The notes under the pieces: generated by a model
What the model was told of the DNA's origin: nothing
The model's input: only the letters and a program-made list of their open reading frames with translations
The model's database searches: none
Program-made: the position numbers and the translations under genes
Assembly (NCBI GenBank): GCA_030280995.1
Contig: JASXTE010000005.1
Coordinates: 19,366,001-19,430,000, forward strand
Direction: 5' to 3'
Length of the DNA stretch: 64,000 bases
Origin: Hemileia vastatrix
Lineage: Eukaryota > Basidiomycota > Pucciniomycetes > Pucciniales > Zaghouaniaceae
Shown here: positions 1 to 64,000 of the stretch, piece by piece
How positions within the stretch are numbered: the stretch's first letter is position 1
Layout: every line of letters begins with the position of its first letter

Positions 1-757
1 CATCTTTGAGGAATTGATTAGAGCATCTGTTCACTAAAATGAAAAGCTTTATAAAAACATAAATATTCAGTCTTATAAATAAATTTTCTAAGTACAAATT
101 CACTGTTGTATTTCTTTTCCTCATTATAAAGAACGCTGATTATTCATCTCAAAAATGTTTAAATCAATTTTTGAACTAGTCATTTCATTTCATGTAGATT
201 TTTAGCTTAGTTAATTAAGAGCTCCTTTTTTAACTAAAAGGAAAGGGTTTTCTTAGGTTTATTCAACTCCCTTGGATTATTCTTACAGCTAGGCAACTTT
301 AAGAGTCTTTCTACATTGTTGCAACCCAACATGGGGTTTAAATTCTCTAGTGTTTAATCAGTTTTACTTGGTAATTTGACATTATTAGCTTGAAATAGGC
401 TTATTTAATGAACGCTTACTCCATTTTAACAGTGTAGAAAGAATCTTTTAGTGGCCTTCCTGTAAGCAGAACTCAAGGGAGCTGGATAAACCAAAGAAAA
501 CCCTGTCCCTTTATGTGAATAAAGAGTTCACATTTAACTTAGCTAATAATTCTACTTGATAAAGAAAAACCTGTTGAGTATTTTTATTAAATTTTTTGAG
601 ATGTAGAATCAATGCTCTTTTATGTTAGTTGAAGTAAAATATAACAGCTAAGTTTTACTAGAAAATATATTTAAATGATTGAAATATTATGTTTTTATAA
701 TCTTTATATTTTTTTGAACAGATGTTATAATCAAGTCCCTGAAGTTGTGACCTTTAT
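1..757. repeat. Foldback (long inverted repeat) element, possibly starting before the window
   Basis: Two arms of about 325 bases (1-325 and 425-757) are imperfect reverse complements around a centre of about 100 bases. Paired landmarks are AGCATCTGTTCA at 23 with TGAACAGATG near 716, CAACTCCCTTGG at 265 with CAAGGGAGCTGG near 475, and GTCTTTCTACA at 305 with TGTAGAAAGA near 433. No open frame is present. The left edge may lie outside the window, so no target duplication can be judged. A non-autonomous foldback or MITE is the simplest reading. Confidence 0.7.
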
Positions 758-2408
758 AATGATACCCTACAAGAATATATTATTATTTGTTAAGTAAAAT
801 TTGTAAAATGTTATATAGAGTGTTGCATATATAAATGTATCACTATTTTTAATATGTTATGTAAAATAATAATTGGGGTTGTTAATATGCATTGTTAGAT
901 GATTGTTGTATGTTAAGATTTATGATTTCTCTCTGATAAAATACAAGATATTGTTTTAATTTCATATCTACAAGCTAAATATGCATAGTATGTCACATGC
1001 CCTATTTTCCCCAGCTGGAGCATCCTGGAGCTCATCCAGAGATCACCTGAGTTTGTACAGAGCTTGTACAGTCTTCCTGACTCAATTAAATACTTAAAAC
1101 TCTAATAGAATATCTAGAAAAATTGAAGATAATAGAGCTTCTTTTTCTTTAAAATCCCATCTATATTTTTTAGTTCATGCTGCCCTATTCAGCTAATCAA
1201 AAATCATTAAAGTTAAATAATTTATGAATATTCAAAAGTAACCAAAAACATTTTTAAAATTATTAAAAATTGTATAAAAATAGTAAAAAGTCTTCAAAAC
1301 TCTCCAAAGGTTCTTGAGACCCCTGTCTTTTATTTTTATTCACCTTTAAGCCAATTATTACATTTATTTTCTATTAAATAATTTTTAAATCTTGACTCAT
1401 GAAATTAACCCTTTTACCACTTTTAACATGCATTCTTGCAAATATAAATTATTATAAAATTTGATTGTCTTTTCCAATCTCTATAACCAACTCCCAAAAA
1501 TCCTCTTTTAATAATCCTTAGTTCAGTTCTAATCTTTAGACTGCCTTATCCTCCCTCTAATGAAGAATGTCCCCATTCTCAAAATTTGTATAATTGATTG
1601 TTCACATATTTATCTTATTTTCATCCTCATCAACCAAGCTCTCTAACCACTCCTGAAAACCAATTTAAACTCTATCTTTATCATGATCACTACTAATATT
1701 TTCTCAAAAGATCTTGTTGTTCCATGTGAACTATGCACCCAATACCAGTTTCCATGTCTAATTTCTAACCCTGGAATCCCTAGAAGAACTACCCATGATC
1801 CTCACAGGCTCCCAAAACTTAAATGTAACCTTCCAATCATCCCTTCCAAAACTAATTTTTATACTGGACCAGCCTCTCTTCCTGATCCAGTTATTTCCAA
1901 AAAGATGCTATCAAAAATCCCCACCTTTTTTAGAAACATTAAGGCCAAAACAGCTTCCTCATTTAAAAATTGTAATCCTGAGCTTCCTCCTGCTTCTCAA
2001 GATCCTAATCCCATCATTTCAGTTTCTCCATTCAGTTTTGCTGAAACATTATTTGCTACCTCTAAAATTCTCTCCTTAATTTTTATTTTTTTGGAAATTC
2101 ATTTACTAATTCCACATACAACTACAATTCCCTTCTAACTCCTAATTTCTCCTAAGCTATTGAAGGCACCAAAAATGATGATGTTGTCAGGGTGCAGATC
2201 AATTGTATTAATCATTATCCATAATTTCATATATATCCCTTTTTAGATTTTTATGATGATATGAAGCATAAATTTTTGACTTATTTTCAGGAAACCCCAG
2301 CCAATAATGATGAAGTTTTATGAAAATATGAAATTTAATGCAAATTTTGATAGAAATATTTAAAGATTTCAAAGAGATTATTTATTTTGATTGTCTTCTC
2401 TTCTTTAT
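758..2408. other. AT-rich DNA without a supportable gene
   Basis: The stretch has scattered stops in all frames, poly-A/T runs and no recognisable motif, apart from one proline-rich open frame at 1683-2138 that is listed separately. Confidence 0.6.
1683..2138 (+). pseudogene. Unrecognised proline-rich open frame, probably a transposon gag-like remnant
   Basis: A 151-codon open frame with a CxxC pair followed by a third Cys (PCELCTQYQFPC), then a Pro/Ser/Lys-rich stretch. I do not recognise it. Its style resembles the decayed frame at 12269, which also has a CxxC followed by basic residues and a Pro-rich tail, and that hints at a shared mobile-element origin. There is no conserved context, and the AT-rich neighbourhood argues against a host gene. 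It may be chance. Confidence 0.2.
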
Positions 2409-2411
2409 AAT

Positions 2412-2611
2412 AGGGGGTATCAAAGTTAGAAATCTTCCATTTTAAAATTCCTCTTTTTTTCCCCAAATCAACCATGATTATTTTTTAAAATATGCCTTAT
2501 TATGCCCCAAAAATTCCTTTTTACTGAGAATTAATGTTATTCTTGTGGCTCTCTTTTTATTCTGTGAAATAACTTTTAAATAAATACAATTTTCTAATTT
2601 CGATTCCCCCT
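2412..2611. mobile_element. 200-bp Harbinger-type MITE, copy 1
   Basis: Starts AGGGGGTATCAAAGTTAGAA and ends in an imperfect reverse complement (CTAATTTCGATTCCCCCT). It is flanked by AAT on both sides (2409-2411 and 2612-2614), a 3-bp target duplication. The interior is AT-rich and non-coding. It aligns over its whole 200 bases with the copy at 29688-29887. The outer 11 bases of the TIR match the large Harbinger elements at 35.9, 44.8 and 58.1 kb, so their transposase is a plausible mobiliser. Confidence 0.85.
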
Positions 2612-3140
2612 AATATTTAATACTTTTGTTCCTTGGGGCTGATAAATGATATATGTTGTCTGGTTGAGCCAATTCTTTCTATGTGACTTTTAATCAATAT
2701 ATTTTGAAATGAATATCAAATAAACCATATTCTCCTTGTGATGATTCAACTACTGAGAGCAAGGTTTGAATACCTCCAGAATCCCCTCTACCAGTCTCTA
2801 CTTTTTCACAGCATGAGAGAGAGGGCCTCCTACTGGGACAAATACTTCTGATTCCTTTCTCATTGGGCTTTTCCCTGAGCTGAATACTCTGATTCCATTC
2901 TTTCCATAAGGTCCTCCAAGTTTCCACCTAAGTAGTCTACCAAAGAGACCCACTAAATTCCAACTTTTATCCATCTTCAATGATTCAGCATCACAAAATT
3001 AAAATAAATTTCCAAACCTTTTAATCTCTCCTAAATTTTATTAGATCCAATATATTTTCCAGACTTTTTTTGCACCTTTACTTTCAACTTTTAACATTTT
3101 CCACCAATAAAATTTAAAACCTACATCTTTCTTTAACCAT
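2612..3140. other. Intergenic AT-rich DNA
   Basis: Two short minus-strand open frames of 60 and 77 codons (2694-2980) overlap here in different frames with no recognisable domain. I see no splice-supported gene. Confidence 0.5.
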
Positions 3141-3454
3141 CACCATGGGAAATTTGGGGGTGAACTGCTAGCTATTCTACCCCTTTGAAATGGATAGGAA
3201 ATGGTCAGGAAATGGTTGGGAGTAAGCTGGTATACTTTTGGGAAATATGATTAAAAAAATTGAAAAAGTAATTGGTCATAGATTGAACCCATATTTAACC
3301 TTACTTGGAGGCATATTTATAAGAGCAGTGAAGTTACATTGAAAATAATTTTAACCCAGGTTGATCAAAGGTTAAGCACTGATTTTAATGTGCCATATTA
3401 TTCAAGTTGCTAATTTACATATATAGTTCAATTGCGGGTAGTATTTCTTAGGAA

Positions 3455-3973
3455 ATGACTACACTGCAGCACTAAGTATAGAAGATTTTAGCATAACTAA
3501 AGAGAGTGAAATCAAATCTTAACCAAAAACCACCACTTCTTACCTAAGTTTTTTGTCTACAACCCAGTAGGCTATAGGACTCTGCGCCTAGATAAAGTTA
3601 TTTTTATTCTTTCTTCTATCATTTTTCTTTTCTGTCTTCTTCAATTCAAAACTCCAAGCCTTGTCAGAAAAAAGACCATCAATTAAGTTCTGCCTAAGCC
3701 TTGTCAGCTAATCAACTTGCAGTTGTGATTCCCTAATTTTTTCACTCTGCCTTTACAGTTTTCTCTTCAAATTTTTTTTTCTCTCTATAGTTTATTATTA
3801 TTTCCTTTAAATAGCATTTAGAAGTTCTGGAAACTTGTCAAGGGGCAGGTGTTATGGCAGGAATATGCTGCAGCACTAACTATATAAGACTTGAGCATAA
3901 CTAATGAGAGTGAAATCTAATCCTAACCAAAAACTACCATTTCTTACCTAATTTATTTGTCTACAACCCAATA
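3455..3973. repeat. Direct repeat pair of about 115 bp
   Basis: The block 3455-3572 recurs at 3862-3973. Both contain CTGCAGCACTAA, AACCAAAAACYACCA and TTGTCTACAACCCA. The second copy is preceded by TGTTATGGCAGG, which would suit an LTR start, but no matching end or coding region is visible. It may be a degraded LTR pair or a simple duplication. Confidence 0.55.
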
Positions 3974-4199
3974 GTATTTATTAAAAAACTCTCTCATTAG
4001 TAACAATCACATTCAATGATGACACATCATGTCATGTCTAGGTGGCCCCAATGAAAGGATGACTTGAATTTAGTGACAAATTGCTTATAAAGAACTCATG
4101 AGATCTATCTAATTATGGAAAAAGGTTTACTACAGAAAAATTTTCATTGGTAAGGAGGATAATATTAGAATGAATGTTGGTCTGGATGTCAATCTGTGC

Positions 4200-7100
4200 A
4201 ACATAGCTTGTATCAATAATAGAAGTGCCCTTCAGTTGGGCACTTTATGTACTGTGTATGACATGATCTCTTTTACTAGCCTTGGTAGTTCAACATATAG
4301 TATCACAGACTTTGTCAAATGTGTCCTTCTGAAGGACAGTCCAACACTGAGAAGGACACTTTTATAATTCATAAAAGATAGATATGTATACATATAATAC
4401 CTAGATGATATGCTTTATAAAATTGTCCTTCTGAAGGATGGTCTGACACTGAGAAGGACACTTTTATAATGCATAAAAGATAGATATGTATACATATAAT
4501 ACCTAGATGAAATGCATTAAAAAAGTGTCCTTCAGAAGGACACATTTGGCCAAGTTTGTAACATCTTCACTTCTATGGTTAGTCAATTTTTGAGTAAAAA
4601 GACAAGTAAAAGTGCTCATGTTATAGACATTACTTAAAGTTTGCACTTGAAAGATGTTCCAACACTAAGAAGAAAATAATATTAAGCACAAAAGTAGCAC
4701 TGATTATTTATAATACCTATACAATAGGCAGTAAAAAATTGTCCTTCTCAGCAACAGACTATCTTTCAAGTGAATAATTTTGAAAAATTCTGAGGTACCT
4801 TCAATTTTATGTTTAAACAATAAAAAAATAACATGGCCTTTAGAAAACCTCATGCCATCTAATTGAACATTGCCTAAAGTGACCTCCTGAACAATGGTCC
4901 ATTTCTGAGAAGGACACTTTTATATTTCATAAAGGATATACATGTATACAAACAAATCCTAGATGATATGCATTTTCAAAGTGTCCTTCTCAGCAACAGA
5001 CAGTTGTTCATGAGGTAATTTTAGGAAATTTGTAAGTAGATGAGATGAATTTTTCCAAAGGCCTTTCTATTTAATTATTTTTAAACATTAAATTATAGGG
5101 TCATTCTCTTGTTCTAAATTATACACTTGAAGGATGGTCTGTTGCTGAGAATAACACTTTTATTATACAGATCATCTAGTTATTATATATAACCATTATA
5201 TCTTTCAAACATTTTGTAAGTGTCTTTCTTGGTGATGGACTGTTTCTCAGGTAAACACTTGAGGTACTGTAAATGACATGTGCTCTTTTAATAGCCTTTC
5301 TACTTGAACATTGGTTAAAAATTACTTACCATCCTATTTCCCAGAACCTAAAGTTTCCACTAGAGCAATGGTCCATTTCTGAGAAGGAAAATTTAAAAAT
5401 TTGAACTACCCATTTATCACAGACATATAGCTTTACTGATATGCTTTATAAAAGTATCATCCTCAGCATCAGCCAATGATCAGAAGGACTCTTGGTGCCA
5501 TGTAAAGCCAAATACCACAGTTCTTTTTAATATTTTTTGAAATTTAAATCTTAAATTTGAAAAATGCATTTTATCAAATAATTATTATTCAAGGTAAAAC
5601 AATCTGTCCAATTTTTTGGAAGAAAAAATAATACTGCCTCAAAATTTAATAATATAATGGAAAGCATATTACAACACACAATTAATATTAAAAGTAAAGG
5701 ATTAAGCCATAGGAATATATAAAAAGCAAGAATAATAATTTCTTAAATAATAATTGATATATTGATCTTCCAAACATCCTTTTATTATTATGATCAAAGT
5801 GTAGCATTCTGTCAGATGCATTTGGCACACATGATTCAACAATATCCTAATCATAGATAATGAACTGGTAAGGACAAGTTTATTATATTATTGTTATGAA
5901 AAGAAAAGTATTTTCTCATACATATGTAGAGAATGTGGTATCTGAATATTCTTCACTTAGGCCATTAACATGAATATGAATTAGAAAAATATAAAATGTT
6001 GTAAAATAATAATGCTCCAAATTTCTTCACATTTTTTAAAAAAAAAATTTCCCAAGTAACAGATTGATTGATTAATAGATAAATACTCAAGCACAAATAT
6101 AGGTTGGTAAAAAAATCAATGCCATTTCTTTTCAATATTTCAAAATCCTATTAATGCACAAATTGGACATATTACTGACTTATTTATGCTTTATGTCACC
6201 CACTTGCACAAACATGTTTCTGATCATCAGTAAAGAGATTTCTGGAAGCTAGCAATATTGAATTAAAGAATTTAAAAAGGATCTTTTTAACAAGTCCACA
6301 CAATATTTGATGAGGTGAGAAATGATTTTGTATAATTAAAAAAGATACACAGGCATACATATAATACCTAGATGATATGCATTATAAAAGTGTCCTTCTA
6401 AGAGTCAACCGTCCTTCAGAAGGACACTTTTAACAAAGTCTGTAACACCTTCACTTTTATGGTTAGGCAACAATAAAATACCATGGAAATTAGCAAAACC
6501 CTTTCCATCCAATTTCACAGAGCCTAAAGTGTCCACCTGAGCAAAGGTCCATTGCTGAGAAGGACACTTTTATAATTTGAAGTACCCATATTTCACAGAC
6601 TTATACTTTTACTGATATGCTTCATAAAAGTGTCTTTCTAACTGTCAGCCAATGCTCAGCAGGACACTTGGTGCCATGTAAAGCCAGGTACCACAGTTTC
6701 TTTTTAATTGTATTTTAAATATTAATCTCTTATTTGAAAAATCCATTTTATTAAATTATTATTCTTCAAGGTAAAAAAATTTAAAATATTATTCCCATAT
6801 TTTAAAAATGCATTTTATTAAATTTTCATTAATAAAGGTAAAACATTCTGGCTAATGGCTTTAGAACACCAGATAATTCTACCTCAAAATTTATAATATA
6901 TTGTAAAGTATTTAAACACATATCTATTACTAAAAAAATAACATTAACCTATAGGAATATATTAAAAGTAAGAGTAATATTTTCTTAAAATATAATAATA
7001 TATAAGACTGCTAAATATCCTTTTATTATTATGATTAAATTATATCATTCTTCCATATGCATTTGGCACATAAATTTCAGCAATACCCCAATCATAGATA

Positions 7101-8330
7101 ATAAACTGGTAAGGAGAAGTTCATTATAATTTTATTATTAAAAAGAAAATATTATCCCATACATTTGTGCAAAGTGTGATATCTGAATTTTTATAATTTA
7201 AGCCATTAACATGAATATGATTTAGCCAAATCTAACAAGTTGTATAATAATAATGCTCCATATGTCTTCAAATTTATAATTTAAATAATTTTTCCCATGA
7301 AACAGATTTATTTATTTATTAATTAATAAGTACTATAGAAAAAATATAAGTGGGAAAAAATTAGTACCCTTGCTTTTCAAAGGTTCAAAAACCTTTTAAT
7401 GTAAAGGTTGAACCTGTTACAGCCTTGTTTATGCTTTATGTCACTCACTGACACAAAAATCTTTCTGACTATCATTGAGGTAATTTCTGGAAACTAAAAA
7501 CATAGAATTAAGGATTTAAACAAGTATCTTGTTAACCAGTCCACACAATATTTGATTTGGTTTAAAATGATTCTTTATAATGCACAAAGGATACACAGGT
7601 ATACATATAATACCTAGATGATATGCATTTTCAAAGTGTCCTTCTCAGAAAAGGACTGTTATTCAGGAAGAAACTTTAGGTTCTGTGCAATATGATGGCA
7701 AGTTTTTTTCAAATTTCAATGGTATTATATTGTTACCTAGCCATAAAAGTGAAGTTTTTACAGACTTGGTCAAAAGTGTCCTTCTGAAGGAGGGTCCAAT
7801 GCTCAGAAGGACACTTTTATAATTCATATCATCTAGGTATTATTTATAACCATTTAATCTTTGAAATTTATAAAATTTTTATTCTCATTGATTGGCCATT
7901 TTTCAGGTGAGAACTTTAAGTACTGTAAATTACATGAGCTCTTTTAATAGCCTTTGTACTTGAAAATTGGTTAAACATTAAATTGAAGGTGTTACAGAAC
8001 TGGTGAAAAGTGTCTCTCTGAAGGATGGTCTGGTGCTGAGAAGGACACTTTTATAATGCATAAAAGATAGATATGTATACATATAATACCTAGATAATAT
8101 GCATTATAAAAGTGTCCTTCTGAGCGTTGGACCATCATTCAGGATGACACTTTTGACTAAGTCTGTAACACCTTCACTTTTATGCTTAGGCAACAATAAA
8201 ATAACTTGAACATTAGTAAAACTCTTGCTATCCTATTGCACAGAACCTAAATTTTCTACCTGAGCAATGGTCTGTTGCTGAGAAGGACACTTTTTAAATT
8301 TGAACTAACCATTTTTCACAGACTTGTACC
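4200..8330. repeat. Dispersed array of about 20 palindromic GTGTCCTTCT / AGAAGGACAC repeats
   Basis: The motif AAGTGTCCTTCTGAAGGACA and its reverse (GAGAAGGACACTTTTATAAT) recur in both orientations, e.g. near 4323, 4352, 4422, 4452, 4525, 4738, 4909, 4978, 6387, 6412, 6556, 7636, 7777, 7804, 8037, 8108 and 8278. They are often separated by a shared spacer reading ATGTATACATATAATACC. Opposed copies would form stem-loops. No coding potential is visible. Confidence 0.8.
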
Positions 8331-9590
8331 CTTACTGATATGCTATATGAAATTATCTTCCTCAGCATCAGTTAATTCTCAGAAGGAAACTTGGTTTCAT
8401 GTAAAGCCAGATACCACAGTTTCTTTTTAATTTTATTTTAAATATTAATCTCTTATTTAAAGAATCTATTTTATTAAATTATTATTCTTCAAGGTAAAAA
8501 AATCTGGCCAATGCCTTTGGAAGTAAAAATAATACTACCTCAAAAATTATTAATATAATGCAAAGCATATTGAAACACACAATTATTGTTAAAAACATAT
8601 CATTAAGCCATAGCAATATATGAAAAGCAAGAATATTATTTACTTAACATATAATAAAGATATTTAACTGGAAAATATCTTTTTATTATTATGATCAAAG
8701 TATAGCATGCTGCTGGATGCAAATGTCACATGAGATTCAACAATACTCCAATCATAGATAATAAACTGGTAAGGACAAGTCCGCACTGGGACACATATTT
8801 TTTCTCTATGGGGTGCAAACATTACACAAAATTTGTGCAAAATTTGCAAAACAATTTTTTTTTGCACTTAAAAGCCACTTAAAACCTTTTAGTGCAAAAA
8901 AAACTGTTACATAATTGATGCATAATTGATGCTCAATCGTTGCACCCCAAGACAAGACAAACATTAGTTGAAGTGCCATTATATTATTATTATGAAAAGT
9001 ATAATATTTTCTTAACATATAATAAAGATATTGAGCTTCCAAATATCCTTTTATTATTATGATCAAAGTATAGCATTCTGCTGGATGCATGTGGCACATG
9101 AGATTCAACAATACTCCAATCACTGACAATAAACTGGTGAGGACAAGTTCATTATATTATTATTATGAAAAGAAAAATATTATCACATACATATGTTGAG
9201 ACTGTGATATCTGAGCTTTCTTCACTCAGGCCATTAACATAAATATGATTTAGGAAAATCTTAGGAGTTGCAAAATAATAATGCTTCAACATTCTTCACA
9301 TTTGTATTTTAAATAATTTTTCCCAACTAACAGATTGATTTATTAATCAATACATACTTTAGCACAAATATATGTGGGACAAAAAATTTAATAGCCATGC
9401 TTTTCAAAGGTTCAAAAACCTATCAATGCATAAATTGGACCTGTTACAGCCTTGTTTATGCTTTATTTCACCCACTGGCAGAAACATGTTTCTGATCATC
9501 AGTCAAGTACTTTCTGGAAGCCAATAATATAGAATTAAAGGGTTAAACAAGTATCTTGTTAACAAGTCCACACAATATTTGATGTGGTGA
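5340..9590. repeat. Three long tandem copies of a roughly 1.1-1.4-kb unit
   Basis: Blocks starting near 5340, 6510 and 8220 share ordered landmarks: CACAGAACCTAAA-like text, TGCCATGTAAAGCCA-like text, AAGCCATAGGAATATAT, CCTTTTATTATTATGATC, CATTAACATGAATATGA and GCCTTGTTTATGCTTTATGT. The third unit is longer because it carries a partial re-duplication (8620-8780 repeated near 8996-9150) around an extra 200 bases. All are non-coding, and divergence between copies suggests old duplications. Confidence 0.75.
8780..8985. repeat. Small insertion with an inverted GGGGTGCAA motif
   Basis: This block is absent from the other two long repeat units. TGGGGTGCAAAC (8808) and its counterpart GTTGCACCCCA (8939) are inverted, and the interior is A/T-rich. 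It sits between duplicated flanks. This could be a very small foldback insertion or part of the duplication event. Confidence 0.4.
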
Positions 9591-10655
9591 TAAATTATTT
9601 TACTCATAATATTTCTAGCAATAACTAGTTTGATAAATATTAATTCCTATGGGAAAAAAATTGCACCAGATGTCAAGGGTTTTTTTATATAAATTGTTGT
9701 GTTTCATCAAAAATGTTTTTCAGAGTTTACTTGAAATCAGAATTATTCATATCTTTTGCTGATGGATCATGTATTAGTATATCAATTATAGGGCATTACA
9801 TTGAATTCACAGACTTTTTAAATATAATTTATTATACAAATTACCCAAAAATTCTATCTCTGACCCACAAGACTTGATCATACCAGAATGTTCATCTCCA
9901 AAACATTGGTTCATTATTTCCCCACTATCAACTTGTGGAAGTAAAATAATCAGCACCATCTATAGTTTTTGTTATATTTTACTTGATGACATGAGCTACT
10001 GAGTTGATAAAATATCCATCCATCAAATGTAAATATGATGTTGAATCACAACACATATTTTTTACTGGTGTTTACACCATTGGTTAACTGATCATTACAA
10101 GATTAAAAAATATGAAAAGTATTTTCAGTGATAGAAAGATCCCACAAGCTAAAATTCACTTTGGAGCACTATCCATTCCTATTATCAACTCTTAATATTA
10201 TTCAAAGAGTGAGTGACTTGAAAATTTGTGAACCAGAATTTTCAGTCATAAGGTCAATATGACAATTAAACCAACCTTCACTCATAATGAAAGTGAAAAA
10301 ATACCATCACCACATTTTTTACTGACTGTAATTAATTTTAATCAGGTAATTCTGTTTTTAAACTTTCATAATATAGAGCAAACGTTAACTTGCACCAGAA
10401 CCAAATCCTCACAATGAAAAATATTTGAACATTTTAAAGAGTAACATCAATCTTGAGAAAGACTCTGGCACAGCTAGATCAAATACTTACCAAACAGAAG
10501 TTATTTTCAATAATGATAATTTTTCAATAAAATTAAGGAATACTAATAAATTATGGGCACCTTCCATAATTTTACACTCATGATACCCTTGACTCAAAAA
10601 TTAATGCACACATTTTTTTAGTGGTTGCTTGACCACTGCTACCTACCCCCATACC

Positions 10656-10885
10656 ACTAGTCAAGAATGAAAATCCATGTGTGGAATTGCAAATTTTGCT
10701 TGCCACTGTTTTCATATGCAATATTCATTTCATATTGCATGCCAACTTTTTTGCATCCCAGTTCCCCCACACTACTAGTCAAGAATGAAAATTCATGAGT
10801 GAAATTGAAAATTTTGCTTGCCACTGTTTTCATATGCAATATTCATTTCAAATTTCATGCCAATTTTTTTGCATCCCAGTTGGCA
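10656..10885. repeat. Tandem duplication, about 118-bp unit, two copies
   Basis: The unit beginning ACTAGTCAAGAATGAAAAT occurs at 10656 and again at about 10775. Both continue through TTTTGCTTGCCACTGTTTTC and CATGCCAA-TTTTTTTGCATCC. No gene is visible. Confidence 0.8.
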
Positions 10886-11339
10886 ATCTCATTTTGCATT
10901 TAACCCCAAATACACACATCAAATACAACAAATGACTATTCAACACAATTTGGCACATTGAATTTGGGACACATAGACATGATAAAATATACATATCTCT
11001 TACATATTTTTTTCCTCAAAAGCTTTATGCCGAGAATAAAAATGAGATGGACAATAAATAAGTAAACTGCTGAGGATATTAATCTTTTACATAGAGTCTT
11101 CCACATATGAAGCTATATAGATATTGCTAACAGTTAAAATTTACTTTTTAAACTTGATGAAGAATTTCTCACAAAGGATATGGGTTTTTTAAAAATAGTT
11201 TTTCAAGGCATATTTTCTAACTATATAATGAAAAATAAAGGCTACTGTAAAAAAAGCTTAAATCATCTTTCCTCTTTTCCCTTTTCAGAATTATAGGTCA
11301 CATGACTTATTTTTTACTTCTCTCAGTAGATGTTTAATT

Positions 11340-11560
11340 TTCACATTGTGTGTGCATGAATATTTCATATTGCATATGCATTATGCATTCACATGAAATA
11401 TGCAATATGTAAAATATAAGCAATATGCAACATGCAACATTCAATATGCAATATGAATTATTCAGATTTCATAATGAATATTGATTATGCATGCATAATT
11501 GGTACTGAATATGTATGAATTTTCAATATGCATCAATAATGTATTTTGAGTACACATGCA
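11340..11560. repeat. Degenerate ATGCAATATG/CATATTGCAT repeat tract
   Basis: About 200 bases are built from overlapping, mostly self-complementary words (ATATGCAATATG, ATGCATGCAT, CATATTGCAT). This is simple-sequence DNA with strong hairpin potential near the right end of the 8.7-kb element. Confidence 0.6.
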
Positions 11561-12009
11561 TAATGTGTATGCTAGATCAATGTGTGCTCAATTGGTGCTT
11601 AAGTCAGGATCAAATTACAGTTTTGTTGGATCAACCTGTGCTGAATGTAGGGCACACTGGGCCATAATCAAGGAAAAATCTCAGACTAAATGTGACTCCA
11701 ATTTGTTCTCAATGTGGGATTTATGGTAGGTCTGATACATGGCATAAATTAGGGTCACCATGGAGTTCAAAGAGTGAGAACTACTAGCAATTCACCCCCA
11801 AATTTCCCATGGTGTATAATAAATCCATTTTATGACATCTCCATACCCAAAAGTTAGTAGCACTTTTTTCATCAATGACTGATTTTCCAAATGAGTGAGT
11901 ACCAGTATGAGTACTGATGAACCAGTGATAAATTAAAAATGACTGAATTGATTATCCAAATTTATTGACATTCCCTTCCTAAAACCTTGAAAACCCAAAA
12001 TTTTAATTG

Positions 12010-12250
12010 ATTACCAGTTTATATTCTTGGTGGACTACCCTTCTGAGAATCCCTAAATAAATTGTTCATATAACGAATAAATTGCCAGTTTAATGTCCTG
12101 GAGGACCAAAGCCTTTTTAGTTTATTCCAGTTTTAGGTAATGGTGGACCAAAGAGAAAGTAATTTTCCAGTTTAAGGTCATGGAGGATCAAAGAGAGGTT
12201 TTTTTCTGTTTATTTCCAGCTTATGGTCATGTTGGAAAAAATATTCCATT
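12010..12250. repeat. Degenerate tandem repeat, about 50-bp unit, 4-5 copies
   Basis: Repeated text of the form CCAGTTTAAGGTCATGGAGG followed by ACCAAAGAGA occurs near 12016, 12089, 12128, 12168 and 12218 with substitutions. No protein-coding reading explains it. Confidence 0.6.
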
Positions 12251-12268
12251 GATTCCAACTGCCTACTG

Positions 12269-13505
12269 GTGTCCTTGAGCCTCAATTTTCGCCACTATTG
12301 TTCTCTCCATTTCCTATCCTCCTATCCAGGTTTTTTTCTCCATCCTAATTACCAAATTTTCATAATTAATCCTTCCTTCTTCACTGCTTCTAAAGATCAA
12401 GCCTGTGACTATTTCTCCTTTATCCATCAAGAGTTCACCTACATTTATAACCAGAAAAGATACACCTACAACTGGGCCTGTTCCAACTGTTTTGAAAAGA
12501 AGAGAAAATTCCCTGGCCTCAAATATGGCTCCTTCCCAGTTCCAGCCACCAGCTTTGCTTCCCATTTTAAACCTTTTACTCCATCTCCTAAATTCACTAC
12601 CTCCAAAAATCCTCCTCCATTTACACCTTCAGCCTTCTTGAACATTCCTTCTGACTCTGAATCCCTGGGTCCTCCTCCATCTGCTCCTCTTGCTGCTCCA
12701 TCTCATTAATCAAGGCTCTCTTTTGCCATCCTTGGAACTCCTACTTCTCCAAAAGCTATTTTAAATCCACCTAAATTTTTTCTGGATATTTATCCTTCTT
12801 CTCCTACTATCTGTCCACAACCTATAACAGAGCCTACTCCTCCTCAGTCTAAATTCATAACCCCCCATTGTTCTTCTTATATTCTTTCATCAAAAATACC
12901 CAGATCTCCTAGTCCTCCAGTATCACATTTTAAGAAAAGGCTAAGTCCAATTAGTAAAGGTCTATCTCAACATCCCTTCTACCTAAACTTTCTAAAACCT
13001 TCTTCCTATCACACAATCTTAAATCACTACTCTTCTCTAATTGAAGAAAAACCTTTACCAACTTGGCCTTTAATCTTAGATCTAGATACTATAGATTCTA
13101 GTGAGTTAAAATTATTATTATTTCTTTTATTCTTGAATTTCCATTATCTTTTGAAATTTATTAATGATCTCATACAGACTCTTCTGGATCTGTTTATTCT
13201 CTATCATCTTACTATATCCTGGATCAAGAATCATCATTTGCCTCTGTAAAAAGTCATGAAGTTTCCCAACAGCTTTATTTTATGTTTAATTAAAATTTGG
13301 CCCATTATAAAGATTATTCCCCTAATGATTTTCCTGAAGCTTTAAGGAGGGAGCAGTTCTTGAGATGTCATTTTAAAATGGCCACTTGGTTTGAGCATTA
13401 ACAAAATTTTCAACTTGAGAATATCAAAAATTTCACTAGATCTTCTCCTGAGACTTTTACTGTGCCTTCATTTTCAAGAGAAAAACTTCCATAGCTCTTC
13501 TGGCT
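12269..13505 (+). pseudogene. Decayed Pro/Ser-rich open reading region, unrecognised
   Basis: An open frame of 146 codons (12269-12709) contains CSNCFEKKRKFPG, a CxxC followed by basic residues, then a Pro-rich tail. Recognisably protein-like text continues after a stop in shifting frames to about 13.5 kb, with LARREQFLRC-type text near 13345. Repeated frame breaks indicate a dead gene, plausibly the gag or nucleic-acid-binding region of a retroelement. I cannot name the family. Confidence 0.3.
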
Positions 13506-14520
13506 CCTTGATAAAAACTTTTAAAAGAAACTAAAAAAAACTATATTTATAAAAAATCACATAAATCTACATTATTTTTTAATATTATTATTTAGTAATA
13601 CTTTTATTTTTATTTTATAATTATTAATTTTTTTATTATTATTTAATTATTATTTTTTTAATAAATAATTGTAAACATGAAAATATAAAATTTTTAAAGA
13701 AAAACTTGATACAGAAAATAATTATATATGATTCAAAACTTTAAAGTTAATATGAAAATAAAATTTATTTTAAAAGATATCTTCCAGCCATTTGATGAGA
13801 CATACACCTGACTTCATACCCACATCAAAGTGCACCTTGATGTGGGATACACAAGAAAGAAATTGAGAAGAAATTCTAATATTTTGAAAATTTTAAAAAA
13901 TTTGAAAAGCAAAATAGAGAAATGATCACTGGGTGGGCTCCCTCCAATTTGTAAAAATGACTGGAGACCACCAGTGAGCATTATCTCTAAACAAATTAAC
14001 TTAAAATAAAATTTGAAATTAAAGTAAATTAAAATAAAATTCTACATAAATTTTCTGAAAATGAAATAAAATGTATAAGATAAAATCTTGAATCTGGCAT
14101 TAGAATGAGTGTGATTGATTGATGTCGTAGTAATCTAGTTTATAGTCTTATTGGACTTCCTATATAAAAAAAGAAAGCCAGGATTCTACTTGAAACAGGG
14201 AAACTTTTGTAAAAAAACATTTTGGGGTAATTGTGTATAGAGCAGCCAGCCCATCAATTACCCCCAAAATTGCCAATATTAAATTTAGAGGGTTTCCCTG
14301 TGAACACTTCTACCAAAACTAACTACCTTCCATTACAGATTATCACCATAAAATTTTTAAAAATTCAAATTTAATGATGATTATTTATAATGATAGTTCT
14401 TTAGTTTATGCTCTTTTAAGGAGTAAATCTTCTTTTATTGATTGATTAGTATTTTATACTCATTTTGGATGATTCTTCATAAATGATAGATGGTACTTTA
14501 TCCTAATTTTGGTGTTATTC
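13506..14520. other. AT-rich intergenic DNA with three short hairpins
   Basis: No gene is seen. Short inverted repeats occur at 13819-13848 (CCCACATCAA opposite TTGATGTGGG, near-perfect), at 13922-13983 (TCACTGGGTGG opposite CCACCAGTGA) and at 14219-14270 (TTTTGGGGTAATTG opposite CAATTACCCCCAAAA). They may be tiny non-autonomous elements or chance hairpins. Confidence 0.5.
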
Positions 14521-14524
14521 TTCA

Positions 14525-14935
14525 GCACACCTGGTGCCCCTGGGATAGAAATGCTTGACTTGGTCAGCAGGTGCTCTTTTCTTTAACTCTACACCATCCA
14601 ACTCCTTCAAAACATATAAAGCACTAGAGAACTGCTCCTTCACTAAATACAATCCATTCTACCTATCAGCAAACATCCTACCCCACAGACTTTCCAAACT
14701 CCTTTTATACACCAAAACCATATTGCAAGCTTTCAAAGGTTTTCTGAGTCTATGAGCCAACCAATTATCCCAATATCTTTCTGACTGATTTTGAATGTTC
14801 ATCATTTTCAAATATGCCTTTTCTAGAGATTCTTCTTTTTTTTCTAACTGAGTAATTCTTGCACAAATCAATTCTTTAGTAGTTTTGACTGTATCCCAGT
14901 CTACTCCAAGAAATGATTCTTATTTTCAAGCCAAT
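14525..14935 (-). pseudogene. Ty3/gypsy integrase C-terminal fragment
   Basis: The minus strand reads as the tail of a fungal chromoviral-type integrase. It starts with text like DWDTVKTTKELICARITQL, continues through a basic stretch (LAHRLRKPLKACNMVLVYKR), then SLESLWGRMFADR, a stop in place of the usual Trp before NG, then VLKELDGVELKKR and QVKHFYPRG. This order (LVLVY, W-GPY-like, ELDG, FYPRG) is characteristic of Ty3/gypsy integrase C-termini. Only about 135 codons survive, with at least one nonsense change. The upstream reverse transcriptase is absent, because the copia remnant begins right beside it. Confidence 0.75.
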
Positions 14936-14959
14936 TTCCAAAGAGGACCTTCTTTTGCT

Positions 14960-16497
14960 CAATGACACCAACCCCAAGCAACTTCATATATACTATCTGG
15001 TTTGCAACCTGTATATCTGATGGTAATTCAACCCTCTTTTCTTTCACCAACAAACAATAACAGAAACTCCACTTCTCCTGTGCCTCCTTCTCACTGTCAA
15101 ATGGATTCTTATTTCCCTACATACCCAACACGTCAACCTACAAATCCATCAACACACAACCCACCACCAATGAGGGAAAAGGCAATGGAAATAACAGAAA
15201 ACTCAGTAGAAGCCACTTCAACATCTTTCCAAAGGCCAAATGTGCAATAAGAGCACTCCCCAACCCCACCTTTGTTTGACACAGGTGCCACCCATCACTT
15301 CTCAGGAAATCTTAATGAGCTAGTATATTTTTTTCCCTTAAAAACTTCAATGCCTATGAAGGTGGAAAATAATGGAAAAATACCTTAAATTACAGGGAAA
15401 GGGATGCTACCATTCACTGGGGAGACTGTGAAAACTGTCAGTATTAACCCAGTATTTTACTGTAAAGAGGGGACTGGTATGCCCATCTCACCAGCTTCTC
15501 TTGTCAAAAGTGACGCACAATTACTAACAACTGCTTCAAATTATTTTCATTTTATATTCCAATAGGAAAAGGTTTCAATAATCAGATTCAACTCAAAGAT
15601 TTGTGTTTGGATCACTAATAGTCCGCTTCAGGCTCATAGTGCCCCATATAACCCTCTTGTAAATTGTCCAACAGTCTGCATACCTAGAGAAATAAATAGG
15701 AATTTTGAGCCACATATCTTCAGCTTTGAGCTGCCTGAGAGTTTTCCAGAGCCTAGAGCAAGATCAAAAGACAAAGAGGTGTTGTATACCTGGCATTTTT
15801 TGCTTTGTCATGCAATCCAAAGTAAAATTAGAAGAATGATCACTGGCAAAATGGCTCTAGGTCTACCAGATAGTCTTCCTCAAGGACAAATAATATGTGA
15901 CACCTTCCAAATTTGCAAAAACTGATGAGAAGTGTTTCTTCATTCCACAGGTTGACAACCAACTAAGCTGGAGATTATCTCAGCTGACCTAATAGGCCAA
16001 ATTGAAGAAACCTCTGTAGAAAATGGCCCTTATGCACTTACCATTAGGGACCTATCCACTTCCTACAGTGAGTGCCACATACTACAACAAAAGAATGAAG
16101 CATCTTAGCAGTTCATTGATGTAATTAAAGGATTATAGAATCAGACCTCCACTCTGGTAAAGATCTTTCAATCAGACAATGGAGGTGAGATTTACAAAAA
16201 AACTCTAGATAAATTCTTGGGACACAATGGAATCATTCATGAGAGATCCCTTCCATACTATCATCAAAATAATGAAAGCATAGAACACTATAACAGGACC
16301 CTCATCAAGTCTGGTAGAAAAATACTCTTTGCTAGCCAACTACACAAATTGTTCTGAAGTTTTTCCTTCAAATGGGCCTCATACATACTAAACCACATAC
16401 TAAATAAAGTATCAAACGATAAGACACCATATGAAGAAATTTCAATAAGAAGCCCCAGATAGATATCATTTGTCATTTTGGAGAAACTTCAGATGTA
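14960..16497 (+). pseudogene. Ty1/copia polyprotein, left part (gag end, protease, integrase)
   Basis: Read with frame breaks, this is a decayed copia polyprotein. A Pro/Ser-rich gag end (15002-15250) precedes the protease motif DTGATHHFSG near 15278. The pre-integrase region around 15790-15880 has a WHFLLCHA text. The integrase core follows with SADLIG (near 15980), FQSDNGGE (near 16170) and ERSLPYYHHQNNESIEHYNR (near 16240), giving a recognisable D-D-E order. Several stops (e.g. after PNVQ at 15250 and within KN**) make it dead. The reading is cut at 16497 by the MITE and resumes at 17184. Confidence 0.8.
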
Positions 16498-17183
16498 CAG
16501 TGCCCTACCAAAAGTCTGTGAACGGTCTTTTTTTGATGTCACTCACTCAATATTTCTCTGAGAAACTTCTAGTTTTGTATTCTGGTTCAAAAGCATGTTT
16601 ATAATCAAGATAATCATATATAAATACAAAATCACTATGATAACATAAAAATTAAATTGAAATCCAAAAAGAAAATTTTTCAGCTACCATAAATAATTTT
16701 TTAGCCAGATGAAATACATACCATTAGATAGCCCAGACATCATAGAATGTCTCCCCAAAAGGAAATTTCAAAAAAATATTAAAAAAAATTTTTTTCAAAA
16801 ATAAAATAAGTCCCCTTCACTCTCCTCCACTCCTGTAAGCTACCAACGAGTTGATCCTTCATGGTTATCAAATTTTATTTTTGAAAAAAAAAAATTAATA
16901 TTTTTTTTTTGAAATTTCCTTTTGGGGAGACATTCTATGATGTCTGGGCTATCTAATGGTATGTATTTCATCAGGCTAAAAAAATTATTTATGGTAGCTG
17001 AAAAATTTGCTTTTTGGATTTCAATTTAATCTTTATGTTATCATAGTGATTTTGTATTTATATATGATTATCTTGATTAGAAACATGCTTTTGAACCAGA
17101 ATTAAAAACTAGAAGTTTTTCTGAGCAATATTGAGTGAGTGACATCAAAAAAAGACCATTCACAGACTTTTGGTAGGGCACTG
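16498..17183. mobile_element. 686-bp Tc1/mariner-type foldback MITE inserted in the copia remnant
   Basis: It begins CAGTGCCCTACCAAAAGTCT and ends with the reverse complement, with TA on both sides (16496-16497 and 17184-17185). The two arms, each about 310 bases, are almost perfect reverse complements around a unique loop near 16800-16870. The terminal sequence and TA duplication are typical of Tc1/mariner-derived MITEs. Arm identity is much higher than in the other foldbacks here, so this is a young insertion. It splits the integrase of an older copia element. Confidence 0.92.
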
Positions 17184-18790
17184 TACATATACCAGACAAA
17201 AAGCAGAAGAAACTGGACTCAAGATCTATGAAATTCTATGTCATTGGCTATCCAATGGTAATAAAAGGCTGGATTTTTGGGGATCCAAACTCAAAGAAAA
17301 TAATAGCATCTGGGTGGGCTTCCTTTAAAACATGCCCTAGGCCTATAGTGGAACAACAAGAGAAAATGTCCATTAACTTCCTGGTAAACAAGGCAACAAT
17401 AGTCAACAACCCAAACATGCTTGGGGATTTCAAATATGAGGAATGAATGCTAGATCAAGAACACATAGTTCAGTCTATTTAAGAAATCTGTGGCTACTTT
17501 GTAAATGAAGTCCCAAGTCCTTTAAAGAAGCACAAAGATCAGCAAGAAAAAAAGACTGGAAGGATGCCTGCAAAACAGAAATCAATAACCTCATAAACAT
17601 GAAAGTCTGGTCTTGTGAAATTCCCCCAAAAGGGGCCAGAATACTCAATTCCAAATGGGTCTTCTCCAAAAAAATTGACAACATTACAAGAAAGACAAAA
17701 CTCAAGGCTCAGTATTTTTCAAGGGATTTTTGAAAGGTTAATTTTATTGAATATTCCTCCACTTTTGTGCCAAAAGCCTCCCTTACAGCCCAAAGGCTGA
17801 TTTTAACCATTCCAGCAACCAAAAACTGGAAAGTCCATTTATTCAATGTAACAGCTGCCTACTTACGCAGCCTCATTGATGAAGAAGTATGGGTAAAGGA
17901 TCCACCAGGCTTTTTAATCAACAACTGCAAGGCATACCACCTTAAATAAGCACTATATGGCACATTTCATGTGACCTTCTGCTGGTGGAAACACTTTGGA
18001 AACCAGCTAAAACTCATTGGTTATTCAATGTCAGCCTATGATAACAATGTCTATTTCTTGTGGAACGAGAATGCAAAAGCAATGACCTGGATGCATTTGG
18101 ATGATGGCCTAGTCACCAGAAACAGAAACTCAACCCTAAAGTAATTCAAAAAAGACCTGCACAAAACTCGTATCATAAAACGGATGGAAAAAATTTCAGG
18201 AATTGTAGGTTTGAAGGTAGAAAAAAATAAAAAAGGCTTCCTTCTGAGCCAACCAGATCTTGTGGAAAAAATAATCACCAAACACCATCCTACCTGTTTA
18301 CATCATCATTGACCTCTTGTATCCAACATAAACTTGGAGACCACCAATGAGTCCATAAACCCACTTAACCCACATTATTACCTATCCATAGTAGGTTTGC
18401 TCAGTTATGTAGCAACAGACGCTTGCCCTGACTTGAGCTTTACTGTCAACCAACTGGCCAGGCACACAAAGAGACAAAACTCAGAACACTGGAGAGCTCT
18501 GAAGCAGTTACTAGGCTATCTACTATACACCTCTAGGAAATCCATTTCATTATATCCCACCACCACTTTGACCCCTGCACTGACAGTGTACTCCGATGCC
18601 AACCGGGGCAGGGGATTTTCAAGATCCACAGGAGGGATGGTCATAACATTAAACAATGCATTGATATTCTGGTCATCGAAAAGAATTCCATCAGTTTCCA
18701 CATTAACATGCCATGCAGAATACAGCTACATTGAAAATTGTTGGTGCAGAAATCAAAAATTTTCCCTAACTTACCCAGCATTTTTTTAGA
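17184..18790 (+). pseudogene. Ty1/copia polyprotein, right part (reverse transcriptase, RNase H)
   Basis: This continues the copia reading after the MITE. The integrase tail has FYVIGYP and KGWIFGDP near 17230. The reverse transcriptase follows with NSKWVFSKK (17650), FVPKASLTAQRL (17765), the D-to-N altered NVTAAYL (17845), ALYG and the polymerase box as MHLDDGLVT (18090). The RNase H region has YLSIVGLLSYVATDACPDL (18375), VYSDANRGRGFSRSTGG (18590) and SSKRIPSVSTLTCHAEY (18675). Stops after HLK, STLK and HHH show it is dead. The missing RNase H end appears at 25578, beyond a nested element. Confidence 0.85.
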
Positions 18791-18956
18791 TTTTTTTGTC
18801 CCACTAGCTTGTCATTCTCCTATTTCCAGCTTGTCCCAAGTGTCACTAGATGAGGATCAAGTTGAAACTTGGTTTGCTTGTGTATATTCTATTACTTGAT
18901 TGATCAGGCCATGAGCTGGGTGGGTGGGGTTGGGGGGTTGACTCCCAGGAAATTTC

Positions 18957-19196
18957 CCCACCCATTTTGCCCTTTCTCATCCCTATTTACATACATTTTG
19001 TCTTACCCCCTCCCTCCTCAAAAGTAAGTCTTCTCCTGGTTTTCTTTTTTATATTTCATTAATTTTTTCTTTTCTTTTCTCTTTATTTTCTTTTTGGTTT
19101 TTTGACTCAATTGCTAAATTAAAGTTATGTAAGTTGTTTTTTATTTCTGTTTTTATTTAATTTTATTTTATTTGTTTTTTTTTTTTTTCTCCTCAG
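18957..19196 (+). repeat. Left long terminal inverted repeat
   Basis: Pyrimidine-rich arm ending in an acceptor-like TTTTTTTTCTCCTCAG, as if it carried the last part of a 5'-leader intron for the plus-strand gene. Matches 25335-25577 inverted. Confidence 0.75.
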
Positions 19197-19429
19197 TTCC
19201 CTAATTTCAATCAGGCCCCCTGATCCTTGATTCCAATAGAGCAATTCAACTCTGTAACACTTGTTTTTTTAGGTATGTTTTTTTCTTGATTCTTAAGCTC
19301 TATTTTTATTTGCTGACAATTTTTTAAAGCAGATAAGTTTAGTGTTTCAAAAGGTCAATTTATGCATCATTGTGGCTGGCTCATTTTTGGAAAACAAAAT
19401 ACTTGAGATTCTCACTTTTTTCACATTTT

Positions 19430-19875
19430 TTCTGCTTTTAGTCTTTATGGGTTAAATGCTGTATATGTTCAAAGTGGGCTTATTTCTCAAATAGATTTTG
19501 AGCATTTCTTAGAGATCAATTTGGTAATTTTTATTAAAACAATTTTTTTGGTTTTGCTAGCAACTTATTTTAGTAGCTTCCTTTGATGAATTGTTATCCA
19601 GGTTCTTCAAGTGTGTTGTTTATTGATTATGCCACTATTCATGGTGGAGGAAACATATGTAAGTTGGTTAATAAATTGGGGAATGTGCTTGTATATCTTC
19701 CTCCCTGTTCTCCAGATTTAAATCCTATTTAAAAGGGGTTTTCCATTTTAAAGTCTAAAATAAATTGTGCTGAGGTCTTAACAGGTGGGGAAAATTATGG
19801 TGAAATTATTGAGAATTTCACTAGAAGTGTTTTTACTAGCTCTCATACTCAGAATTTGTTTTGAGAAAGTAGTTA
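19430..19875 (+). pseudogene. Tc1/mariner transposase, C-terminal fragment 1
   Basis: The plus strand reads LYGLNAVYVQSGLISQIDFE near 19440, then after frame breaks SSVLFIDYATIHGGG (19605), VYLPPCSPDLNPI (19690) and FSILKSKI. This is the D (IDYA-IH) and terminal catalytic box (SPDLNPIE) order of Tc1/mariner DDE transposases. The glutamate position after NPI is a TAA stop, so the catalytic residue itself is lost. The N-terminal DNA-binding part is missing. It lies just upstream of a second, different transposase remnant. Confidence 0.75.
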
Positions 19876-20105
19876 TAAAGTGTTAAATGTGGTTTTTATT
19901 AAAAATAAATTGTGTGATTTCGCAAATATATATTTTCCATGCCAAAGCTTAAAATATTACAAAATTATTAATGAACTGAATTTTTGTCTAAACAGCTCAT
20001 CTTTTTTTTTCTTTGAACATTAATATTACTTTTATTTACTGTTTGAAACCTTCACATTATTTTCCTCATGACTTCCTCTTGACTTCTCTTTTAAATTTTT
20101 TTGAA

Positions 20106-21220
20106 ATGGTTTATTTGAAATATGAGCCTCATTTTAAAGTAGATTTGGTAATGAGTGCATTAGATTGTAATTCATTAGATGATATCAATGAAAAGTATGG
20201 ATCTCAAATTTGTAGGAATTCTTTATCTTTTTGGATGGGATTATATCAAGAGACAAAATCTGTCATTAAAAAACCTGATATGTTTATTAGACAAGGAAGC
20301 CCCTTTACTTTGGATGAGGAACAATGTGAATTCATTCTGGAGATGATAAATAAAAATCCTACTGTGTACCAAATGAAGCTGCAAAATTCTTTGTTAGAAA
20401 ATCACAACATTAGAGTCTCACAGTCCACAATTCACCAAGAGTTGATATCACACTTGAAAATGTCTAAAAAACATGTAGAAAAGTCCACCCCAATCAAAAT
20501 AAACATTCCTGAATCAGATACATCACTTTGGTAGCAGATTTTGGCCCAAATTTTCTGATCTTTACTGTTGAGATTTTCTCATTATATTAGTTGATTTATT
20601 TAAAGTATTTGTTTCCATTAAAGATGAGTGTCAAATCTTCTCAGAAGGTTTTGCTTGCACAACAGCATGGGCACCTGTAGGTCAATGTACTCCACAAATC
20701 CCACAGGCACGAGCTGCACACTGCTTCAATATTATACCAGCTGTTTCTATGTCTGGTTTAGTGGCAACAGCTATCCTAGAGCCAATGTTTTTTGCACTCA
20801 TTTTGAGTATTATTTGCAAAAAATTTTAGTAAGTTGATAAAAAATAATATGAATATTTTGTAATATACTAAAAATTAGATTTTTTCATTTACACAAACTC
20901 CCTATGATGAACCTGTATCCTGGACCTAACAGTGTCTTGATAATGGATAATGCTGCATTTCACCATGGTGGATCTATTGCAGAAATCTTTGAAGAAAGTT
21001 GATGTAAGCTTCTGTGTCTACCTGCTTACTCTCCTGATTTTATTCCTATTGAACAGGGATTTAGTGTTTTAAAAGTGCTTTATGCCATGATGGAAAATTG
21101 ACTGGTGGAAAAGAGGACATGGCAATTATTGATCAATTTGTTCATTTGGTATTCACACCTTCTTTGATGAAGAAACTGTTCAGGGCTAGTGGCTACATAA
21201 ATCATACATACTAGTAAAAT
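20106..21220 (+). pseudogene. Tc1/mariner transposase, near full-length but broken
   Basis: The reading starts plausibly at ATG 20106. Residues from about 60 on hold the helix-turn-helix linker region (RQGSPFTLDEEQCEFILEMI and VSQSTIHQELISHL). The first catalytic Asp lies in KDECQIFSEGFACTTAW (codon 20623), followed by ARAAHCFNIIPAVSMSGLVA. After a frame break or intron near 20830-20900 come PGPNSVLIMDNAAFHHGG (second Asp, near 20930) and LPAYSPDFIPIEQGFSVLK with the catalytic Glu kept (near 21050). Stops at 20532, in FEES* and in MEN* break it. All three catalytic residues are still encoded, so decay is moderate. Confidence 0.8.
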
Positions 21221-21306
21221 TATATTTCACTTGTGTTCATGGAAATATAGATATATGATTTTATAACATATTTAAATGCTATTCAGTAGAAGCTACACAC
21301 TATAAT

Positions 21307-22485
21307 TGTCAGTATAGTCTAGTATATAAGTATGATATAATAGTGTTTATTTATGGTCCTACTACTTATTGATAAATGATTTAGTGATTAAACCTCAGGG
21401 GAAGACTAATAAAATAGTTATACTCAAATGAAACTCACAACACTTGGATTTAAATGCGTGCTAGTGGTGGAAAATAGATGAATAAAATATAGTTATAGCT
21501 TATATAAAGATAATATCAATTTATAATGGCTTTATAATATATTTCTAAATGTTAATAATTGTATAGTAGTGTTTATTGGAGTTGTAGTAATTGAATGATG
21601 ATAAATAACCATCAAAATCCCTCCTTACTTTTACCCAAATCCACTGGAGTGCACAGACCTTCAATCCAGATGATGTCACTGCTATCCCCGGCAATTACAG
21701 CACTTTGAGGGCCCATCACCTCCCCATAGCGTCCACTTCAAGCAGTTTCAACACCCAGACCTCCAGTAAGGACCCTCCATCACTATTAATAATAACACTG
21801 ATCCATACCATAAATAGAAAATCCAGATAAAAGCGGATACCATAAAGAAACAGGTAAAATAAACGTTCAAAAAGAGATTTAATGAAACCAAAAGCATATA
21901 AAGGAAACAAATAAAATGTCCAAGCCCCCAATAAAATCCCCAAGCATCCACATTAACCCAGAAATATCCTTCCAACCCATAAATCCGTGAATAACCATCC
22001 AAGGAAGTAATTTTAGTTGTCCAAACTGGGTGTATGCGCCTGATATAGGTGTCTATGCTTCTGTAGGCGTTGTGAGTCCACTGATTTCGTCGATATGACC
22101 TAAAATAAGCATAAAAACAAAGTTTATAGGCTATTAAGGGGCTAAAACCCACTTATATACCTAAATATACATAATATACTGCATATTTCACTGAATATGA
22201 GATTTATGTATACATATAAGCTTATGTATGTCAATAATTACTTCATATCACTTAAGATAAGTATATTATGACTCCATTAACACCTTAATAAATATTATTA
22301 GGCCATGGATAAGCTATTTAAACTATTATAAGTTATATAATAGAATAATAATTATATATATATATATAATAAAATAATATATATTATTATTTTAACCTTA
22401 TTTTTAACATATAAGCTTAATTTACTTAAGATTATCTTATTTGAAGCATAAGAAATACTCAGTCCTAAGGATATTTAGGCTGACA
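21307..22485 (-). mobile_element. Solo LTR (1.18 kb) with ATAAT target duplication
   Basis: It runs from TGTCAGTATAG at 21307 to AGGCTGACA at 22485 and is flanked by ATAAT on both sides (21302-21306 and 22486-22490). It has TG...CA ends and no internal coding region. The last 50 bases (ACTCAGTCCT, then GGCTGACA) match the end of the solo LTR at 23425-24928, so the two belong to related families. Strand is assigned arbitrarily, because no internal region survives. Confidence 0.8.
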
Positions 22486-22490
22486 ATAAT

Positions 22491-25334
22491 CCCTTTAAGT
22501 TGCCCCCTCCATTTAGATGTCTTATTCTGCTTCCTTTGAAAATATAAAGGATATTTTTTGACTTCCCTGACACATGACAAAGCATACTCTTCAGGAATAC
22601 CTACCTGCATAAGATGTTCTGAAGTTAAGTCTTGAAATAAAGACCAGTGAGTAATTCAAAGTTCTGACAAACCTTCCTGCAAATCAGAATCTGATACTTT
22701 GACTTGCACATGACGTAAAAACCCCTCCAAGGTTAATTCATCTTCAAAGGCATCGTATTCAGGTGAGGATCTGATTGAAGGTGGAAGAATGGAGGCCGCT
22801 GCTTCAGAATTATTGACTTGCACACGAGATTTTATTGGATGCCACTGAGAAAGGGGTGTCTTTGGCAGCACAAGGTATGTCACCTCTTTAGGATTTGTAA
22901 CCTTAAAATGAAATGGAAAAAGATTATTAGATTAAACTTCTTGAGAAGACAAAAAAACTGACCATTGCACATGCCCAATTTTGTGCTATTGAAAAGGTTA
23001 GCTCAAAATACTCTTGAGGATTTGCTGGATTGATGTGAAAGTGGGATTCTTGCTGATGCGTGGTTTCTGAATGCAGATAGTGATGATTGAGAAACAGACA
23101 GACCTTCTCTATATGGGCAGCTTGTCCATGCAAACACTCAGCTGGAATTGGCTTCTACTTCCTCTTCAGATGAAGAGTTTTCAAGGTCCTGGTAGGCAGA
23201 CTCTCTCTGCAGACAAGCAAAATAAGATATTAATAAAATAAAGAGAGAAAAAATACCCACCTGCTGAGCTGGTCAGGGGTCAATTTGCTCCATGTGTAAA
23301 TAAATTTTGCAATCATGAATGTTCACTTCATCCAATTCCAAAAATTGGACAAAAACATCATTTGAATCAAGCATCTTCTTTTGATTTGCTGAAAAACCTG
23401 TGACATGTGGTATAATAGCATACCTGTCAGGCTGAGTTCAAGTACAAAGACATGAACTAGCTTGAATGGTCAGTTGTCTAGAAGATCTTAATGGTCCTAT
23501 ATGAATACTGTAGTATAAATCCAACAAATAGTAAAATATAATCCAAAATAGAGATCTCAGTAATATAATTCTCATTATTTTATATGTGGCTTACAATCTT
23601 TTTAGTTGGTAGAAAAATAGATTTTAATAATTCAGATACTATTCAAAAGTCTTAAAAAAGTACTAATTGATATGTATTGTAATTGATTTGGTTATATAGG
23701 TTAAATTGTAATGATAAAGAATGTAGAAACACAACCCAAAAACCTCCTCCTTTTATACACACTGAGTTCCCCAATGATTCCCTTGATGTACCACCCAATA
23801 CACAGTTAATGATGCCTCTAAACAACTAATAGACATGCCCATCAACATTCCCAGTAACCCATGACATAATTAGAAGAGTAACAACCGTCAAAATCCTGTA
23901 ATCATAAGGAAAATACATCAAAATTAAAGAATAAGATAAAAAGAGAGTATATGTGTATTAAACAGTAATATAAAAGGCTAAAAGGGGATTTTTTTTAAAG
24001 TTAACAATAGCTTAATAATAAGGGGGATTCACTGTAGAAATAATGGGGCTAATCCTGACATTATACTACGTGAAATTCCCATTCAAAAATAACCAATATT
24101 GACTGAGAAACCACCCAAAAACTCAAAAAAGAGTGTGAGATGTGGGGTAACTACATGCAGTACTTGGAAGGCGCTTGCACGGGTGAATCCTTGACTAATT
24201 TTAGGCAAATTTAAGCGTGGTAGTGAAATAAGGCACCAAGAGTGAGGTTATTAATGAAATTAGCGCATATAAAGAGGGTCAATGCATTATTAATTAAGCT
24301 AGGACACTAAATAAGTGCCTGTCGCCTATTTTAGTGTGTTTCCCAACAGTGGGCATAGAATGTGGGGTAATTATAGTGTGAAAAAGCTAACTTTGCTAAA
24401 AATGAAGCTATTCACACTGGAAAAAAGCAGGCAGTATGTGGCAGGTACACAGAAGCCATTTCTGGCATAAAAAACACCAAACTTGAAAAGTGTTATTTTT
24501 ATGCATTTAAATAGCCAAATCAATAGTCCTAAATGAGACAAATTGATCTGTCAAAGCACAATTTTGATATTCTCAAATTTATGGCGCATATAGTCAACTT
24601 TTAAGTGAAATAAAGCGCATTTCTTGTTTTTTGCATAAAACAGTGAAAATAACAGCTTTAAGTGTACTTAAAAATTATGTAGCCTTATACTTAAGGTTCT
24701 TAAGATTACCCTAACATATTCCAACTTAATATTTAGTACATAAGACTTATAAAAGGTGGATATATGTGTGTATATAAGGTGTTATAATGGCATATTTTGT
24801 ATATTATCATAATTTTACTTATGTATACTGTTTGTGTACTCTTAATTATTATTCCCATGTATAGTTCATGTGTTTAACATAACTTATAAGTACTTTTTTA
24901 CTCAGTCCTGGGGATATACAGGCTGACAATACCATACAACAGTACCTTTTTTAATTTCCTTCTCAACATAAATTCCCATTTTTTCCGGTTCACATTCCAA
25001 TATTACATTGACAGCCTGCTTCTTGAAGTCTTCTAAATTATGATTTGAAGGATCCCAAGAAAATCATAACTTATCTGGCTGAGACACAACCCTACTGACT
25101 TTGATAGATACTTTGTTATTTTTCTTCCTCTTCCACGTGTTTTCCTTCTCTTTATTCTTCTTTTTTTTATCATTTTTATTTTCTTTTTTGGGTAAAAAAA
25201 AAGGCAAAGTCAAGATTTATTGCAATTGTCAACCAAGGGACCTGATTAATAATGACTTCATCATATCTTTTGCTGTCATTGTAGAATGGTGGTGGAGAAA
25301 GAGGCAGATTGAGAATCAGATCAAGATTAGGCAT
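22491..25334 (-). pseudogene. Multi-exon gene of unknown family, interrupted by a solo LTR
   Basis: Read on the minus strand from ATG 25334, directly inside the inverted repeat, the exons give a Pro-rich start (PPPFYNDSKRYDEVIINQ), then a basic segment, VSRVVSQPDKL, FSWDPSNHNLEDFKKQAVNV and CEPEKMGIYVEKEIKKG. The reading stops at the solo LTR (23425-24928) and resumes in register with YAIIPHVTGFSANQKKML when the LTR and one ATACC copy are ignored. Later exons contain HGQAAHIEKVCLFLNHHY, PLSQWHPIKS and a SAM-like helix text HWSLFQDLTSEHLMQVGIP. Several stops show decay. I do not recognise the family. Its position opposite the mariner transposase suggests an accessory gene of the long-inverted-repeat element. 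Confidence 0.6.
23425..24928 (-). mobile_element. Solo LTR (1.50 kb) with ATACC target duplication
   Basis: It begins TGTCAGGCTGAGTTCAAG at 23425, ends ATACAGGCTGACA at 24928 and is flanked by ATACC (23420-23424 and 24929-24933). It has TG...CA ends and no open frame. Ignoring it restores a continuous reading in the flanking minus-strand gene, which independently confirms both edges. Its first 90 bases recur, degraded, near 32885-32975. Confidence 0.88.
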
Positions 25335-25577
25335 CTGAGGAGAAAAAAAAACAAATAAAAATAAATAAAATAAAATAAAAACAGAAATAAAAAACAACTT
25401 ATATAACTTTAATTTAGCAATTGAGTCAAAAAAACCAGAAAAAAAATAAAGAGAAAAGAAAAGAAAAAATTAATGAAATATAAAAAAGAAAACCTGGGAG
25501 AAGACTTACTTTTGAGGAGGGAGGGGGGAAGACAAAATGGATGTAACTAGGGGCGAGCAAGTGCAAAATGGGTGAGG
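25335..25577 (-). repeat. Right long terminal inverted repeat
   Basis: Inverted copy of 18957-19196. It ends at the ATG of the minus-strand gene (25334) with an acceptor-like TTTCTCCTCAG immediately upstream. Confidence 0.75.
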
Positions 25578-25882
25578 CAACAGATGACGCATCCAACAAG
25601 CGCACTCGACATAGCGACAGAGAATTCTATTTCTTTAACTAACAACTACACAAAAGAAAAGCAACACTAGAATGGGTCCCTACCAGAGACCAGAAAGCGG
25701 ACATCATGACAAAACCTTTAAACAAAACGGCTGTAGAGCACTGGGTTTACTATAGTTCTATTCATATTACTTCCTATAGTATCACTTCATATATATTTTT
25801 TTCCTTTTTCTTCCTCTTCTCTCTATCAATAATAGTTACACCTCTTCACATACTTGCCAGTGTCTTGTCGAGTGGGCGGGTG
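25578..25882 (+). pseudogene. Ty1/copia RNase H C-terminal end and polypurine tract
   Basis: The plus strand reads DASNKRTRHSDREFYFFN, then LEWVPTRDQKADIMTKPLNK, the standard end of a copia RNase H (RTKHID, LEWV.T.DQ.ADI.TK.L). A stop follows FFN. GTGGGCGGG just before TGTTAGG at about 25880 looks like a polypurine tract and LTR start. It fits as the missing end of the copia remnant at 17184-18790, displaced by the nested element. It is less AT-rich than the left part, so a second copia copy is possible. Confidence 0.7.
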
Positions 25883-26040
25883 TTAGGTCTCGACTGCGCC
25901 GCAGTATCATCATGTATATAGTCTATATCAAATCTGTGAGGCGTGAAGGTAAAAAAAAAAGAATAATTATTATTAAATCAGTCAAATAAATATCCCGTTA
26001 GCCTGCAAATACCCCCGACCTATCCCCGACACTTTTAAAT
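25880..26040 (+). other. Probable start of a copia 3' LTR
   Basis: TGTTAGGTCTCGACTGCGCC follows the polypurine-like tract and opens a less AT-rich, CpG-containing segment. No second LTR copy is in the window, so the end cannot be set. Confidence 0.4.
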
Positions 26041-26479
26041 AGGCAAATCATTTTTTGGTGAGAACAACTTTGATTTTTTCGTCAAAAATTCCGCAAGCTT
26101 TTGTGACTTGGCTGTAACACTTTCTTTCAACTAATATTTTGGACGTTTTGGGATTATTAATTGCAGGGTGTTTTGCGTGAGATGTTACGACGGATTGCCT
26201 GATTTGGAAAATTTAATTTATCAACATCACAATTGAGAGAAATGCGGATGAAATTTTCAATTTTTTCTTTTAATGAGAAAAATAAATGTGTTGAAATGAT
26301 GATAAACACTAATTATCAAGCTACGAGACTCATCAGTCATACTGCGTTGCGGTATCTTCTTGAATCTTGTATTTTCGGTTTAATGGCTAACCATATTTTA
26401 ATAGTTTGAGTGCTTGCCATAATGATTTATATCAGATATTCGAGTAATTGAATGTGAGAAGGGAATTCCTATTTCAGAG

Positions 26480-26690
26480 TTCACAGCTAACCCGGAAAAT
26501 CTTGTAGGGTTTTCGCAAAACATTTTGAATTTATTTAAAGCTAAACCGGAAAAGCTTGCGGTGTTCTTGCCATTTATTCCTTGCCAAAAGCGACCTAAAC
26601 TCATGTTTTTGGCGGAGGATCGGAGACGAGAAACCCGTCAGCTTTTCAGGTTTTTCTGTAACAGTTCAGATTGAATATGGAAAGTCAAGG
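26480..26690. repeat. Foldback-type repeat, copy 1
   Basis: ACAGCTAACCCGGAAAAT at 26486, AAGCTAAACCGGAAAAGCTT near 26538, and a GCCAAAAGCGACCTAAACTC ... GTTTTTGGCGG hairpin (26583-26617) match the organisation of the element at 27425-27800. It is a degraded non-autonomous foldback. Confidence 0.5.
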
Positions 26691-27424
26691 AGCCACATGG
26701 GTAGGACATGCGATCCCTCTCTATTGAAGACTGAAATGGCTCCCCTGAACACCACCTCCTCTGTCCAGCTCATTCTGTTGCTCGCACGAGGCTGATTGAG
26801 GAGGCAAAACGTCATAAAATCCCTCTTCACACCTCTGCTTTACTCTCCCCTTCCCCTAACATCTCCCAGGTTGCGAAATTTTTAGTCTCATCTAAAAGAT
26901 TTATTAACAATTTGCCCCTAACAGGCTAAAAGCCTTTACATACTTTGTCTCTGTTATTGTACGACGTTCTTCCTTACAAAATGCCTCTCCCCAATGTATT
27001 TACATCTATTTGCCTGTGCCTTCATGCCCCTTTCTGGGTGAGATTGTATAAAAAAAATAATAATAAAGACTGAAATGGCTTTTTAAATTGAGGCTAACTC
27101 TGATTTGAAATAAACTTATGCTCATAGCTGTGCCGAGATCACTGAACCTTAGAGTGAACGGACTTGAATTATGTTGTTGTGTTACATATTCAATAGTTAA
27201 AATTATCGACAATAAAGTAATTATATACTGGAAAATCATTTTTTTTTCAGTTTTGAAAAGCTAAGTAAGCAAAGAGGTTCGCGTTCCGTCCGCAATTCCT
27301 TGCGCGAAAGCAATTGACTCGATTTAAAATTTTATTACAATCCGCGTGGTAGTTTCATGATCAGTAATGTCTGCTTATGTGGCAACGTAACTTCCATCAG
27401 ATGCAATTTTCAATACAGGGAGAT
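26691..27424. other. No gene seen; possible LINE-like tail
   Basis: Frames around 26750-27050 are open in patches (LIEEAKRHKIPLHTSALL, then VLPYKMPLPN), ending in a TATAAAAAAAATAATAATAAAG tail near 27045-27066. That could be the degraded 3' end of a non-LTR element, but no reverse transcriptase motif is visible. Confidence 0.3.
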
Positions 27425-27800
27425 CTGAAACGGTTGAAACAAAATCAAAAAAAAATTTCACAAATTTTCGGACGAGACAAAACATTGAGCAGCGGATTTC
27501 TTCGACAGCTCCAGTTCATGATGTGGCACTAGAATGGAAATGATGGGGCGATATGACAGGGAAAATGGACCCAGTGCCACGAAATACAGCTAATTGGGAA
27601 AACCTTGCTCTTTTTTTGCCCCTCATCCCCCGCCAAAAGCGGTTTAAACTCATGTTTTTGGTGGGGAGTTTAAGGCGAAAACAAAGCAAGCTTTTCCCAA
27701 ATAGCTGTAAGTTAAAGCTCTCAAAAAAAATTCCGCACAGTTTTTTGTCCTGTCAAAAAGTTTGTGGAATTTTTTGATTTTGTTTGAGTCATTTCAAATT
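27425..27800. repeat. Nested foldback element of about 375 bp, copy 2
   Basis: The outer arms pair (GTTGAAACAAAATCAAAAAA near 27434 with TTTTTTGATTTTGTTTGAG near 27771). Inner arms pair as ACAGCTAATTGGGAAAA (27587) with TTTTCCCAAATAGCTGT (27692), and an innermost hairpin pairs CCCCCGCCAAAA with TTTTGGTGGGG around AACTCATG. The nested palindromes suggest a foldback transposon remnant, about 450 bp upstream of the secreted-protein gene. Confidence 0.7.
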
Positions 27801-28254
27801 TCTTGTATGTACATACTTCACTAATTGTGACAAGCCAGGCCAGCTTTGAAACTAATTTGAGTCAGAGCGTGCATAAGAATCTGTCGCTCAACTCACAAAA
27901 CGTAAACAGATATAAAGATAAATATGGTTTTTATAAAATAGATAATCTATAGCCGGTGCAGCCAACTCAAACACAAGGACGCCTTAACAGGAACCTAGAA
28001 GATGGCTTCATCCTCAAATTCACGGCAAACTCATGCCGAATCTACCAAACCGCTCTTTTTTTTACAAAAAAAAATAACATCCATAATTTCATTCTGTACA
28101 GAGCACATCAACACAGTCAAAATTTGTCTACAAATACTGCCTTTTTCTCCCACAAATTTGTACATCAACCCCCCTTTCGTTGGCCTTTCTCAACATTTTA
28201 AAGCTAGCTTATTGGACTATTCATTTTGCTTAAAAATACTTTTTATTCGTCAAG

Positions 28255-28774
28255 ATGAATTTTTTTTTGGTATTTTTCTCCCTCGTGGTCGCCATTAGTG
28301 CAGAAGATTTTATTTACAGATTTTATGAGAACCAAAATTGCACCCTTCCGTCAATTTTAGGTCCAGGGCCCGTCATTACTGACGGAGGCTTTTACGGTGA
28401 ATGCGTTACCGCAAAGAACAATAATGCCCTATTTCACAGCGTTTTGATTGTTCCTCGCACGTCAAGTACGTAATTTTTGTCCAGTTACTGTTTGAGAAGC
28501 TCCTCATATTTTGTATACTTATTGTTTTAATTCTTAGACCATCGTGTTGAAGCTCTTGTATATTCATACCCCTTCTGCGTGGGGGAAACGCGTTTAACAA
28601 GCCTCTACAATAACACTTGTGCGTTGCCGGCAGTAGAGTAAGTATTATAATTGATAAACTTTTCCGCAACTGAATGGGGTAAAGTTATTTTTCAACTTAA
28701 TACTGATTATTTTTGCGGATTCTCTTCATAGTAATGTCGCCAAATCGTTTCGAGTCATTCCTGTTCCTATTTAA
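28255..28774 (+). CDS. Small secreted protein, 117 aa, candidate effector
   Basis: Three exons fit with consistent phases: 28255-28465, 28538-28637 and 28732-28774 (introns GTACGT...TTAG and GTAAGT...ATAG; 354 coding bases). Residues 1-16 (MNFFLVFFSLVVAISA, followed by ED) form a clear signal peptide. The mature part, about 101 residues, has four cysteines (QNC, GEC, PFC, NTC), which could make two disulfides, and no membrane segment. I recognise no domain. Small size, secretion, an even Cys count and a repeat-rich, gene-poor location are the usual profile of a rust candidate effector, but that role is inference. Codon use and CpG content are less AT-biased than the surroundings. The ATG is the first in frame, just after ATTCGTCAAG. 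Confidence 0.75.
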
Positions 28775-28962
28775 GAGAAAAACCTACTTGGTCAATTATT
28801 AAAGACAAATTTAAATTATTCTTTATTCTCAAAACAAAAATATTATCCTAACGGCTACTATCCAACTATGGTGCTTGGTGATTGCCGTTTAATTTTAGGT
28901 CACAGAACTAACTGCAATATATTCCATGTTTTTGAAACCTGAATAAATTATATGCCTTTAGA

Positions 28963-29086
28963 ACATCAATAAGCGTCAAGCTGAACCCCTTCACGCAAGT
29001 AATTTCAATTCAGTTCAGCCTCGTATCTTGAAAAATTGAATTAAAGTTACTTAAGTGAAGGGTTTAACTAGACGCTTGTGGATGCC
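28963..29086. repeat. 124-bp hairpin element
   Basis: Two arms of about 52 bases pair around a short loop: AAGCGTC, CTGAACCCCTTCACGCAAGT and TCAATTC on the left against GAATT, ACTTAAGTGAAGGGTTTAAC and GACGCTTGT on the right. It lies 190 bp after the stop of the secreted-protein gene. It may be a tiny MITE or form part of that gene's 3' region. Confidence 0.6.
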
Positions 29087-29288
29087 CTTATAATTATATT
29101 TTTTACAAAAATTTTTATTGTGAGGATTTGAGTAATTTTTTGGTGCGCGAAAAAACAGGGAGAACTTTGTGATGCGATAGAGAAAGAAAAGCTCAATTTG
29201 TATCGCTATCACATTGATTCATCTTAAATTTTGTCAAGACAGTAAGTAGGGAGTTGTAATAAAATATTGAAAAACAGTAACATATATA

Positions 29289-29576
29289 CAGCCAGATCCG
29301 AAAATGTTGAGACAAAAATGAAAATTTACCAAAATTTATTGACAGCCCAAAAGTTGAGCTGCAGCATTTTTTTTGATATCTTCAATTCATTTTGTGGCAA
29401 GTAGGTTGATTTTTCTGTTGTTTCGCTCCTTTTCATCATCTGACTTGAAGAAGAAGTCAAATAGATTGCCACAAAATGAATTGAAGATGTCAAAGAAATA
29501 TTGAAACTCAAGTTTTGGGCTGTCAATAAATTTTCGAAAATTTTCATTTTTGTCTCAATATTTTTGGATCTGGCTG
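29289..29576. mobile_element. 288-bp Tc1/mariner-type MITE
   Basis: It begins CAGCCAGATCCGAAAATGTT, ends with the reverse complement (TTTTTGGATCTGGCTG), and TA flanks both sides (29287-29288 and 29577-29578). The arms extend inwards over at least 120 bases (TTTGTGGCAA opposite TTGCCACAAA around a central TTTTCATCATCTGACTTGAA). No coding region. Confidence 0.9.
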
Positions 29577-29687
29577 TATCAAAATACGAGAAAAATAAAA
29601 TATGTTGAATAAAATATCAACGAAAATGATGCAAAATGATGTAATTGACTGAGAGAACACATCATAGAAATGATATCATCATATATT

Positions 29688-29887
29688 AGGGGGTATCAAA
29701 GTTAGAAATCTTCCATTTCAAAATACCTCTTTGTTCCACCAAATCAACCATTATTATTTTTTAAACTTAGCCATATTGTGCCCCAAAAACACCTTTTTCC
29801 TGAGAATTAATGTCAAGTTTGTGGCTTTCTATTTGTGTTGTGAAATACCTTTTAAATAATTAAAAATTTCTAACTTTGATACTCCCT
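29688..29887. mobile_element. 200-bp Harbinger-type MITE, copy 2
   Basis: AGGGGGTATCAAAGTTAGAA at the left and TTTCTAACTTTGATACTCCCT at the right, with ATT on both sides (29685-29687 and 29888-29890). It aligns over its full length with 2412-2611 (shared interior text AATCAACCAT-ATTATTTTTTAAA and GCCCCAAAAA). Confidence 0.9.
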
Positions 29888-31370
29888 ATTTTTAGCTTTA
29901 TGTTCTGTTCTAGCTAAAAATTAGTTTTACCATTTTCTTTGATTATTAATAGTAGTAAAAGGCTTAATAGTGAGAATATGTAAGGGCAGCTATAAGAAGA
30001 AAGCTTTAATCAGAAGCAATAGATTAATTAGTTACATGATAACTAGTTGTGGGAGAAAGTGGTAGGTCTAGAATGATTGCATGTGAGGAGGATCGATAGG
30101 AGGCTGGTGAAGTCCTGATTAGTAGGAGTATTGGCCGGTCGTCTAGAAGAAGGAGGAGGAGAAGGGGAAAAAGGGACAATAGGAGGAGAAGATATAAGAT
30201 ATTATAGAGGTGGGTAGTAATAATATAATATATGTATCTTGAGAAGAGAGGACAACGAGAGAATTTGGAGATTTGACAAAATTGTAAGGAATTATTTAAA
30301 TTGTAATATATTGTAACTAATAGTTATATTCAATGCGCGACAATCAATGATAGTTATTATTAAACTTAAAGCAACCTATAATTATTTATATAGTATTTAA
30401 ATTAGAAATGTAGTACTAATAAAAATAATAAATAAACGTAGTATATGTAAAATATATTTAAGTGAGTGTATAATAAGTAATGAGCTACCAGAGAGGTTTC
30501 CAAAGCCCTTTTATAGGCAAGAGGACCTTCTGGAGCGTTCCAATAGTACTTACAAAAAAGTAAAATAATAAATAATTAAAATAATTTAATTAAAAACAAT
30601 AAAAATAAACCCGTGATTAAGCAACTATTTTTTCCCATCAGAAATGACTAAAAAAGAATAGAATTAATATAACAAATAACTATGTGAGTATGAAAAATGA
30701 GAACTATGAGAAAGAAATCTAAAGAGGGAATACAAATAGCTAAAAAAGTTTAATTAAAATAAAAGGAATTATTTTTACGCTTTTTAAATAATCTTAATTC
30801 AGTATAAGTAAAGGTAATTTTATTATTTTAACTATTCCAAGTAATTTAATTAATTGAAACAACTAATTAATTTAATAAAGTAACTTATTTAAAATGAGAA
30901 CTTAAATTTAATCATATTAAATAAATTTTTTTAATTAATTTAGTAATTTTAGTGACACAATTAAGGGTCAAGGAAGCGCCCAATATTTATGGATAGTATT
31001 ATATGATCAGTTGTATTTAGTTTATTGAAATTTTATTATTGAAATTTTAATTACAGTATAAGTTAAATTTACACTTATTATATAATTTTAAATAATTAAT
31101 TTATACATACAAAGTGTGCCATGATATTATAGAATATAATATTTGTTTATGTAATAAAATTTATCTAATAATAAAATTAAGTATAGTAATTATTTTATTT
31201 ATTCATAAAATATTTATAATTTTATTTTAATAATTTTTTGTAATTAAATAATGTTATTCCTTTATATGATTGCAGTAATTTATTATACAAATTACTGGGC
31301 TCCTGAGATAGCCTGGCTGACAAGGAGTGCTGGTGAAGAGGTAAGATAATAATCTTTAAAAAAGAAAGAT
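29888..31370. other. AT-rich DNA with LTR-like sequence, no gene
   Basis: No open frame is supportable. A purine-rich patch (30120-30190) contains GGTCGTCTAGAAGA, which recurs at about 57955. The text CCTGGCTGACA at about 31304-31314 resembles the GGCTGACA ends of the solo LTRs at 22485 and 24928, so part of this stretch may be a third, degraded LTR with its other end unresolved. Confidence 0.4.
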
Positions 31371-32119
31371 GTGTACACCACTTACTGTTTTGCTAATATT
31401 ACTTCCTCAAAAGACCTAAAATTTTTTAATGTGATCATTTTAGAGGTCTAGATTCATAATATCATATTAAAATATAAAAATAAACAGTAATCGTTCTATA
31501 CTATAAAATTTGGAGGAAAATTTACAATTCAACCTTAAAAAATTGTGACTGTAGCAAAATGTGACTAGCACCATTGGGAAGAGGGGATGAAATATAGTCA
31601 TATTCAAGAAAGAAATTATTGAAAAATATTTAATTTTGGCAAAATAAACTACATATTGATGAGGTTTTTTGTTATATTGATGGTGAAATCCACTAAATTA
31701 CCATAAAAACAAAATTGGAACCTGCTAGCAGGTTCCACCTCCCCATGGAACTACAGTAGTTCAGGAAGGGATAGGAAACTTCTGGCAGATGCAATGGTTT
31801 TTTCTGGTGAAAGTGGATGAAAATCTCAACAAGATGAGGAATTTTTTTGCCAAGAAGTTTTTTTTTATAATTTCTTTTTTGAATATGACTATATTTTATC
31901 CTCTCTATTCAATGGTTACAGTCTCATTTTGCTGCAATCACTGGTTTTTAAGGTCAATTTTTCAATTTTCTACAAAATTTAAAAGTATAAATACATGACT
32001 GTTTATCTTTATGTTTTGATATGATAATATAAAACTAAACCTCTAAAATGATCACATTCAAAATTTTCAGTTCATTTGAGAAAGTATTATTAGAAAAACA
32101 GTAAGTGGGATATACATTT
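31371..32119. repeat. Foldback element, about 750 bp with 260-bp arms
   Basis: Arms 31371-31630 and 31860-32119 are inverted copies. Landmarks are CCACTTACTGTTTTGCTAAT with the inverted AACAGTAAGTGG, ATGTGATCATTTTAGAGGT with its inverse near 32042, and GAAATATAGTCATATTCAA with its inverse near 31880. The centre contains a perfect 20-base palindrome built on CCTGCTAGCAGG near 31718. No coding region. Confidence 0.8.
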
Positions 32120-34356
32120 TTCTACCCACTGTATAAATGAGATGCTTAACTGTCTCACTCAAGGAACTTCAATTCACTTTAACCTTTCTTTTTGGAAAAA
32201 TTGAATTGTAGAAACCTCAAAAAATTAAGGACACCTGCTAGCATGTGCCTATCCCTATATTGAATTTTGACTTAAGAGTCAATTTGATTTGATATCGCAC
32301 AAGCTAGTGTGCTCATTGTTCAGAGCAAAGTCTTTCCAGAAGAATTACAGCTGAGCTAAAATTGAGTTAAATAAAAGATAGGGATTGGCACCTGCTATCA
32401 GGTGGCCATCTTTTTTTCTTGTGAGATTCTTATTTAGCTTATCACTTGTATAAAGAACTAGTAATTATTGAAATTTTTCTTGACGCTTTGACATTTGATT
32501 ATAGTTTATTTTGTATTTTATTTTCCTCAATTCTCAGACCCTAGTAATAACATGGGCTGCTTCCAAGGGTTTTATACATTTATTTCTTTTGCAGTTATTT
32601 CTCTATAATCCTGAAACTATTGCTAGTTTGGTTACTGCATGCTGTTCAAAATTTCAAAGATAATAAAACCAAAGTTTCTAGTGAAGAATTGGTTAGAATG
32701 AAAAAAAAAATTAGGGGCTTTTATCATTGTAATTAGTTATTTGACTAATGCTAAATTTCCTACTCATTAATAGATAAATGGAATCCTAAATAGAATTCCC
32801 CTTTCCTCAATTTTGATCTTACAAAATCTGATGTAATTCATTGTTTAATAAATATTTCCTCAATTACATGCATACTTTCAAGATGAGTTCAAGTACAGAG
32901 ATGTGAATAGCTTGAATAGACAGTTTTCTAGAAGATTTTAATGCCCCTATATGAATACTGTAGTACAAATCCAATAAGTATTACCAGACAATATGGGGGC
33001 AGACTTGCTAGCAAGCATGGAACCTTGAACCTAAATTCATATCTAATTGAGCACACATTGAGGTAGTGATGAAAAAATAAGGATTAAAGTGTGAAAATAT
33101 ATAGAGCCTCTGATAAAGATAGCTTGATTATTTATTGAATACATGTGAACATTTTTTGAAACAATGATGAAGCATTAAAAACACACTTTTGAAATGGTAT
33201 GTTGAAATCAGCCCTCCCCACAGCTAAGCCAGTCTGGAAAGCTACAAAATGTTTAAAATAGTTTTATACTTTGTTGCATGTAAAACTAGACACACCCCAA
33301 TTTAAATTGAAAGAAAAGTGATCTTAAATATTCAAATAATTTTACTTAATTGTTAATATATGGTGAAATTATAAGGCACTATAGTAAAACATTCAAGAAA
33401 AATCATCTGGGAATTAATATCTTCTATTAAATTTCCCCAGTAAGAATTTGAAACAAAAATTTTATTCTAATTATTCAAAAAGATTTTATTAACCATTATT
33501 AATATTTAAAATATCTGAGAAATGTAAAACACTTATAAAAATTAAGGGAATAATACTTTGGTGATAAAATAAAGCTCTAATATAAATATCTGTAATGTTT
33601 TCTATTAAATAAATAAAAACAGATTTGCATGTAATAGTATTTTTTACAATATATTAACCCTTTATCTTCAAAATATTTAAAAAGAAAGACATAAAATGAA
33701 ATTTTATTAGAATGAATATTTTAAAAATGGTTTGTTTGATTTCTATTTGTTTTTTTGAGTTGATTCCATTCTTTTTTCCATGCTATATAACACATTTTTT
33801 ATTTTTTATTATTATTTTATTTTGTAGAACAATATTACTTACCTATCCATTCCTACCTTCTTTCTTACATAAAAAATTATCTTCAATATTTTTCCCCTGT
33901 TAAAAATTTCTTTTCTTTTCTCTAAACACAATTATTTCCATGATTTGAAACCATTTCTTCTGCTATCAAATTAATATGACCCTTTAAAAGTGTCCCTACC
34001 CCTTTCCACCTCTTCTCATCCCTATTTTTCACTTCCCCAGACTTTTATGTCTGTTATAGCTCATTGAAGCCAAGAGAATTTTTTTGAGAAGGAAATGAAA
34101 AGGGATTGATGAGAGGGTAAGTTTAGAAAAAGGCAAAGGGTGATGATAAAAATTATAGATATGAGTTGAAAAAAAGGGGTAGAGAGGGAATTGAAATTGG
34201 TTTAAAGTGGCCATCAATATAATAGAGGAGTGAAAAAGGGATAAGAATAGTTTGATTTTTTATTGAAGGGTATTGGAAGTAATGGGGAGAAATTTAAAGG
34301 GACAAGAAACAGGTTAAGATTTGTGAGATAGGGAGTGAAAAAAAGGGGAGACCCCA
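32120..34356. other. AT-rich DNA without genes, with fragments of two repeat families
   Basis: 32880-32977 repeats the first 90 bases of the 1.5-kb LTR at 23425 in degraded form (GAGTTCAAGTACAGAGATGT, CCTATATGAATACTGTAGTA). 32990-33060 starts like the GCTAGC MITE (ACAATATGGGGGCAGACTTG) but loses similarity inside. CACCTGCTAGC-like words occur near 32230 and 32390. No open frame with domain support. Confidence 0.55.
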
Positions 34357-34605
34357 CAAAATATGTGGGGCAGACTTTCTAGCAAGTCCGCAACCTTGGA
34401 CCCAAACTCACCACATATTGAACACACATTGAACTATTGATAAAGGAACCATACAATCAGGGATGAACACCACTCAGCAGAAGAGTTTTAGGTGGGTGTT
34501 CAAGTAGAGTTCAGTATGGGTTCAGTATGAGTTCAGTCTGAGTTCCTTATGAGTTCCATCTGAGTTCAAGTTGAGGAGTTGCTAGCAAGTCCACCCCCTA
34601 TATTG
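34357..34605. mobile_element. GCTAGC-type MITE, copy 1
   Basis: About 249 bp. The left end reads AATATGTGGGGCAGAC then CTAGCAAGTC, and the right end reads GCTAGCAAGTCCACCCCCTA then TATTG. The interior matches the copy at 43864-44102 (TTGGACCCAAACTCACCACA, GGGATGAACACCACTCA, TTAGGTGGGTGTTCAAGTAG). A run of GAGTTC words repeats near the right end. The TIRs contain a self-palindromic GGACTTGCTAGCAAGTCC core. Confidence 0.8.
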
Positions 34606-35906
34606 CGTAGTGAGAGAAAAGCGAAAGGAAGGTAGAAAAATATTTTTTGAGCAAATATGATCACATATAAAGGTGCTAGTAAGAGTGAGAAAATTATAAA
34701 AATTAGTTAAGAAAAATTGTAATAAGAGTATTTAAAAATAAGAGGGTGTATGCTTTTGTGTCACCAAACATCAGAATTCACCTTCATCTTATATTTATTA
34801 CTACAGAAGCAGCTTTATTTCAATTATATTAGTACTGAGTTATGGCCTTAAACTCTTCACCCTGTTATACTAAAGTGGAGACCTCCATTTTAAATCAAAC
34901 TGAAATTAATTTATATTTTAAGGCTTTTTATAGATCTTCAGTAATTTAAGATACATTAGTTTTTACCACTTATATCAATAATAAAATTGAAAAAATAAAA
35001 AGTAATGAAATATTGAAATTAATCAATAAATAGTAATACATTCCTTCCTTTAAATAATTTCATTTTATAACAATAATAATTATACATATCTTTGAAAAAT
35101 CAGTCAAGTTTTATTATCTATAAAATATTTTGAGAAAAAAAAACCTAAAATAAAGCTTAAAAATCTCATAGATATTTAGTAACAATTAGAAGAAGGCATT
35201 TTAATCAGATAAAATCTATAATTAAAATTTATTCCACATATTTAAACATGAGTTTTGGGATGAATTTATTAAATTTTAATCTTCTATAGTGTGCTGATTG
35301 TCAGTTACAGATGTTGTTCCTAATCTCCATACAATTCCACATGAATTTTCATACAAGACCATTTTACATGTTTTAAATTGGAGCTTCAACTTTTAATTTT
35401 TATATAGTCATCTACAAAAAATTAATTCAATTTATTTTCAATAAATGTAAATACATTTTTTAAATATATTTTTTTAATGTTCATCCTTCTATTGCCCAAG
35501 AAAAATTATTTTTTTTCAAAAAAATTTAGTTAATAGAATCATATCTTTATAAATTTTTTAATATCTTATCACAAGGATAATCTCAGTCTTGACAGATATC
35601 TGATTGAACTCCCAATGAAAATATCATCCTGAGCATTCTTCAAATTAACTTAAACATTAAACATATTTAATTTCATTGAATTTTTTAAAAAAAATTTAAA
35701 AATGAATAAAATGGTATATTCTGTAAATGATAAGCTTTATATTTAAGTACATAGGTATCTGGGAATTGAAAGGCCTATTAAACTTATTTTTATTCAGTTT
35801 TTTTAAATGAGAGCTATAAGAGCCCTATTCATGAAGAAGTATTTTATTTAACCCTATATATATTGACAGACAGCTTATCAGGATTCAAGGTCTGTCAGAA
35901 GTTTAT
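34606..35906. other. AT-rich DNA, nothing recognised
   Basis: Dense stops, poly-A/T runs and no repeats shared with the rest of the window that I can see. Confidence 0.6.
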
Positions 35907-35996
35907 ATTAGGGGGTATCAATGTTCAGGGATTGGCAATTAGGGATCAGGAATTTTTTTTCCTGGGATGAGACATCATTAATTGCGTGAGATTTGT

Positions 35997-36022
35997 ATCC
36001 ACTAGCCCTAGGGCTAGTGGAT
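35997..36022. repeat. Perfect 26-bp subterminal palindrome
   Basis: ATCCACTAGCC followed by CTAG and GGCTAGTGGAT forms an uninterrupted palindrome 87 bp inside the transposase-side end of element A. An equivalent, slightly degraded palindrome lies at 51706-51731 in element B. This conserved position suggests a transposase or Myb-like protein binding site, but that is inference. Confidence 0.75.
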
Positions 36023-36379
36023 AAGGAATCCACAATAATGCATTATCCTGCCTCTTATACCCCAATTTCCATTCCTAATTCCTGATCCCAAATTCATCAC
36101 ATCTGTGATGGATTTTTAAAAAAGTCACATGACTTATAATTTCTGATGCCATCCTTAAGTCTTTCCTCACTCTATGATACTAAATTTTGGTGGCAAACGC
36201 ATAAAAATTTTTCTCATCCTTATGGGTCTCTTCACTCTATGATACTTAAGATTGGTGGCAAACACATAACATTTTTTTCTATCTACACACCCCACCTGCT
36301 CATTTGGTGGTGAATTCCCACTTCCCACTTCCCACTCATCACCTAAACCTTCTACTGACAATAATGAAGCACCACTCTA

Positions 36380-37617
36380 CTAGGAAGCAACTTCACTCAG
36401 CTATGAATTCTATCACTTTAGTTTAAGTCGCTGACTCTGATTCTGACTCTGGTTTGGAAGACGCTTCAGCTTATTTGTCTTATCTTTCCAAAAAGCATTA
36501 CCCAATCCCAAGGGGGCCAAATCTTTATCATGATCCCAGATATGACTGCCACTCCATTCTTAACATTCCTCAACTAAACTTTACTCAACAATTTTTAACT
36601 TCTCGTGATTATTTTTTCAAACTTTCTCAGCTCATCTCCAATCATCCTATCTTCCATAATAATTCCCATAACAAACAGCATGATCCTGCCTTTCAACTTC
36701 CTGTTGCACTATTTTGCTTTAGTTCATATAGAAATGGTGCTGCTGTAAGATGTTTAGATAATCTCCTTACCATAGGATATGGTACCATCATATTATACAC
36801 CAAGCACTGCATGATTGCTATCCTTTCTCTCAAGTCTCAAACACTTTCTTGGCCAACTCAAGAACAGCAACTTGAATCCTCTCAAGTAATTCAAGATTAA
36901 GGTCTCCCTGGATGTGTAGATTTTGTTGATGGTACAACTATACCTTTGAGTTAAAAGCCTGCTCATGATGGAAGTCATTATTTTGATTGAAAAAAAGGTT
37001 TCTTCAAAATGTTCTCCAATGTCTCATCCTTCATAAACCAAATTTTTATCTTATTTGTAGATACTCTATTGCTGTTTAACTTGTCTGTGACATCAACAAA
37101 AAGTTTATTGCTTTTCATAGTGGCTGCCCCGGCTCATGTTATGACTCTTCCATCTTCCAAAGAATGAGGATTTTTCAAAGTCCTGACTCATACTTTGACA
37201 AATCTCAGTACCTCCTTGAAGACTCAGCATATGCAAGTGGAAAGTACATTATACCTGTTTTCCATTGTGCATCCTTAGAAAATGACCCCCAAACCACCTT
37301 AAATTATCACCTTGCCCAATCAAGAGTACAGATTGAACATGCTATTGGGATTTTAAAGGGAAGATTTTCTAGTCTCCAGGAACTCAGAATCCAATTTCAA
37401 AAAAAAAAATTGAAATTAAAACTGCAAATAATTGGATAATGACTTGAGTTATACTCCACAATATCCTAGCTGACTTAAAGGATGAGTGGAATGATCTTTA
37501 TGAAGAAGAGGATCTTGAACCAGTGCCAGCTCTCCCATCCCTTGAATCACAAAACATTAATTCAACAGGAATATGCTCTGTCATTATACCAATCACCCTA
37601 AACCATTTTGGCACATA
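36380..37617 (+). pseudogene. Harbinger DDE transposase, copy A, broken
   Basis: Matches the copy C transposase throughout: GPNLYHDPRYD, FHNNSHNKQ, NGAAVRCLDNL, CMIAILSLKSQTLSWPT, the first catalytic Asp in DFVDGTTIPLS, the second in LEDSAYASGKYIIP and the Glu in RVQIEHAIGILKGRF. There are stops after QD (36898), LS (36952) and YFD (36989), plus a frame shift around 37000-37160. The tail (NHWIL-like and LADLKDEWNDLYEEEDLEP) continues to about 37617 after another shift. A 66-bp duplication (TGATACTTAA-like, GGTGGCAAACRCATAA) precedes it at 36172-36280. No function is possible. Confidence 0.88.
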
Positions 37618-37699
37618 ACCCTTTTAATCTTTTGTTTTAATACTCTCCAAATGTCCACTTTGTATACTTTATTCACTTGGCTTGGTACTTTTTTTTGTT

Positions 37700-39055
37700 G
37701 CATATTCATTTTTTTTTGGAATTTATGGTGAATATCTCTTTTTTGGATGGCTCATTGGTTTTCTTTCACCAGCTCAACATGACATCACATATTTTCTGAA
37801 ATTGCATAATTTTTCACTGTTTCTTTTTTTCATTCATCCCTCATATCCTTTTCCTCTTCTCCTCCAACATCCCTCAAACAATTTGGTTTCATTTATTTTC
37901 TCATCTCATCTCTCCAGGTAAGTCATTTTATTTTATTTTTAATTTTTTGATTACTAATTATAATTTTTTTTGTTTTTTTTTGTTTTTTTATTTTTTGTAT
38001 CTAATTTTTTTTAAGTGGTTATTTTTGATTTCAATGGTAAAATTAACCTTTTTTCCCTCTCTCTCTTTACTTTCTTTTTTAGCTCCATCACCCTACTCTT
38101 CATCCCTCCATGGCATGGTCATTATCCCCCCTTTCCCCTATTTCACTTTTTTTTGGCTCCATGTCATTAAAACACATACATTTCACATTCTTTATGCATT
38201 TCACTTACTCCATATTCAATTTCCCGACAATTTCAACATCAATCTTTCTCACTCTATTTTTCCTACTTTTCAATCAAGATAAGTTTCATCTCCTTTTTTC
38301 ATTCCTTTTATTAAAATGTCATACTTAAATATATGTATGACTCTTTTCTGGATAACAGTGAACTTATTAAACTCCTTTTGTTCTCATCTCCATTACCATA
38401 TTTCATTTTTTGTAAAATTTTGAAAACCAGACTCGGAATTAGGGTTAGGTTTATTTAAATCTAATTTTCTTTTTATTGAAAATTCTCCTGAAGGCAACCT
38501 TTCATTTCTCACAAACAGATTTGAATTTGGTTCAGTGGTTGCTGAGATATTGACCATTAAAGTTGAGTCTTTTTTTTCCAAATTTAAATTTTTATTTCAT
38601 TTTTTTATGTAACAAATTAGGGTTGGTTTATTTAAATCACATGTACTTTCACTGAAGATTTTAATAAATCCTATCTCTCATTTCCCACAAAAAGGTTTGA
38701 ATTAGGCTCAGTGGTTGCTTAGATTTTGAACTTTGAAGTTGAGCCTTTTTTTCCAAATTTCACTTATCTTATTTCACATTTTTATATTGCATAATTAGAG
38801 GAAAAGGATTCTGAAACTTTTATCTGATTATTATCTAGGCTTCCATCTCCCTCTTTTTGGACTTTTCATCATCACTGTTCAAGTTTTTGTGTAAACTTGA
38901 AAAGTAGAGTCAGAATTAGGGTTGGGTTTATTTGAATCAACTGCCCTTATAGCTGAAGATAGTTTAAGGTTAAATAAACAAACAAAATTTTGTGAGTTTT
39001 ATTTTTTTGCCAATTTATTTATTTGGTTTTTGACACAAATTTTTTTTGTTCAGAG
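37700..39055 (+). other. Probable spliced 5' leader of the Tet-like gene, element A
   Basis: Pyrimidine-rich DNA with good splice signals: a donor CTCCAGGTAAGTCAT at 37918, an acceptor TTTCTTTTTTAG at 38081, and a second donor position that reads CAAGATAAGT in A (38279) but CAAGGTAAGT in element C. The stretch 38400-38940 has repeats of about 200 bp that each contain TTAGGGTTRGGTTTATTT and TTCAGTGGTTGCTGAGAT-like text. A final acceptor TTTTTTTGTTCAG precedes the ATG at 39062. None of the short open frames reads like protein, so a leader is the better explanation. Confidence 0.4.
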
Positions 39056-39061
39056 AAAAAA

Positions 39062-40175
39062 ATGTCTATTTCATCAGAATCACCTCCTACTTCTCTATCA
39101 TCATTCTATTTATCATCCTTATCATCATTTTCACATTCATCTTCATTTCAATCATCATACAAAATATCAAAAAAAAATTAATGATGATTGAAGTCAGCAA
39201 AATAAAAGAAAATTAAAAAAGAAAATTCATTTGAATCACTTATTTGGCCATATATCAAATATTGAGTACTATAAAACTAGAGTGGATCAAAAAAATTCTT
39301 ATCCAAAAAGTTACCAGAAGATTTAATGTATTTAACCAAATCAGGAGAGGATGAAATTAAAGCAGTTATCAGTGATTCTTTTAAACATCAATTTATTTTG
39401 AAAATAATTCTTTTAATGGTTCAAAAGATGAAACCTTTAATCAACTATCTGATCTCATAATAAAACTATATCGAATGGCTTTGGTTTTCTTACCAATAAG
39501 GAATACAAATTTGTTGGGTGGTATTATGATTGGATTTGGTTGGAGAACAGGATTGGATGAAGGCTATTCTCTTGGTATGTCTGATAATATATGTCATATT
39601 CCTAAAATCATGTTGCTAATTTTATTTTCATAGGCATCTATTCTTTACTTAAAAATTTATCTAAAGCTGAAAAAGATGATGATTTTCGCTTATGGGACAC
39701 CTTACCTTCTTTCAATACTTTTATTGCTCTTCACCTCAAAAAACTCTGCAATAAAGCTTTTGATTTGAATCATAAAATTGCTACCAAAGTTGGAATACCA
39801 AATTGGTGTGACTCCATAGGGGAAGAAATTAGAAACAAATATCTTTTACTTTCAAATGTTATTATTACTCATTCAAGATTCCATAATAATATTCATATCA
39901 ATAGAAATTACACCAATTATCTTAATTTTGTAATTTTCTCATATATCAATCTGATAACTGGTCAACCAACACCATCTCCAGCTAAAATCAAAGGACATGG
40001 CTTATATTATCCAGACCATCAGTGAATGATTGATTTTGGTTTGGGAAATGATGTGATTGAAACAATTTGGAACTCTTCTCATGATCATCACCAAACAACC
40101 AAAGCTCCAACTGGCTTGGAATCTTGTCAAGAGCTCACACATTTCAGATGTTCTTTCAAATCAGTCAAAATTTAA
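39062..40175 (+). pseudogene. Tet/JBP-like 2OG-Fe(II) dioxygenase, copy A, broken
   Basis: The reading starts at ATG 39062 with a Ser-rich N-terminus (SESPPTSLSSFYLSSLSSFS), breaks, and continues as KAVISDSFKHQFIF and ALVFLPIRNTNLLGGIMIGF up to a 59-nt intron (39575-39633, GTATGT...CATAG). The catalytic exon gives LWDTLPSF, KVGIPNWCDS, NNIHINRN where the Fe-binding HxD should be, SYINLITGQP, KIKGHGLYYPDH, then TAG at 40024, and NSSHDHHQTTKAP with the distal His. The HxD aspartate is Asn here and several stops exist, so it is inactive. It documents the full exon order that copy C has lost. Confidence 0.78.
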
Positions 40176-40199
40176 TCCAGCAAATAAACAAGGTAAAAA

Positions 40200-42116
40200 A
40201 ATAAGGTAAGTTTAACAGATATAAAAAAATTTATGTAGATCAAAAAAGTATGTGGATTAGTAGAGTCATCAAATATTTTTAATTTTTTCATAAATTTTTT
40301 ATAAATAACTCTTATATTTCAAATTCCTAAAATAAAGTAATGGGCCAATGACCCTGTGCTGTATAAAAGGTAATCATGATAACATTAAATTGTTTCATTA
40401 GGTTCATCTTGCCTATACCTGTGGAAATTCCCAAACTTAGTTTCTAGACTTGGTCCACATTTTGGCGGGATGAATTTTCATTACTTTAAAACTAGGGATA
40501 TTGATATATATTAGTTGTATATATATTAATATATGTAATTATATTAAATTTTGATTATTTTCACCCCTTACTTCAATCAAATTCAGGGGAGGGTATTGCC
40601 AAATTTTCAAATCTGACATGTGAAATTGATGACTTATAAAATTTTTGGTGATACCCACCCCTTCATTCAACAAAATGCAGGGGAGGGTATTTCCAATTTT
40701 TTAAAACAGATATAGAGTTTTGTTGATTTAGCTGCATTTAGAAAAGTAAATTTAATGATTTGAATTTAAAGAAGAAAAAATGTATGAGTTTTTCAAATTT
40801 TCACAAAAAAAAATCATCTAGGATCAAGACCTTTAAAAAGTCAGCACATATTGTAGACAATCCTATAGTACTAGCTATAGGCCTAGACCAAGGGAGTTGG
40901 AGAAAAACCAGAGAGAAAATCCCCTGTCCCTTTAGAAAAATAGAGTGAGATTTACTTGCTAAAGTAAGTTGGTTCCTGTTTTGCTAAAGCCCCTTTTTAA
41001 CACACTTGACTGCTTGATGAGCCAAGAAAGTAGTCCCCAGATAGACTACCAGACCAAAGAACTGAAATGTAGAACAAAGTCCACACCAGAGACAGCAAAG
41101 ATACTTGATGTAGGCTGCAAATCCACACCAGAGACAGCAATAATACTTGCTATAGCTTGCAAGGCTATAACAGAGAAAACAGTTGCTAAAGTTAAGTTAA
41201 ATGAAGAACTCACTTGCAACAAAAACAGCCAATTGTGGCCAGAAAACAGTGAAAACTGAGTGAGGAACAATGAGATCACCTCCGGATGGTTGTATGATGA
41301 TTAAGGTTTCCCCAAACTGTCTTATTCACTATGTACACACAGACCACTAACTAAGAGCCCATGCGCACCCACCAATCTGGCGCCTGTACCCGCCAAATTG
41401 CATAAAAAAACCTCCTGGAGCGCTCCCCAACCTCCTAAAACAGAGGCGGGCGGGCCGCCCAACGTCGTGGATGCCGCCTGAAGCGGCCCGGCCTCCCTGA
41501 AGCCAGAAAACCAATAAAAACCACTAATCTACTTAGAAAAATTAGCTACAACTACTAAAACCTTTAAAACACGGAATTTCACTATAACAACATTGAGACA
41601 TGAAATATAGAGAAAAATTAGCTCTATCCAATGGTACTAAGCACCTAACCCTAAGACTTAAGGTTAGCCCGTAAAATACGAAAAACAAAATTAAACAGCA
41701 ATCTTTTATAAATGAAAAATGAGGAAATGACCCCTTAAAACTCAGAATATGAAAAATGTCTACAAGACATAAAATATAGAGAAAAACCAGGGCTATCCAA
41801 TGATAGTACCCACATACCCGCAGACCCAATATCCACGAGATAAAACCAGAAAAATACCAAATTCCTTAACAGATGTCAATTAAGACATGCACAAACAGCG
41901 CCAAATCACACAACAAAGGCCCCTGCCAATTTTGGAAGACCACAATATGAAATTATAACCAAAAATAAATAAAACAAAATTAATTTAACCAAACAAACAA
42001 ATAATCTAAAATTTTGCAAAAAAAAGTTTCGAATCTCAGTGATGAGTGTGTGCCAAGGATTGATTGTTAGGTTTAATGCATTCTATCAAGAAAACTTTGT
42101 AAATGAAATTAAAAAA
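40200..42116. other. Element A spacer with a 1.37-kb foreign insert
   Basis: 40380-40520 corresponds to the region at 47070-47279 and 60432-60641 in B and C. 40560-40720 holds two copies of the TIR-like tandem repeat. From about 40725 to 42090 the sequence has no match in B or C. It contains a 46-bp tandem repeat (CCACACCAGAGACAGCAA, 41084-41180), a strikingly G+C-rich patch (41380-41505) and a duplicated block of about 165 bp (CAATGGTA-like, ATATAGAGAAAAA; 41560-41830). It looks like a degraded solo LTR or another non-coding insertion. Text near 40895-40930 (CAAGGGAGTTGGAGAAAAAC, CCTGTCCCTTTA) matches the foldback at 470-520. Confidence 0.5.
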
Positions 42117-43469
42117 CTAGTTATCAAAAATTTTCATTAAGTGTTCAATTTCCTCAATAGATTTATTAGCTTTAACACAATCTCTCAAGAAATCTTTCTT
42201 TTTTGAAACTTCTTCAAGTTGATACTTGAGTTTCATTTGATCCAGTAGGAAATTGTACTCAAGAGCCTTCACCTCTTTCTTTATCTAAAATTTCTTCTCC
42301 TCCAAATCATGTGCCCTCTCATCCCTCTGTAAAGAAAGCTCAAATTTCTTCTCCTCCAAGTCTTGTGCCCTATCATCCCTTCATAAAGTAAGCTCAAATT
42401 TATTCTCCTCTAAGTCTTGTGCCCTATCATCCCTTTGTAAAGAGAGCTTGTATTGTTTTTTTAAAAGTTGAGAGTATCTCTTGCAACTTCAACTTTACCT
42501 AGAGTGAAAAGGAATATTAACAAAAGAAAAGAAAAGATCACTTAATTATTAAGAGGTATGCTATCACTTTCCAGATTCACGTTTATCCAGAAACTCATCA
42601 ATGGAAGAAAAAGGGGTTTGGGAAAAACTATCTCTGTTTTGATTTCTATGACTGTTGAAATTTAAAGTAGTCAATGGTCTTTGCTTTTTTTTGGAGGTAA
42701 AATTTTCCTTTTCATCATTGATGCTAGCTTCAGACTCACTTGCTTGAGGATTGTGGGTTCATTCATTAGCCTTCTTTAAAAAAATAAAACAACTAAACAA
42801 GAAATAAAAACTTACTGGAGTGGGATCATGTTGGTTTATATCACCATAAGGATCTATTGGAAAGCTATCTAGATTTGTTGAATTTAGAACAGGGGAGGCC
42901 TGAATGGAGGAGGAGAATTGTAAAATGTTTCTTTCAACATCATGTTTGGAGATAGCATCTTCACCATCAAACATGTTGGCATGATTAACATCAGCTCTCT
43001 CTCCAAAAATAGCATCCATCTCTTTAAAGTATGGACACAGAGATTCAAGTTTATCATCTATAGATTTTTTGCCCTTACTGATATTGATGTTGGTAATACC
43101 AAAACCAGTAGAAAATGAAAGAGTCTTTTCCTTCTTGTATTTAGATTGGTAATGCTTGAAACTTTCAGAAATATTTTTAGGAAAAAGATGAATCCTTCCC
43201 TTTGTCTTATTTTGTAATTCATTGGCCATTAGAAGATAGCCATTGACTTTTCATGCAGGGGGCTGTCCTACTTTAGTTGCATTCTTAGTACCAAAACAAG
43301 AATCATAATTAGTTTTTACTTTAAGACAGCTGATAAGTATGAGATGATCATCTTTTTGTAGTTGAACAGTCTTTGATTTCTCAGCTGAGCGGGGGGAAGA
43401 GGGAGTAATAGTATTTGAAGAACAACTGGGGGAAGGCTGTCTTTGAGAAGATCTATGATGATGAGGCAT
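42117..43469 (-). pseudogene. Myb/SANT-like protein of Harbinger element A, broken
   Basis: The start ATG at 43469 is preserved (MPHHHRSSQRQPSPSCSS), followed by KTVQLQKDDHLILI, a TGA stop at 43251 within PPA*KVNGY, and then MANELQNKTKGRIHL, YKKEKTLSFSTGFGI, LCPYFKEMDAIFGERADVNH. The coiled-coil exon (42117-42490) has stops inside its repeats. Same three-exon organisation as copy C. Confidence 0.85.
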
Positions 43470-43863
43470 GTTGAGATATTTGAAGATGAAAAGGAGAAGA
43501 AATAAATAGATGAGATGGGGAGGGGTTTTAAATGGATAGAATGAAAAGACAGGATGGTAGTGCACAGAAAGGTAGGGAGGCTGGCACATCAATAAAGTTG
43601 TCCAAGATGTGGTTATGAAAAATTGAGGATAAAAATGTCAGATAGAGGTGAACATTGACATGTAAGAGGTCTAATAACCCAACTATTAGCAAAAGTAATT
43701 TCCAAAAATAATTGAAGTATAATGATTTTTATCCGCAATTAATTTAATTACTGATCCTTCAACATTGGTACCCCCTATTTAATGCATTGGTATATCTATA
43801 TTCTTTCAACTACCTTGAAAAAACCTAGCTCATGAAAAAAGTTAATTTTTTTGGTAATCACCA

Positions 43864-44102
43864 CACAATATGGGGGGCGGACTAGCTAGCAAGTCTGCAA
43901 CCTTGGACCCAACTTCACCACAGATTGAACACAAATTGAGCTATTGACAAAGGAAACATACAATCAGGGATGAACACCACTCATCAGAACAGTTTTAGGT
44001 GGGTGTTCAAGTAGAGTTCAGTATGGGTTTAATATGAGTTCAGTCTGAGTTCCATCTGAGTTCAGATTGGGGACTTGCTAGCAAGTCCACCCCCTATATT
44101 GC
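43864..44102. mobile_element. GCTAGC-type MITE, copy 2
   Basis: Starts ACAATATGGGGGGCGGACTA then GCTAGCAAGTC, and ends GACTTGCTAGCAAGTCCACC then CCCTATATTG. It is collinear with 34357-34605 except for one shorter GAGTTC run. It lies 87 bp outside the right end of Harbinger A. Confidence 0.82.
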
Positions 44103-44760
44103 ATAGTGAATGTTTCTTAATGAGTTAAAAATTTTCTTTAATTTTTATGATTCCTTTTGAACAAATATATACTTTACTTCATTTTATTTTATTTTTTCTT
44201 ATTTTTTTTATTTTATTCTAAAATACTATATAATACTGTATTATATTATGTTATATTTCATTTCATTTCACTTACTATTATTCTATTTAATTTAATTTAA
44301 TTTATTTTTATTTTGTTTTATTTTAGTATATTTTATTCCCTTACATCTTTATATAATCTTTTTATCTTATTTTATCTCAAAAGGTGATTTTACATGTGCA
44401 AATAATAGTCTTTGAATTTGCAAAATGAGCTGGTGAACTCTGATTTAAAACCATAGATCTGTGTTCACAACCCAATTTCATGCATGTAACCTCTGATATA
44501 CAGCTTTACATCAGAGGTCACCAAACATTTTTATGCATGTGTACTCTGATCTATAGCTGTACATCAGAGTACCACATCCAATCTTTTGCCTGCGAGCTTT
44601 GATCTAAGGCCATACATTGGAGCTCAACAGCCAATTTTAACTAACTTAATTCTTCTACATGGCTATAGAACAGCATCCATAAAATGTATTAAAATGAATT
44701 CAATGAAATTAATACTTATTATAATGTAATTGAATATAAAAAAGACAGATAGATGAATAT
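44103..44760. other. AT-rich spacer between elements A and B
   Basis: TTTTATTTTATT-type simple sequence at 44160-44330. A threefold degenerate repeat of about 70 bp (GCATGTRACCTCTGATNTA, TACATCAGAG) covers 44470-44630. No gene. Confidence 0.6.
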
Positions 44761-45152
44761 AATAGGGGGTATCAATGTTCAGGGATCAGTAATTAAATTA
44801 ATTGCGGATAAAAATCCTTATACCCCAATTATCTTCCGCAATTATTTTTGCTAATAATTGGGTTATTAGACACTTTACGTGTCAATGTTCACCTCTTATC
44901 CGACATTTTTTTACTCAATTTTTCATAACCACATCTTGGAAAACCTTCTGTTATAACCACATCTTGACCTACTTTCTGCCATAACCACATCTTGAACTAC
45001 TCTCTGCATATGCCTTCTACATTGCTGCGCATTCCCATTCTCATCCCATCCACTCAGAATTTCTCCTCATTTCTTCTCTTTGATTCTGCTCCTTTTCATC
45101 TCGCTATCTCATCTGCTCGTTTCTGCTCCTTTTCATCTTCATTTATAATAAC

Positions 45153-46499
45153 ATTCCTCGTCATCCTAGATATTCTCAAAGGCAGCCATCACCCAGTTGT
45201 TCTTCAATTCCCACTACTTCCTCTTTCCCCCGCTCAGCCAAGAAATCAAAGACTGTTCAATTAAAAAAAGATGACCATCTCATTCTTATCAACTGGCTGA
45301 AAACCAAATCTAACTATGATTCTTGTTTTGGTACTGAGTATGCCACTAAAGTAGGATGGCCCCCTGAATCAAATGTTAATGGCTATCTTCTAATGGCAAA
45401 TGAATTATGGAATAAGACCAAGGGAAGGATTGATCTTTTGCCTAAACAGATGTCTGAACAATTCAAGAATTACCAAGCAAAATACAAGAAGGCAAAGGCT
45501 CTTTCATCTTCCACTAGTTTTGGGGTTACCAACAACAATATAACTAAGGGCATAAAATCCATAGATGATAAACTTGAAACTTTATGTCCTTACTTTAAAG
45601 AGATGGATGCAATTTTTGGAGAGCGAGCCGATGTTAATCCTGTAAACATGTTGCATGGTGAAGATCCTATCTCCAAAAATGATGTCGAAGTAAATATTTT
45701 CCCATTGTCTTCCTCCACTCAAGCCTCCCCTCTTCTAAATTCTATGAATCTAGATATCTTTGCTATTGATCCTATTGGCAATTTAACCCAACCCAATCTA
45801 ACTCAGGTCTGTTTTTTTTCTTTTATCTTATCAATACTTTTTTTTATTTACTTAGATTTTCTTATTTCTTAAAAGGCTGATGAAAAAGCCCAGGACCCAC
45901 AATCAACTGAGTCTGAAGCTAGCGACAATGATGAGGATGAAAACGCTATGTTGAACAAAAAGCAAAGGGCTTCAAGTAGTCTAAATTTCCACTCCCAAAG
46001 AAGACAAAAAAGTGATACTTCATCACAAACACCTTTTTCTTTGATGGAACAGTTTTTAGAGAAATGTGATGCTGGTAAGTGATATCATACCTCTTATTAC
46101 TTTACCCTGCTTTTCTTCTACTTTATGTTAATTTTTATTCTCACTCTAGAACAAGTGGAAATTGCTTAAGAGACTCTAAGCTTTGAAAAGAAGAAATATG
46201 AGCTCTCTTTAAGGAGGGATGACAGAGTACAAGATTTGGAAGAGAGGAAGTACGAGCTCTCCTTACGGAAGGATGATCAGCTCCAAGATTTGGAGGAGAA
46301 AAAGTTCGAGTTAACTCTTAGTATTGAAAAATCCAAAAAAGAGGAAAAAACACTCGAGAATCAAAACATAATGGAACAGATGAAGTATAAGCATGATCTC
46401 CAAGAAAGTTCTAAAAAGAAATATTTCTTGATTGAATGCATTAAAGCAAACAAATCTGTTGAAGAAATAGAATGTTTAATGAAATTTTTTGTTGACTAG
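45153..46499 (+). pseudogene. Myb/SANT-like protein of Harbinger element B, broken
   Basis: Exons 45153-45806, 45876-46074 and 46150-46499 follow copy C exactly. The initiator ATG is ATT (45153), exon 1 is otherwise open (KVGWPPESNVNGYLLMANEL, CPYFKEMDAIFGERADVNPV), and exon 3 has TAA after EQVEIA (copy C has AAA). The coiled-coil exon has one 18-residue repeat fewer than copy C. The splice sites GTCTGT...AAAAG and GTAAGT...TCTAG are intact. Confidence 0.88.
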
Positions 46500-46629
46500 T
46501 TTCTTTTATTTCATTCACACTTCATGTGTTCATATTTATTTGTACATAAATTTTACAATTATTTTCTGTATTTCTTGAAATTTCGTATTTAAATGTTAAA
46601 TATTCTTTTTTTAAATAAAATTTTCAAGT

Positions 46630-47060
46630 CTCCTTTGAAAATTTTCCAAACCCCCACCCCTGCATTTTTTTGAAGTAAGGGGTGGGTATCACCAAAATTC
46701 TTTCATGTCAAGAGTCTAGAAAGTCTTATATGAAACTTTGGCGTTACTACCCCCTGCATTTTACTGGTATCCCCAAAATTCTTACAAGTCAAGAATTTCA
46801 CAAGTTTTATAAGAAATTTTGGTAATACTCCCCCCTGCATTTTATTGAAGTAAGGGACGGGTATCACCAAAAAATTTTCACCAAAATATTTACAAGTCAA
46901 AAATTTTACATGTTACATTTGAAAATTTGGCAATACCCCCGCCCCTACATTTTATTGAAGCAAGGGGTGGGTATCACCAAAATTTTTACAAGTCATCAAT
47001 TTTGAATGTCAGATTTGAAAATTTGGCAATACCCCCCCCCCTGCATTTTATTGAAGTAAG
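46630..47060. repeat. Tandem repeat with TIR-like ends, about 105-bp unit, 4-5 copies (element B)
   Basis: Each unit runs from AAGGGGTGGGTATCACCAAAA to AAATTTGGCAATACCCCC then CTGCATTTTATTGAAGT. GGGTATCA at one side and ATACCCCC at the other resemble the element's own terminal GGGGGTATCA, inverted within every unit. It lies between the converging 3' ends of the Myb-like and Tet-like genes. Confidence 0.82.
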
Positions 47061-47069
47061 GGGTGGAAG

Positions 47070-47279
47070 TCATCTAAATTTAATATAATTACATAAATTA
47101 TTAAATAAATATCTAATATATATCAATTTCCCTAGTTTAAAGTAATGACAATTCCTCAAGCCAAAATGCAGATCAAATCTAGAAACAAAAGTTTGGGACT
47201 TTCCACAGGTATAGGCTAGAGGAACCCCATGAAACAAATAAATGTTATCATGATTACCTGTTATACAACACAAGGTCAT
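47070..47279 (-). other. Conserved open frame downstream of the Tet-like gene, possible 3' exon (B)
   Basis: 69 codons without a stop, conserved with 60432-60641 in element C (shared MTLCCITGNHDNIYLFHGVP and LGKLIYIRYLFNNLCNYIK). A GTAATC donor and CTCTAG acceptor can be drawn inside, so it may be spliced onto the dioxygenase gene or be part of its 3' UTR. No domain recognised. Confidence 0.4.
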
Positions 47280-47424
47280 TGGCCCATTACTTTAGTTGAG
47301 GAAATTGATATATAGAAAATATTTATTAAAAATTTATGAAAAAATATAAAATTTTTGATGACAACTCTAATCCCCATACTTTTTGGATCTAGATAAAGTT
47401 TTTTTAAATTTATTAACTTTACCT

Positions 47425-48600
47425 TCTTTCTTTACCTTGTTGATTCTTTGAATCAAATTTTGACTTATTTGAAAAGAACAATCAAAATGAGTGAAATCTT
47501 GACAGGATTCCAAACCAGGAGGAGCTTTGGTTTTTTGATGATTATCCTGAGAAGAATTCCAAATAGTTTTGATGATACCATTTCCCAAAGAAAAATCAAT
47601 GATGCACTTGTGGTCTGGAAAATAATAACCATGTCCTTTGATTTTAGCTGGAGATGGTATTGGTTGGCCAGTAATTGGATTGATATATGAGAATATACCA
47701 AAAGTAAGAAAATTGGCATCATTGGTATCGGTGTGAATTTTATTGTGAAATCCAGAATGAGTGATAATGACATTTGAAAATAAAAGATATTCGTGGCTGA
47801 TATTTTCCCATTCGGAGTCTCACCAATTCGGTATTCCAACTTTGGTTGCAACTTCATGATTTTTTTCAAATGCCTTATTACAGAGCTTTTTGAGTCAAAG
47901 AGCAAGAAAAGAATTAAAGGAAGGTAGAGTGTCCCATAAGCGAAAATCTTCATCTTTTTGTGCTTTAGTGATATTCTTGACCAACAAATATATGCCTATA
48001 TAAATGAAATAAGTGAAATGATATTAAGAATGGAAAAAAAATTATTAGACATACCAAGAGAATATCCTTTAACAAAACCTGGTCTCCAACCAAATCCAAT
48101 CATGATACCACCCAACAAATTCTTATTCCTTATAGGTAACCAAACCAAAGCCATTTGATAAAGAGTTATGATAAGATTGGATAGTTGATTAAAAGCTTCA
48201 TCTTTTACACCATTGAATGAATGAACTTCAAAAATGAATTGAGGCTTAAAAGTATTGCTGATAACTGCAACAACTGGATCATCTCCAAATCCGGTTAGAT
48301 ATTTGATATCTTCTGGTAATTTTTTTGGATATTGATTTTTTTATCTACTTTAGTTTTATGAAAAAAAATGTTTGGGATATGATGAAAATAACTTTCACAG
48401 AGAATTTTTTTTTTTCAGATATCTTTTCTTCTGATGAGACTGATTATCTTTAAATTTTTTTGATGATTTAGATGATGATTGTATGGAAGTTGATTTCGAA
48501 GAAGATAATAGAGATGATAAAGAAGATAAAGATGAAGATGAGAGAGAAGTAAGGGGTGAATCTGAAGAAGAAGATATTTTTTTGATCTGAAAAAAAATTT
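47425..48600 (-). pseudogene. Tet/JBP-like 2OG-Fe(II) dioxygenase, copy B, broken
   Basis: On the minus strand a Ser-rich N-terminus (SSSDSPLTSLSSSSLSSLSS near 48580) precedes a frame break, then FKPQFIFEVHSFNGVKDEAF, ALVWLPIRNKNLLGGIMIGF and a 59-nt intron (47996-48054). The catalytic exon keeps HTD as the Fe-binding HxD (NKIHTDTNDANFLTFGIFSY), KIKGHGYYFPDH and the distal His in NSSQDNHQKTKAPPG. Two stops (after FLAL and after IPNW) kill it. The rest of the catalytic core is conserved, so the loss looks recent relative to copy A. Confidence 0.8.
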
Positions 48601-48639
48601 AAATGTCAATAAAATTTCAACTCAATTTTTTTTTTAAAA

Positions 48640-48772
48640 AAAAATTCTCACCTAATAATAAAAAAAGCTGTTTTTTTATTTGAAAAATAAAATTGGAAAA
48701 ACAAAAAACAAAAAACAAAAAACAAAAAACAAAAAATCAGTAAACATTTTTCCACAAAAAAAAATAATTTAT

Positions 48773-48814
<42 letters not shown>

Positions 48815-48852
48815 GGTTTTATTTTTAAAAAACAAAATAAAAGCAAAATCCT

Positions 48853-48893
<41 letters not shown>

Positions 48894-49290
48894 TCAAAAA
48901 AAAAAAAAAAATTTCTGTAAAAATTAAATCAAAAAAAATTAAAAAATTAAAAGTGAACCTGAAGATTGGTTATTAAAAACCTTCTCACAAGACCCTGAAA
49001 AAAAAAAACAAAACAAAAACAAAACAAAAACAAAAACAAAAAAAAAAAAAACAAAAAAAAAAAAAAATTAGTAAAATCAAAAAATCAAAATCAAAAAAAA
49101 AATTTATATAAAAAAAAAAATCAGAAAAATTAGTTACAAGAAAAATTAAAAATTAAATTATAAACCTTTTTTGATTTGTAAATAAGAGGGACAGTCCTTA
49201 ACAGAAAGATTTTTTTTTTTTTTTTTCTATAATACTGCCAAAAAAATTAAAAAATTAATCAAATTTACAAATAAAAATTTGTTAGTATAT
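48640..49290. repeat. Poly-A/poly-T-rich low-complexity block, element B only
   Basis: Long A runs (e.g. 48773-48809, 48861-48888) and AAAAAC repeats replace the leader region present in A and C. No coding potential. Confidence 0.8.
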
Positions 49291-49945
49291 TTATTTGAAA
49301 GTAGGTAACCCCTCTTTATCTCCCATAAATGTCCCCTTTTCCCCTCCTTTATTTATTTGAAATCCCCTTACAAATCCCTCCCTCCTTGCCTCAAAAGTCC
49401 TCTCAAATCCTCTCCTTGCCTGCCTCAAAAACCCCCTGCTTAATTGTCTCAAAACCCCCCCAAATTCCCCCCATTTACCCTTCTTTATATGTCCCAACCC
49501 CCCCCTCTTTAGCCGCCTCAAACCCCCCCCATTCTCCTCTCTTTAGCCGCCTCAAACCCCCCCTTCCCCCCCCTTCCACTCACCTTACCTCCTCTTCTAC
49601 CCCCCCCCCTCCTTGTTAATGAACAATTGTTAGCAATCATTCGTTAAGAAAAAGGGGGGTAGAGGAGGAGGTAAGGGAGTGGGTGGGGGGGGGAAGGGGG
49701 GGTTTTGAGGCGGCTAAAGAGAGGGGAAGGGGGGGTTTGAGGTGGCTAAAGAGAGGGGAAGGGGGGTTTGAGGCGGCTAAAGAGAGGGGAAGGGGGGCTT
49801 GAGGGACATAAAGAGAGGAGAAGGGGGGAGTCTTGAAGCGCCTAAAAAGAGGGGAAGGGGGGATTTGAGGCAGCTAAAAAGGGGGAAAAAGGGGGAAAAA
49901 GGGGGGCCTTGAGGATGATAAAGAGAGGTGAAGGAGAAAAAAAAA
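49291..49945. repeat. Inverted purine/pyrimidine minisatellite, element B only
   Basis: About seven copies of a 31-bp purine-rich unit (GGGGAAGGGGGGTTTGAGGC then GGCTAAAGAGA) run from about 49690 to 49930. The reverse complement of the same unit (CCGCCTCAAACCCCCCC) runs from about 49320 to 49600, degenerating outwards. The two arrays meet at a near-palindromic AT-rich centre at 49614-49648, flanked by TACCTCCTCTTCTACC and its inverse. This is a very long potential hairpin or triplex-forming tract. Confidence 0.85.
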
Positions 49946-49992
49946 AAAAAAAATTAGTTTACCCTAGAACAAAAAATAAATGAAGCACTTAC

Positions 49993-50035
<43 letters not shown>

Positions 50036-50125
50036 AAGATGCAACAACTCAAAATACAAAACGAAGTGAATAAAGTACACAAAGAGGACATTTAGAAAGT
50101 ATGAAAACATAAAAATTAAAAAAAA

Positions 50126-50755
50126 TTAAAAGTGTTGCAAAGTGAAAGGTTGGAGAGTAATTGGCATTATAATGGAGCATATGCCGGTTGATTGAATGAT
50201 TTGTGAATCAAGGGAGGGAAGTGCCAGTGGTGGTTCAGGATCCTCTTCTTTATAAAGATCATTCCACTCATCCTTTAAATCAGCTAGAATATTGTGGAGT
50301 ATTACACAAGTCAAGATCCAATGATTCACAGTTTTGATCTCCAATTTTTTTTTAAAAATTGGATTCTGAGCTCCTAAAGACTAGAAAATCAGCTCTTTAA
50401 AATACCTATAGCATGTTCAATTTGTACTCTTGATTGTGCAAGGTGATAAATAAAGGCAGTTTTGGGGTCATTTTCTGAAGTTGCACCACAGAAAGCAGGT
50501 ATAATGTACTTTCCACTTGCATATGCTGAGTCTGCAAGGAGGTACTGAGATTTGTCAAAGTATGAGTCAGGGGATTGAGAAATCCTCATTCTTTGGAAGA
50601 TGGAAAGAGTCATGACATGATCCAGGGCAGCCACTATGAAAAGCAATCAATTTTTTATTGACATTGCATACAAGTTGAACAGCAATAGAGTATCTAGAAA
50701 GAAGATAAAAAGTTAGATTGTGAAAGATGAGAACTTGGAGAAGATTTTGAAGAAA

Positions 50756-50801
<46 letters not shown>

Positions 50802-51427
50802 AATCAAAATAATGGTTGCCATCATGAGCATGCTTTTGACTCAAAGGGATGGTTGTGCCATCAACAAAACCTATACAGCCAGGGAAACCTTCAGCTTGCA
50901 TTACTTGAGAGGATTCAAGTCGCTGTTCTGGAGTTGGCCAAGCAAGAGTTTGAGACTTGAGGGAAAGGATAGCAATCATACAGCACTTGGTGTATAATAT
51001 CACAGTACCATATCCTATGTTAAAGAGATTATCTAAACATCTTATGGCAGCACCATTTCCATTTGAGCCAAAGCGACATAGAGCAACAGCAAGTTGGATG
51101 GCAGGATTACACTATTTGTTATGAGAATTGTTATGGAAGATAGGATGTTCAGAAATGAGTTGATAAAGTTTGAAGAAAGAATCAGGAGAAGTTCTAAAAA
51201 GTTGTGTGAAGTTTAAATGAGGAATGTTGAGAATGGAGGCCAGATCATATCAGGGATCATGATAAAGATTTGGCCCCCCCCTGGTGACAATGTAACGCTT
51301 TTTGGAAAGAAAACACATATAAGCTAAAGCATCTTCCAAATCAGAGTCAGATTTATGGTAAAGAACTAAAAGAAAAGTGATAGCATTCATTGTTGAGTGA
51401 AGTAGCTTCCTAGTAGAGAGGTGTTTC
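50126..51427 (-). pseudogene. Harbinger DDE transposase, copy B, broken
   Basis: The reading starts at MKHLSTRKLL (51427). Stops follow YHDP (CGA or AGA to TGA) and NNSHNK (CAG to TAG beside CGT to TGT). The first Asp is intact in GFVDGTTIPLSQK. A T run at 50759-50799 on the plus strand expands a Lys stretch at the conserved intron junction (YFDCKKK). The second Asp (LADSAYASGKYIIPAF) and the Glu (RVQIEHAIGILK) remain, followed by TGA. The C-terminal tail (LADLKDEWNDLYKEEDPEPP) ends at 50126. Confidence 0.88.
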
Positions 51428-51705
51428 ATTGTTGTCAGTGGAAGAGATATGTGATGAGGGAAGTGGGAAGTGGAAATTCACTGCCAAATGTGCAGTTGAG
51501 GTGTGTAGATAGAAAAAAAAAACTTAAGTGTTTGCCACCAAAATTAAGTAGCATAGAGTGAGGAAAGACTTAAGGATAGCATCAGCCATTATGAGTCATG
51601 TGACTTTCTTGCAAATCCATCATGGATGTGATGAGTTGGGGATCAGGAATTAGGAATGGAAATTGGGGTATAAGAGGCAGGATAATGCATGATTGTGGAT
51701 TTCTT

Positions 51706-51731
51706 ATCCACTAGCCCCAGAGCTAGTGGAT
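51706..51731. repeat. Subterminal palindrome, element B
   Basis: ATCCACTAGC and GCTAGTGGAT flank a CCCAGA centre, 92 bp inside the transposase-side end. It is the counterpart of the perfect palindrome at 35997-36022 in element A. Confidence 0.7.
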
Positions 51732-51826
51732 AATAAGAATCTTCCGCAATTAATAGTGTCTGATCCCAGGAAAAAAAAAATTCCTGATCCCTAATTGCGG
51801 ATCCCTGAACATTGATACCCCCTAAT

Positions 51827-52799
51827 GAATAAATTCCTACACCCTAATGTTTCCAATTTCTTGCATTCACACCTCTGCCCTAACAAACAAGCAAACTACC
51901 TAACCTAACTAACTAACTAACCTAATTAACTAACTGAACCCAAACAACACTGAGCTACACACCACCAGATGCAGCTTCTCCCACCAGCAATACTTACTCA
52001 TTTCACACCAAATCCCCCCACACAGACAGACACAAATTCCACTATAAAAAAAAAACCATGCTGTGCATGGGTCACATGTATGCTCATAATAATAATAATA
52101 ATAATAATATTAATATTAACATTAACACTACAACTTGTTGATTTCCAAAAAATATTGACCATTCTTTCCCTCTCTCTCCCACTTCACTGAACTCCACTTC
52201 CCTCCTCCAATTCCAATAAAAATCATACCACCTCCCCTCCACCTCCATGTGTCAATAACTTTAAAGTTTAATTCATTTAAATATATTAAATAGAATAGTT
52301 TTGTCAACATGTCACAGTGAAGAGATGCTCTTGTTCCATGACTAACTATAATTGTAACTATATATATACCTTCCTTACCATCAACGCCACATATCTACAA
52401 AACTGCATTATATACATTTTATGCTAACCAACTGACCACGCTCCATTTTGAAGAAAAAAACAAAAATAACATAAAACCCTTTAACATTTTTAAAATCCCC
52501 CACGTCCATAAGGTAAGGAGGCAACCCAACAAGCATTACTTAAGAACTCTAAAAACACTTGTTTCATATTTTTATCTTTATCTTTAAGATCTTGGGAGTC
52601 ACGTGGACATTTGGTGATAAGCTTCATTATTATAATGTAGATAAAAATAAAAATAATAACATCCAACCAGAAAATGAAGATTTCACAAAATGATGAAACA
52701 AATCAAGAACCCCCCCCACCCCACAAAGAGAAAACAAAATCAAACAGGTAAGCAACCAAATTCAGTCAGTTTATAAATAAATAAACCAAACAGTTACAA
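51827..52799. other. Intergenic DNA 3' of the SLS1-like gene
   Basis: AACTAACTAACC repeats near 51900-51935, an (AAT)n tract at 52086-52110 and short poly-A/C runs. No open frame with support. It holds the 3' flank and probably the polyadenylation region of the minus-strand gene ending at 52800. Confidence 0.6.
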
Positions 52800-53584
52800 T
52801 TAAACAAATATATATAAATGACGAACTTCACTTCTTAATTCCATTTCAGGTTCAACTAGCCTACCCTCCTTCCTCCTCTCATGACGAACTTCAAACGCTT
52901 CTTTAGACAGTCGTCCCAACCTTTCTGATTGACAAGTTTTCAAGTACTGTGATACATATAAATCACTTAACCTAAACTCTTGATCACGAAAGTTGAACTG
53001 GGCAATATGACTATTCTCATTGTAAGAAGGGTTTAGGTTTACGATTTCAGGAGGAAGATGAGGAGAGGAAGAAGGAAGAATCGATGTTGTTTGAGCGGTA
53101 ATCAATATATCGAATGGGCTTTTGATTAATTTTGTTTTGTTGCGGAAAATCCAAAATTAAGATGATTAATCATCATATATGTAAGTGTGTATAGTATATA
53201 TCTCCACAAGGAGAAATAAATAAAAGAAATACTTACTGATCAGGTAACATAACGACAGCTTCTTTAAAAAACCCATGCTCAAACCTGACTACTCCCTTTG
53301 ACTCACAAAATTTAACTTTAAAGATTTCAGCAAAACTACCCTCTATCGAAGAACTCGTAGATAGGAAAACACGAATAAATTCCGGATTCTCAACTTCAAC
53401 TTGACTTGAATTTTGTTCATCAAAAGAGGATAATAACTGTGTTTCACTTGAAACCACTTGTTGAGGTAAACAACAAATATCAGAAAGTGGACTGAGAAAA
53501 GATAGTAAATATATAGGTCAATCTCGAGCCATGATGAATGGAAAACTGGATCTGGGTTGATCAGGATAAGAAAGAAAAGGAGAG

Positions 53585-53622
<38 letters not shown>

Positions 53623-54023
53623 GAATCTTACGCAGGAATAAAAACAGGTTGTGGTTGCTGTGTTTTTGACCATGTTTTTAACTCTGAAAATTCTTCATGT
53701 GCGAAGATCAATGGTTGAATAACGTGAGATGAAGTTTCTTGCTTGGATAAATTGGAACGCGGATAGACATAATGACCGAACCTTCAAAAAAGAATTGATG
53801 ATACATAAAGTTCAACAAAGTCAGCTATTCAATCAAAATACAATAGGAAAATGAAAATTGATGATCTCCCGCAAAAAACTTACGTAGCTTTCAAGTGTAA
53901 AGGACCCAAGGCTTGGTCTTTGATGGTGGTGATATCAAGAAGCCAATCTTGGAGGGAATCAACCTTTCTAATATTAGACTAATTATGCTTAGTTAATTGC
54001 AATAATAAAAATATAGCTACATG

Positions 54024-54066
<43 letters not shown>

Positions 54067-55594
54067 GGGGGGGGACATATTAGCTCACCCTTTAAGACAA
54101 AGCAGTTTTGGAATGTTCAAGTTAGACATTAAAGGTGAAGATAGTTCACGCTGGTAGGAAATGGATTGATGCTGCTGGACTTCGCTTGAAGGCAATTTAG
54201 AATAGCTTAGCCGATCGTAAGATTGAGCCAAGTTTCCAAGATGCCATAATGGTTTTGAACGAGGAACAAAAGGAAGAAGACATAACAAGGAAGATAAGCT
54301 GGAAGGATTCGACACTTCTTTCTCATTGAGAAAGATGGGGAGATTCGATCTAGCTTTCGACTGAATAAACATGGTGGGTTAAAATTAAATCAAATGATTA
54401 GAATAATCTAAAAATAAGATTAGAAGAGGGGGGAGAAAAAAAAAAAAAGGAATCATGCCTGAGATTCATATTGGGTCATAACGTCATGTACTCTATCAAG
54501 AGCTTTTGGATCATCAGCAAAAGAATAAACGGAAAAAACATTCTAGATCAACGGGGGGAAAAAAAAAACAGTTGAATTTTTCAATGTATATATGTGTGGG
54601 TCATCAAAATAACTAAAGAATTTTACTTTTTCAATTTCAAGATAACATCTTGAGATTTCACTCATAGACTTGAGTAAATCCGGAGTGAAGGAAAATCCTG
54701 AAATGTCAAGTTTTGAATTGACCACTTTGCGACGATGCTGATTGAAAGCTTGCCAGCATAAATCACGGGACCTCATGGGACCATGGATAAGTAAACCAGG
54801 AGGGTCATGAGAAAAGTCAATGGTGACATGATGATCACGAGCTAGCTGTGTGAGAGACTTGAAGTTTTGAGAACAAGGCCGAGCTATTGGATGGATGGGG
54901 AGGAAAGAAAACCAAAAATAAAAAATAAAAAAGGAGGGGAGGAGAGAGAATGAACGACGCATAAGGAGGTAGTGATGATGTTGAAGATTAGAAGGAGGAG
55001 GAGGAGGAGGAGGAGGAGGAAGATCCAACCTTGTAAGAGATGTAAGAGGAAGAGCTCATGATAGGGTATGGAGAAGGATTCGGAGGAAGCCAAGTGCCTG
55101 TTAGCAAGGGTAGGGAGATCAGATGGGAGAGGGATTTGATGAGGAGGAGTGAGACCCCAATGATGTACAGCGATGAAGCGAGCGAGATCTGATTTCAAGG
55201 GAGATAGAAGAGGATTGAGAGAAGGATGAGGATGAGGGAGCAAGTTGAAGATGAGGGAGCAAAGATGAGCGAGTTGAGGTTTAGAGAAAGCGGTAGTTAA
55301 AGATTTGAGGACAGTATTGTAGCGATGAATATAATAAGGAGGGGACATTCCGGGTAGGAAGAGAGAGAAGCGGATTGGTTTGAGGGGAAGCAAGTCATTT
55401 AAGGTAGGGAAGAGATGAGGGTTTTTAGCAAAGAAGCAGGAAGAATGAGGATGAGGATGAGATTGAGGGATGTGATAGTGAGGAGGAAGGGATGGATGAT
55501 GTATTCTCCTGATGGGATGAAGAGAGGAGAGGAAGAAGGGGAAGCGGGAGTTGAAGTTGAAGTTGAAGTTGAAGAGTGAAAGAGAGGGAGACAT
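52800..55594 (-). CDS. SLS1: SLS1-like mitochondrial inner-membrane RNA/translation factor, 661 aa, eight exons
   Basis: Exons (minus strand): 55594-55030, 54883-54627, 54542-54459, 54360-54089, 53967-53884, 53781-53632, 53491-53237 and 53118-52800, totalling 1986 bases with all phases consistent. Yeast Sls1p is of similar length and links mitochondrial transcripts to translation at the inner membrane. Residues 1-45 have a basic, Ser/Pro-rich mitochondrial-targeting look (RRIHHPSLPP). Residues 67-147 carry the SLS1-type block LLPLKPIRF, LKSLTTAFSKPQLAHLC and LKSDLARFIAVHHWG. Residues 196-240 look KH-like (VTIDF, LLIHGPMRSRDLCWQAF), and near 421 comes TFGHYVYP, a family hallmark. Intron 3 (54458-54361) begins GC rather than GT. 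Intron 4 holds an (AT)n tract and intron 6 a poly-A tract. It appears functional and is divergent from the gene at 55904. Confidence 0.85.
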
Positions 55595-55903
55595 GGAAGA
55601 ATGGGAGAAGAAGAAAAGAATGAATAAGGGGGGAAGATGCATATGCACAGTATGCACAGTATGCACAGTATGCAGTATGCAGTATGCACAGTATGCACTA
55701 TCCATCCCCACCATGCAATATGCACCCTCACCCACTTCCCTCCCTCCAATCGCTCCACTTGCCCAATGGCCCAGCCAACCAACTTCTGTCTCACTGACGC
55801 CCACAAGTTTCTGTCTCACCGTATGCATATCCCTCATCCCTCATCCATATCCCTCATCCCTTATCCATATCCCTCATCCATCCCAACAGGCCATGCACTC
55901 AAC
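55595..55903. promoter_or_regulatory. 309-bp bidirectional promoter region with microsatellites
   Basis: It separates the ATGs of two divergent genes. It contains repeated GCACAGTATGCACAGTATGC at 55640-55700 and CATATCCCTCATCC repeats at 55826-55880. Open frames that read through these repeats are repeat artefacts. No classical TATA box stands out. Confidence 0.6.
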
Positions 55904-56083
55904 ATGGACGCCCTTGCCCATCAACAACTTCCTGGTCTACACTTCCCTCCTTTCTCTTCCCTCCCTCTCTCACTCCCTCACTCACTCTGCCTTCCTTCCA
56001 CTCCTTAACCTTCAGATAAACCTGAACTCTTCAAACCTCCCGGTAATCCCTCTTGGGGTTGGGGTAATCCTAAATGTCCTCTC

Positions 56084-56130
<47 letters not shown>

Positions 56131-56281
56131 AGCACTCATCTCTTCCTCTAAATCAGATACCAACATGTCCAACGGTCAAGACTTTTTATCCGTCTTGTGG
56201 TCCAAATTCGAACTCGCCGCTGCTTCCACAAACCATCAGCTTCCTTCTCAAAAAAATCCACCCAATCAAAATCCTTCTTAA
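55904..56281 (+). CDS. Small three-exon gene, 79 aa, function unknown
   Basis: Exons 55904-55934, 56016-56075 and 56133-56281 give 240 coding bases in one consistent frame: MDALAHQQLP, then DKPELFKPPGNPSWGWGNPK, then SLISSSKSDTNMSNGQDFLS and a Gln/Asn/Pro-rich end. Intron 1 is 81 nt (GTCTAC...TTCAG). Intron 2 is 57 nt and consists mostly of a (CT)n microsatellite that supplies its polypyrimidine tract. No signal peptide or membrane segment. I recognise no domain. The model rests on the phase match and on the protein-like composition of each exon, without homology. It shares its promoter region with the SLS1-like gene. Confidence 0.55.
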
Positions 56282-57559
56282 TCTTCTTTTCTTCTTCTCA
56301 CTCCATTCTTCCTTTACATGTTTTCTTCAATCTTCCTTTATCTCTATCCTCATCTTCATCTATCATTATCTTTCATTGATAGTCAAACACTCGTTTGACT
56401 TGATGTCTTAAAGTATCACAAAACTCACCTTTCAAATTATAAACCCTTTTTTTAAATCATCATCACATCGTCGTGCTGTATCTTTCACCAACGCTCAATC
56501 CCTCTTGCCTCTTTACCCCCCCTCTCCCACACACACCTCTTAAAATAATAATCTAGATTATATTCTTAAGAACTTCATATGACCATGACCATGACCACGA
56601 GTTTTGACCTCTATATAAAAAAAAAAAAAATTAATAAAAATTAAGATAACTCTGATTGATTGATTGATTGATAGTTTGATTGACATTCCAAATCGAGCCA
56701 TTTCGACTCGATTCCCCTTTGGAAATTATTTTATAATTATCATTCCTCTCTTTTTTTTTTTTTTTTTTTTTTTAAAATGCTTTACTTTATCTCAGGAAAG
56801 GCCTAAACAAGTTTTTACAACTCTTTTGTTATTATGGTTCTCATTCATCTTCATCATCATTAACTATCAAGAGGCATATACTGAAGAGCGATTATAAAAG
56901 CTTCATGTCTTAAACCGCATACATACGGTCCCCTGAAAATAAGTCTTCATCACTTTTCAAACATTTAGTTGACCTCCACGTCATGAAACTTGACAATACC
57001 ATCATCCAGTTTGAGCTCTTTAATTCAATTCATCAGATCAAATCAGAAACTATAATCTATACATATTCAGTCTTCTTTTCATGTCAGTAAAATTTTATTT
57101 TAATATTGATATGTTTGAATTTTAATAAATTGAGTGAGTGAGTGAGTGAATGAATTATATCTACATGTTGTTGACTAAAACCAAACGACTATTAGATTTA
57201 TAAAGATCATATTTTTGACCAGCTTTTTTAATAGTATATATATATTTATGTGTATGTGTGTTTTTGATTTAATTTGATATGATGAATCTTAGACCTCTCT
57301 CTCTCTCTCTCTCTGTCTCTTTCTGTCTCTTTCTAACTTGTTCATATGTATATATATATATTCTCAGGTCATTTGAGAGTGTTAGAGCATCTACCTCTGT
57401 TTTATTTAACCCCTTTTGGGTACACCTATTTTCATGACATTTGATCAACTTATTCATCTTCTGTCTTACTATCATTCTTACTACATGAAAGGTCATAATA
57501 AATTTCATGACCAATGTAATATGAAATCATTATTTTCTTATGATGATGATGATGATTTT
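56282..57559. other. Intergenic DNA with simple repeats, no gene
   Basis: GATTGATT repeats at 56655-56672, a T run at 56750-56775, GAGTGAGT at 57131-57149 and (CT)n at 57295-57335. Short open frames have no support. Confidence 0.6.
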
Positions 57560-57794
57560 AGGGACTATCAAAATTAGAAATTTGTCATTATTTTTTATAA
57601 GGTAGTTCACAACCCAAAAAAGAACACCACAAACTTGTCATTCATTCTCAGTAAAAAGCTGATTTAGTGAGGGGGAGGGGAGAGGGGAGAGGGAAGGCAC
57701 AATATTGCATAGTTTCAGAAAAAATAAAATCATTGTTATTTTGATAGAAAAAAAAAGAGATGTTAAAATAGTAGATTTCTGACTTTGCTCCTCC

Positions 57795-57796
<2 letters not shown>
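57560..57796. mobile_element. Harbinger-type MITE, copy 3, degenerate and inverted
   Basis: The left end AGGGACTATCAAAATTAGAA and right end TTTCTGACTTTGCTCCTCCTT match the 200-bp MITE TIR imperfectly. The interior matches the reverse complement of copies 1 and 2 (GTAGTTCACAACCCAAA, CACCACAAACTTGTCATTCA, TTCTCAGTAAAAAG). About 40 extra bases, partly a purine-rich GGGGAGGGGAGAGGGGAGAG tract, lengthen it. It is followed directly by a (TTA)n tract. Confidence 0.65.
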
Positions 57797-57826
<30 letters not shown>

Positions 57827-58117
57827 TATACTTAAAGATTGTTTTGATTTATGATATGATATTGGCCTTGCTGCTTTAATTCTTTTAATATTTATTACTT
57901 TCCCCCCCCCAACATGTCTCATCACACATCACTACTACTCAACATATGTCGGTCAGTCGTCTAGAAGAGAGAAGAAAAGAGGGAAGAAAGAGAGGAGGAC
58001 AAGAAGGTAATAGTGATTTGAGAAATAAAAGAAATAAAGTCTAATGAAATTATTTAATTTATTGAAGAGAAAGCAACGACGAGTGATTTGAGAGGTGACA
58101 CAGAATTGGGTTTTATT
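57797..58117. other. Short spacer before element C
   Basis: (TTA)n at 57797-57826, a C run near 57902, and GGTCAGTCGTCTAGAAGAGA near 57950, which recurs at about 30135. No gene. Confidence 0.5.
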
Positions 58118-58471
58118 AATAGGGGGTATCAATGTTGACCGATCCGCAATTAAATTAATTGCGGAAAATAATCTGCATACCCCAATTATCTTCTGCAATT
58201 ATTTTTGCTAATAATTGGGTTATTAGACACTTTACGTGTCAATGTTCACCTCTTATCTGACATTTTTATCCTCAATATTTGATAACCACATCTTGGACAA
58301 CTTTCTGGATATCCCAGACTTCTACCTTGCTGCGCACTTCCATTCTCATCCCATCCTGTTCATTCTATCCGCTCAGAATTTCTCTCCATTTCATCTATTT
58401 GATTCTTCTCCTTTTCATCTCGCTATCTCATCTGCTTGTTTCTGCTCCTTTTCATCTTCATTTATAATAAC

Positions 58472-59874
58472 ATGCCTCGTCATCCTAGATCTTCTCAAAG
58501 GCAGCCATCACCCAGTTGTTCTTCAATTCCCACTACTTCCTCTTTCCCCCGCTCAGCCAAGAAATCAAAGACTGTTCAATTAAAAAAAGATGATCATCTC
58601 ATTCTTATCAACTGGCTGAAAACCAAATCTAACTATGATTCTTGTTTTGGTACTGAGTATGCCACTAAAGTAGGACGGCCCCCCACATCAAAAGTTAATG
58701 GCTATCTTCTAATGGCAAATGAATTACGCAATAAGACCAAGGGAAGGATTGATCTTTTGCCTAAACAGATGTCTGAACGCTTCAAGCATTATCGAGCAAA
58801 ATACAAGAAGGCAAAGGCTCTTTCATCTTCCACTGGTTTTGGGGTTACTGACATTGAACTAACTAAGGGTATAAAATCCATAGACAATAAACTTGATTCT
58901 TTATGTCCTTACTTTAAAGAGATGGATGCAATTTTTGGAGAGCGAGCCAATGTTAATCCTGTAAACATGTTGGATGGAGAAGATCCTATCTCCAAACATG
59001 ATGTCGAAGCAAATCTTTTCCCATCCTCTTCCTCCACTCAAGCCTCCCCTCTTCTAAATTCTACAAATCTAGATAGCTTTGCTATTGATCCTATTGGCAA
59101 TTTAACCCAACCCAATCTAACTCAGGTCTGTTTTTTTTCTTTTATCTTATCAATTCTATTTTTTTATTTACTTATCTTTTTCTTATTTCTTAAAAGGCTG
59201 ATGAACAAACCCAGGATCCTCAATCAACTGAGTCTGAAGCTAGTGACAATGATGAGGAGGAAAATGCTACGTTGAACAAAAAGAGAACGGCTTCAACTAG
59301 TCTAAATTTCCTCTCCCAAAGAAGACGAAAAAGTGATACTTCCTCACAAACACCTTTTTCTTCAATGGAACAGTTTTTAGAGAAACGTGATGCTGGTAAG
59401 TGATATCATACCTCTTATTACTTTACTCTGCTTTTCTTCTACTTTATGTTAATTTTTATTCTCACTCTAGAACAAGTGGAAATTGCTAAAGAGACACTGA
59501 GCTTTGAAAAGAAGAAATACGAGCTCTCTTTAAGGAGGGATGACAGAGTACAAGATTTGGAAGAGAGGAAGTATGAGCTCTCCTTACGGAAGGATGATCG
59601 GATCCAAGATTTGGAGGAGAAGAAGTTTAAGCTCTCTTTACAGAAGGATGGTAGGGCCCAAGATTTGGAGGAGAAGAAGTTTGAGTTAACTCTTAGTATT
59701 GAAAAATCCAAAAATAAGGAAAAAACACTCGAGCATCAAAACTTAATGGAACAGATGAAGTATAAGCATGATCTCCAAGAAAGTTCTAAAAAGAAAGATT
59801 TCTTGATCGAATGCATTAAAGCAAACAAATCTGTTGAAGAAATAGAACGTTTAATGAAATTTTTTGTTGACTAG
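58472..59874 (+). CDS. Myb/SANT-like DNA-binding accessory protein of Harbinger element C, 418 aa, intact
   Basis: Exons 58472-59125, 59197-59395 and 59471-59874 (introns GTCTGT...AAAAG and GTAAGT...TCTAG) total 1257 bases with no internal stop. In PIF/Harbinger elements this partner binds subterminal DNA and brings the transposase to the ends. Residues 1-35 are Ser/Pro-rich. About 35-125 is the Myb/SANT-like region (KKDDHLILINWLKTKSNYDS, KVNGYLLMANELRNKTKGRI, SERFKHYRAKYKKAKAL) with GFGVT and CPYFKEMDAIFGER behind it. An acidic stretch with a basic SQRRRKS (possible nuclear signal) follows in exon 2. Exon 3 is a coiled coil with three to four 18-residue repeats (KYELSLRKDDRIQDLEEK). The start is the MPRHPRSSQ ATG, conserved in copy A; an earlier in-frame ATG at 58436 adds only hydrophobic leader-like residues. 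Confidence 0.85.
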
Positions 59875-60009
59875 TTTCTTTTATTTCTTTCACACTTCAT
59901 GTGTTCATATTTAGTTGTACATAAATTTTACAATTATTTTCTGTATTTCTTGAAATATCGTATTTTAATGTTAAATATTCTTTTTTTAAATAAAATTTTC
60001 AAGTCTCCT

Positions 60010-60430
60010 TTGAAAATTTGACAATCCCCCACCCCCTGGATTTTTTTGAAGTAAGGGGTGGGTATTACAAAAATTCTTTCATGTCATGAATCTTGAAAGT
60101 TTTATATGAAAATTTGGCTTTACTACCCCCTGCATTTTACCGGTATCCTAAAAATTCTTACATGTCAAGAATTTCACAAGTCTTATAAAAAATTTTGGCA
60201 CAACCCCCCATGGATTTTATTGAAGTAAGGGACGGGTATCACAAAAATATTTACAAGTCAAAAAAATTCTATATCTGTTTAAAAAAATTGGCAATACTTT
60301 CCCCTGCATTTTATTGAAGCAAGGGGTGGGTATCACCAAAATTTTTCTAAGTCATCAATTTCACATGTCAGATTTGAAAATTTGGCAATACCCCCCCCCC
60401 CCCTGCATTTTATTGAAGTAAGGGGTGGAA
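60010..60430. repeat. Tandem repeat with TIR-like ends, about 105-bp unit, 4-5 copies (element C)
   Basis: Same units and position as 46630-47060 in B (GTAAGGGGTGGGTATTAC, AAATTTGGCAATACCCCCC), between convergent gene ends. Confidence 0.82.
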
Positions 60431-60431
60431 G

Positions 60432-60641
60432 TCATCTAAATTTAATATAATTACATAAATTATTAAATAAATATCTAATATATATCAATTTCCCTAGTTT
60501 AAAGTAATGACAATCCCTCAAGCCAAAATGCAGACCAAGTAGAGAAACATAAGTTTGGGACTTTCTACAGGTATAGGAAAGAGGAACCCCATGAAACAAA
60601 TAAATGTTATCATGATTACCTGTTATACAACACAAGGTCAA
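60432..60641 (-). other. Conserved open frame downstream of the Tet-like gene, possible 3' exon (C)
   Basis: 69 codons, open, similar to 47070-47279 throughout with a few substitutions. Possible terminal exon or 3' UTR of the dioxygenase gene. Confidence 0.4.
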
Positions 60642-60775
60642 TGGCTCATCACATTATTTGAGAAAATTGATATATAAAAAATATTTATTAAAAATTTATG
60701 AAAAAATATAAAATTTTCGATGACAACTCTAATCCCCATACTTTTTGGATCTAGATAAAGTTTTTTTAAATCAAA

Positions 60776-61357
60776 TAACTTTACCTTCTTTCTTTACCTT
60801 ATTGATTCTTTGTATCAACTTATTACTGATTTGAAATGAGCAACTGAAATGAGTGAAATCTTGACAGGATTTCAAACCAGGAGGAGCTTTGGTCGTTTGA
60901 TGATTATCCTTAGAAGAATTCCAAATAGTTTTGATGATACCATTTCCCAAACCAAAATCAATGATGCACCGGTGGTCTGGAAAATATAAACCATGTCCTT
61001 TGATTTTAGCTGGAGATGGTATTGGGTGGCCAGTTATCAGATTGATATATGAGAATATTCCAAAAGTAAGAAAATTGGCATCATTCCTATCGATATGAAT
61101 CCTATTGTGGAATCCAGAATGAGTGATAATAACATTAGAAAATAAAAGATATTCGTGGCTGATATCTTCCCATTCGGAGTCACACCAATTTGGTATTCCA
61201 ACTTTGGTTGCAAGTTCATGATTTTTTTCAAATGCTTTATTACAGAGCTTGTTGAGTTGAAAAGCAAGAAAAGAGTCAAAGGAAGGTAGAGTGTCCCATA
61301 AGCAAAAATCTTCATCTTTTTGAGCTTTAGTGATATTCTTGACCAACGAATATATGC
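60776..61357 (-). pseudogene. Tet/JBP-like 2OG-Fe(II) dioxygenase, copy C: catalytic exon intact, 5' exon deleted
   Basis: An open exon of about 190 codons starts after the acceptor AATTATATAG (61358). Counting from the Met at 61346: LWDTLPSFDSF (17-27), KVGIPNWCDSEWEDI (48-62), the Fe-binding motif FHNRIHIDRND with H84 and D86, FGIFSYINLITG (95-106), KIKGHGLYFPDH (114-125), IIDFGLGNGIIKTIWNSSKD (128-147) and the distal H149 in NHQTT, then SCSFQIS. HxD, GHG...F and the W-(6)-H-x-T order are those of fungal Tet-like 2OG-Fe(II) oxygenases that oxidise 5-methylcytosine. The Ser-rich/LPIRN 5' exon seen in A and B is deleted (about 0.79 kb), so a full protein is unlikely. Substrate is inferred from family. 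Confidence 0.78.
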
Positions 61358-62560
61358 CTATATAATTGAAATGCCTAGATAATAATCATATAAGAGTTTC
61401 AGAATCCTTATCCTCTAAATATGCAATATAAAAATGTGAAATAAGACAAGTGAAATTTGGAAAAAAGGCTCAACTTCAAAGGTCAAAATCTCAGCAACCA
61501 CTGAACCTAATTCAAACCTGTTTGTGGAAAATGAAAGATTTGCTTTAGTAGAATCTTCAGTTAAAGGACATGCGATTTAAATAAACCTAACCCTAATTTG
61601 TTACATAAAAAAATGAAATAAAAATTTAAATTGGGAAAAAAAAGGCTCAACTTTAACGGTCAATATCTCAGCAACCACTGAATCAAATTCAAATCTGTTT
61701 GCAGGAAATGAAAGGTAGCCTTCAGGAGAATCTTCAGTAAAAAGAACATTAGATTTGAATAAACCTAACCCTAATTACGAGTCTGATTTTTAAAATTTTA
61801 CAAAAACTTGAAAAGTGGTAATGAAGATGAGATCAAAAGGAGGTTTATAAGTTCACTGTTATCCAGATAAGAGTCATACATATATTTAAGTATGAAGTTT
61901 TCATAAAAGGAATGAGATATCATATAGGCATGAAAAAAAGGAGATGAAACTTACCTTGATTGAAAAGTAGGAAAAATAGATTGAGAAAGATTGATGTTGG
62001 AATTGTGGGGAAATTGAATATGGAGTAAGTGAAATGCATAAAGAATGTGCAATGTATGTGTTTCAATGAAATGTAGCCAAAAAAAAGTGAAATAAGGGAA
62101 AGGGGGGATAATGACAATGCCAAGGAGAGATGAAGAGTAGGGTGATGGAGCTAAAAAATAAAGTAAAGAGGGAGAAAAAAAAAAGGTTAATTATACCATT
62201 GAAATCCAAAATAACCACTTACAAAAAAAATTTAGATAAAAAAAATAAAATAAACAGAAAAAAACAAAAAAAATTATAATTAGTAATCAAAAAATCAAAA
62301 AAAAAAGAATAAAATGACTTACCTGGAGAGATGAGATGACAAAATGAATGAAACCAAATTGTTTGAGGGATGTTGGAGGAGAATAGGAAAAGGATATGAG
62401 GGATGAATGAAAAAAAAAAAATCACTGACAAAATATGCAATTTCAGAAAATATGCGATTTCATGTTGAGCTGGTGAAAGAAAACCAATGAGCCATCCAAA
62501 AAAAAGATATTCACTGTAAATTCAAAAAAAAAAAATGAATATGCAACAAACCAAAATACA
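61358..62560 (-). other. Leader region of the Tet-like gene, element C
   Basis: Inverted counterpart of 37700-38860 in A. It has the 200-bp repeats with TCAGCAACCACTGAA (61485 and 61670), a good donor (CAAGGTAAGT, read on the minus strand at about 61953), an acceptor (TTTTTAG, near 62155) and an upstream donor (CCAGGTAAGT, near 62322). Short open frames (e.g. 61920-62123) are low-complexity and hydrophobic and are not counted as genes. Confidence 0.4.
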
Positions 62561-62624
62561 AAACCAAGTGATTAAAGTACACAAAGAGGACGTTTGGAAA
62601 GTATGAAAACATAAAAATTAAAAA

Positions 62625-63935
62625 TTAAAAGGGTGAAGAGAAATGTTGGAGAGTAATTGGCATGATAATGGGGCTTATGCCGGTTGATTGAATGATTTGT
62701 GAATCAAGGGAGGGGAGTGCCAGTGGTGGTTCAGGATCCTCTTCTTCATAAAGATCATTCCACTCATCCTTTAAATCAGCTAGAATATTGTGGAGTATTA
62801 CGCAAGTCAAGATCCAATGATTTGCAGTTTTGATCTTCAATTTTTTTTGAAATTGGATTCTGAGCTCCCAAAGACTAGAAAATTATCCCTTTAAAATACC
62901 TATAGCATGTTCAATTTGTACTCTTGATTGTGCAAGGTGATAATTAAATTTAGTTTTGGGGTCATTTTCTGAATTTGCACCACAGAAAGCAGGTATAATG
63001 TACTTTCCACTTGCATATGCTGAGTCTGCAAGGAGGTACTGAGATTCATCAAAGTATGAGTCAGGGGATTGAGAAATCCTCATTCTTTGGAAGACGGAAG
63101 AGTCATGACATGATCCAGGGCAGCCACTGTGAAAAGCAATAAATTTTTTATTGACATCGCATACAAGTTGAACAGCAATAGAGTATCTAGAAAGAAGATA
63201 AAAAGTTAGATTGTGAAAGATGAGAACTTGGAGGAGATTTTGAAGAAACCTTTTTTTGCGATCAAAATAATGGTTGCCATCATGAGCAGGCTTTTGACTC
63301 AAAGGGATGGTTGTGCCATCAACAAAACCTATACAGCCAGGGAAACCTTCATCTTGCATTACTTGAGAGGATTCAAGTCGCTGTTCTGGAGTTGGCCAAG
63401 CAAGAGTTTGAGACTTGAGGGAAAGGATAGCAATCATACAGCGCTTGGTGTATAATATCACGGTACCATATCCTATGTTAAAGAGATTATCCAAACGTCT
63501 TACGGCAGCACCATTTCCATTTGAGCCAAAGCGACATAGAGCAACAGCAAGTTGGATGGCAGGATTACGCTGTTTGTTATGAGAATTGTTATGGAAGATA
63601 GGATGATTGGAGATGAGTTGATAAAGTTTGAAGAAAGAATCGGGAGAAGTTCTAAAAAGTTGTGTGAAGTTTAAATGAGGAATGTTGAGAATAGAGGCCA
63701 GATCATATTGGTGATCATGATAAAGATTTGGCCCCCTGGTGATGATGTAACGCTTTTTGGAAAGAAAACACATATAAGCTAAAGCATCTTCCAAATCAGA
63801 GTCAGATTTATAGTAAAGAACTAAAAGAAAAGTGATAGCATTCATTGTTGAGTGAAGTAGCTTCCTAGTAGAGAGGTGTTTCATTGTTGCTGGTGGAAGG
63901 GTTATGTGATGAGGGAAGTGGGAATTCACCGCCAA
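62625..63935 (-). pseudogene. Harbinger DDE transposase, copy C, one visible stop codon
   Basis: 350 codons are open from 63935 to 62886. The first catalytic Asp is D206 in GFVDGTTIPL, the second D304 in LLADSAYASGKYI and the Glu E342 in RVQIEHAIGILKG. CPGSCHDSSVF (272-282) and CRFGSNGNGAAVRRL are further family marks. A 63-nt in-frame intron (63187-63249, GTTTCT...TTCTAG) probably removes residues 229-249. A TAA (62883-62885) stands where copy A has AGA, right after ILKG. The same frame then continues for 86 codons (FSSLWELRIQF, LADLKDEWNDLYEEEDPEPP) to 62625. The start may be M18 (MKHLSTRKLL), as in A and B. Without the stop it would look complete. Confidence 0.85.
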
Positions 63936-64000
63936 ATGTGCAGTTGGGGTGTGTAGATAGAAAAAAAACTTAAGTGTTCGCCACCAAAATTAAGTAGCAT

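What the first reader, a model, noticed from the sequence alone, without database searches (positions are those of the whole stretch)
60776..61357. A PIF/Harbinger transposon family that carries a Tet/JBP-like dioxygenase gene
All three Harbinger copies have a third gene besides transposase and Myb-like partner. Its catalytic exon shows HxD (H84, D86 in copy C), GHGLYFPDH, IWNSSKDNHQTT with the distal His, and SFQIS, which match fungal Tet-like 2OG-Fe(II) oxygenases. The known strong association of this enzyme family with fungal transposons is with KDZ-type elements. I do not know of a described three-gene Harbinger with it. An element that carries a 5mC oxidase could keep its own copies from being silenced.
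Basis: partly seen in the sequence, partly recalled or inferred. Interest (0 to 1): 0.88.

Follow-up and report, generated by a model that had tools for sequence, protein, structure and literature searches.

The report
Harbinger transposons carrying a Tet-like gene
A jumping-gene family in a large, probably fungal genome carries a gene for a likely DNA-demethylating enzyme beside its own two genes; such elements were described in rust fungi in 2025, and this one adds signs that the enzyme gene is swapped between families and partly lost from many copies.

Summary
All three Harbinger copies match Pfam PF20515, Tet-like 2OG-Fe(II) oxygenases (copy C: E 2.7e-29). Of nine gene-bearing TIR pairs fetched without regard to this gene, eight hold it inside one TIR pair with matching AAT/ATT flanks. 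The full gene has two exons, and open copies of it occur. Copy C is a derivative: exon 1 is deleted, exon 2 has no Met and ends early.

The combination is known: Kojima 2025 (PMC12730594) describes Tet genes in Harbinger of Puccinia and Austropuccinia ("PHISTA": TA duplications, no Myb/SANT gene). Here the duplication looks 3 bp long and the third gene is weakly Myb/SANT-like, so I call it a variant.

Added here: a Tet cassette has changed partners between Harbinger elements of one genome; copies are CpG-hypermutated, C>T 0.110 at TCG against 0.0022 at non-CpG, so 5mC was probably present and long-term protection failed; copies without exon 1 are common (4 of 8 TIR-sampled); divergence between lineages shows purifying selection (exon-2 pN/pS 0.16-0.44).

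Enzyme activity and self-protection are inferred.

The parts
58121..64000 (.). Harbinger copy C, 5' TIR at 58121-58132; the other end lies beyond the window
   Evidence: TIR match; beyond the window end the genome reads N
58472..59874 (+). copy C: Myb/SANT-like + coiled-coil partner gene, three exons (58472-59125, 59197-59395, 59471-59874)
   Evidence: open frames; weak Myb_DNA-bind_4 hit; splice sites read by eye, no transcript evidence
60771..61357 (-). copy C: exon 2 (catalytic exon) of the Tet-like oxygenase; exon 1 is absent in this copy
   Evidence: PF20515 E 2.7e-29, profile 46-211 of 211; exon 1 absent
62883..63884 (-). copy C: Harbinger DDE transposase, with an intron read through in frame; the frame stops after GILKG
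   Evidence: DDE_Tnp_4 E 1.8e-18; frame; start codon placed by eye
35910..43776 (.). Harbinger copy A, old and broken, ATT/ATT flanks
36253..37361 (+). copy A: transposase (broken)
39305..40160 (+). copy A: Tet-like oxygenase exon 1 + exon 2 (broken)
   Evidence: PF20515 E 1.2e-13 on 39606-40025
42126..43469 (-). copy A: Myb-like/coiled-coil gene (broken)
44764..51823 (.). Harbinger copy B, AAT/AAT flanks
45153..46496 (+). copy B: Myb-like/coiled-coil gene
47367..48340 (-). copy B: Tet-like oxygenase exons 1 and 2 with a 59-nt intron; exon 2 has stops
   Evidence: PF20515 E 1.4e-16 on 47367-47819
50392..51543 (-). copy B: transposase (broken)
2412..2611 (.). short non-autonomous element with the same termini, AAT/AAT flanks
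29688..29887 (.). short non-autonomous element with the same termini, ATT/ATT flanks

Best explanation
This is a large, mosaic group of PIF/Harbinger DNA transposons in a genome that is probably a rust fungus. Its full form (about 7.2 kb) has three genes: a DDE transposase and, in the same direction, a two-exon Tet-like 2OG-Fe(II) oxygenase; a Myb/SANT-like coiled-coil gene faces them. SHOWN by sequence: family membership, single TIR pair, matching 3-bp flanks, open oxygenase frames in some copies, purifying selection between lineages, CpG hypermutation of copies, an oxygenase cassette that changed partner between Harbinger elements, and common derivatives that lack oxygenase exon 1. INFERRED: the enzyme oxidises 5-methylcytosine at CpG in element DNA, giving active elements a window of expression or transposition before silencing; because the enzyme can act in trans, derivatives that no longer encode it spread as well, and most copies still end up methylated and mutated.
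For: PF20515 in all three window copies, and E 4.1e-38 over profile 11-211 for the L065 protein with its two exons joined. Three genes in one TIR pair with matching flanks: L009, L010, L012, L013, L014, L015, L018, L019 and A, B. Seven copies with both oxygenase exons free of stops over the matched stretches, found by matching neighbouring coordinates in the 150-row lists; two of them (L064, L065) were read in full. Between lineages pN/pS of exon 2 is 0.16-0.44 in the 7 pairs compared, bootstrap upper bounds at most 0.54. HxD, GHG and distal-His motifs are kept in most of 40 sequences. CpG C>T: TCG 0.110, other CpG 0.058, non-CpG 0.0022 (30 loci), so methylated substrate is likely. L063 shares transposase and Myb gene with L065 (84-88% aa, pS 0.12-0.28), but its oxygenase exon 2 is only 58% identical (pS 0.74).
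Against: No expression, methylation map or enzyme assay. Both AlphaFold models are poor (mean pLDDT 38.2 and 35.5), so there is no fold support. No TET structure found by sequence in the PDB. Inside the exon-1-less class exon 2 drifts almost neutrally: 54 nonsynonymous, 27 synonymous and 3 stop variants over 35 sequences, with about 2.3-2.6:1 expected, and dN/dS 0.66 for C against L013. HxD has become HxN in 5 of 40 sequences. L016, with transposase and Myb gene open over the stretches compared, has no oxygenase, and its CpG ratio (0.38) is no lower than that of copies with the gene. The window as a whole is also CpG-poor (0.24), so depletion is not special to this family. None of the 16 elements compared has every compared part open.
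Confidence: 0.6

Rival explanations
1. The family is a plain member of the published PHISTA group in a host not yet sampled; its TA duplication and lack of Myb/SANT are only a matter of how flanks and weak domains were read.
For: Flanks with AWT next to A...T also read TA|GGGGG...CCCCC|TA, so a TA call is possible; the Myb hits stay under the Pfam cut-off where scores are shown. Gene content otherwise fits Kojima's text.
Against: The three flanking bases agree on both sides in 12 of 14 innermost pairs, 15 of 18; with a TA duplication the variable base should agree in about half. Kojima states that none of the third proteins of his families has a Myb/SANT domain.
Confidence: 0.4
2. Passenger gene: a captured oxygenase kept by hitch-hiking, without benefit to the element.
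For: Near-neutral drift inside the exon-1-less class; 4 of 8 TIR-sampled copies with exon 2 lack exon 1; L016 lacks the gene.
Against: Purifying selection between lineages, as strong as or stronger than on the transposase in most pairs (exception L062-L063: 0.44 against 0.38 and 0.30); metal-binding motifs kept in most copies; gene kept in diverged families (L062, L063).
Confidence: 0.2
3. The oxygenase acts on something else than 5mC (for example 6mA, thymine or RNA), or regulates host genes.
For: CcTET also oxidises 6mA, and Kojima does not exclude another activity for the PU type.
Against: The CpG mutation pattern points to 5mC as the modified base in these copies.
Confidence: 0.15
4. Nesting artefact: the oxygenase belongs to another element inserted in Harbinger.
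For: None found; a second TIR pair around the gene was not searched for systematically.
Against: Same position and direction in 8 of 9 TIR-sampled gene-bearing copies, in A, B and C, and in the diverged families L062 and L063.
Confidence: 0.01

Closest known systems
TET+ Harbinger / PHISTA families of Puccinia spp. and Austropuccinia psidii (Kojima 2025, PMC12730594; seen: abstract, Introduction, Results parts 1-2 of 3, Discussion part 1 of 2, figure legends, passages; not seen: figures, Table S1, supplements)
   Same: Harbinger-type DDE transposase, a TET/JBP gene and a third gene inside one TIR pair; gene exchange between elements
   Different: matching 3-bp AAT/ATT flanks instead of TA; third protein weakly Myb/SANT-like, which Kojima says his lack; another genome; exchange seen here between Harbinger elements of one genome
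KDZ transposons (Kyakuja, Dileera, Zisupton) with TET/JBP genes (known here from Kojima's text and recall; Iyer 2014 not held)
   Same: DNA transposon with a TET/JBP gene
   Different: unrelated transposase, 7-8 bp duplications
Canonical PIF/Harbinger and Nuwa (transposase plus Myb/SANT gene, 3-bp duplications; as described in Kojima's text)
   Same: DDE_Tnp_4 transposase, 3-bp flanks, Myb/SANT-like partner
   Different: extra Tet-like gene; duplication AWT rather than TWA (TWA recalled)
CcTET, NgTET, human TET2, CMD1 (named in Kojima's text)
   Same: Tet-like family assignment, HxD...H
   Different: no match to them among PDB chains by sequence

Membership tests
Tet-like 2OG-Fe(II) oxygenase (PF20515) | profile match above curated cut-off | tested here: met
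   150 of 150 scored genome hits over the cut-off
Tet-like 2OG-Fe(II) oxygenase (PF20515) | HxD...H metal triad | tested here: met
   read; lost in some copies, HxN in 5 of 40
Tet-like 2OG-Fe(II) oxygenase (PF20515) | double-stranded beta-helix fold | tested here: inconclusive
   model pLDDT 35.5, no fold search made
Tet-like 2OG-Fe(II) oxygenase (PF20515) | oxidation of 5mC | not testable with these tools
   needs an assay
PIF/Harbinger | DDE_Tnp_4 transposase | tested here: met
PIF/Harbinger | TIRs and 3-bp duplication | tested here: met
   TIR 32-41 bp at 80% identity in 13 elements; 12 of 14 innermost pairs with matching flanks; 1555 short elements flanked AAT/AAT or ATT/ATT against 0 for the backward control, discordant count not obtained; no empty site seen
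PIF/Harbinger | Myb/SANT partner protein | tested here: inconclusive
   Myb_DNA-bind_4 below cut-off in the first member, hit in 7 of 9 members, best E 5.4e-4; also below cut-off in L062, P0001 and P0003; model pLDDT 38.2
PHISTA (Kojima 2025) | TA dinucleotide duplication | tested here: not met
   flanks match over AWT, 3 bp; a TA reading of the same flanks is possible
PHISTA (Kojima 2025) | TET/JBP gene plus a third gene | tested here: met
PHISTA (Kojima 2025) | transposase groups with the Puccinia PHISTA transposases | not tested
KDZ | KDZ transposase | tested here: not met
   transposase is DDE_Tnp_4

The most novel reading that the evidence does not exclude
The Tet gene is a tradeable anti-silencing cassette and a shared good. 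Harbinger elements of one genome swap it among themselves, the enzyme works in trans on CpG-methylated copies, and derivatives that have lost exon 1 spread on enzyme made by others, so the genome records a cheater-producer contest over demethylation.
Probability: 0.3. Interest if true: 0.7.

Novelty: new variant of a known kind. Interest (0 to 1): 0.48.

Why it matters
It gives a high-copy natural system in which transposons with and without a probable 5mC-oxidase gene sit side by side in one genome, with CpG mutation as a record of methylation. That makes a standing question testable: does a transposon-borne Tet enzyme delay silencing, in cis or in trans? It also indicates that the enzyme gene changes partners even within one superfamily.

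Tried and rejected
Host name: not found. Genome size (747.6 Mb) fits a rust fungus; flow-cytometry sizes quoted for Hemileia vastatrix (733.5-796.8 Mb, passages of PMC6472787) fit too, but nothing here identifies the host. KDZ origin: rejected. Nesting: see rivals. Fold comparison: both models too poor to search. The first protein search with exon 2 alone found nothing; alignments found 11 Myb-gene and 2 oxygenase relatives. LTR pairs in the window as a control for CpG mutation: none recognised among the repeats, so it is not known whether elements with the oxygenase mutate less than others. For L065 against L062 the synonymous distance of exon 2 (0.63) is near that of the transposase (0.65-0.72), so exchange is not proven for L062; L063 is the firm case, though its 5' TIR lies outside the stretch fetched. 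Genome-wide count of discordant flanks: not completed. Iyer 2014: not held. Paper searches bearing on this combination.

Full report
What is there. The window lies in a 747.6-Mb genome of 791 contigs. The finding sits in the third of three Harbinger copies. The neighbour genes are a DDE_Tnp_4 transposase and, facing it, a gene whose only recurring Pfam hit is the Myb/SANT-like domain, weak and below threshold where scores are shown, followed by a coiled-coil part.

One element, not a chance neighbourhood. From the 100 TIR places that one search lists I chose 12 stretches, most by the spacing of a forward and a reverse TIR, and fetched them with the extension of copy C. Nine of the 12 hold the transposase; eight of these nine also hold oxygenase exon 2, and four hold exon 1 (L009, L012, L014, L018). 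The other three (L011, L017, L020) hold none of the genes. All eight have matching AAT/AAT or ATT/ATT flanks. Over all innermost pairs, 12 of 14 agree; adding the element at 2412, L062, L064 and L065 gives 15 of 18 (misses: L008, L016, L065). For short elements of about 200 bp the pattern AAT-element-AAT, which on the other strand is ATT-element-ATT, occurs 756 + 799 times, 0 for the backward control; the discordant count did not complete, so this alone does not prove the length of the duplication.

The gene. In the full class the oxygenase has a Ser-rich, basic N-terminal exon, a 59-nt intron and the catalytic exon (no transcript evidence). L064 and L065 have both exons open; L065 joined across the intron gives 396 aa with E 4.1e-38 to PF20515. 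Matching neighbouring coordinates in the 150-row lists gives 7 copies with both exons free of stops over the matched stretches. None of the 16 elements compared has every compared part open: L064 has a stop in the Myb gene, L065 a damaged transposase. The transposase was compared only up to GILKG.

Copy C is a derivative. C, L010, L013, L015 and L019 lack exon 1, that is 4 of the 8 TIR-sampled copies with exon 2, and exon 2 of copy C has no Met. In the 30 loci nearest to copy C's exon 2 (L022-L051, chosen by that similarity) exon 1 is found in none, and in 25 of 30 the transposase match stops at residue 235-241 about 1.25 kb before exon 2, as in L019, which lacks the transposase C-terminal half. 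These loci are 0.990 identical at the median pair. Of the 150 exon-2 hits scored (14,631 first-look candidates), 14 have a stop by my count. That openness reflects youth, not selection: within the class variants run 54 nonsynonymous to 27 synonymous with 3 stops (35 sequences), near the 2.3-2.6:1 expected; ranking by protein similarity biases against amino-acid change. The five copies not ranked so give 36:21.

Selection between lineages. Exon 2 pN/pS runs 0.16 to 0.44 over seven pairs, exon 1 0.19 to 0.48 (L064-L065 exon 1 has too few changes to judge). In most pairs this is as low as or lower than for the transposase; L062-L063 is an exception (0.44 against 0.38 and 0.30). Against L062 the oxygenase exon 2 of copy C is 79% identical in protein, against 44% for the Myb gene and 50-70% for the transposase. 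The gene was therefore kept functional in lineages that propagated. Results the other way: A against L014, two decaying copies, 0.93; C against L013, within the class, 0.66.

Exchange of the cassette. L062 is a second three-gene family with other termini (AGGGGGTGTCAG), AAT/AAT flanks and an oxygenase frame of 390 aa that reads through the intron position in frame; its transposase has a stop. L063 has the transposase and Myb gene of copy C's family (84-88% aa to L065, pS 0.12-0.28), but its oxygenase exon 2 is only 58% identical (pS 0.74) and exon 1 66% (pS 0.56). So the oxygenase of L063, or that of copy C's line, came from another element. L063 is the extended locus L055; seven others of L052-L061 group with it in the oxygenase tree, and L053 with L060 form a separate branch. 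All ten match copy C's exon at 52-59%; the coiled-coil neighbour was within reach in four of the ten, one of them a weak match.

Methylation record. In 30 copies of the exon-1-less class, C>T (or G>A) differences from the majority base are 0.110 at TCG, 0.058 at other CpG and 0.0022 elsewhere. CpG observed/expected is 0.10-0.22 in A, B, L009, L014 and L018 and 0.30-0.41 in the other eight elements measured, L016 without oxygenase included (0.38); the whole window has 0.24. This fits deamination of 5mC with the TCG bias that Kojima's text reports for Pucciniomycotina; a survey reports DNMT1 and DNMT5 in all 12 Pucciniomycotina genomes it examined (passages of PMC12210899). The substrate of a Tet enzyme was therefore probably present on these copies, and the enzyme did not protect them in the long run. 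There is no comparison with elements that never had the gene.

Known work. Kojima 2025 (PMC12730594) reports fifteen TET+ Harbinger families in six rust species, proposes escape from methylation silencing, and describes transfer of the gene between superfamilies. His PHISTA group has TA duplications and third proteins without Myb/SANT. This family differs on both points as far as tested, with the caveats that a TA reading of the flanks is possible, that the Myb match is weak, and that his figures and supplement were not available.

Verdict. A real three-gene Harbinger with a Tet-like oxygenase, a variant of a kind described shortly before. Its added value lies in the cassette swap between Harbinger elements, the loss of exon 1 in many copies, and the CpG record. 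Self-protection by 5mC oxidation stays the likeliest role but is inferred.

Noticed in passing
L065 element positions 4660-5139; window about 60300-60770: A non-coding block 3' of the oxygenase is 85-86% identical between L065 and L062 or A, whose oxygenase exon-2 synonymous sites differ by 40-63%. Exchange in pieces or constraint; unexplained.
   Followed up: partly
L016 (C2:3958000-3964371): Copy with transposase and Myb gene open over the stretches compared, but with about 1.7 kb of unrelated sequence with internal repeats where the oxygenase would be; its flanks do not agree (AAT/ATT).
   Followed up: partly
window 4231-9601: Region of many overlapping direct and inverted repeats of about 120-1030 bp at about 70-90% identity, satellite-like.
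   Followed up: no
L062 (C121:39676700-39685400): Second three-gene Harbinger family with other termini; many open frames of 325-399 aa in the PF20515 list may belong to it, not checked.
   Followed up: partly
window 2412-2611 and 29688-29887: Short elements with the same termini; 1555 of similar length with AAT/AAT or ATT/ATT flanks in the genome.
   Followed up: partly
just beyond window position 64000: The genome sequence after the window end is withheld (N), so copy C cannot be followed to its end.
   Followed up: no
window 52800-56411: Open frames between copies B and C that are not part of Harbinger, possibly a host gene.
   Followed up: no
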